This document shows, in pieces, positions 1 to 34,809 of a DNA stretch of 34,809 nucleotides. This DNA comes from Candidatus Avichristensenella intestinipullorum (GTDB lineage Bacteria; Bacillota; Clostridia; Christensenellales; Aristaeellaceae). The number at the start of each line of letters is the position of its first letter. Positions within the stretch are counted from its first letter, which is position 1. The notes below the pieces were generated by a model. That model was not told the DNA's origin. It ran no database searches and was given only the letters and a program-made list of their open reading frames with translations. Made by a program: the position numbers and the translations under genes. Where the stretch lies: contig DVFI01000124.1 of assembly GCA_018713305.1 (NCBI GenBank), forward strand, positions 1-34,809, given 5' to 3'.

Positions 1-1
1 G

Positions 2-841
2 CCGCCCGCCACCCTGGCGGAGATGGGCGAGGCTGCCGCCAAGCTGTATAAGGAAGAAAACGGCGAGCCCGTGCAGTGGGGCTTCGTCTGCCAGCCGGGC
101 AGCTGGTTCATGTCCAGCTGGATTGGCATGCAGGCCAGCTCCGAGGGCAACTATAGCTACATCGGCAACAACGCCGACGGCCGTGAAGGCGTCATGACCC
201 AGGTCGTCTTTGACGAGGAAGGCACCATGAAGCGCTTCCTGGAGAATTACAAGGCCGCGTGCGAGGCGGGCCATTTCAAGGTCACCAGCACCAACGACCT
301 GGAGGAGTTCGCCGCGGGCAAGGTCGCCATGTACATCGGCTCCACCTCCGCCTTTGCCAGCGTCCTGCAGACGGTGGGCGATAAGTTCTCCTTCGGCTGC
401 GCGTTCATGCCGACCGTGACGGCCGAGGATGTGGGCGGCGTGGCCGCCGGCGGCTCGAGCCTGTATCTGCTCAACCGCGGCGACGAGCAGAAGATGACCG
501 ACGCGCTCCGCTTCCTGGAGTACATGACCAGCGCGGAAACCCAGTTCAAATGGCACGAGGGCACCGGCTATTTCCCGGTGAACGTCAACGCCTATGATTT
601 GCCGCAGATGGCCGAGCGCCTCGAGCAGTATCCGCAGGTGCAGGTCATGATTGACCAGCTCCAGGCGTCCGACCCGCATGTACAGGAGCCGCTGACCGGC
701 GTGTCCGGCACCATTGATTCCTCGTTCATGGAGAACATCCTGGGCGTGGTCACCGATGAGCTGACCATCGACGAGGCCGTGGAAAACATGGCCGACGAAA
801 TCAACGAAGCGCTGGAAGCCTACCTCCAGACGCTGGGCTGA
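2..841 (+). CDS. Sugar ABC transporter substrate-binding protein, C-terminal part
   Basis: The reading frame is open from the left edge, so the N-terminus, signal peptide and any lipobox lie outside the window; the first in-frame ATG at 23 is internal. The visible ~280 residues look like the C-terminal two thirds of a family 1 extracellular solute-binding protein (UgpB/MalE type): a glycine-rich segment around GGVAAGGSSLYLL, the helix DALRFLEYMTSAETQFKW, the segment YFPVN, and a closing helix after the DELTIDEAVENMADEIN stretch, as is usual in glycerol-phosphate or oligosaccharide binding proteins. It should bind a sugar or sugar phosphate outside the membrane and hand it to CUT1 permeases that are not in view. 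A hairpin follows the stop, then a TIM-barrel protein and a PHP phosphoesterase that may act on the imported substrate. The family call is firm; the ligand is unknown. Confidence 0.88.
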   Translation, partial: PPATLAEMGEAAAKLYKEENGEPVQWGFVCQPGSWFMSSWIGMQASSEGNYSYIGNNADGREGVMTQVVFDEEGTMKRFLENYKAACEAGHFKVTSTNDLEEFAAGKVAMYIGSTSAFASVLQTVGDKFSFGCAFMPTVTAEDVGGVAAGGSSLYLLNRGDEQKMTDALRFLEYMTSAETQFKWHEGTGYFPVNVNAYDLPQMAERLEQYPQVQVMIDQLQASDPHVQEPLTGVSGTIDSSFMENILGVVTDELTIDEAVENMADEINEALEAYLQTLG

Positions 842-852
842 TTTTCCCTGCC

Positions 853-968
853 GGGCCTGTCGCAGGGCGCAAGCGCTGCGGCAGGCCCAAACCGTGACAT
901 GCACCGGAGCATTCCCCCGCCGAAATCACGGCTCCTGGCGGGGAACGCTGTTGGCGCGTCGCTTTTTT
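853..968 (+). terminator. Hairpin pair after the binding-protein gene, possible terminator or attenuator
   Basis: Two inverted repeats follow the stop codon at 841. The first pairs 853-864 with 877-888 (12 bp, one G-T wobble). The second pairs 912-921 with 937-945 (one bulged C) and is followed at some distance by a T6 run at 963-968. Neither has a textbook T tract immediately after the stem, so partial termination or mRNA-end protection, giving more binding protein than downstream enzymes, is as likely as a full stop. The next gene has its own ribosome binding site at about 1027. Confidence 0.4.
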
Positions 969-1039
969 GTTTGGCCGCGCGCATGCCGGCCGACCGTCTG
1001 CCGCGCACAGGGCAGACAGCCCCGAAAGGAGACATCGCC

Positions 1040-1939
1040 ATGCGCCTGTCCACCTCCACCAATCTGCTCTTTTATACCCGCCAGCCCCGGCAAATCATCG
1101 GCGCGGAGGCCTGCGCCCGGCTTTGCGCGCAGGCCGGGTATCGCGTGCTGGATATCAACTGCTGCGAAAACGCCGACCCCGGCTGCCCGTTGACGCAGGA
1201 CGACTGGGAGCAGTGGGCGACCCGCCTGCGCAGGCAGGCCGACGCCCTGGGCGTGACGTTCAGCCAGAGCCACAACCCCATCTACAACGTTATCGAGCCG
1301 GACCTGACGCCCGACTATGCCTGGCAGGAGGAGCTGACGCGCCGTTCCATGATTGCCGCCGCCATCCTGGGGGTGCGCTGGGTCGTCGCGCACGCGGGCA
1401 CCGCGCTGCCCGGCGGCGTATACGACCGCGGGGAAACCCTGCGCCGCAACGCGGACTACTTTCATGCGCTGGGCGAGAAGGCGCGCTCGCTGGGCATGGA
1501 GGGCATCGCCCTGGAAAACATGGCGTATCTGGGGCCATACAGCGCTACACTGCCGCCCCAGCTGTGCGCGACGACCGAAGGGCTCATCGCGCAAATCGAC
1601 GCCTGCGACAGCGAAGCGGTCGGCGCCTGCTGGGACTTTGGCCACGCCAATCTGGGCCATGAGGACCAGGCGGAAAGCCTGCGCCGCCTGGGAAAGCGCC
1701 TGAAGGCCACGCACGTCAATGACAACCTGGGCGCCGCCGACGACCACACCCTGCCCTTCCTGGGCAATATCGCCTGGGAAACCATTCTCCCCGTCCTGAC
1801 CGAAATCGGCTATGCCGGGGATTTGACCTACGAAATCCACAAATACCTCCGCCGCGTTCCCGAGCCGCTGTACCCCGTCATGATTCGGAGCACCGTAGAC
1901 ACCGGCAGCTATCTGCTGCGGCTGGCGGGCGGCCTGTAA
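1040..1939 (+). CDS. Sugar phosphate isomerase/epimerase-like TIM-barrel protein
   Basis: A 299-residue protein of the xylose-isomerase-like TIM-barrel superfamily (AP endonuclease family 2 fold), whose members isomerise or epimerise sugars, inosose or keto sugars using a divalent metal. The expected metal-ligand pattern is visible: E159 in ALENMA, D199 and H202 in CWDFGHA, H225 in ATHVNDN and E265 in YEIHK. The frame is open further upstream to 899, but the ATG at 1040 is chosen because an AAAGGAG ribosome binding site sits just before it and the protein then starts at the first barrel strand. It lies 12 nt ahead of a PHP phosphoesterase and behind a sugar-binding protein, which suggests a small sugar or sugar-phosphate operon. 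It is predicted cytoplasmic, and its exact reaction cannot be assigned. Confidence 0.85.
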   Translation: MRLSTSTNLLFYTRQPRQIIGAEACARLCAQAGYRVLDINCCENADPGCPLTQDDWEQWATRLRRQADALGVTFSQSHNPIYNVIEPDLTPDYAWQEELTRRSMIAAAILGVRWVVAHAGTALPGGVYDRGETLRRNADYFHALGEKARSLGMEGIALENMAYLGPYSATLPPQLCATTEGLIAQIDACDSEAVGACWDFGHANLGHEDQAESLRRLGKRLKATHVNDNLGAADDHTLPFLGNIAWETILPVLTEIGYAGDLTYEIHKYLRRVPEPLYPVMIRSTVDTGSYLLRLAGGL

Positions 1940-1950
1940 GGAGCAAACGC

Positions 1951-2655
1951 ATGCGTCACATATCCGATTTGCACATTCATACGCTGGTCAGCCATCATGC
2001 CTACAGCACCGTCCGGGAAAACGTTTTGCAGGCGCGCGCGCAGGGGTTGTCCCTGATTGCCATCACGGACCACTGCTACGGCGCGCCCGACGCGGGCAAT
2101 GACTGGCATTTTGGCAACATGGTCATCTGGCCGCCCGACATGGAAGGCGTCCGCGTGCTGCGCGGCGTGGAGGCCAACATCATGGCCATGGACGGCACGC
2201 TGGATACCACCGTCGGCGACTTGATGGCCGTGGATTATGTGATTGCTTCCCTGCACGCCTACTGCGTGGCGCCCCGCACGCTGGCGGCGCACACCGACGC
2301 GCTTCTGCGCGTTCTGGAAAACCCCTTCGTACACACCATCGGCCACCCGGCAGACATGAAGTTCCCCCTGGATTTGCGCACCGTGGCCCGCGCCTGCGCG
2401 CAGGCGGGCAAGCGCCTGGAAATCAACGAGCACGCCATGGCCCGCGCCCCGCAGGTCGAGGCCATCAACGAGCGCCTCCTGGAGGCCTGCGCGCAAGAGG
2501 GCACGCAAATTGTCCTGTCCACCGACGCGCACATCTGCTACGAGGTCGGCCGTTTTCCCCGCACGGACGCGCTGCTGGCGCGCACGGGCTTTCCGGAGTC
2601 GCTGATTTGGAACGCGGACGCCGCGCGCGTGCTCGCCGATTTGAAAAAGCAATAA
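1951..2655 (+). CDS. PHP-domain phosphoesterase, YcdX type
   Basis: A 234-residue PHP (polymerase and histidinol phosphatase) domain protein. It opens with the metal-binding motif DLHIHT, followed by SHHAYST, then AITDHCYG, GVEANI, SLHAY, a GHP motif, INEHA and the closing STDAHI: the usual set of histidines and acidic residues of a trinuclear metal phosphoesterase. Length and motif order match the YcdX-like group, not histidinol phosphatase. It probably removes a phosphate from a small metabolite in the cytoplasm. The gene starts 12 nt after the TIM-barrel gene with a GGAG site, so the two are co-transcribed. A different PHP protein lies in operon 1 at 12665-13624. Confidence 0.88.
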   Translation: MRHISDLHIHTLVSHHAYSTVRENVLQARAQGLSLIAITDHCYGAPDAGNDWHFGNMVIWPPDMEGVRVLRGVEANIMAMDGTLDTTVGDLMAVDYVIASLHAYCVAPRTLAAHTDALLRVLENPFVHTIGHPADMKFPLDLRTVARACAQAGKRLEINEHAMARAPQVEAINERLLEACAQEGTQIVLSTDAHICYEVGRFPRTDALLARTGFPESLIWNADAARVLADLKKQ

Positions 2656-2657
2656 GC

Positions 2658-2681
2658 GCGGCGCTTCGTCAAAAGCGCCGC
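2658..2681 (+). terminator. Hairpin terminator candidate after the PHP gene
   Basis: A perfect 9-bp GC-rich stem pairs 2658-2666 with 2673-2681 around a 6-nt loop, starting 3 nt after the PHP stop codon. The tail is pyrimidine-rich (TCCGTCCCTTCC) but has no T run, so termination strength is uncertain. A promoter for the next gene follows at about 2751, which fits a transcription unit boundary. Confidence 0.5.
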
Positions 2682-2730
2682 TCCGTCCCTTCCGATACCG
2701 GCTTTCCGCCCCGTCCGCGGCCGTTCGCGC

Positions 2731-2759
2731 TTCCCGCAGGCCGCGGCGTGTGCTATACT
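2731..2759 (+). promoter_or_regulatory. Putative sigma-A promoter for the GNAT gene
   Basis: An extended -10 element TGCTATACT spans 2751-2759 (-10 hexamer TATACT at 2754-2759). A poor -35 match (TTCCCG, 2731-2736) sits 17 nt upstream; extended -10 promoters tolerate weak -35 boxes. It lies after a hairpin and about 45 nt before the GNAT start at 2805. Confidence 0.45.
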
Positions 2760-2804
2760 GTCAGGTACAGGAAGCGCCACGGCGCGGAACAGGAGGCAAC
2801 GGCC

Positions 2805-3440
2805 ATGCTGTACATTCGCAGGGAGACCCCGGCAGACTATCAAACCGTGGAAGACGTTATCCGCAGGGCGTTTTACAACGTCTATGTGCCGGGCTGCACG
2901 GAGCATTATCTGGCGCATATCATGCGCGGCCACGAGGACTTTGTCCCGGAGCTGGACTTCGTGGCCGAGCTGGACGGCCAAATCATCGGAAGCATTCTGT
3001 ACACCCGCGCCCGCCTGACAGACGAACGGGGCGAAGAAAAGCCCGTTCTCACCTTCGGCCCCGTCTGCATCGCGCCCGACCGGCAGCGCCAGGGCTACGG
3101 GAAGCAGCTCATCGAGCATTCCATGCGCCGGGCCGCCGCGCTGGGGCACGACGTCATCGTCATCTTCGGCAATCCGTTCTACTACACCGGCGTCGGCTTT
3201 CAAAGCTGCAAAAAGCACAACATCTGCCTGGAAAACGGCAAGTTTCCTTCGGCCATGATGGTCAAACTCCTCCGGCCCGACGCGCTGGACGGCCGAAAAT
3301 GGCACTATGGCAGCAGCCCGGTCATGCACGTCGACGAGCGGGCCGCCCGGCGCTTCGAGGAAGCGCTGGCGCCCATGGAGCCCCGGCGCCTTCCCTGTCA
3401 GGAAGCGTTTTCCATCATGCGCCATTCCTTTCTGGAGTGA
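2805..3440 (+). CDS. GNAT family N-acetyltransferase
   Basis: A 211-residue GCN5-related acetyltransferase, expected to move an acetyl group from acetyl-CoA to an amine. The N-terminus MLYIRRETPADYQTVEDVIR is typical of the fold. The acetyl-CoA binding loop is visible as APDRQRQGYGKQLIEHS (R/Q-x-x-G-x-G/A type), preceded by strand FGPVCI and followed by FGNPFYYTGVGF, a signature common in YhbS-like members. The ATG at 2805 is preceded by AGGAGG; the frame continues upstream to 2607 but overlaps the PHP gene, terminator and promoter, so that start is rejected. It appears monocistronic. The substrate is unknown. Confidence 0.88.
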   Translation: MLYIRRETPADYQTVEDVIRRAFYNVYVPGCTEHYLAHIMRGHEDFVPELDFVAELDGQIIGSILYTRARLTDERGEEKPVLTFGPVCIAPDRQRQGYGKQLIEHSMRRAAALGHDVIVIFGNPFYYTGVGFQSCKKHNICLENGKFPSAMMVKLLRPDALDGRKWHYGSSPVMHVDERAARRFEEALAPMEPRRLPCQEAFSIMRHSFLE

Positions 3441-3605
3441 GGCGGACGCGGCCGACGCCCTGCGCGGCCTGTTGGGCCAGCCGCGGCAGACGGCCGCAGA
3501 CCGGAAAACTTTCCGCCCGCATTTCGGGAACCTCCGCGGCGTTCGGCCCGTCTATATGGGTAAGGAAATGCGGCGGGCAACGCTGCGGGCGAGGAGGGTT
3601 TTTCG

Positions 3606-4631
3606 ATGCGGAAAAGGCGGATATCGGCATGCCTGGCCCTGTGCCTGGCCCTGTGCCTGGGCACGGCCTGCGCGCAGGAGGCGGACGCGCCCTTTCACAC
3701 GTCCGGGCGGGTGCGTGAGGAGATGCCGCTGCTGGACATTACCATACGCGATACGGGCGCGCCGTCCGACGATATGCTGAGGGACCGGCTGCTCTCGGTT
3801 TCCATCCTGGCGCAGGACGGCAGCCTGTCGCAGACCCTGACCTACGCCTCCGGCGAGGACCCGTCCCGGGAGCGCGCGGCCGCGATGGCGCGCCTGGAGG
3901 ACCTCAATTTCGACGGCTACCTCGACCTGCTCCTGCTCACCGCCGCCGGCGCGCGCAACGTGTTCACCGTCTTTGCGCTCTGGAACCCCGAAGCGGGGCA
4001 GTTCGACCCGGTCATGGAGCATGTTCCCTGGCTGCCGGCGGAGAACCGCTTCGGCGACGAGGCCGTGCCGCTGGAGCTGTGCAACCCCGTGCTTTTGCCC
4101 CAGACGCGGCAAATCTATTCCTGCGTCGAGGACGGCTTCTACTATCGCACGCAAATCGCATACGGCTGGGAGGGCGACGACTTCCTGTGCGAGGACAGCG
4201 TCGCGTATATCTATGACGCAGGCGGGGGAACCATCGGCGAAAAGCTCCACAGGCTGGGGACGCAGATAGCGCTCTGCTGGGATATGCAGTATCCCGAGGA
4301 CTGGTACTACGGCCAGGACGCGATAGCGCGGGAGCGCTCGGCGGTGCTGGACTACATGATGCAGGGAGACGCGCTGACGAATCCGGCCTTTCTGACCGTG
4401 GCCAACACCGACTGGGTTCACCTGCGCATGCAGGACAGCACGGCCTCCCCTTCCCTGGCGAAGCTGGACGCCGGCGTCGAAGTGCAGGTGCTCCAGACCG
4501 GCTGCGGCACGGACGGAGGCTGGGTGCGCGTGTGGCTGTCCGACCTTTCCGACGGCCGCATCGCCGTGGACGACGCCTTTCTCGGCGCGCCGGCCCTGAC
4601 GGGGTATATCTGGCACAGTTTTTTGCAGTAG
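3606..4631 (+). CDS. Secreted protein with calcium-motif-like repeat and C-terminal SH3-like domain
   Basis: A 341-residue exported protein of unknown function. Residues 1-24 form a signal peptide: a basic start (MRKRR), a hydrophobic core, and ACA before QE, which suits signal peptidase I better than a lipobox because the residue at -3 from the last Cys is Gly. A short segment around residues 98-107, DLNFDGYLDL, looks like an FG-GAP/VCBS-type calcium loop as seen in XAC2610-like proteins. The last ~75 residues (TDWVHLRMQDS through TGYIWHSFLQ) resemble a bacterial SH3 domain, often a cell-wall-binding module. An AGGAGG site precedes the start. It stands between a GNAT gene and a decayed locus with no clear functional link. 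Confidence 0.75.
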   Translation: MRKRRISACLALCLALCLGTACAQEADAPFHTSGRVREEMPLLDITIRDTGAPSDDMLRDRLLSVSILAQDGSLSQTLTYASGEDPSRERAAAMARLEDLNFDGYLDLLLLTAAGARNVFTVFALWNPEAGQFDPVMEHVPWLPAENRFGDEAVPLELCNPVLLPQTRQIYSCVEDGFYYRTQIAYGWEGDDFLCEDSVAYIYDAGGGTIGEKLHRLGTQIALCWDMQYPEDWYYGQDAIARERSAVLDYMMQGDALTNPAFLTVANTDWVHLRMQDSTASPSLAKLDAGVEVQVLQTGCGTDGGWVRVWLSDLSDGRIAVDDAFLGAPALTGYIWHSFLQ

Positions 4632-4800
4632 CGAAGCGGCAAACAGGCCCGCCGTGGCCCGGGCCGTCACAAGGCCCGCACGGGAGAAGGCCGGTTGTCC
4701 GGACATCGGAGGATGTTTCGGGCGGCCGGCCTTCCGGCGTTCCCGCAGCGCCGATGCCCACCCGTTTCCGTCCCGCCGCCCCGCCCGGCAGGGCATGCCG

Positions 4801-4919
4801 GACCGGACGGCGTATCGGACCGAACAGCGCGACGGCCCGGACAGCGTCTCTGACCGGACGGTGCGTCTGACTGGATGGCGTCTCTGACCGGACGGCGCAT
4901 CCGACAGAATGGCGCGACG
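4801..4919 (+). repeat. Seven-unit tandem array of a degenerate 17-bp repeat
   Basis: Seven units of exactly 17 bp start at 4801, 4818, 4835, 4852, 4869, 4886 and 4903. The consensus is close to GACCGGACGGCGTATCT, and most units begin GACCGGA or GACNGAA. A looser unit may precede it at 4784. Because 17 is not a multiple of three, the array drifts through all reading frames and is unlikely to be coding. It runs directly into the surviving 3' part of a PadR-like gene, occupying the place of its DNA-binding N-terminus. The flank from 4632 to 4800 is GC-rich and shows no gene. Confidence 0.8.
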
Positions 4920-4921
4920 GA

Positions 4922-5080
4922 CTGCTGAAGACCTATCTGCAGGAGGAAAGCGGCGGCCCTCCGCGCAAGTATTATTCCCTCACGCAGCTGGGCAGGGAAA
5001 CCTTTGAAAAAGACCGCGCCGAATATCTCCTGTTTGCCGACTCGGTCAGAAACATGCTGGAGGAGGATGGCCATGACTAA
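4922..5080 (+). pseudogene. PadR-family regulator, 3' remnant
   Basis: About 52 codons ending at TAA 5080 encode the C-terminal half of a PadR-type winged-helix repressor. The diagnostic segment ESGGPPRKYYSLTQLGRE forms the wing and start of the last helix, and LLFADSVRNMLEE the tail helix. The usual ~110-residue protein would need ~55 more N-terminal residues, but a stop lies in frame at 4868-4870 and the preceding DNA is the 17-bp repeat array, so the recognition helix is gone and no good start codon or ribosome site is present. The remnant overlaps the HAAS gene start (ATG 5073) as in intact PadR-HAAS operons. Confidence 0.8.
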
Positions 5081-5803
5081 ATCGGACTTTCTGGAAAGGC
5101 TCGCGGCGGAATTGAAGCGCCATCACGTATCGGAGCCTGACGAAATTATCGACGAATACCGGGAACACTTTGCCTTCAAGCTGGCCGACGGATACTCGGA
5201 GGAAGAGATTGCCACAAAGCTCGGGGCGCCGGGCGCCATTGCCGCGCAGTATGTCGCCGCTCCCGCAGAGGGCGGGCGCGGAAAAAAAGCGATAACGGCC
5301 ATCGCCTCGGCGCAGTCGATTTCTGCTTCGGCCTCCTTTGCGTGCTGCTGTACGCGTGGGAAATCGTCATGGGGGCGCTGGTCCTTGCGCTGGGCGCGCT
5401 TTCCGTGGTCCTGATGGGGAATCTCACCGGGGAAATCGGCTGGGCCGCCGTGCCCGGCATGCCATATCCCTGCGCCCTGCTGATGGGGGTTGCGGCGGCG
5501 GCGTTGACCGTTCTTGCCGCCGTGGGCGCGGTTTGCTATTTTCAGTTCATCCGCCAGCTGATGCGCTCCTACGGCCGGTTCCATGCCAATACGCTCGCTT
5601 CCGCCGCGGGCAAAGCTCCCCTGCCGCCCGTCACGGCATATCCGCGGTTTACAGCCGGGCGCCGGCGCGCGCTGCGCAAGGTGACAATGACAGCCGCGAC
5701 GGTCTTTGCCGTTTGCTTCGTGACCGGGTTTGCCGCCTGCGCCATTTCCGCGGGGCATGTTGAGTTCTGGCATGCCTGGGGCTGGTTCGGCTATGGCGGA
5801 TGA
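5073..5803 (+). pseudogene. HAAS/DUF1700-family membrane protein, disrupted by a frameshift
   Basis: Codons from ATG 5073 encode an N-terminal HAAS domain: MTKSDFLERLAAEL, then IIDEYREHFAFKLADGYSEEEI and KLGAPGAIAAQY, typical of DUF1700 proteins encoded next to PadR repressors. At about 5304-5306 the frame breaks. A missing C in GCC-TCGG restores the family-like junction AIALGAVDFCFGLLC and joins the first frame to the second, which continues to TGA 5803 with several hydrophobic membrane segments (around MGALVLALGALSVVL, LLMGVAAAALTVLA and MTAATVFAVCFVTGF). Without the base, translation runs out of frame to 5414. It may be a true pseudogene or a sequencing error. The start overlaps the PadR remnant stop, and the end overlaps the KTR gene start. 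Confidence 0.8.
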
Positions 5804-5984
5804 CTCCCGCTGGCTGTTATGCCCCGTCTGTCATGGAAAAACGCGGGTGAAGGTCAGAGCGGACACGGACATACGAAACCTTCCCCTCTTCTGTCCCAAA
5901 TGCAGGCGCGAAACCCTGATTCATGTAAAGCAACGCAAAGTATTCGTGGCCAGAGAGCCAGACGCTCAAGCGCCGGACGCTTGA
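5793..5984 (+). CDS. Small cysteine-rich KTR-domain protein
   Basis: A 63-residue protein with two CxxC knuckles: LCPVCHGKTRVKVR near the N-terminus and FCPKCRRETLIHVKQ in the middle. The KTR tripeptide follows the first knuckle, and the tail REPDA matches the typical end of the short 'cysteine-rich KTR domain' proteins common in Clostridia and their mobile elements. It probably binds one zinc ion; its cellular role is not established. The ATG at 5793 overlaps the end of the HAAS frame by 11 nt, suggesting translational coupling; no strong ribosome site is seen. A perfect hairpin overlaps its stop codon. Confidence 0.82.
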   Translation: MADDSRWLLCPVCHGKTRVKVRADTDIRNLPLFCPKCRRETLIHVKQRKVFVAREPDAQAPDA

Positions 5985-5985
5985 G
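5965..5985 (+). other. Perfect inverted repeat overlapping the KTR gene stop codon
   Basis: CTCAAGCG (5965-5972) and CGCTTGAG (5978-5985) form an 8-bp perfect stem with a 5-nt loop. The right arm contains the TGA stop at 5982-5984. A second, terminator-like hairpin starts 6 nt later, so the two may act together in 3'-end formation. Confidence 0.6.
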
Positions 5986-5990
5986 TCGCA

Positions 5991-6034
5991 GAGCCGATGG
6001 ACCCGGGAACCCTCCCGGTGCATCGGCTCATTTT
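5991..6034 (+). terminator. Rho-independent terminator between the KTR and second GNAT genes
   Basis: GAGCCGATG (5991-5999) pairs with CATCGGCTC (6021-6029). An inner stem CCGGGA (6003-6008) pairs with TCCCGG (6013-6018), and a T5 run follows at 6031-6035. This is a clear intrinsic terminator shape. It ends about 20 nt before the next start codon, leaving no room for a promoter between them, so the next gene depends on an upstream promoter and read-through. Confidence 0.75.
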
Positions 6035-6053
6035 TATGATAAGGAGAACGGAT

Positions 6054-6722
6054 ATGAACAGCACTGCCTGGCGCGCCTCGCCCCTGTGGCGGCGCCTCTG
6101 CGCAACGGCGCACGCCGTCGGCCCAGAGGATTTGGCAGCCGCCGCCCACGTGATGGCGTCGGCTTTTTCCGACGACCCTTCCATTCGGTACCTGCTTGGC
6201 GGACAAAGCATGGGCTGCGAGGATTGGAAATACTTTGACTGCATTTTGAAATCCGTCCACGGGAAATGCGCGATGCTGTCCACCAGCGGGCGGATACACG
6301 ACCTGCTGGTACTGCTTCCGCCGCCTCTGCACGCCATCCCCGCGCGCTCCTTTTTCGCCAACGGCGGCTTTGGACTGTGCAGCGATTTCGGATGGGGCCT
6401 TGTCCGGCGCTCCCTGCGATATGAAAAGAACTGCCGGGCCATGAAAAAGCGGTTCGCCACGCCGCGCACCTGGTATTGCCTGTGCCTGGCCGTCTCGCCG
6501 TTATGGCAGGGGCGGGGGCTCGCTTCCCGGCTCCTGCGGCCCGTGCTGGACGCGCTGGACAGCCATCAGGCTTCCCTCTATCTGGAGACGCACAAGCCGA
6601 AACATGTCTCGATGTATACGCACCTCGGGTTTGAAACCGTTGACCGCGCCCCCATACCGGGCACGGACATCATGCAGTATGCGATGATGCGAAGGCAGCC
6701 CCCGCGAACCGACGGCCCGTAA
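6054..6722 (+). CDS. GNAT family N-acetyltransferase
   Basis: A 222-residue protein of the GCN5-related acetyltransferase fold. The acetyl-CoA loop is VSPLWQGRGLASRLLRPVL in the C-terminal half (Q-G-R-G-L-A is the classic Q/R-x-x-G-x-G/A pattern), preceded by the strand WYCLCLAV and followed by SLYLETHKPKHVSMYTHLGFE, the usual late GNAT motif. The N-terminal half, with AAAHVMASAFSDDPSIRYLL, resembles acetyltransferases that modify small amines or antibiotics. The ATG at 6054 follows an AAGGAGA site. An intrinsic terminator sits immediately upstream. It converges on operon 1, whose last gene ends at 6840. The substrate is unknown. Confidence 0.85.
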   Translation: MNSTAWRASPLWRRLCATAHAVGPEDLAAAAHVMASAFSDDPSIRYLLGGQSMGCEDWKYFDCILKSVHGKCAMLSTSGRIHDLLVLLPPPLHAIPARSFFANGGFGLCSDFGWGLVRRSLRYEKNCRAMKKRFATPRTWYCLCLAVSPLWQGRGLASRLLRPVLDALDSHQASLYLETHKPKHVSMYTHLGFETVDRAPIPGTDIMQYAMMRRQPPRTDGP

Positions 6723-6763
6723 GGCGCAAGCCGCCAGGGAGGGCGTTTGGCGGGACAGACCGC

Positions 6764-6794
6764 TGAAAAGCCGCAGGGGCTGAAAGCCTGCCCC
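6764..6794 (-). terminator. Possible terminator of operon 1 in the convergent gap
   Basis: In the 117-nt space between the convergent genes, GGGGC (6776-6780) pairs with GCCCC (6790-6794) around a 9-nt loop. Read on the minus strand it is followed by TGCGGCTTTTC. Further GC-rich inverted repeats lie at 6800-6840. The stem is short and the T run weak, so this is only a candidate. Confidence 0.35.
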
Positions 6795-6839
6795 AAAGCG
6801 CGGCCTTTCAACGGCCGGGCGCGGCCTTCCGCCGGCCTC

Positions 6840-7883
6840 TCACGCCTCGATTTCCACGACCAGGTGTTCAATGGCCGTATGGCGGTGCATATACACCACG
6901 TTGAGCCGCCCGTCCCGGTCCCTGCACATGGCGGGCTGGCACTTGTTGCCCGGCGCGGGCGCAAGCTCCAGGAGATTCGTCCAGGTCTTTCCCTCGTCCC
7001 GGGAGCAGGCCAGCGTCAGCGGGCTGCGCTCGTGCCAGTCGGCGACGGGCGTGTCGTTATAGGCCATGAGGATGGTCTCGTCGTCCCAGCTGAGCACGTC
7101 TATCTTGGACTCGTTGTTGAGGATGCCGGCCGGCTCCGGCTTTGTCCAGGTCCTGCCCCCATCGCGGCTTTCGGCCGTATAGGAGGCCAGCGAGCGGATG
7201 CCGTCGCCCCATCCGGTCGCTCCCGGGCAGGTGCGCGTGAACATGCGGATGACCCCGCCGGGCCGCAGGCACAGCGCCGGCTCGCGGATGAGATTGCCGT
7301 CTTCCGCCCAGAGGAGCGGCCCCTTTTCCCAGGTCTCTCCGTCGTCGCAGGAGCGGTATATCCGCACGGCGCCGAAATACTTGTCCGCCATCTCGCTGGA
7401 AGTGGAGGCAAAGACAATGGTTCCGTCCGGCAGCAGGACGCTGTCGTTGGAGGCGTGGCCGCTTTGGATGTTGGCGGGCCGGGCCGGCTCCCAGGTGCGG
7501 CCGCCGTCGCGCGTCTTGCGCATCCACAGTTCGTCGCGGCCGTTGCACCAGGTCGAGAAATTGACCTCGGTGTCCAGGAATTTCGCATACAGCAGGATAA
7601 TCTCATCCCGCCGGTTCTTGATAAAGACGGGGTCGTGGCAGCAGTAGCGGATATCGCATCCCACGGCGTCCGGATTGGACCATGCCTGCGCGCCCGGCTC
7701 CAGCACGGAGACCCAGTCCTTGGCGTCGCGGCCCATGGGGTCGCCGTTCCATTGCAGGAAGCCCCCGTTCCATACGGCCAGCAGGTTGCCGTTGGCCGCC
7801 ATGGTCAGGCTGGGCATATGATAGCACTGGCGCTCGTCGAACCACGGCACCACCCATTTTCTTTCCACAATCCTTGCTTTCAT
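6840..7883 (-). CDS. Sialidase-like Asp-box (BNR repeat) protein, cytoplasmic
   Basis: A 347-residue six-bladed-propeller protein of the sialidase superfamily. Four Asp boxes (S/T-x-D-x-G-x-T-W) are visible near residues 125-131 (RDGGRTW), 179-185 (CDDGETW), 240-246 (RDGGRTW) and 295-301 (RDEGKTW). The N-terminal region that holds the FRIP motif of true sialidases reads ERQCYHMPSLTM, so the first catalytic arginine is not obvious. There is no signal peptide, so it acts inside the cell. The ATG at 7883 has a GGAGG site and overlaps the stop of the preceding glycosidase gene by 4 nt (ATGA); the frame upstream of it lies inside that gene and is not used. It is the last gene of operon 1. It may hydrolyse, trans-glycosylate or lyse an imported sialic-acid-like glycoside; the exact reaction is unknown. 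Confidence 0.85.
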   Translation of the reverse strand: MKARIVERKWVVPWFDERQCYHMPSLTMAANGNLLAVWNGGFLQWNGDPMGRDAKDWVSVLEPGAQAWSNPDAVGCDIRYCCHDPVFIKNRRDEIILLYAKFLDTEVNFSTWCNGRDELWMRKTRDGGRTWEPARPANIQSGHASNDSVLLPDGTIVFASTSSEMADKYFGAVRIYRSCDDGETWEKGPLLWAEDGNLIREPALCLRPGGVIRMFTRTCPGATGWGDGIRSLASYTAESRDGGRTWTKPEPAGILNNESKIDVLSWDDETILMAYNDTPVADWHERSPLTLACSRDEGKTWTNLLELAPAPGNKCQPAMCRDRDGRLNVVYMHRHTAIEHLVVEIEA

Positions 7884-9928
7884 CGCGCCGTATCCTCCTT
7901 CCGTGGCGGCGTCCCGCCCCATTGCATCCATACGGTTTCCAGGCTGCCCACCGGCAGCCCCAGCGCCACGCCGCCCGGAACGGGCGCGGGCGACAGCGTC
8001 CGTCCGTCCGCGTCCTGCGAGGAAATCGCCTCCGCCTGCCCGTCCGGACAGGCGGTCAGCACCACATCGCCGGCGTCGTCGGTGCTGGCATTGATAAGAT
8101 ACAGGGCCAGCGCCTCCCCGTTGCGGAAGCAGTACGGCTCCATGTAGGCCGCATCCCGCACCATGGGCAGCGAAAAGCCCGCGCGCAGCAGAACATCCTG
8201 CAGGATTTCCTGGCGCACGCGGTTGCGCAGCATGGGCGGCACGCCCGCTTCCAAGCGGCCGAAGGGATACACCATCACCCGGCCGTTTACCACCGCCTGT
8301 CCCGTCGCCGCACGCCGGCGGTAGGAATCGAAAAACTCGGTATAGACCTCCACCTCCGCCTCCGGCAGATACGTCACGTCCAGCACGTCGCTGCACAGCA
8401 GCGCGGCCGAAGCGCGCGCATGGAGGCGTCCGCCGTACACCCTGTCCCCGACGGCCTGCTCGTAGGTATACGCGCCCTCGTCCTGTTTGAGCCAGCGCGC
8501 GCTGCGGATGCCCGCCAGGTCGCCCAGGCCCATATCCAGGAGCGTCCACACCGCGTCCGCGCTGAGGATGACGAAATTGTCCGCGAACAGCCGGCGAAGG
8601 ACCTCCGGGCTCCAGTTTCGCAGCGCCTGCCCCGAAACGGCCGCTACCTGGCCGGCAATCTCCGGCGTCGGGCAGTATGCCATGGGGATGCCCAGGGCAG
8701 GTAGCAGCTCTGCAAAAAACGTCTCCTGCGGGTAAAGCTCCTCCATGGACACGCCGCGCTGCGTATGCAGCGTATAGGCCGAGTCCGGGCTGCAAAGCAC
8801 CCGAACGCCCACCCGCTCTCCCGCAAACGCCCCTCTGGCGCTCAGGCGGTTCAGGTAGGGCTTGGTCTCCCGCAGCATCGTCTGGTATCCGTCCTCCCAG
8901 ACGATGCCGTTGCCGTTGAGATCGTACAGGTCGAGGGTGATGCCGGCCAGGCGGAGCGGCAGGGCGCTGAGCAGCTGAAAACGGGTAAAGCGCCGGGATT
9001 TGGAAAAGAGCGAAAAGGGGAAGTTTTCCAGCTCCGGATACACCTCCGTCTCGGGCGGCAGGAACGCCCGGTTGAGCATGGAGACGCGGTTGAACGCGGC
9101 CATGTACGCGCCGGGGGCCTGTTCCTGATAGGCGGGCAGATGGATGCGGTCTACCGGCGGCGTGCCCGCCGCCAGCGCGTAAAGCAGGGCATGCCAGTCG
9201 CGCCCCTCCGCGGCGTGGACGTGCGGCACGGAGCTCATCAGCCCTACCTTCGCGCTTGCGGAAACCTTCCGGACGGCCTGCCCAATGGCGCGGGCCGCGC
9301 TCAGCAGGGTCTCGCGGCTGACGTCCAGCCAGATTTTGCGGTAGGGATGGGGCGTCCCGGGCCGGAGCACGCCTTCGAGAAACTCCTGGCGGGTCAGCGG
9401 TTTCCCGGCCCGCTCCGCGTACAGGCGCATATGCTCGTCGCAAAAGCAGCCTCCCCATACCAGCGGGGCATGGTTATGGAGGCGGAAGTCGTCCTCTACC
9501 CACAGGATGGACGGTTCCAGCGCGGCATAGCGGGCATAGATGTCCGCGATATAGCGCTGCCAGCGCTCGCACAGCGGGCATACGCACAGCGACGCCTCGT
9601 TTCCCTGCACGTCCACCATGGGGCGAAAGCCCTGCTCCGGGTTCATCCGCTTGCCCAGGTCGGCATGCATGACGGTATGCCAGTGGTTGACCGACAGCGT
9701 GACGCCCATCCCGGCCAGCATATCGCGGATGCGCTCCATCAGGCGCAGGTACACCTCCTGCTCCTGCAGGGTCATATGCCCGGTGTTGATTTCCTCCACG
9801 TTGGCAAACACTGCCACGTCGTCGATGCGAGCCTGGCGCACATACTGTTCCAGCGCCCGGATTTCCGCCTCGTCGTTAAAGCCCGGATCGCAGCAGAAGC
9901 GAAAGATATACCGAAATGCATCGCCCAT
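7880..9928 (-). CDS. GH42-like clan GH-A glycosidase, putative
   Basis: A 682-residue protein with the architecture of a (beta/alpha)8 glycosidase followed by a trimerisation/amidotransferase-like domain. Candidate catalytic glutamates are E145 in ILWVEDDFRL and one of those in ETEVYPELENFP (around 293-301). A cysteine set CVCPLC (115-120) and GGCFC (159-163) resembles the zinc cluster of GH42 beta-galactosidases. The region from about 335, after LDLYDLNGNG, matches the second domain. No signal peptide is present, so it should work on imported oligosaccharide. The start at 9928 is set by an AGGAGG site; an upstream in-frame start would lie inside the esterase gene. It follows the esterase by 1 nt and overlaps the Asp-box gene by 4 nt. 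The family is deduced from motifs and remains tentative. Confidence 0.65.
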   Translation of the reverse strand: MGDAFRYIFRFCCDPGFNDEAEIRALEQYVRQARIDDVAVFANVEEINTGHMTLQEQEVYLRLMERIRDMLAGMGVTLSVNHWHTVMHADLGKRMNPEQGFRPMVDVQGNEASLCVCPLCERWQRYIADIYARYAALEPSILWVEDDFRLHNHAPLVWGGCFCDEHMRLYAERAGKPLTRQEFLEGVLRPGTPHPYRKIWLDVSRETLLSAARAIGQAVRKVSASAKVGLMSSVPHVHAAEGRDWHALLYALAAGTPPVDRIHLPAYQEQAPGAYMAAFNRVSMLNRAFLPPETEVYPELENFPFSLFSKSRRFTRFQLLSALPLRLAGITLDLYDLNGNGIVWEDGYQTMLRETKPYLNRLSARGAFAGERVGVRVLCSPDSAYTLHTQRGVSMEELYPQETFFAELLPALGIPMAYCPTPEIAGQVAAVSGQALRNWSPEVLRRLFADNFVILSADAVWTLLDMGLGDLAGIRSARWLKQDEGAYTYEQAVGDRVYGGRLHARASAALLCSDVLDVTYLPEAEVEVYTEFFDSYRRRAATGQAVVNGRVMVYPFGRLEAGVPPMLRNRVRQEILQDVLLRAGFSLPMVRDAAYMEPYCFRNGEALALYLINASTDDAGDVVLTACPDGQAEAISSQDADGRTLSPAPVPGGVALGLPVGSLETVWMQWGGTPPRKEDTAR

Positions 9929-9929
9929 G

Positions 9930-11354
9930 TCAAGCCTCCTGTTCCTGTGGGTCCGTCCGCACCGGCAGGCCATAGAAGGACAGCATCGGCAGGCGCATGC
10001 AGTCCCAGGGAACGGCGTAGCCGGGGTTCATCCGCCAGCCTCCGTGCAGGCGCACCGTCCCGCGCAGCGCCCGCGGGAACGTGAGCGTCAGCCCGCAGGT
10101 ATCGACCGTGTACGCGCAGGGATGCGCCAGCCCCTCGTCGTCCTCCGCGTCAAAGGGCAGCCATGCCGCCGGCACCCCGAAGGAGTTCACCCAGTTGCGG
10201 ATGCGCGAAAAGGAAAGCCGGATGGTGTCCGGCGCGACCAGCCGCACCTCTTCCGGTTCCGGCGCGCGCCAGTCCGTCGGCCGGCCGTAGCAGACCTCCA
10301 GCGCCGCGCGCGCACACCGCTCGCCCACCACCAGATTGCTTGCCGCCGCGTTGTGGATAAAATCATACAGCGCCAGATCCGCCGAAGGCACCACGGCCAC
10401 CCGCGCAAGCTGATACTGCGCCTGGCGCTGCGCCTCGCGCACCATGCCCCACTGCCGGTCCAGCGCCTCGGATACGCCTTCCACGCAGCGGTTGAGCTGC
10501 ACGGTCAGGAAGGGCAGATTCGGCTGGCCCAGCGCTTCCCGGGTATGGCGCACCAGCGCCCCGAAGCGCTGCAAATAGCTCTCCGCGCTGTTTTCATAGC
10601 CCTCCGCCTCGCCCTGGTACCAAAGCACCGCCTTGGGCCGGATATCCCCGAGCATGTCCAGCATGTTTTGAAACAGCGCGCCGTTTTCCTCGGGGTTCCA
10701 CCAGCGCAGGGGCGCGCCGCCGTAGGCGCAGGGCACCAGGCCGATGGGAATCCCCAGCGCGCGCCGCAGGTGCTTGGCAAAATGCAGCCACGGGCTGTGG
10801 CCGGGGTTATGGTTTTCGTAATTGCCCACGTATACGGCGTCCGTGGTTTCCCCCAGCGGATGGGTGGCCAAATCCCACCGCCCGCTGGGACGCAGGACGT
10901 GCACGCCCAGCTCCGGCTCGTCCGCCACCGGGTCTTTGGCCCGGCCGGCCGCGTTGCTCTGGCCCGCGATGACGAACACGTCGCCCACGCCGACGTGGTG
11001 CACCATGTCTCCGCGCGTGCAGGAAAGGCCGTCCCAGCCCTCGTAGTCCATGCCGGTCTCGATGCGGTACAGGCCGCCCGCCGGCACGGCCGGGAAGGTA
11101 ATCTGCCAGCGCCCTTCCTCCGGAATGTCGCATTCCGTCCACGGAATCACCGATTCGCCGGTGCTCTCCAGCGCCACCCGCGCCCGAACCGTCGCCCTGG
11201 CAGGCCCTGCCTGCGAAAAGGACAGCGGCAGCTCCTGCGAAAGATGAATCAGGTGGTAGGTGCCTTCCAGATGGATGGGCGCCGTACCGTCCGGCCCCTG
11301 CGGGAAAATCTGCCAGGGGCAGGCGCCCCGGGTGATGATTACGCCAAAGTTCAT
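9930..11354 (-). CDS. Sialate O-acetylesterase-like SGNH carbohydrate esterase
   Basis: A 474-residue carbohydrate esterase of the SASA/sialate O-acetylesterase group. The SGNH blocks are clear: the nucleophile motif VIAGQSNAAGR with S133, the oxyanion glycine in CAYGGAPLRWW (about 212), block III in LWYQGEAEG (about 247-249) and the D-x-x-H dyad DFIHN (D331, H334). An N-terminal beta-sandwich (1-125) precedes the hydrolase core, as in the family. It lacks a signal peptide and is predicted cytoplasmic. It likely removes O-acetyl groups from an imported sugar before the downstream glycosidases act. An AAGGAG site precedes the ATG at 11354. It is translationally close to the glycosidase gene (1-nt gap). 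Confidence 0.9.
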   Translation of the reverse strand: MNFGVIITRGACPWQIFPQGPDGTAPIHLEGTYHLIHLSQELPLSFSQAGPARATVRARVALESTGESVIPWTECDIPEEGRWQITFPAVPAGGLYRIETGMDYEGWDGLSCTRGDMVHHVGVGDVFVIAGQSNAAGRAKDPVADEPELGVHVLRPSGRWDLATHPLGETTDAVYVGNYENHNPGHSPWLHFAKHLRRALGIPIGLVPCAYGGAPLRWWNPEENGALFQNMLDMLGDIRPKAVLWYQGEAEGYENSAESYLQRFGALVRHTREALGQPNLPFLTVQLNRCVEGVSEALDRQWGMVREAQRQAQYQLARVAVVPSADLALYDFIHNAAASNLVVGERCARAALEVCYGRPTDWRAPEPEEVRLVAPDTIRLSFSRIRNWVNSFGVPAAWLPFDAEDDEGLAHPCAYTVDTCGLTLTFPRALRGTVRLHGGWRMNPGYAVPWDCMRLPMLSFYGLPVRTDPQEQEA

Positions 11355-11405
11355 ACTCTGCTCCTTCCTTCCATGACGGGAACTCGTCCGGGCATGCGCC
11401 CGCGC

Positions 11406-12638
11406 TCAGGGAAACGCCCTGCGAACGCCCCGGGCCATCGCGCACAGCGCCGCGCCCGCGGCGGAGACGGCGCACCAGGCCACCAGCACCGACGTCCAGC
11501 CCCATTGCTCGCTCAGCGCGCCGAACCCCACGCTGGACAGCGCGCTGCCCACATACGCCGAGGCGTTGAGCAGCCCGATGACCGTGGCCAGCAGGCCCAT
11601 CCGGTAAAAGCGCAGCGGCAGCAGGCTCAGCAGCATGGTGCTCGCGCCCGCCATGCAGGTCGTGCTCAGAATCAGCATCATCAGCGTGATGGCCACGCTG
11701 CCGCGGCCCAGCGTCGCCCACAGCACGATGCCCGCCCCGCAGACGGCAAACGCCATGGCCGCCGTGCCCGTCTCATGCCAGCGGAGCCGGTTGCGCAGCC
11801 AGTTGAACGCATACACGCCCGCCAGGTTGACGGGGGGCACTATCATCGTCAGCGCAATGGACGTGGCGGCCGGAAAGCGGAAGCTTTCCTGCAGGTAGGA
11901 CGGCGCCCAGGTGATGATGCCGTCCCGCAGCAGCCCGTGCATGACCGACGCCAGCACCACCGGCGTCAGGCAGAGCAGGGCGCGCAGCGCGCCGGACGCG
12001 CCCTGCCGTTCTTTTTCTTCTTTCTCCGTAGCGGCCGGGATTCCCTCCCGCTCGCTGATGCGCGCCAGCGCGCGCATCCCGACCAGCCACACCGCTCCGC
12101 CCGCCGCCATCGCCGCGCCGCCCAGCCAAAACGCAAGCCGCCATCCCGCGCCCGAAGCCGCGCACAGCACACACATCAGGTAGGCGGCCAGCGTGCCCGC
12201 CGGCGTCGTCGTGGACAGGTTCACGCACGTCCGCGCGCACTGCGCATCCTCGGTCAGGTCTGCCACGGCCTTCATCATCGGCGTCCACACCAGCGATTGC
12301 AGCAGGCCGTTGAGCGCCCACAGCACCGTCATCTGCCCGGCGGTCGCGCTCAGCGCCATGCCGAAATTGACCGCCGCGCCGCCCAGCAGCCCAATCGATA
12401 CCAGCCACAAGGGGCGAATCCTGTCCGCGAGCAGGCCGCTGAAGAGCTGCGCGCCGCCGTAGCAGAGAAAAAACGCGCTGGAAACCCTGCCCAGTTCCAC
12501 CTTGGTCAGCAGCGTGGTTTCCTCCATGGCCGCGATGCACGCGGTAAAGTTCAGACGGCCCAGATAGGCGGTGCAATAGCTAAACCAGCACACGCCGAAC
12601 AGCAGGTAGATACTTCGGTGCGAATGCAGCTTCTTCAT
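11406..12638 (-). CDS. MFS transporter, OPA-like
   Basis: A 410-residue integral membrane protein with about 11-12 hydrophobic segments, arranged as two halves separated by a basic and acidic cytoplasmic loop (EREGIPAATEKEEKERQG). The N-terminal signature SYCTAYLGRLNF and the loop ELGRVSSAFFLCYGG followed by GLLADRIRP fit the organophosphate:phosphate antiporter (GlpT/UhpT) branch of the major facilitator superfamily. It may move a sugar phosphate, a free sugar or an organic acid linked to the pathway. The start at 12638 (MKKLHSHRS) is chosen for its AGGATGG site and spacing of 26 nt from the PHP gene; an upstream in-frame start would overlap that gene. A second, ABC-type importer in the same operon suggests that this one handles a different compound or exports a product. 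Confidence 0.8.
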   Translation of the reverse strand: MKKLHSHRSIYLLFGVCWFSYCTAYLGRLNFTACIAAMEETTLLTKVELGRVSSAFFLCYGGAQLFSGLLADRIRPLWLVSIGLLGGAAVNFGMALSATAGQMTVLWALNGLLQSLVWTPMMKAVADLTEDAQCARTCVNLSTTTPAGTLAAYLMCVLCAASGAGWRLAFWLGGAAMAAGGAVWLVGMRALARISEREGIPAATEKEEKERQGASGALRALLCLTPVVLASVMHGLLRDGIITWAPSYLQESFRFPAATSIALTMIVPPVNLAGVYAFNWLRNRLRWHETGTAAMAFAVCGAGIVLWATLGRGSVAITLMMLILSTTCMAGASTMLLSLLPLRFYRMGLLATVIGLLNASAYVGSALSSVGFGALSEQWGWTSVLVAWCAVSAAGAALCAMARGVRRAFP

Positions 12639-12664
12639 ACGCGTCCATCCTGGTGCGGCGGCGC

Positions 12665-13624
12665 TTATGCGCGCGCCGCCTGCCGGAGATAGTAGGGGTT
12701 CATCCATGCCTTGCGGCCTTTTCCGTCGGTCAGCTGCACCCACAGGTACCGGGCCTCCGGCGGTACGGAAGCCAGCTTCAGCTCCATATGGGTCAGGTTA
12801 TCGTCGGGAGAATACAGGCGAAGCACGGGGTTGATGCCCTGGCACATCACATGAATGCGGCGCACGGGCGAGCAGTCCAGCACCATGGTGCCGTCTTCGA
12901 TATAGCAGCCGTGGATGTCCGGCCCGGTCGAGGCATAGAAGGACATGTCGTCGTACGCCTGGATGATGGCCCGGTAGCTCAGCTCCGGCGCCTTAAAGAC
13001 CACCCAGCCGCCGCAGGAATCGTCCTCGCAGCCCCGGCCCTCGTGGTTATCGTCGGTGGCAATGCAGCGCAGCGGCCTGTGCAGCATGCGCAGCGCCAGG
13101 GCGAATTCGTTCTGGCTCATGCCGTTGTTGACTTCCACCTCGGCGCTGTGGTTATAGATTTCCATGCCGTCGTATGCGCCATAGTGCAAAAACTCGTCCG
13201 GCCCTTCGGAAGACCAGGTGGGATGGTTGTAGTTGACGATATACCCGTTGCGGTGAAACTCGTCCACCTTGGCGCTGATGGCCTCGCCGGTATACCGTTC
13301 GGCCCGGTACACCGCCACGGCGTGCGCGGGGTCGCGCAGGATGGCGCAGAGGTGGCAGGTCTGGTTAAAGTCGTGCTTTTTTCCGTATATGAAGCTGTCG
13401 GTATCCACCTCAATACCGACCAGGGCCAGAAACCGCTCGTCGTTGAGCCTGCTGTGGTCCAGCAGCACGTTATGGTCCGTAAAGGCGACGACGCTGTAGC
13501 CGTGGGCCATATAGTGCGCCTTCACCTCTTCGGGGGTCAGCCTGCCGTCGGAACAGGTCGTATGGCAATGCAGGTTGGCCTTATACCCGGGGTACGCGGC
13601 AGGCAACAGTTCCGTTCTTGACAT
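12665..13624 (-). CDS. PHP-domain phosphoesterase
   Basis: A 319-residue protein of the PHP superfamily. Metal-binding motifs occur in order: LHCHTTCSDG near residue 18, AFTDHN near 48, GIEVDT near 70, NYNHPTW around 150 and ATDDNH around 210. The last ~90 residues form an extra beta-rich domain with VRRIHVMCQG and LWVQLTDGKGRKAWMNP, common in PHP proteins annotated near carbohydrate operons. It has no signal peptide. It probably cleaves a phosphate ester or phosphodiester on the imported sugar. A GGAGAAG site precedes the ATG at 13624. It is separated from the binding-protein gene by a 116-nt gap that holds two inverted repeats. Confidence 0.88.
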   Translation of the reverse strand: MSRTELLPAAYPGYKANLHCHTTCSDGRLTPEEVKAHYMAHGYSVVAFTDHNVLLDHSRLNDERFLALVGIEVDTDSFIYGKKHDFNQTCHLCAILRDPAHAVAVYRAERYTGEAISAKVDEFHRNGYIVNYNHPTWSSEGPDEFLHYGAYDGMEIYNHSAEVEVNNGMSQNEFALALRMLHRPLRCIATDDNHEGRGCEDDSCGGWVVFKAPELSYRAIIQAYDDMSFYASTGPDIHGCYIEDGTMVLDCSPVRRIHVMCQGINPVLRLYSPDDNLTHMELKLASVPPEARYLWVQLTDGKGRKAWMNPYYLRQAARA

Positions 13625-13657
13625 ACCGTCGCTTCTCCTTCCGGAATTCCGTGAAGA

Positions 13658-13731
13658 ACGCCGCCCCGCAATGACTGTCCCGTTGGAACGGCACCGGGGC
13701 GGCGTCGAGGTCAGCCGCTGAAATTCAGCGG
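13658..13731 (-). terminator. Intra-operon hairpins downstream of the operon 1 binding-protein gene
   Basis: Two structures occupy the gap. A perfect palindrome CCGCTGAAATTCAGCGG (13715-13731) lies 9 nt past the binding-protein stop. A GC-rich 11-bp perfect stem pairs 13658-13668 with 13695-13705 around a 26-nt loop; on the minus strand it is followed by TCTTC. They probably cause partial termination or protect the upstream mRNA, so that the binding protein is made in excess over the downstream enzymes. Confidence 0.6.
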
Positions 13732-13740
13732 AGCGCAGGA

Positions 13741-15477
13741 TCAGCCGAAGTTCTCTCTGGCTTCACGGATAGCCTCGTTGACAGCTTCCTCCAGCGCGGG
13801 GCCGCCGGCCGCCTCATATTCGGCGCGGTACTGCTCCCAGCCGGTCTCCACGTCCAGCTGTCCGCCCAGCATCTGGGAGAGATACCGGTTGGTGATTTCA
13901 AACAGGGTGGTCTGCACCTTGCCCCACTCGGCGTCCAGCGTGGCCAGGCCGTAATAGGAGGGCAGCTGCACATACACATTATCCACGAACGCCTTTACGG
14001 TGTCAATGGCGTACAGATAGCACTCCCGCGCTTCGCCTTCGGCCCAGTCGAGCGTGTTGTCATAGGGGGCCGTGACGGCGGTCCACCAGTCGTTCGTCTC
14101 CAGGTCGAGCATCATCTCGCTGGCGCAGAACAGGTAGGAGAACCACATGTAGCGGCAGCGGTCGGGGTTGGGATAGCCATAGGACTTGTTGATGTTGACA
14201 AACTCGTCCAGGTTGTAGACGACCGTATCGCCGTCCATGGTGTAGGTCAGCCCTTCAATGCCGCGGAAGAGCAGCGCCTGGCCTTCGTTGCTGGCAAGGA
14301 ATTCCACCAGGTCGAGCACGCGCTCGGGATAGGCGCAGCTGGTGGGGATGAAGTAGTGGGCGCCCACATAGGAGGGCACGTCGTACACGCGCAGCCACTG
14401 GCCTTCGTTATTCTGCAGGGCGGTGCCCAGCGTCAGGTCGGCCAGGGAGCCGTCTTCGGGATGCGCCTGCATCCAGGAGTCGTAGAGCTTCTTGAACTGG
14501 GTGTAATAGCCGTAGCTGTAGCCGTAGGAGGCAAGGGTCTGGTTGTTGAAGGCGGCGTAGCCGTCATCCTCGTCCACCAGCGTGCCCACGCCGTTGTGGA
14601 TGCCGTCGTTGGCGTACATCTCGGCCAGCAGCTTCATGACCTCTTTGCTCTCGTCGGAGACGGTCATCAGCGTCCAGTGCTCTTCGTCGGTGCCAATCTT
14701 GGACTCGTCGTCCGGCACAAACCCGGTCCACATCCAGTCATAGGTGGCGGGGGTGCGCAGCGAGGTTCCCTGCGGCCGGGCAATCGTGTTGTCGATTTCG
14801 GCCCAGTTGGTCAGCTTGCCGTTGTAGGGCCACCATCCGGAATAGCCCGCCTCCACGGCCTTCTGCGTGAACTCCACAAACTCGTCCACCGTGGCGGGCA
14901 CCTTGCCGTCGTTCACCTCTTGCAGGATGGCGGTGTTGTAGGCCGGCACGCCCGCGAAGGAGGGATAGGCGCGCGCGGAGAACGAGTAAATGGCGTAGGC
15001 CTTGTTTTCATCGCCGGTGTACATCTTGTTGTACATCTTATACTCGTCCGTGTTGATAATCTTGTGCAGGATGGGGTAGCGTTCCGGCTGCGCGTTGATG
15101 ATGGCCGCGATATCGTACACCGCTTCCTCTTCCGCGTACTGCCGAATCTTGGTGGCTTCGCCCCAGGTGGGGAACAGGTCGGGGCCGATGCCTACGGCCA
15201 GCTCGTTGGCCAGCCTGTCGTCGTAGCCTTCAATGCCGGTGTCGTACTCGAGGGTAATGTTGACCGCCTGCTCAATGGCCTTCTTGATGGGGTCGTTGGC
15301 CATGCCTTCCTGGTCGTCCACGCTGTTGGCATACTGGGAGAAACGGATGTTCACCAGTTCGCGGGCCGCATTGGCTTCCGGGCCGGTCGCGACCTCGGTC
15401 GCGAAAGCCGGCAGCGCCGTGACCAGCATGGTCAGGAACATGACCCACGCCAGCGTTTTTCTGAGGGTTTTTGCCAT
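13741..15477 (-). CDS. ABC transporter substrate-binding protein (LplA/YtcQ type), operon 1
   Basis: A 578-residue extracellular solute-binding protein for an oligosaccharide or complex sugar. Residues 1-27 form a signal peptide (MAKTLRKTLAWVMFLTMLV..., AFA before TE) that fits signal peptidase I. There is no lipobox cysteine, although most Gram-positive relatives are lipoproteins. The mature part contains DLFPTWGEATKI, GDENKAYAIYSF and HYFIPTSCAYPERVLDLVEFLAS, a pattern shared with the operon 2 paralogue at 22918-24603. It delivers ligand to the two permeases encoded just upstream. The start at 15477 is fixed by the signal peptide and an AGGAGG site; the frame is open further upstream only within the permease gene. 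Confidence 0.92.
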   Translation of the reverse strand: MAKTLRKTLAWVMFLTMLVTALPAFATEVATGPEANAARELVNIRFSQYANSVDDQEGMANDPIKKAIEQAVNITLEYDTGIEGYDDRLANELAVGIGPDLFPTWGEATKIRQYAEEEAVYDIAAIINAQPERYPILHKIINTDEYKMYNKMYTGDENKAYAIYSFSARAYPSFAGVPAYNTAILQEVNDGKVPATVDEFVEFTQKAVEAGYSGWWPYNGKLTNWAEIDNTIARPQGTSLRTPATYDWMWTGFVPDDESKIGTDEEHWTLMTVSDESKEVMKLLAEMYANDGIHNGVGTLVDEDDGYAAFNNQTLASYGYSYGYYTQFKKLYDSWMQAHPEDGSLADLTLGTALQNNEGQWLRVYDVPSYVGAHYFIPTSCAYPERVLDLVEFLASNEGQALLFRGIEGLTYTMDGDTVVYNLDEFVNINKSYGYPNPDRCRYMWFSYLFCASEMMLDLETNDWWTAVTAPYDNTLDWAEGEARECYLYAIDTVKAFVDNVYVQLPSYYGLATLDAEWGKVQTTLFEITNRYLSQMLGGQLDVETGWEQYRAEYEAAGGPALEEAVNEAIREARENFG

Positions 15478-15539
15478 AGTTACTGCTCCTCCTTTTTCGT
15501 TGGGGTATGTGTGCCAAGCCATGACTGGCCCGAACATCC

Positions 15540-16469
15540 TTATTCTTTGACGGCGCCAATCAGGACGCCCTTGGCGAAATGGCGCTGCAGGAAGGGGTAC
15601 ACGCACATGATGGGCACCATGGCGCAGATGATGGTAGCCATGCGCAGCGCCATGGGCGGGGGCAGCTGCGCCCCGATATCCACCGCGCCAGTGCGCATCT
15701 GCGACATCATGGCCGAGTCGGTCAGCACGCGGCGCAGCACCCAGGCAAACGGCTGGAGGTTGGGCTTGGTGGCGATGTACATCATGTAGCTGTAATAATC
15801 GTTCCAGAATCCCACCGCAATGAACAGGCCCACCGCCGCCAGCATCGGCTTGGACAGGGGCAGGATGACCTGGAAGAATACGCGCACGTCGTTGCAGCCG
15901 TCGATGCGGGCGGCATCCTCCAGCTCTTTGGAGACGGAGTAGGAAAAGTAGTTGCGCATGATAATAAAGTACGTAATGCTCAGCCCATAGGGAAGCACCA
16001 TGACCCAGTAGGTGCGCAGCAGGCCCATGTTGACATAGAGGATGTAGGTGGGAATCAGGCCGCCGGCGAAGAACATGGTAAACACCGTCAGCACGTTGAG
16101 CAGCTTCATGCCAGGCACGTGCTCCTTGCTGACCGCATACGCCATCGTGGAGGTCACCAGCACGCTCAGGAAGGTGCCGATTACCGTCTTGGAAGCCGAA
16201 ATCCACAGGCTGTTGACAAAGGAGGAGTTTTCAAAAATCATCTTGTAGTACTGAAAATCCACGCCGCCGTTCGGCCACAGCAGCGCGCCGCCCTTGACAA
16301 ACTCCTCGTAAGGCGTCACGGAGGCGATCAGCACGTACCACATCGGGTAGAAGCAGATCAGCGCAAAGAGGACGCAAAAAGCGATGACGAACACATCGTA
16401 GAAGTTGAAGCCAAGCACCTGCACCATGGTCTTCCTGGGATGTTTCGGATACGATACCGTCTTGTCCAC
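15540..16469 (-). CDS. CUT1 ABC transporter permease (LplC/YtcP type), operon 1
   Basis: A 309-residue inner-membrane permease with about six transmembrane segments. The EAA loop that docks the ATPase is visible as EDAARIDGCNDVRVFFQVILP in the middle (E-x-A-x-x-D-G form). The N-terminal segment FYDVFVIAFCVLFALICFYP and the C-terminus ICAMVPIMCVYPFLQRHF are typical of this branch. The chosen start is GTG at 16469, preceded at 9 nt by a strong GAGGAGGG site that overlaps the upstream permease stop; an ATG at 16502 would begin inside that gene. It pairs with the LplB-type permease (16483-17469). No ATPase gene is present, so a shared MsmX-like ATPase elsewhere is expected. Confidence 0.9.
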   Translation of the reverse strand: MDKTVSYPKHPRKTMVQVLGFNFYDVFVIAFCVLFALICFYPMWYVLIASVTPYEEFVKGGALLWPNGGVDFQYYKMIFENSSFVNSLWISASKTVIGTFLSVLVTSTMAYAVSKEHVPGMKLLNVLTVFTMFFAGGLIPTYILYVNMGLLRTYWVMVLPYGLSITYFIIMRNYFSYSVSKELEDAARIDGCNDVRVFFQVILPLSKPMLAAVGLFIAVGFWNDYYSYMMYIATKPNLQPFAWVLRRVLTDSAMMSQMRTGAVDIGAQLPPPMALRMATIICAMVPIMCVYPFLQRHFAKGVLIGAVKE

Positions 16470-16482
16470 GCTCTTTCCCTCC

Positions 16483-17469
16483 TCAGAAGATGCCCATGAC
16501 ATCCATTTTTTTGACGAAACGGTTGGTAAAGGCCAGCGCGATGAGACCCATGACGTTCAACAGCAGGTTCGCCGCCGTGGAAATCTCAAACTCGCCGCCG
16601 CCGCCCAGGCTGATGCGGTAAATGTAGGTGGACAGCACGTCGCCGGTGGAGAGCACGAAGTTGTTGTAAAGGTTGTACACCTGGTCAAAGTTGGACAGGA
16701 ACAGCTGCGAGATGTTGAGCAGGAACATCACCGCCACGCTGGGCATAATCCTGGGCAGGGTAATGTGGAACATCATGTCCCGCCGGTTTGCGCCGTCCAT
16801 CGCGGCCGCTTCGTACAGCGACAAATCCACGCTCGCCACGGCGGCCAGGTAGATAATCGTCGAGTAGCCCGCGGTTTTGATGATGTTGGTGACGACCAGG
16901 ATGCCGCGGAACAGGTCCGGTCGTTTCATAAAGTCAATGGGTTCGCCGCCCAGGGACATGATCACCTGGTTGACCACGCCGCCCACGTCGCCCGGCACCG
17001 GCGCCTGCAGGAAGACCTGCACCAGGCCCGCGAAGATGACCCAGGACAGGAAGTACGGCAGGTATACGCAGGTTTGCACCACGCTCTTGAGCGGCTTGCA
17101 CTGCACCTCGTTAATCATCAGCGCCAGAAACACGTTGAAGGTGAAGCCGAAAATCAGGTTATAAATGTTGATGATAACCGTATTTTTGAACGCCTGGATG
17201 AACGCGGGGTCGGAAAACAGCTCCCGGTAATGCGCCAGGCCCACCCACGGGCTGCCCATGATGCCCTTGTTCATCTTAAAGTCCTTGAAGGCCAGCACCA
17301 CGCCGTACATCGGCGCGTAGCTGAAGACGAGCAGGAACACAAGACCGGGGATAGCCAGCAGATAAATGAACCAGTACTTCCGGACGGACGTGCGGAACCT
17401 GGCAGCCAGCGACGGCTGCGGTCCCCCGACGGCCCCCTTGGCTTTGACGACTCCCGCATACTCGGGCAT
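16483..17469 (-). CDS. CUT1 ABC transporter permease (LplB/YteP type), operon 1
   Basis: A 328-residue permease, first gene of operon 1. The N-terminal signature KYWFIYLLAIPGLVFLLVFSYAPMYG and FKDFKMNKGIMGSPWVGL identify the LplB group. The EAA loop is EAAAMDGANRRDMMFHITLP, and the C-terminus holds STGDVLSTYIYRISL. Six transmembrane segments are expected. The ATG at 17469 has GGAGGG 6 nt upstream; a GTG at 17484 would overlap that site. The leader from the predicted transcript start is about 125 nt and carries two AT-rich operator-like sites. It is clearly paralogous to the operon 2 permease at 25627-26601. Confidence 0.92.
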   Translation of the reverse strand: MPEYAGVVKAKGAVGGPQPSLAARFRTSVRKYWFIYLLAIPGLVFLLVFSYAPMYGVVLAFKDFKMNKGIMGSPWVGLAHYRELFSDPAFIQAFKNTVIINIYNLIFGFTFNVFLALMINEVQCKPLKSVVQTCVYLPYFLSWVIFAGLVQVFLQAPVPGDVGGVVNQVIMSLGGEPIDFMKRPDLFRGILVVTNIIKTAGYSTIIYLAAVASVDLSLYEAAAMDGANRRDMMFHITLPRIMPSVAVMFLLNISQLFLSNFDQVYNLYNNFVLSTGDVLSTYIYRISLGGGGEFEISTAANLLLNVMGLIALAFTNRFVKKMDVMGIF

Positions 17470-17488
17470 GGCGCATCCCTCCACCTTA

Positions 17489-17503
17489 TTATTACTAATA
17501 TAA
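17489..17503 (-). promoter_or_regulatory. Operator-like site 3 of operon 1, close to the first start codon
   Basis: The plus strand reads TTATTACTAATATAA, containing CTAATAT (17495-17501). It lies 20 nt before the start codon at 17469 and 101 nt downstream of the -10 box. The matching place in operon 2 (102 nt from its -10 box) holds the palindrome TTATTAGCTAATAA. Confidence 0.6.
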
Positions 17504-17553
17504 CTTGGCTCGTTCTATGCCCTACACGCCAGTTGCTTGTCTTATTTCTGTGA

Positions 17554-17561
17554 TTATTAGC
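17554..17561 (-). promoter_or_regulatory. Operator-like site 2 of operon 1
   Basis: TTATTAGC on the plus strand (GCTAATAA on the transcribed orientation). The gap to the -10 box is 41 nt, identical to the gap in operon 2 at 26689-26696, while most bases between are not conserved. This suggests a protein-binding half site. Confidence 0.6.
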
Positions 17562-17602
17562 AAGTTATTTCAAAACGCTTCCGAAATTCCTATCGCGCTT
17601 AT

Positions 17603-17631
17603 ACTATACCAGCAAACCCTTTAGCTGTCAA
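17603..17631 (-). promoter_or_regulatory. Sigma-A promoter of operon 1
   Basis: On the minus strand TTGACA (17626-17631) is followed by a 17-nt spacer and TATAGT (17603-17608), close to consensus and the best promoter in the window along with its operon 2 twin. Shared flanks with the twin include TTTGTGC before the -35 box, TTTGCTGG before the -10 box, and ATAGGAAT shortly after it. Transcription should begin near 17596 and serve all eight genes of operon 1. Confidence 0.88.
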
Positions 17632-17688
17632 GCACAAATAAACAGCCAAATGATGTTTTCTTTTTTCTGTTTTTATACCCGAAATAAT

Positions 17689-17732
17689 GAGGCTCATTAC
17701 TAATATTGACAATAATATTAGTAATGAGCCTC
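17689..17732. promoter_or_regulatory. Perfect 19-bp-arm inverted repeat, upstream operator of operon 1 and end of operon 2
   Basis: GAGGCTCATTACTAATATT (17689-17707) is repeated exactly in inverted orientation at 17714-17732 around a 6-nt spacer. Its core carries CTAATAT (17700-17706) and ATATTAG (17715-17721), centred 79.5 nt above the operon 1 -35 box; a similar pair is centred 79 nt above the operon 2 promoter. It also lies 35 nt past the last stop of operon 2 and would form a long RNA hairpin. It may therefore serve both as a regulator site and as a transcript end. Confidence 0.7.
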
Positions 17733-17739
17733 GCCGGCA

Positions 17740-17764
17740 GGCGGCGCCTTCCGGAGGCGCCGCC
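17740..17764 (-). terminator. Terminator-like hairpin at the end of operon 2
   Basis: GGCGGCGCCT (17740-17749) pairs perfectly with AGGCGCCGCC (17755-17764) around a 5-nt loop, 2 nt after the stop of the large Asp-box gene. No T run follows; the long AT-rich inverted repeat comes next. Together they probably form the end of the operon 2 transcript. Confidence 0.55.
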
Positions 17765-17766
17765 GC

Positions 17767-19584
17767 TCAGACATACCAGTCGGCCGCCGTCATGGGCTTC
17801 ACATCGCGCAGCGGGCACGGCGCATGCACGCTTTCTATCCAGCGCAGCGCGCCCCGCGCGTCCCTTCGGAGCGCCCCCGCGCGCAGCAGGCGCTCCTCTC
17901 CCTCTGGCGACAAAATGCCGGGCGCCAGCGCGCCGTCCCCGCCGGCAACCGCCCGCAGGGCTTCGCAGGCGCCGGGAAACGCGCGCAGGAAGTCCGGAGA
18001 AAGATAGAGCGTGCCGCCGGAAAAATAGGCGTCGTACGGGAAGGGGGTGCGCCGCCGGGGCGTAAGCGCCAGCACCGTCATTTCCGGCCCTTCGCAGGGC
18101 TGCACGCCGTGCGCGCCGGGATATGCCACGTCGGCATGATAGGCCAGATGGATATCGGCCACGCCGTCAAAGCAGGCCGCGTCCGCACAGGCGTAGCCCT
18201 CCGCGTCCGTCCGCGCCCGCACCTGGCACTCGGCGGCCGACTGCGGCAGGGTGTTTACGGTTCCGTCAGCGTTCCAGTATGTGCGGAAGCGGAACGTCAC
18301 CTCCTGGCCGGCAAACGGCGCGCCGTCGCGCAGCAGGCGCGCGCGAAAGCGATTCCGGTACTGCGCGCCGTCGGGCGAAAGCATCCGCTCCATCGTCAGG
18401 GAGGCGACCGCGGGCAGGCGGCATGCAGGGCGCAGCGCCTGCACGTCGATGCGCATATCCACCTCGCCAAAGGCGTTATCCCCGCCCACATGGCCGTACA
18501 GCGCCAGACGCCCGTCCGGCAGCTTCAGCAGGTATGGCTGGTACAGATGGGAATAGCCCGCCGGGGGTTCCAGCAGGCGCCAGTTTTCGCCATGGTCGTT
18601 GGAGACGGCATACCCTTTATTGCGGCGATAGCCGACCAACGCGGCCAGACGGTCGTCCCAGACAAGGGTTTCCGGCACATAGCCGCCCTGCGGATTCTCC
18701 CGCGGGTCCGCGGGCGCGCCCGCGCGCACCGTCAGCATCGCGCCGTGAATCCATCCGTCGGGCGAAGGGGTCACGAACTGCCGGCCCGTCGGGGTGCCCT
18801 GCACGTCGCCCGCGACAAACAGCAGCCTGCCGTCCGGCAGTTCCGCAAAATCAAACTCATGCGCGCCAATCCCCGGAAGGATGTAATGCGGTTCGCTGAA
18901 GGCGCAGCCGTCGCGCGTCGTCAGAAAAAACGGCTGAATTTTGCGGATATAGCTTTCGTCCGGCAGCATGGTGTTGCGCGTGGGGCGCGCCTCGCCTGGA
19001 CCCCAGGGCGTGCCGTAGAGGCTGGCCAGCACGACGATTTCGCCATTGCGCAGGCGGCGCACGCGCCACAGATAGGGCGCGCAGCCGTCCAGCAGGCGGC
19101 GAAGGTCCCGCCATGTCCGCCCGCCGTCCGTGCTTTCGCGCACGCGGATGCAATGCGCCCAGCCCGCGCCGCTTTCATTGCCGCGCGGCACGTCAAAGCC
19201 CAGGATGCGCCCGTCCGGAAAGCCCGCGCAGCACAGCGAGCCTTCTCTGCGCGGGCAGCGGCCCGTCACCGCAAAATGAACGCCGTCCCGGGAGCGCATG
19301 TACACGCGCCAGGAGCGCTTCCCGGGGTCGCCGCACTCCACCGAGCAATAGGACACCGGCACGCCCGCCGCCTCCGCAAGCTCCAGCCGCGGCGGCGTAT
19401 ATTCCGGGTTTTCCTCCTCGACGACCTCGTCAAAGGACAGCCCGACGGTGCCGTCTCCATAGGAAAAGGCCGTCGCCCATGCGGCAAAGCCGGGGCGCTG
19501 CTGCGGCCGGTACACGGTATGTTGGGCAAATTCGCCCCGCCAGGCAATGCGGTCGGATACGGCATCGGAAAAGCTTTCGGGCAT
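17767..19584 (-). CDS. Large sialidase-like Asp-box (BNR repeat) protein, cytoplasmic
   Basis: A 605-residue protein whose first ~400 residues look like a sialidase-type beta-propeller. Asp-box-like segments include RSRDGVHF, ESTDGGRTWRD and VSNDHGENWRL, each after a blade strand; PDGRLLFVAGD and PDGRLALYGHV are typical blade turns. Residues after about 400 form a further region (RFRARLLRDGAPFAGQEVTF..., then VTFRFRTYWNADGTVN) that resembles an Ig-like or beta-sandwich module. There is no signal peptide. It is the last gene of operon 2, preceded by AAGGAGAG and 21 nt from the aldo/keto reductase. It is only distantly like the operon 1 Asp-box protein. Its substrate is unknown, and true sialidase activity is not proven by these motifs. 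Confidence 0.75.
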   Translation of the reverse strand: MPESFSDAVSDRIAWRGEFAQHTVYRPQQRPGFAAWATAFSYGDGTVGLSFDEVVEEENPEYTPPRLELAEAAGVPVSYCSVECGDPGKRSWRVYMRSRDGVHFAVTGRCPRREGSLCCAGFPDGRILGFDVPRGNESGAGWAHCIRVRESTDGGRTWRDLRRLLDGCAPYLWRVRRLRNGEIVVLASLYGTPWGPGEARPTRNTMLPDESYIRKIQPFFLTTRDGCAFSEPHYILPGIGAHEFDFAELPDGRLLFVAGDVQGTPTGRQFVTPSPDGWIHGAMLTVRAGAPADPRENPQGGYVPETLVWDDRLAALVGYRRNKGYAVSNDHGENWRLLEPPAGYSHLYQPYLLKLPDGRLALYGHVGGDNAFGEVDMRIDVQALRPACRLPAVASLTMERMLSPDGAQYRNRFRARLLRDGAPFAGQEVTFRFRTYWNADGTVNTLPQSAAECQVRARTDAEGYACADAACFDGVADIHLAYHADVAYPGAHGVQPCEGPEMTVLALTPRRRTPFPYDAYFSGGTLYLSPDFLRAFPGACEALRAVAGGDGALAPGILSPEGEERLLRAGALRRDARGALRWIESVHAPCPLRDVKPMTAADWYV

Positions 19585-19605
19585 GCCTGCTCTCCTTTCC
19601 GCGCG

Positions 19606-20520
19606 TCAAAGCGCGCCCACGGCCTCGTCCAGCTGGTCCGGGCGCTTGACGCCCACCAGCGCGCTGACCACGGCCTGCTGCCGCAGCGCCCAGCGCAGGG
19701 CGTACTGCGCCATGGAAATGCCTTCGCGCCCCGCCGCTTCCTCGCAGCGGGCCAACAGCGCATGGGTTTCGTCGGTCACGGGCTTCATCCAGTCCGGCTT
19801 TTCGGCCATGCGGCTCCCTTCGGGCGCGTCCTGGCCCCGGCGGTATTTGCCCGTCAGCAGCCCGCCCTGCAGCACCTGATAGGGCACGACGCCGACATGC
19901 TCCCGCTCGCAGCAGGACAGCAGTCCGTCCGTCATCGCCGCGGTGTTGAGCAGGCTCAGCGCGGGCTGGCACATCGCGGGCGGAGCGACGCCCTCGTCGC
20001 GCGCTGCCTGCGCCAGCGCCTCCAGCTGCCCGGCGGTATAGTTGCTCACGCCCCAGGCGCGGACGGTGCCCGCCGCCAGCTCCCGCCCGATGGCGCGCAC
20101 GATATCATGGGGCGGCGTATGCGGGTCGTAGCGGTGCAGATAGTACAAATCCACATAATCCGTCGCCAGGCGCCGGAGGCTGCGGCGGAGCTGAACGCGT
20201 ATGGCGTCGGGGCTGGTGTTCTCGTCCTCGGGCAGCGGGCCGACCTTCATGCCGACCTTGGTCGCCAGCACAAATTCGCCCCGGCGGCCCTGCATGGCGC
20301 GCCCCAGGATTTCCTCCGCGACGCCGCCCGCGCTGCCCGCCACGCGCCGGTAGCCCTCGTACATGTTGGCCGTGTCCACGAAATTGATCCCATGCTCGTC
20401 CAGGGCGTAGCGCGTCAGGCGCACGGCGTCCTCCTGCGCGACCGGGCTGCCGAAGGTCATGGTGCCCAGGCAGAGCCTGCTGATGCGGATATCCGTTCCG
20501 GGAATGTGCATATACTGCAT
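19606..20520 (-). CDS. Aldo/keto reductase
   Basis: A 304-residue NAD(P)H-dependent aldo/keto reductase with the (beta/alpha)8 fold. The catalytic tetrad is complete: D49 (NFVDTA), Y54 (ANMYEG), K88 (LATKVG) and H129 (YYLHRYD). The opening IPGTDIRISRLCLGTMTFG and the later VSNYTAGQLEAL and GVSN-type substrate strand place it with the YghZ/YajO-like oxidoreductases. It should reduce or oxidise a sugar carbonyl in the cytoplasm. An AGAGGAGA site precedes the ATG at 20520, 21 nt after the lyase gene. Its place between a NanA-like lyase and an Asp-box protein suggests processing of the released keto or aldehyde fragment. Confidence 0.93.
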   Translation of the reverse strand: MQYMHIPGTDIRISRLCLGTMTFGSPVAQEDAVRLTRYALDEHGINFVDTANMYEGYRRVAGSAGGVAEEILGRAMQGRRGEFVLATKVGMKVGPLPEDENTSPDAIRVQLRRSLRRLATDYVDLYYLHRYDPHTPPHDIVRAIGRELAAGTVRAWGVSNYTAGQLEALAQAARDEGVAPPAMCQPALSLLNTAAMTDGLLSCCEREHVGVVPYQVLQGGLLTGKYRRGQDAPEGSRMAEKPDWMKPVTDETHALLARCEEAAGREGISMAQYALRWALRQQAVVSALVGVKRPDQLDEAVGAL

Positions 20521-20541
20521 GGCGTCATTCTCCTCTTTGTT

Positions 20542-21438
20542 CTATGGCCGCGCCGCTTCCTCCAGCCGGCGGAGCCTGCGCAGCAAATCGTCCAGCGCAT
20601 CGGAAGGCACCTTGCCCGGATGCCACGCGCTGGGCCGCCTGAAGCAGCGCCCGGCAAATCCTCTGGCGCGCATGAGCTCTTCGAAGGCATCCAGAACTCC
20701 CCAGCGCCAGCACTGCGCCAGAAAGGCGGTAAAATCGTTCGCCACGTCGCGCACGGCGTCCGCCTGCCCCGCGCGCACGCTGGCGAACACCTTTTCGTAC
20801 AGGCCGGGCAGCAGGTTCGCCCAGGTGCCGATGCAGCCGTCCGCGCCGTAGAGCAGGCCGGGCAGCAGCAGCTCGTCAAAGCCGGAATATACCACCTTTT
20901 CGGGACAGGCCAGCTTCACGCAGCGCAGCAGAAACAGGTTCCAGTCGCTCATCTTGATGCCGACAACGCCGGGAATGTCCAGCAGCGCGCGCAGGTTATC
21001 CAGATTCGCCGTCATGCCGGTCACGCCGGGAATATAGTAGACGATGACCTTTGCGCCCGTGGCGGCCAGCGCGCGGTAGTAGGCGGCCACCTCCGGCCAG
21101 TCCTTGCGGGGCGGAATGCTGGCGACGGCGTCCGCGCCCAGGTCCGCGGCCTGCTGCGCCAGCGCAACGGCCAGGCGCTGGCTGGTCTGGCCCACATGCA
21201 CAACGGCCAGCCGGCCGGCCGCCTTCAGCCGGGGCACGAGCAGCGCGGCGATATCCAGGCGCTCCTGCTGGGTCAGGTTGGCGGCATCGCCCGTACCGCC
21301 GTTGAGATAAAGCCCGGAAATGCCCGTGCGCATCAGGCGGTCCATATTGCGCTCCAGCGCGTCCCGGTCCAGTCCGTCGTCCTCCCGGCAGGGATTGACA
21401 AGGGGCGCCACCACGCCCTCAAATTGCGTCCTTTCCAT
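20542..21438 (-). CDS. DapA/NanA-family aldolase (N-acetylneuraminate lyase-like)
   Basis: A 298-residue class I aldolase or lyase of the dihydrodipicolinate synthase family. The Schiff-base lysine is K162 in VGIKMSD, the catalytic tyrosine is Y134 or Y135 in VIVYYIPGVTGMT, and the carboxylate-binding loop is LYLNGGTGD (residues 43-51). The YIPGVTG and NGGTGD forms are nearer to N-acetylneuraminate lyase and 2-keto-3-deoxy sugar acid aldolases than to DapA. It should cleave a 2-keto sugar acid to pyruvate and an aldehyde. The start is uncertain: ATG 21438 (12 nt from GGAGG) is preferred to ATG 21450, which abuts the GGAGG. A terminator-like hairpin lies immediately upstream. Confidence 0.88.
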   Translation of the reverse strand: MERTQFEGVVAPLVNPCREDDGLDRDALERNMDRLMRTGISGLYLNGGTGDAANLTQQERLDIAALLVPRLKAAGRLAVVHVGQTSQRLAVALAQQAADLGADAVASIPPRKDWPEVAAYYRALAATGAKVIVYYIPGVTGMTANLDNLRALLDIPGVVGIKMSDWNLFLLRCVKLACPEKVVYSGFDELLLPGLLYGADGCIGTWANLLPGLYEKVFASVRAGQADAVRDVANDFTAFLAQCWRWGVLDAFEELMRARGFAGRCFRRPSAWHPGKVPSDALDDLLRRLRRLEEAARP

Positions 21439-21461
21439 CAACGGCCGCATCCTCCTTTCCG

Positions 21462-21526
21462 AAAAAGGGGCCGAAAAGCCCGGCGCGCCGCTCCGCAGGG
21501 AGCACGGGTCGCCGCCCTTTCGGCCC
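21462..21526 (-). terminator. Terminator-like hairpin between the DegT and lyase genes
   Basis: On the minus strand GGGCCGAAA (21518-21526) pairs with TTTCGGCCC (21468-21476), enclosing a smaller GC-rich hairpin, and a T5 run follows at 21462-21466. The structure ends just before the lyase ribosome binding site. It could reduce transcription into the last three genes of operon 2 or serve as an attenuator. Confidence 0.55.
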
Positions 21527-21540
21527 GAAACCGCCTGTCT

Positions 21541-22773
21541 TCAGCCGCGCAGCTCCTTGACCGCGGCTATCAGCCCTTCGCACATGATGCGCATGCTTTC
21601 CTCGTCGATGCCGCACCACCACGGGAAGGAGAAGCTGTTGTCCCACCAGGCGTCCAGCACGGGGCAGTCGTATGCGCCAAACCCCTTCTTCTGGAAGAGC
21701 GGGTAGCGGTACAGCGGGTAATACTGCACGATGGCGCGCACGCCATATTTGCTTGTCAGCACGTCCAGCAAATCATTGCGCGTCTTGCCATAGGCGCTGC
21801 CGTCGTAGTGCATGATATACTGATGCACCACATAGCGTCCTCCTTCGACAATGGACGGGAAGGAGATTTCCGGCACGTCCTTGAGCCACTCGCGGATGCG
21901 CCGGTCCTGGCTGATGAGGATTTCGTTGTTGGCAATGACGCTTTTGAGCTGCTCGGAGCCCAGCGCGCACTGCGCCTCGCCCAGGCAGAAGTTCTGCGGC
22001 CAGCGATCCTCCAGGAATTCGTCCACGTTGCTCATCGCCGGCACCCAGTAGCGCTCGCGCTCGCCCTGGAAGGCGCACAGGCCGTTATGGCGGATGCCGG
22101 GCACGTTATGGGCAATCTGGTCGTCGTTGCAGACGAACATGCCGCCCTCGCCCAGCGTCGTCATGGTCTTGGCCGCATGGAAGCTGAAGCAGCCAAAGTC
22201 GCCGAACGTGCCGACATGCTGCCCGTCGATGCGGCAGTCCAGGGCCTGCGCGCAGTCCTCCACGACCTTCACGCCGTGGCGGCGGGCAATGTCCATGATG
22301 CGCTTCATATCGCAGGGAATGCCCAGCAGATGCACGGGCACGACGGCCTTTGTCCTGGGCGTAATTTTGCGCTCAAAGTCGTCGGGGTCCAGGGTCCAGG
22401 TGTCCGGATGAATGTCCGCCCAGACGATTTTCGCGCCCAAATCGCCGAAGGGAATGGCGGTCGCGCAGTAGGTGTAGGCGGGGATAATCACCTCGTCGCC
22501 GGGGTGAATATGGCAGAAAATGGCCGCGAGCTTCAGCGCGTTGGTGCAGTTGTTGACGCCGAAGGCGTACTTGGCGCCCACGAAGGCGGCGAAGTCCTTT
22601 TCAAACTGTTCCAGGTGCTTTCCCTGGGTCTGGCCCTCGGCGTGGCGCATCACGTCCACCACCGCCTGAATCTCCGCCTCCGTATAGGGGTGCTGCATCT
22701 GCGGGAAGATGACGCGATAGCCCTCTACCCTGCCGCGCCCGGAGGGATCGGACAATTTTGCTGTCTGTGGCAT
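21541..22773 (-). CDS. DegT/DnrJ/EryC1/StrS-family PLP aminotransferase
   Basis: A 410-residue sugar aminotransferase of the DegT/StrS group. The PLP lysine is K202 in SFHAAKTMTTLGEGG, the cofactor-binding aspartate is D173 in VVEDCAQALDC, and the AFGVNNCTNAL motif (70-80) binds the PLP phosphate. These enzymes exchange an amino group between a keto sugar and glutamate. Most act in biosynthesis of amino sugars, but here the gene lies in an import and catabolism operon, next to a NanA-like lyase, so a degradative direction is plausible. A GGAGG site precedes the ATG at 22773; a 144-nt gap with a strong hairpin separates it from the binding-protein gene. Confidence 0.92.
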   Translation of the reverse strand: MPQTAKLSDPSGRGRVEGYRVIFPQMQHPYTEAEIQAVVDVMRHAEGQTQGKHLEQFEKDFAAFVGAKYAFGVNNCTNALKLAAIFCHIHPGDEVIIPAYTYCATAIPFGDLGAKIVWADIHPDTWTLDPDDFERKITPRTKAVVPVHLLGIPCDMKRIMDIARRHGVKVVEDCAQALDCRIDGQHVGTFGDFGCFSFHAAKTMTTLGEGGMFVCNDDQIAHNVPGIRHNGLCAFQGERERYWVPAMSNVDEFLEDRWPQNFCLGEAQCALGSEQLKSVIANNEILISQDRRIREWLKDVPEISFPSIVEGGRYVVHQYIMHYDGSAYGKTRNDLLDVLTSKYGVRAIVQYYPLYRYPLFQKKGFGAYDCPVLDAWWDNSFSFPWWCGIDEESMRIMCEGLIAAVKELRG

Positions 22774-22861
22774 AGCGGGTTCCTCCTACTGGTATCAAAG
22801 ATGGGAATCGTCAACGGCCGGTCGTGTGCCCCGCCCGCCGTCCTGCCGGCAGCGGGACATG

Positions 22862-22893
22862 CGCCGCGCGCCCTGCGGGCAGAGCGCGCGGCG
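22862..22893 (-). terminator. Intra-operon hairpin after the operon 2 binding-protein gene
   Basis: CGCCGCGCGC (22862-22871) pairs perfectly with GCGCGCGGCG (22884-22893) around a 12-nt loop. There is no T run. Its place right after the binding-protein gene mirrors the hairpin after the operon 1 binding-protein gene and fits mRNA stabilisation or partial termination. Confidence 0.5.
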
Positions 22894-22917
22894 GGAAAGG
22901 AACGGAAGGAATGCGTG

Positions 22918-24603
22918 TCAGACGCCCGTGCGCGCGGCGGCGATGGCCTCGTTGAGCATCGTCTCCAGCTCGGCGGCGCCGGCCGCCTCGTACTCGGCGA
23001 CATAGTCCGGCCACGCGGCCTCCACGTCAAGCTGGCCGCCAATCATCTGCGTGAGGTACTGGTTGGAGATATCCTGCAGCTTCGTGCGGATATCCGCGGC
23101 CTCGGCGGGCAGGCTGATCATATTGTAGTAGGCCGGCAGGTATTCCATCACCTCGTCCACATAGCCCGCGATAACGCCCCTGGCATAATCAACCAGCGCG
23201 GCATCCTGCTCCGTGGCCCAGCTGTTGCTGTGGTCGATGGGATGCGATACGGCAGTCCACCAGTCGTTGTTGGTGAAATCCACCTGGTACTCGGTGCCGC
23301 TGAACAGGTAGCTGAACCACACATACTTGCACCGGCCGTCGCCGTAGCCGTAGGGCTTGGTGCAGGCATTCCAGAATTCCGCGTCCTGGTCCTCGCGGTA
23401 GACATAGTTCGTGGTGTTATGCAGCAGGTCCTGGCCCTCCTGGCTGGCGAGGAATTCCACCAAATCCAGCACGCGGTCCGGATACTCGCAGCTGGTGGGG
23501 ATGAAGTAATGGGCGCCAATCCAGGTGCCGGTGGTGTAGTGCTTGCCGTACTGGCCGTCGGAGGTCGGCGGCACGCCCAGGGTCAGGTCGCTCATCTGCG
23601 CGTCCTCGTTGACGGAGGCCCAGGCGGTCTTGTAGAAATCGCGGAACTGGCCGGGATAGCCGAAGCCGAAGTCCACCGCGCCCAGCTTGCCGTCGCCGAA
23701 GTCGGCGTACGCATCGTCAAAGTCGCCCTTGATGCCGATGCCGCTGTCCAGGCCGCCGGCCGCGTACATCTCGGCCAGCTGCTTGACGACGGCCTTCGAC
23801 TCCTCGCTCACCGTGGCCAGCGTCCAGTATTCGGACTCGGTGCCAATCTCGCCGCTGGGAACAAAGCCAATCCACGCGTCGCCCTTGGGCGGGCAGATGC
23901 GGGTTCCCTGCGGAGCGGCCAGGGTCTGGTCAATCTGCGACCAGTTGGTCAGCTTGTCGTTGCGCGGCCACCAGCCGACGTAGCCGTTGGCGCCGGCGGC
24001 CTTGGTGAAGGCGATGAACTCCTCGACCGTCTGGGGCACCTTGCCCTCGTTGACGGCGTCGAGAATCGCCTGGTTGTACACGGGAACGCCGCTGAAGCTC
24101 GGGTCGGCAAAGGCGGCCACGGCATAGATGGCGTACGCCTTGTTTTCATCGCCGGTGTAGAGCTTGTTGTAGGCCTTGTACTCCGCGCTGTTGAATATCT
24201 TGTGCAGCGTGGGCCAGCGTTCGGGTTCGGCGTTGATGATGGCCGCCAGGTCATAGACCAGCTCCTCCTCCGACCAGGAAGCAATCTTCTCGCTCTCGCC
24301 CCAGGTGGGGAACAGGTCGGCCGCGCCTACGGTAAGCAGCTCGGTCTGCATGCGCTCGTCAAAGCCCTCCGTGCCGGTGTCATACTCCAGGGTAATGTTC
24401 ACCGCTTCTTCGATGGCCGCTTTGATGGGGTCGTTCTGCATGCCGACTTCATCGTCCACGCTGTTGCCGAACTGCGCGAAGCGGATGTTGACCTGCTCGC
24501 GCCCCGCGTTGGCGGAGGCGGCCTCGCCCAGCGCCATGGCCGGCAGCATCATGGACACGGCCAGCACGATGGCCAATACGAGCGTAAACCGGGTTTTCTT
24601 CAT
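22918..24603 (-). CDS. ABC transporter substrate-binding protein (LplA/YtcQ type), operon 2
   Basis: A 561-residue solute-binding protein paralogous to the one at 13741-15477: both start the mature region with QVNIRFAQ/LVNIRFSQ-type sequence, NSVDD, VNITLEYDTG, DLFPTWGE, GDENKAYAIY and HYFIPTSC.YP. The signal peptide covers residues 1-27 (MKKTRFTLVLAIVLAVSMMLP, AMA before LG), with no lipobox cysteine. It should capture a sugar related to, but not the same as, the operon 1 ligand. The start is the ATG at 24603, after an AAGGAGGA site; an upstream ATG at 24624 precedes that site and is rejected. Confidence 0.92.
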   Translation of the reverse strand: MKKTRFTLVLAIVLAVSMMLPAMALGEAASANAGREQVNIRFAQFGNSVDDEVGMQNDPIKAAIEEAVNITLEYDTGTEGFDERMQTELLTVGAADLFPTWGESEKIASWSEEELVYDLAAIINAEPERWPTLHKIFNSAEYKAYNKLYTGDENKAYAIYAVAAFADPSFSGVPVYNQAILDAVNEGKVPQTVEEFIAFTKAAGANGYVGWWPRNDKLTNWSQIDQTLAAPQGTRICPPKGDAWIGFVPSGEIGTESEYWTLATVSEESKAVVKQLAEMYAAGGLDSGIGIKGDFDDAYADFGDGKLGAVDFGFGYPGQFRDFYKTAWASVNEDAQMSDLTLGVPPTSDGQYGKHYTTGTWIGAHYFIPTSCEYPDRVLDLVEFLASQEGQDLLHNTTNYVYREDQDAEFWNACTKPYGYGDGRCKYVWFSYLFSGTEYQVDFTNNDWWTAVSHPIDHSNSWATEQDAALVDYARGVIAGYVDEVMEYLPAYYNMISLPAEAADIRTKLQDISNQYLTQMIGGQLDVEAAWPDYVAEYEAAGAAELETMLNEAIAAARTGV

Positions 24604-24667
24604 AAAACTTCCTCCTTGTTGCATTGTTTTTATGGCTCCCGAAGGGCGTCGCGTCCCCGGGCAGACA

Positions 24668-25609
24668 TCATTCCTTAATGGCCCCCAGCGTAATGCCGCT
24701 GGTGAAATACTTTTGCAGGAAGGGATACACGCACATGATGGGCACCATGGCGCAGATGATGGTGGCCATGCGCAGCGCCATAGGCGGCGGGAGCTGCATG
24801 CCCAGGCCGACCGCTCCGTTGCGCACCTGGTTCATCATCGTCTGGTCGACCAGCATGCGGCGCAGGACCCAGGCGAAGGGCTGCAGGTTGGTCTTGTTGG
24901 AGATGAACATCATGTAGTTATAGTAATCGTTCCAGTTGATGACCGCGATGAACAGCGCGATGGCGGCCAGCATGCTGCGGCTGACGGGAATGACCACGCG
25001 GAAGAATACGCCGATTTCGGTACACCCGTCCAGCAGCGCGGCCTCCTCCAGCGATTTGGGCACGGAGTAGGAATAGTAATTGCGCATGATGATAAAGTAG
25101 GTGATGTTCAGCGCGCCGGGAATGACCATGACCCAGTAGGTGCGCAGCAGATGCAGGTCCTTATAGAGCATGTACTGGGGAATCAGGCCGCCGGTGAAAA
25201 AGAGGTTGAAGACGACCAGCGCGTTGATGAGCTTCATGCCCCGGATGTACGTTTTGCTGACCCCATAGGCCATGCTGGCGGTGACCAGCACGCTGAGCGT
25301 CGTGGCCAGCACCGTCTTGCTGACGGAAATCCACATGCTGTTGACGAAGCTGCGCGTGCTGAAGATGGCCTTGTAATACTGCAAGTCAATGCCGCCGGTC
25401 GGCCAGAGCATCAACCCCCCCTTGACAAATTCCTCATAGGGCGTTACGGAGGCAACCAGCACGTACCACATCGGCCATACGCACAGCAGCGCAAAGAGCA
25501 CGCAGAAAAGCACCACGAACACGTCGTAGAAATTAAAGCCCAGCGCCTGCCGCATGCCGCGCCGGTGTTTCACCGGCTGCTTGTTCGTCGTGGTAGAGAG
25601 TCCTTGCAT
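24668..25609 (-). CDS. CUT1 ABC transporter permease (LplC/YtcP type), operon 2
   Basis: A 313-residue inner-membrane permease with about six hydrophobic segments. The EAA loop reads EEAALLDGCTEIGVFFRVVIP. Both ends resemble the operon 1 permease at 15540-16469: GFNFYDVFV near the start and MALRMATIICAMVPIMCVYP near the end. It works with the permease at 25627-26601 and the binding protein at 22918-24603. The ATG at 25609 has an AAAGGAGG site 10 nt upstream. No ATPase gene is nearby. Confidence 0.92.
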   Translation of the reverse strand: MQGLSTTTNKQPVKHRRGMRQALGFNFYDVFVVLFCVLFALLCVWPMWYVLVASVTPYEEFVKGGLMLWPTGGIDLQYYKAIFSTRSFVNSMWISVSKTVLATTLSVLVTASMAYGVSKTYIRGMKLINALVVFNLFFTGGLIPQYMLYKDLHLLRTYWVMVIPGALNITYFIIMRNYYSYSVPKSLEEAALLDGCTEIGVFFRVVIPVSRSMLAAIALFIAVINWNDYYNYMMFISNKTNLQPFAWVLRRMLVDQTMMNQVRNGAVGLGMQLPPPMALRMATIICAMVPIMCVYPFLQKYFTSGITLGAIKE

Positions 25610-25626
25610 ATGGGAATGCCTCCTTT

Positions 25627-26601
25627 CTAGAAGATGCCCTGCACGTCCAGCTTTTCCACAAACCGGTTGGCGATGATGACCACAATCAGGCCCATGGTGT
25701 TGAGCACGAGGTTCATCGCCGTGGAGAGCTCGAAGTCGGTGCCCGCCCCGCCCAGGCTGATGCGGTAAATGTAGGTGGACAGCACGTCGCCGGTGGAGAG
25801 CACGTAGTTGTTATAGAGGTTGTATACCTGGTCAAAGTTGGAAATGAAGAGGCTGGCCAGCTGCAGAATCAGCATAATCATGACGCTGGGCAGGATACGG
25901 GGCAGGGTGATGTGCAGGAGCATATCCTTGCGGTTCGCCCCGTCGATGGCCGCGCTTTCGTACAGCGCCGGGTCGATGCCGGAAATGGCGGCCAGGTAGA
26001 CGATGGTGTGATAGCCGGCGGTTTTGATGACGTTGGTAACCACCAGGATGCCGCGGAACAGGTCCGGCCGCTTGAGAAAGTCAATCGGCTCGCCGCCCAT
26101 TTTCACAATGACCTGGTTGACCACGCCGCCCACGTCCGCCGAGGAGGGGAATTCCAGGAATACCTGCACCAGGCCCGCGAAAATGACCCACGAGAGGAAG
26201 TAGGGCAGATACACGAATGTCTGCACCACCGGCTTGAGGCGGCGCAGGCGGATTTCGTTTATCATCAGCGCCAGAAACACGGTAAAGGTGAAGCCGAACG
26301 CGAGGTTATAGACGTTGATGATGACCGTGTTGCGAAATGCCCGGAGAAAGTTCGGGTCGCGCAGCATTTCCTCAAAATGTTCCAGGCCCGCCCACGGACT
26401 GCCCCATACGCCCAGGCGCGGCGAATAGTCCTTAAAGGCCAGCTGAATGCCGTACATGGGGCCGTAGTTGAACGTGAGCATAAACAGCAGGCCCGGCAGC
26501 ACCAGCAAATACACAAACCAGTACTTGCGCATGTAGGCGGTAAAGCGTTTCCAGGTCCCCTGCATGCCCGGCGGATGCAACATACCCGCTTTTTGCGTCA
26601 T
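25627..26601 (-). CDS. CUT1 ABC transporter permease (LplB/YteP type), operon 2
   Basis: A 324-residue permease, first gene of operon 2. The N-terminal KYWFVYLLVLPGLLFMLTFN and YGPMYGIQLAFKDYSPRLGV place it in the LplB group. The EAA-type loop is ESAAIDGANRKDMLLHITLP; the C-terminal NYVLSTGDVLSTYIYRISLG is almost the same as in the operon 1 partner. The ATG at 26601 has a CAGGGGGA site upstream. A palindromic operator-like site lies 21 nt before the start, and the promoter about 140 nt before it. Confidence 0.92.
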   Translation of the reverse strand: MTQKAGMLHPPGMQGTWKRFTAYMRKYWFVYLLVLPGLLFMLTFNYGPMYGIQLAFKDYSPRLGVWGSPWAGLEHFEEMLRDPNFLRAFRNTVIINVYNLAFGFTFTVFLALMINEIRLRRLKPVVQTFVYLPYFLSWVIFAGLVQVFLEFPSSADVGGVVNQVIVKMGGEPIDFLKRPDLFRGILVVTNVIKTAGYHTIVYLAAISGIDPALYESAAIDGANRKDMLLHITLPRILPSVMIMLILQLASLFISNFDQVYNLYNNYVLSTGDVLSTYIYRISLGGAGTDFELSTAMNLVLNTMGLIVVIIANRFVEKLDVQGIF

Positions 26602-26621
26602 AACTCATCCCCCTGACAAAT

Positions 26622-26635
26622 TTATTAGCTAATAA
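26622..26635 (-). promoter_or_regulatory. Operator-like palindrome, site 3 of operon 2
   Basis: TTATTAGCTAATAA is a perfect 14-bp palindrome, 21 nt before the first start codon of operon 2 and 102 nt below the -10 box. It is the clearest full-site version of the CTAATAA half site found at six places in the two control regions. Such a site in the leader suits a repressor or a looping partner. Confidence 0.7.
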
Positions 26636-26688
26636 TGCGAGCGCCCTTTCCAGTTTTTTGATGACATTCGGCCGGAACCTCTTGACTT

Positions 26689-26696
26689 TTATTAGC
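26689..26696 (-). promoter_or_regulatory. Operator-like site 2 of operon 2
   Basis: TTATTAGC on the plus strand, at a 41-nt gap from the -10 box, the same distance and orientation as in operon 1 (17554-17561). The bases between differ, so the half site is the conserved element. Confidence 0.6.
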
Positions 26697-26737
26697 CGCT
26701 TATGGCAAAATGATTCTGCGATTCCTATTGTGCCTAT

Positions 26738-26766
26738 ACTATACCAGCAAATCTCAGGGGTGTCAA
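26738..26766 (-). promoter_or_regulatory. Sigma-A promoter of operon 2
   Basis: On the minus strand TTGACA (26761-26766), a 17-nt spacer and TATAGT (26738-26743). TTTGTGC upstream, TTTGCTGG before the -10 box and ATAGGAAT after it are shared with the operon 1 promoter. Transcription should begin near 26731 and cover seven genes. Confidence 0.88.
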
Positions 26767-26833
26767 GCACAAATGGTGAATTCAGCAGCGGTATTTTGTC
26801 TGGTTTGTCTCAATCGCCGCGCACGTTTCATTA

Positions 26834-26856
26834 CTAATATTATTTCTGCATATTAG
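26834..26856. promoter_or_regulatory. Upstream operator-like inverted repeat between operons 2 and 3
   Basis: CTAATAT (26834-26840) and ATATTAG (26850-26856) form an inverted repeat with a 9-nt spacer, centred 79 nt above the operon 2 -35 box, as the matching pair is in operon 1. It is also 76 nt before the first start codon of the divergent operon 3, for which no confident promoter was found in the 167 nt to the left of that start, so the site may control both directions. Confidence 0.65.
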
Positions 26857-26932
26857 CACGGATTCCTGCCGGCGACACGGAAATTCCCGGACGGCGGCCA
26901 GCCGGACACGGGCGCAAAGGGGTGGATGTTCC

Positions 26933-28075
26933 ATGAAACGCATCGGATTTCTGGGCTACGGCCTGCGGTCCGAAACCATGATGAAGGCCTTCCGTTCGCT
27001 GGAAGCGGATATCTGCGTGGCCGCGGTGGCGGACCCGCGCCATGAAGCCATTGCGCCTTCCCTGCGGGACGACGCATATTTCGCCGCCACGCGCTGGTAT
27101 GCGGATGCGGAAACGCTGCTGGCGCGCGAGGAGCTGGACGGCGTCTGCATCGGCACGCGCTGTCCCCTGCACACGCCCCTCGCCTGCCGGGTGCTTGCGC
27201 TGGGCATTCCGCTCTTTCTGGAAAAGCCCGTATGCATCAACCGCGAACAGTACGAGCAGCTGCGCGCCGCCGCCCAGGGGCGCGAGGACCGGGTGGTGGT
27301 CAGCTTCCCGCTGCGCCTTTCCACCATCACGCAGGAGATGAAGCGCATTGTGCAAAGCGGCCGGCTGGGCCGCCTGACCATGGTGCAGGCCATCAACAAC
27401 GTGCCCTACGGCAGCGTCTATTACCACAGCTGGTATCGCGACCCGGAGCAGACGGGCGGCCTGTTCCTGCAGAAGGCCACCCACGATATGGACTATATCC
27501 ACTTCCTGACCGAAGAGCTGCCCGTCTCCGTCAGCGCCAAGACGGCCAAGCTCTACTACCGGGGCGACCGGCCCGCCGGGCTGCATTGCCCCGACTGCGA
27601 GGAATACTACACCTGCCGCGAAAGCAGCTATGTGGTGCGCCACCTATTAAAGGAAGACGTCCAGGGCGACGCGTGCTGCTTTGCCCAGGACACGGGCAAC
27701 GAGGACGGCGCCGCCATGCTCCTGACCACGCAAAGCGGCATGATCATCACCTACAGCCAGAACTTTACCGTCAAGAAGGGCGCGGGACGCCGCGGCGCGC
27801 GGCTGATTGGCACCGAGGGCAGCGCGGAGTTCGACTTTTACAGCGCGCAGATTCGGGAGGACCATTATCTCACGCCTCAGACGGTCACGCGCAGCTTCCA
27901 GTTCCCGGCGGGCAACCACTTCGGCGGCGACGAGGCGCTGGCCCTGGAGTTTCTGCGCGTCATGGACGGGCAGGCGTCCCGTTCGGACCTGACCGCCGGC
28001 CTTGCCAGCGCGGCCGTCTGTCTCGCCGCCAAGCAGGCGGATGCCCAGGGGCGCTTTGTCGCCGTCGACTATTGA
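26933..28075 (+). CDS. Gfo/Idh/MocA-family oxidoreductase with a cysteine cluster
   Basis: A 380-residue NAD(P)-dependent sugar dehydrogenase-like protein. The Rossmann start is IGFLGYGLRSE (residues 4-14), the cofactor-domain motif is EKPV (E97, K98, P99), and the C-terminal domain has GGLFLQKATHDMDYIHFL with the usual K and H-D pair. An unusual set of cysteines occurs at C219, C222 (CPDC), C228 and C248-C249; related sequences sometimes carry such a loop, perhaps for a metal or a disulfide. It could oxidise or epimerise a sugar with an oxidised intermediate. It is the first gene of operon 3, transcribed away from operon 2, with a purine-rich AAAGGGGTGG site ahead of the ATG at 26933. Confidence 0.9.
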   Translation: MKRIGFLGYGLRSETMMKAFRSLEADICVAAVADPRHEAIAPSLRDDAYFAATRWYADAETLLAREELDGVCIGTRCPLHTPLACRVLALGIPLFLEKPVCINREQYEQLRAAAQGREDRVVVSFPLRLSTITQEMKRIVQSGRLGRLTMVQAINNVPYGSVYYHSWYRDPEQTGGLFLQKATHDMDYIHFLTEELPVSVSAKTAKLYYRGDRPAGLHCPDCEEYYTCRESSYVVRHLLKEDVQGDACCFAQDTGNEDGAAMLLTTQSGMIITYSQNFTVKKGAGRRGARLIGTEGSAEFDFYSAQIREDHYLTPQTVTRSFQFPAGNHFGGDEALALEFLRVMDGQASRSDLTAGLASAAVCLAAKQADAQGRFVAVDY

Positions 28076-28090
28076 GAAGGAGAATACGCC

Positions 28091-28930
28091 ATGCTGGTGA
28101 ATCTGACCGATATCCTCGCCAACACCCGTCGGGACGGCTATGCCGTGGGCCTTTTCAACTGCACCACCCTGGAAATGACGCGCGGCATCATCGCCGCGGC
28201 GGAGGCGCTGCGCTCGCCGGTGATCATCGGCCCGGCGGAAAGCCTCCTGCCCGGCGCGACGCTTGCCGAATATGCCGACATGATGCTGGGCATCGCGCGG
28301 CGCGCGAGCGTGCCGGTCGCGCTGCACTTCGACCATGGCTTCACCCCCGCCCTGGTGGAAGAAGCCATCGACCTCGGCTTCACCTCCGTCATGTACGACG
28401 GCAGCATGCTGCCCTTTGACGAAAACGCGCGCCGGGTCCGCGCCCTGGCGGAAAAAGCGCACGCCGCCGGCTGCTCGCTGGAGGCGGAAATCGGCCATGT
28501 GGGCTCGAACGGCTCGGCGGAGGCGGAAAGCGAAGCCTCGATGTATACCGAGCCCGCCGAGGCGCTCGCCTTCGCGCGGGAAAGCGGGTGCGACGCGCTG
28601 GCCGTCGCCATCGGCACCGCGCACGGCGTGTATGCGAAAACGCCGAAGCTGGATTTGGAGCGCCTGCGCGCCATTGCGGCGGTATGCCCCTGCCCGCTCG
28701 TCCTGCACGGCGGCAGCGGCCTTTCTCCGGAGGCCTTCCGCGCCTGCATCGACGGCGGCATCTCCAAGGTCAACATCTTTACGCACAACAACCTGGCCGC
28801 CGCGCGCGCCGCGCACGCCCACTTTTCCGAAAACACCGGCGCGTTTGAATTGATGCCCCACATCGTCGAGGCCGTCCGGCAGGAAACCATGCGCCACATC
28901 CGCATCTTCCGCAGCGACGGGAGGGCCTGA
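28091..28930 (+). CDS. Class II ketose-bisphosphate aldolase
   Basis: A 279-residue zinc-dependent aldolase of the fructose/tagatose-bisphosphate family. The metal and catalytic residues are in place: D81 and H82 in LHFDHG, E-x-E-x-GHVG with H136, H178 in GTAHGVY, and H206 in LHGGSG, followed by KVNIFTHN for phosphate binding. It should split a phosphorylated ketose to dihydroxyacetone phosphate and an aldehyde. With the kinase and isomerase that follow it completes an isomerase-kinase-aldolase route. An AAGGAGA site lies before the ATG at 28091, 15 nt after the oxidoreductase stop. The true substrate may differ from fructose or tagatose bisphosphate. Confidence 0.93.
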   Translation: MLVNLTDILANTRRDGYAVGLFNCTTLEMTRGIIAAAEALRSPVIIGPAESLLPGATLAEYADMMLGIARRASVPVALHFDHGFTPALVEEAIDLGFTSVMYDGSMLPFDENARRVRALAEKAHAAGCSLEAEIGHVGSNGSAEAESEASMYTEPAEALAFARESGCDALAVAIGTAHGVYAKTPKLDLERLRAIAAVCPCPLVLHGGSGLSPEAFRACIDGGISKVNIFTHNNLAAARAAHAHFSENTGAFELMPHIVEAVRQETMRHIRIFRSDGRA

Positions 28931-28932
28931 GC

Positions 28933-30474
28933 ATGCCGGCCGTACTTTCCCGCGGCGCGCCCTGCCTGGCGGCGCTGGATGTGGGGACCACGTCGGTCAA
29001 GGCGTGCCTGTTCTCGCCTTCGCTGCGCCTGCTGGCCTGCCATGTCGAGGAATACGCCCTGGACGCCCGGGGCGAGCGCGTGGAGGCGGGCGCGGAGCGC
29101 TACCTGGAAGCCGCCCGCCGGGGCCTCGGCGCCGTTTTGAAAGCCGCGCCGGGTTTCCGCCCGGCCGCGCTGGGCCTGACGACGCAGGGAGAAACCCTGG
29201 TGCCCGTGGACGCCGCCGGCCGGCCGCTCCGCCCCTGCCTGGTCTGGCTGGACGGGCGCGCGCAGGCGCAGGCGGAGACGCTTGCGCGCGAGCTGGACGG
29301 GCAGCGGTTTTACGAGACGACCGGCCTGCCGCAGATGGACGGCGCGCTGCCGCTGGCCAAGGCGCTGTGGCTGGCGCAGAACGAGCCGGACGTTCTGGCC
29401 CGCGCGCACAAGCTGCTCCTGCTGGAGGATTATTTCCTCTGGAAGCTCACCGGCCGCTTTGCCACCGAACCTTCGCTGCAGACCTCCACCGGCTGGTACG
29501 ATATCCGCCGCGACGGCTACTGGCCGCAGGCGCTGGCGCTCGCGGGCCTGCGCGCCGACCAGCTCCCCGAGCTTCTGGCGTGCGGCCAGCGCGCGGGCGG
29601 GCTGACGGCCGAAGCCGCGCGCTTCCTGGGCCTTCCGCAGGGGCTTCCGGTCGTCGCCGGCGCCATGGACCAGACGGCGGCCGCGCTGGCGGCCGGCTCC
29701 GACCGTCCCGGCGCGGTCACGGAAACCACGGGCACGGCGCTGGTCATGACCGCCTGCACCGACGCGCCGGTCTTTCCGCGCCAGAGGCGCGTCACCGTGT
29801 ACCGGCACGCGCTGCCCGGGCAGTATCTCTATCTGCCCATCGGCAAAACCGCCGGCATGGCGCTGCGCTGGTTTCGGGACGCGTTCTGCCCGGATTTGCC
29901 GGCGGGAAGCGACGGCTTCGCCGCGCTGGACCAGGAGGTCGCCGCGCTTCCCCTGGGCAGCGAGGGCGTCGCGTTCCTGCCCTTTCTGGCCGGCGCGCCG
30001 GACCAGGACGCATGCCCCGGAGCGCGGGGGGTCTTTTATGGCGCGCGCCTGTCCACCACGCGGGCGCATTTTGCCCGCAGCGTAATGGAATCGACGGCCT
30101 GCATGATACGCGATTTTCTGGAAGACCTGCGCGGGCTGGGCTGCCCCGTGCAGGACATTCGCGCGCTGGGCGGCGGGGCGCGCAGCCCCGTCTGGCTCCA
30201 GATAAAGGCCGATATCTGCGGCCGCGTCTTTCGCGTGCCGGCGTGCACGGAAGCCGCCGCGCAGGGCGCGGCGCTGTTGGCCGGCTGGGGAAGTGGCCTG
30301 ATTCCGCGCGGCGAAAAGCCGGCGGACGGCGAAGAGACGGCGTTCCTGCCGGATCCCTCGCGCGCCGCGGACGGCGAGCGGGCTTACGCGCTGTACCGCA
30401 GGCTCTACGATACCCTGCGGCCGCTGTTTGACCGGGCGCCGGAGAGCGCGCCCGGGCCGGACATCCCGGAATGA
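28933..30474 (+). CDS. FGGY-family carbohydrate kinase
   Basis: A 513-residue sugar kinase of the FGGY family (xylulokinase, gluconate and ribulose kinases). The N-terminal phosphate loop is LDVGTTSVKACLF (residues 16-28); the sugar-contacting region is GLTTQGETLVPVD and CLVWLDGRAQ; the catalytic base is D246 in AGAMDQTAAAL; the C-terminal adenosine-binding segment is ALGGGARSPVWLQIKAD. It should phosphorylate the ketose made by the neighbouring isomerase. The ATG starts 2 nt after the aldolase stop, with a GGGAGG site in that gene's end, showing tight coupling. The sugar specificity cannot be read from sequence. Confidence 0.93.
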   Translation: MPAVLSRGAPCLAALDVGTTSVKACLFSPSLRLLACHVEEYALDARGERVEAGAERYLEAARRGLGAVLKAAPGFRPAALGLTTQGETLVPVDAAGRPLRPCLVWLDGRAQAQAETLARELDGQRFYETTGLPQMDGALPLAKALWLAQNEPDVLARAHKLLLLEDYFLWKLTGRFATEPSLQTSTGWYDIRRDGYWPQALALAGLRADQLPELLACGQRAGGLTAEAARFLGLPQGLPVVAGAMDQTAAALAAGSDRPGAVTETTGTALVMTACTDAPVFPRQRRVTVYRHALPGQYLYLPIGKTAGMALRWFRDAFCPDLPAGSDGFAALDQEVAALPLGSEGVAFLPFLAGAPDQDACPGARGVFYGARLSTTRAHFARSVMESTACMIRDFLEDLRGLGCPVQDIRALGGGARSPVWLQIKADICGRVFRVPACTEAAAQGAALLAGWGSGLIPRGEKPADGEETAFLPDPSRAADGERAYALYRRLYDTLRPLFDRAPESAPGPDIPE

Positions 30475-30490
30475 TTAAGGAGGCATTGCG

Positions 30491-31888
30491 ATGAAGTTGC
30501 AAACCAAACCCCGCCTCGGCGTCCTCGCTTTGATGCTCGAGGGCTATGAGCCGTTGTTCCCGGGCATCACCGCCCGGCAGCACGCCTATGTGGAAGAAGT
30601 CATCGCCTCGCTGGACGGCGTGGCCGATTTTGTGTTTCCCCGGGTGGCGCTGAACCAGGCCGACATCGAATCCCTCGTCGTCCAGTACAACGCGCAGGAC
30701 CTGGACGGCATCCTCATTCTGCTGCTGAGCTATTCGCAGGGCCAGTATCTGGTGCGCGCCGTGCAGCGCAACGCGCTGCCGCTGGCGCTGGCGCTGGTGC
30801 AGCCGGACGAAACCGTGGGGGATGATTTTGAAGAGCTGGAGCTGACGGTCAACCAGGGCATCCACGGCTCGCAGGACAACGCCAACTGCCTGATGCGCGC
30901 GGGCGTTCCCTGTGCCTACTTTGCCGGAAGCCGCAAAAACGGCGAGCTGGCCGCGTTTGTCGGCGACTTCGCCACGGTGGCGCACACGCTGCGCGCCATG
31001 CGCCGCATGCGCATCGGCGTGATCGGCCGCCTGGCCGGCATGGGCGACGTGGTGACCGACGACATGGCCGTCTATCGGAAGCTGGGGCCGGAATTCCGGT
31101 ACGATTCCATCGGCACGGTGCGCCGCCTGTGCGCGGAGGTATCGGACACGCACATCGCGCAGCGCATCGAATACGAGCGCACCCTCTTTGACATCGACCC
31201 CCGCATGCCGCCGGAACGGCACGCCGAGTCCGTGCGCATGTACCTGGGCATCAAGGCGTACCTGGAGCAGGGCGGCTATGCCGGATACACGATGCACTTT
31301 GAAGAATTCGGCGCGGACGGGCGCTTCGTCCATTTGCCGTTCCTGGCCGCTTCCAACCTGATGGCGGAGGGCTACGGCTACGCCGCGGAGGGCGACGCGA
31401 CCTGCGCCATGCTCATGGCCGTCATGATTCGGCTGTGCGGCCGCGCCAACTTCAGCGAAATGTACATGATGGACCTGGCGCGCGAGGCCATTCTGATGTG
31501 CCACGCGGGCGAAGGCAACTGGGCCATGGCGCGCAAGGACCGCAAGCCGTTTCTGATGGACAGGGTGTTTGGCGAAGGCGGGCTGGACAATCCGCCGACG
31601 CCCATCTTCGCGCAGGAGCCCGGGCCAGCGGCGGTGATGAGCCTGGCGCACGTGGGGGGCGAACGCTTCCGGCTTGTTTATGCGCCCGGCGAGGTGCTGG
31701 ACAAGGGCGATCTGCGCCGCTGCGACATGCCCTACCTCTTCTTCCAGCCGGGCAGCGGCGTGCGCGCCTGCGTCACCGCATGGCTGGAGCAGGGCGGCAC
31801 GCATCACGAGGTCATCGTCCAGGGCGACCCAATTGCGCGCGTGCGCCTGTGGTGCCGCCTGGCCGGCATTGAATTTGTCAGGGTGTAA
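30491..31888 (+). CDS. L-arabinose/L-fucose isomerase-family protein
   Basis: A 465-residue member of the AraA/FucI ketol isomerase superfamily, which interconvert aldoses and ketoses with a manganese ion. The residues that correspond to E. coli AraA E306, E333, H350 and H450 appear as E300 (AAEGD), E323 (FSEMYMM), H338 (LMCHAGEGN) and H438 (GTHHEVIVQGD), with nearly the same spacing (23, 15 and 100 residues against 27, 17 and 100). It should act just before the FGGY kinase in the pathway. The start has an AAGGAGG site. Being the divergent subgroup of this family, it may act on an unusual or amino-substituted sugar. Confidence 0.85.
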   Translation: MKLQTKPRLGVLALMLEGYEPLFPGITARQHAYVEEVIASLDGVADFVFPRVALNQADIESLVVQYNAQDLDGILILLLSYSQGQYLVRAVQRNALPLALALVQPDETVGDDFEELELTVNQGIHGSQDNANCLMRAGVPCAYFAGSRKNGELAAFVGDFATVAHTLRAMRRMRIGVIGRLAGMGDVVTDDMAVYRKLGPEFRYDSIGTVRRLCAEVSDTHIAQRIEYERTLFDIDPRMPPERHAESVRMYLGIKAYLEQGGYAGYTMHFEEFGADGRFVHLPFLAASNLMAEGYGYAAEGDATCAMLMAVMIRLCGRANFSEMYMMDLAREAILMCHAGEGNWAMARKDRKPFLMDRVFGEGGLDNPPTPIFAQEPGPAAVMSLAHVGGERFRLVYAPGEVLDKGDLRRCDMPYLFFQPGSGVRACVTAWLEQGGTHHEVIVQGDPIARVRLWCRLAGIEFVRV

Positions 31889-31916
31889 GCTGCAACATGC
31901 AAAGGAGGTATGCGGC

Positions 31917-33473
31917 ATGATACGGAATATTCGTCTTTCTCTTTCTGATCTTCTGGGGCAGGCGTATACCGCGGCGGTATGCCGCGCGCGCGCGGCGCTG
32001 ACGGGCGAACCCTGCGAGCGGCTGACCGCGCTGGCGGATGAAAAGGTGGACTTCTATCCGCCGGCATTTGCCGCGCGGCAGGAAGCGCTGATGGCGCGCG
32101 TGGGCGAGCGCGTGGCCGCCCCGCTGGAAAGCGGCGAGGCGGGCGCGCCCACGGCGTCCTACCGCAAGGCGCAGCACAGCGACGCCGCGCCGCTGTCGGC
32201 CCTGGGCGCTTTCCGCGTCGGCGAGGACGGACGCCTGTATTTTACGGGAAAGAGCGAGCATTATCAGGTCCCGCTCGGGCATGATTTCCCGGGCTACGCG
32301 CTTGTCGAGCGCGCCCGGCAGCTGGGGATTCCCAACGCCACGCACAACAACACGCGCGGCTTCATCACCCGGACCCTGGAAAAGCGCCTGGTCGCGGCGG
32401 CCAACGGCCTTGCGCCCGACGATCCCGCGCTGGAGCGGGTCATCGCAGCCCGGGAGCCGGGCGTGCTCAGCTGCGTGCTGAACCTGGAAACGGGGTCGCT
32501 GGCGGTCGAAGCGGCGCTGAAGATGATGCTCGCCCGCTTTTACAGCCTGGACGGCGCCCCCGCTCCCTACGCAGGGCGCACGCCCGTGTTCCTGGTGATG
32601 GCCGACAATGCGGGCGGCCTGGCCGGCAACTACCACGGCACCACCATCCTGGCCCAGACGCTGCGGGGCCTGTGGCCGCAACTGCTGCAAAAGGCCGAAA
32701 GCACGGGGATGTACCGGGTGGTCGCCGTGCCCATCAACGACGAGCCGGCGTTTGCGAAGGCGCTTGAGACCTACAATACGCCGCCCTTTAAGGTCGCCGG
32801 GTTCTGCCATGAAATCCTGATGATGAATTATGGCGGCATCCGCCTGCGGGAGAGCTATCTGCAGGCCGCCTATCGCCTCTGCCATGCTTCGGACACGCCC
32901 GTGCTGTGCGACGAAATCCAGTCCTGCGCATGGTATGACGGGCTGTTCCTGTTCCGCCAGTACGGCCTGGCGCCTGACTTTGTGTCCGTGGGCAAGGGCT
33001 TCCCGGGCGGGCTGTATCCGGCCAGCCGCCTGCTGTGCAGCGGCAAATACGATTGCCTCAGCCAGTTCGGCGCGCTGGTCACCAACGGCCAGGAGGAGCT
33101 GGCCAGCCTTGCGTACCTGGTGACCATGGCTTTCCTCCAGGCGAACGGGCCGGACGTTCAGGAAACGGGCAGAATGTACCACGAGCAGATGGTCGCGCTG
33201 GCGGCCGCCTATCCCGCGCTGTGCGAGGGCGCTGCCGGAGACGGGCATATGACGGCGTTGTGCTTCCGAAGCGTGGAGGACGTGACGGCGTTTTGCCGGC
33301 GCATGAACCAGGAGCATTGCGTGGACATCAGCGCCCAGACCTATAAGCCCAACTGTCCGCCCACCGCGCTGGCCAAGCTGCCGCTGATTACGACGCCGTC
33401 GATTGTGGCGCTGCTGCTTGCGCGCTTCCGCGAGGCGCTGGACGGCATGGCACGAGAGGGGGCGCAGGCATGA
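31917..33473 (+). CDS. Class III PLP aminotransferase-like protein
   Basis: A 518-residue protein of the class III (omega, acetylornithine-type) aminotransferase fold. The PLP lysine is K360 in VSVGKGFPGG, and the cofactor aspartate is D332 in VLCDEIQSCAW. It is longer at the N-terminus than most class III enzymes (typically about 430-450 residues), with a ~70-residue leader before the common core at about 100. An AAAGGAGG site lies 7 nt before the ATG at 31917; upstream in-frame codons lie inside the isomerase gene. It overlaps the next gene by 4 nt. In a sugar catabolic operon it may move an amino group from an amino sugar or its keto form; its substrate is not known. Confidence 0.85.
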   Translation: MIRNIRLSLSDLLGQAYTAAVCRARAALTGEPCERLTALADEKVDFYPPAFAARQEALMARVGERVAAPLESGEAGAPTASYRKAQHSDAAPLSALGAFRVGEDGRLYFTGKSEHYQVPLGHDFPGYALVERARQLGIPNATHNNTRGFITRTLEKRLVAAANGLAPDDPALERVIAAREPGVLSCVLNLETGSLAVEAALKMMLARFYSLDGAPAPYAGRTPVFLVMADNAGGLAGNYHGTTILAQTLRGLWPQLLQKAESTGMYRVVAVPINDEPAFAKALETYNTPPFKVAGFCHEILMMNYGGIRLRESYLQAAYRLCHASDTPVLCDEIQSCAWYDGLFLFRQYGLAPDFVSVGKGFPGGLYPASRLLCSGKYDCLSQFGALVTNGQEELASLAYLVTMAFLQANGPDVQETGRMYHEQMVALAAAYPALCEGAAGDGHMTALCFRSVEDVTAFCRRMNQEHCVDISAQTYKPNCPPTALAKLPLITTPSIVALLLARFREALDGMAREGAQA

Positions 33474-34600
33474 GCGAACCCGTTCGCTTCGGGGTCATCG
33501 GCTGCGGGCTGATGGGGCGCGAGTTTGCCAGCGCTTCCCTGCGCTGGCTGCACCTGCAGGGAGACCTCCCGCGGCCCGTGATTGTCGCGGCCTGCGACAC
33601 CTCGGCCGATAATCTCGCCTGGTTCCGCCGGGTGCCGGATACCCGGTACTTTTACGACGATTATCGCCAGATGCTGGCCAACCCCGAAATCGACGCCGTG
33701 TACTGCGCCGTTCCGCACCACCTGCACGCGCAGATATACGGCGACATCATCCGCGCCGGCAAGCATCTGCTGGGGGAAAAGCCCTTTGGCATGAACGCGG
33801 AGGATTTCGCGCGGATTGAAGCGGCCATGCGGGAGCATCCGGAAGTGTTCGTGCGCTGCACGAGCGAGTTCCCCTATTATCCCGCGGTGCAGCAGATGGT
33901 CCAATGGTACCGGGAGGGCGCGTTCGGCCAGATTATCGAGGCGCGCTTTGCCATCCGGCACAGCTCGGACATGGACCTGAACAAGCCCATCAACTGGAAG
34001 CGCACAAAGGCCGCCAACGGCGAATACGGCTGCATGGGCGACCTGGGCATCCACACCCAGCATCTCCCCTTCCGCCTGGGCATCCGCCCCCTGACCGTCA
34101 GCGCGCAGCTGGCCAACCTCGTCCCTTTCCGGCCCGGCCCGGACGGGACGCCCGTGCCCTGCGAAACATGGGACAACGCCATCCTGCTCTGTGCCGCCCG
34201 GAACGACGCGGGCGACCGTTTCCCGCTGCAGATGGAAATGAAGCGCATGGCCCCCGGCTGCACCAACACGGTGGAATACGAAATATACGGGCTGAACCTG
34301 TCGGCCCGCTTCACGACGGACGACCCCAACGCCATCCGCTACACGCAGACGGTGGGCCGCGAACAGGCCTGGGCGCGCCTGGTCGTGGGGCAAAAGACGC
34401 TGTATCCCGTGATTACCGGCGGCATCTTCGAGTTCGGCTTTTCCGACTCGCTCCTGCAGATGTTTGCGGCTTTTGTCAGCGAGCTGCGCGGCCTGCCCTG
34501 CCCCTTCGGCTGCTTCACGCCTGACGAAGCGCGCCTGAGCCACCGCCTGCTCACCGCCGCGCTGCAGGCCCATGAGCAAAGCCGCGTCGTCTCCCTGTAA
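33470..34600 (+). CDS. Gfo/Idh/MocA-family oxidoreductase
   Basis: A 376-residue NAD(P)-dependent oxidoreductase. The Rossmann start is FGVIGCGLMGREF (residues 7-19); the EKP motif is GEKPFG about residue 103-108; and the C-terminal domain has EYGCMGDLGIHTQHLPFRLG, with the H near residue 195 likely in catalysis. It lacks the cysteine cluster of the operon's first oxidoreductase, and the two are clearly different proteins. The ATG overlaps the aminotransferase stop by 4 nt (ATGA), so the two are translated together. It is the last gene of operon 3. It may oxidise a sugar, an inositol or a sugar amine. Confidence 0.92.
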   Translation: MSEPVRFGVIGCGLMGREFASASLRWLHLQGDLPRPVIVAACDTSADNLAWFRRVPDTRYFYDDYRQMLANPEIDAVYCAVPHHLHAQIYGDIIRAGKHLLGEKPFGMNAEDFARIEAAMREHPEVFVRCTSEFPYYPAVQQMVQWYREGAFGQIIEARFAIRHSSDMDLNKPINWKRTKAANGEYGCMGDLGIHTQHLPFRLGIRPLTVSAQLANLVPFRPGPDGTPVPCETWDNAILLCAARNDAGDRFPLQMEMKRMAPGCTNTVEYEIYGLNLSARFTTDDPNAIRYTQTVGREQAWARLVVGQKTLYPVITGGIFEFGFSDSLLQMFAAFVSELRGLPCPFGCFTPDEARLSHRLLTAALQAHEQSRVVSL

Positions 34601-34669
34601 CGCCCAGGCCGGACCGCTGATGGCCGTGTGCCGTCCCTGGCAGACTGTTGAAGCCCCCATTGGGAAGGC

Positions 34670-34792
34670 TTGGAGGGCCGAAGCCCTCCAAATACAATCC
34701 GAACCCGGCGACATGTGCGGCGGGTTCGGAAGCCTTGCGCAGCAAGGTTTCCCTGCGCGTTTCCCCGGCCGCGCCCCCAGGCGCAGGGGAAA
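34670..34792 (+). repeat. Cluster of four consecutive inverted repeats after operon 3
   Basis: Four stems follow one another. TTGGAGGGC/GCCCTCCAA is at 34670-34678 and 34683-34691 with a CGAA loop. CCGAACCCG/CGGGTTCGG is at 34699-34707 and 34721-34729. CCTTGC/GCAAGG is at 34733-34738 and 34742-34747. TTTCCCTGCGC is at 34748-34758, pairing with 34781-34792 with one bulged G. No T run is seen, so they are not simple terminators. They look like a compound palindromic repeat element or a structured transcript end. No gene is seen in 34601-34809. Confidence 0.65.
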
Positions 34793-34809
34793 CGTGTCCT
34801 GGCGGAAAA

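Follow-up and report, generated by a model that had tools for sequence, protein, structure and literature searches.

Short AT-rich sites around two transporter promoters in a gut Clostridia gene cluster are probably operators of a linked LacI-family repressor

Introduction

Two operons of Candidatus Avichristensenella intestinipullorum, here op1 and op2, share a promoter and CTAATA-type sites at matched positions, which raises the question of what binds these sites and what their arrangement does. The first-pass annotation proposed that a single regulator, not encoded here, binds three operators at each promoter, perhaps with DNA looping, and suggested looking for the motif beside a regulator gene. 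The window, meaning the whole stretch of DNA analysed, is the entire contig C16 (34,809 bp, 64.5% GC) of a draft genome of 2.35 Mb in 151 contigs.

Gene content of the cluster

The operons of the window are as follows:

6840-17484, minus strand: op1 operon, extent inferred from spacing
17767-26601, minus strand: op2 operon, from gene reading and relatives
26933-34600, plus strand: divergent operon, from domain searches

op1 encodes two ABC permeases, an SBP, a PHP-like protein, an MFS-like transporter, a GQSNA-type esterase-like protein, a large protein of uncertain class and a BNR-like protein, the class names of the last five coming from reading the translations. op2 also encodes two ABC permeases and an SBP, together with a DegT aminotransferase, a DHDPS/NanA-like lyase, an aldo-keto reductase and a protein with a weak BNR match. 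In the divergent operon are a GFO/IDH/MocA dehydrogenase, a class II aldolase, an FGGY kinase, an AraA-like isomerase, an aminotransferase-like protein and a second GFO/IDH/MocA protein. The whole cluster holds two ABC importers, BNR-like and esterase-like proteins, a NanA/DapA-like lyase, two aminotransferase-like proteins, dehydrogenases, an AraA-like isomerase, FGGY and PfkB kinases and two aldolases. NCBIfam equivalog cut-offs are reached by none of ten proteins, with only the cbbA subfamily model passed, and the substrate can safely be called a sugar or sugar acid.

Shared promoters and operator positions

The TTGACA-N17-TATAGT promoter reported for both regions is confirmed, and the only exact genome matches to TTGACA-N17-TATAGTATA are the op1 and op2 promoters. 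The paired CTAATAT/ATATTAG sites, the TTATTAGC site 41 nt below the -10 box of both promoters and the start-proximal sites are likewise present with the spacing first described:

17489-17501, minus strand: op1 start-proximal operator ATATTAGTAATAA, 20 nt before the ATG at 17469
17554-17561, plus strand: op1 middle site TTATTAGC, a half-site, with a counterpart in L113 only among the relatives read
17600-17631, minus strand: op1 promoter TTGACA-N17-TATAGT(ATA), extended -10 GCTGGTATAGT, same promoter in relatives
17689-17732, unstranded: op1 upstream double operator, centres 17700 and 17721, within a perfect 19-bp inverted repeat
26622-26635, unstranded: op2 start-proximal operator TTATTAGCTAATAA, 20 nt before the ATG at 26601
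26689-26696, plus strand: op2 middle site TTATTAGC, inside the spacer of the predicted facing promoter
26735-26766, minus strand: op2 promoter TTGACA-N17-TATAGT(ATA), exact genome pattern match
26828-26857, unstranded: op2 upstream double operator, strong at 26828-26840 and weak at 26850-26857

When the genome is searched with CTAATAT-N5..14-ATATTAG, the N8/9 forms at 17700-17721 and 26834-26856 are found and nothing else. The upstream "inverted repeat" consists of two near-palindromic operator copies (ATTAGTAAT), about two helical turns apart. Between op1 and op2, identity is 81% in the promoter core, 40% above the -35 box and 45% below the core, sites included. The upstream pair of op2 also lies within the leader of the divergent operon, and that of op1 is kept with no divergent partner operon. 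A cre-like TTTCAAAACGCTTCCGAAA is seen just below the op1 promoter (17568-17586) and is not kept in op2; catabolite control is possible there.

On the minus strand at 17670-17770, the op2 stop codon is followed by two strong RNA hairpins next to each other (MFE -55.3 kcal/mol, z -9.8), with no U-tract, and one of them contains two operators. These hairpins give some weight to reading the op1 upstream repeat as RNA, that is, as a terminator or stabilising hairpin after op2 and not as a DNA operator. However, besides the missing U-tract, the upstream pair of op2 falls short of a perfect hairpin, and a hairpin is impossible where relatives have a single operator at this position, so that this reading is improbable. 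A dual DNA and RNA role of the op1 repeat is possible.

Rarity of the motif

RCTAATAW has only 16 matches in the genome, against 97 for the reversed control pattern, and 9 of the 16 are in the op1 and op2 promoter regions. Thus, a chance origin is excluded, and the motif is not common at unrelated places, as it might have been. With a position matrix trained only on regulator promoters of other genomes, the top 20 matches in the window all fall in the op1 and op2 intergenic regions; 20 window matches reach at least 10 bits, where 60 Markov shuffles give an expectation of 2.1 and a maximum of 7. Allowing at most one mismatch, the consensus of the relatives' regulator promoters (TTATTAGTAATAA) is found only at C16:17489 and C41:3096; the op1 start-proximal operator is the genome's best match to it, equalled only by C41:3096. 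At two mismatches, most genome matches are the remaining strong sites of the window. Other two-mismatch matches (C37, C86, C68) have no clear link to the cluster and were set aside.

The matched sites might instead be leftovers of the duplication that gave op1 and op2, or AT-rich intergenic coincidences. The promoter cores are indeed clearly paralogous at 81% identity, but the sites outlast the surrounding DNA, the motif is rare in the genome and relatives in other genera contradict this account by having the same layout. Its probability is negligible.

A linked LacI-family gene

Contig C41 holds two of the other seven RCTAATAW matches, 153 bp apart. They lie in the region from which a LacI-family gene and a pfkB-hpcH-2-hydroxyacid dehydrogenase operon diverge, one match in front of pfkB and the other overlapping the -10 region of lacI (TATAATATTAGTCATGA). 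The motif therefore flanks a regulator gene, which, as in a local regulon, is linked to its putative target operons.

C41:3283-4374, plus strand: LacI-family gene, HTH and Peripla_BP_3 domain
34679-34809, unstranded: window end, identical to C41:1-131, C41 carrying DH-HpcH-PfkB and the LacI gene

The genome has some 40 copies (93-100% identity) of a dispersed repeat about 130 bp long, one of which forms the window end; only the C41 copy is 100% identical to this end. The repeat probably broke the assembly at this point. In relatives, the C41-type genes (lacI-pfkB-hpcH-dh) are contiguous with the window's last genes. From the 131-bp identity of C16 and C41 and these contiguous blocks, the C41 LacI gene very probably sits about 3 kb beyond the right end of the window, in the same gene cluster. 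The regulator is thus outside the window, as first proposed, but as a linked neighbour of the LacI family.

The C41 protein has an N-terminal LacI-type HTH (PF00356, E 1.8e-14, residues 7-50), in a stretch two residues longer than that of the Pfam model, and a Peripla_BP_3 effector domain (PF13377, E 4.8e-27). Its PDB relatives are CcpA, RbsR, LacI and PurR, of which the first three are closest. The hinge signature YxPNxxARxL, a frequent though not invariable feature of the family, is absent after the HTH, where close orthologues read YxLPxRKK, and a predicted model, of low confidence and built without a control model, has no helix in this linker. With the hinge missing, the protein is an atypical member, its family membership resting on the two domains. 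No tetramerisation domain is identified in the regulator.

A GntR/FCD gene (C41:4467-5210) adjoins lacI in this genome and has no counterpart in the relatives' syntenic regions; as it does not travel with the cluster, it was rejected as the regulator. It is highly improbable that the motif is bound by this protein, whose adjacency to lacI is the point in its favour, or by a distant AraC or two-component regulator. In all the syntenic regions GntR is absent, LacI is present with the motif at its promoter, and the motif still accompanies LacI homologues of only 39-41% identity (L071, L126). The sites are very probably operators of one LacI-family repressor, that encoded at C41:3283-4374 in the same cluster, which upholds the earlier suggestion of real operators, one regulator and a shared regulon.

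Form of the operator

In a compilation of 42 distinct sites, all preselected for the core TATTA-G-TAATA, operator information spans about 15 nt (ATTATTAGTAATAAT), centred on a single G with no CG. Because of the preselection, only the flanks and the span are informative. The CTAATA sites are probably binding sites of this form for a sugar-sensing LacI-family repressor. In a census of 1303 LacI-family regulators, operators are palindromes of 16-22 nt, 96% of them even and mostly with a central CG (PMC4052901). The 42-site compilation does not follow this norm: judged by its sequence, the operator is short, odd and AT-rich, without a central CG, and so atypical for LacI.

The local sugar regulators of that census (PMC4052901) are alike in having an HTH with Peripla_BP_3, a gene within a catabolic cluster, likely autoregulation and palindromic operators near start codons; unlike them, the present regulator has an odd 13-15-mer operator with no CG and a linker without PNxxARxL. 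Recognition-helix residues, compared with the operator by eye, show no clean covarying split. A literature text search with the operator sequence gives no paper on a bacterial regulator with it among the best 20 of 81 matches, and on hinge-less LacI proteins and face-to-face promoters there is little beyond PMC4052901 and PMC4207663.

Conservation in relatives

A scan of GTDB genomes gives 43 loci with LacI homologues, and at least one motif match is present upstream in 20 of the 40 examined there. Close LacI orthologues have the motif near -190 and near -38, where it overlaps the -10 box. Nine LacI|PfkB regions have two sites 151-156 bp apart, and orthologues of C41 LacI in other genera have ATTATTAGTAATAAT sites at the same two places. 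L054, L058, L060 and L063 lack a clear motif in front of their own LacI-homologue gene. In more distant relatives (L059:5953-5975, L053 and L071), overlapping operators with 10-bp spacing precede the LacI genes.

In whole-genome searches of the relatives, the exact motif occurs mainly in two places, the regulator and a second promoter some 8-11 kb from it. These second promoters are orthologous to op1 or op2 and lie between a transporter operon and a GFO/IDH-aldolase-FGGY-AraA-like operon. Operators are on both sides of the matching ABC-transporter promoter, one directly ahead of the permease gene and the other, frequently as a pair, ahead of the divergent gene. Thus, the predicted operator-bracketed promoter layout is kept across several genera, and the sites are neither lost nor generally respaced, much of the spacing being retained. 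Anaeromassilibacillus sp. An200, a cultured relative, has the cluster as well. In L115 and L082, operator pairs are in perfect inverted repeats like that of op1 (GGCAACTAATATT..AATATTAGTTGCC and GCCGCTAATATT..AATATTAGCGGC).

Of the three operators per promoter first proposed, the outer positions are general. The middle CTAATA site recurs only in op1, op2 and the close relative L113 and, being confined to these, appears to be a lineage-specific addition. Between the outer operators, the centre-to-centre distance is about 182-213 bp (17.4-20.3 turns), not helically phased overall. With the end of the transporter -10 box as reference, eight regions have the upstream operator at -96 to -98, three at -86/-87, one (L082) at -105 and three (L116, L130, L131) at -58, and the downstream operator lies 94-125 away. 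From the upstream operator to the -35 box, mean identity is 30%, against 26% when shuffled, and at this near-shuffle level the upstream position itself looks constrained. Phasing to the transporter promoter is R 0.81 for the upstream operator and R 0.37 for the downstream one, computed without the -58 regions L130 and L131 and from relatives that are not independent. A TTTACTAAA-like element, possibly a weak extra operator, is seen between the upstream operator and the -35 box in L117, L118, L119, L121 and L124.

The fixed upstream positions one helical turn apart (-97 and -86), in DNA that has otherwise diverged, and the variable downstream position (94-125) would fit a LacI protein that activates from the upstream operator, by a class-I-like contact with RNA polymerase, and represses from the start-proximal one. 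However, three regions have the upstream operator out of phase at -58, the promoters with their good -35 and extended -10 boxes seemingly need no activator, and in op2-type regions this site simply stands as a roadblock in the path of the divergent transcript. Activation by the same protein is accordingly unlikely, and repression by C41 LacI is likely.

A predicted facing promoter for the divergent operon

26682-26711, plus strand: predicted facing promoter TTGACT-N18-CAAAAT for the divergent operon, from AGTCAA distribution

Regions with a divergent operon have, below the transporter promoter and on the opposite strand, TTGACT-N17/18-CACAAT (with CAAAAT, CAGAAT and CATAAT variants), the -10 type box usually being preceded by TGG. 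Of the 13 regions with a divergent operon, 12 (all but L082) contain AGTCAA, the complement of the facing -35 box, and it is missing from all three regions that lack such an operon (op1, L115, L120). We infer that the opposite-strand element is the promoter of the divergent operon, facing the transporter promoter. The op2 upstream operator would then also serve the divergent catabolic operon, which has its own facing promoter.

Predicted mode of regulation and comparison with known systems

The sequences show the operators, the linkage, the conservation and both promoter sequences; binding, repression, a ligand and looping are predicted as follows. LacI dimers would bind ATTATTAGTAATAAT, and each region would have an operator near the start codons of both flanking operons, so that the promoters are bracketed. 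In op2 and most relatives the bracket would hold two facing promoters, transporter versus divergent catabolic operon; op1 would be a second transporter operon with no divergent partner. In the uninduced state, repressor sitting at the two ends would stop both transcripts from being elongated, and bridging of these ends would enclose the promoters in a loop, looping between the outer operators, of the kind seen in lac or the pLS20 switch, being plausible. LacI would also block the lacI promoter and the leader regions of the operons around it. A sugar-derived ligand from the pathway would release the repressor and turn on uptake, catabolism and the repressor gene together.

In E. coli lac, several operators act together with a DNA loop. 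The present system is similar in its LacI-type repressor and its operators upstream and downstream of the promoter, but brackets two facing promoters of divergent operons with an operator of unrelated sequence. The E. coli bio operator, bound by BirA, lies between facing promoters of divergent operons; two such promoters and one repressor are common to both systems, whereas here the operators are outside both promoters. In the Pc/Pr switch of pLS20 in Bacillus subtilis, the Xre-family RcoLS20 controls conjugation; the divergent promoters overlap, and of the two operators one is located over 85 bp downstream of a promoter, with a reported 75-bp loop (PMC4207663). Divergent promoters that overlap and two operators, one well downstream of a promoter, are again shared; the differences are a LacI-family protein, catabolic genes, about 182-213 bp between operators and a putative loop.

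A regulator and an operator can in this way be putatively assigned to a catabolic cluster common to several gut Clostridia genera known mostly from metagenomes. The operator is a clear exception to the usual even-palindrome, central-CG rule of LacI proteins and goes with the absence of the hinge motif, so that the link between hinge and CG becomes testable. It is an even bet that these regulators form a clade that has lost the hinge helix, uses a short, odd, AT-rich operator without CG, and holds uptake and catabolism off from both ends of a facing-promoter pair, the promoters competing once induced. op1, op2 and the relatives with and without a divergent operon are natural variants for the study of facing promoters and looping. 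In L118 (6300-6975) the regulatory region is duplicated, each copy keeping one of the two facing promoters, and this duplication is a natural split of the bidirectional unit.
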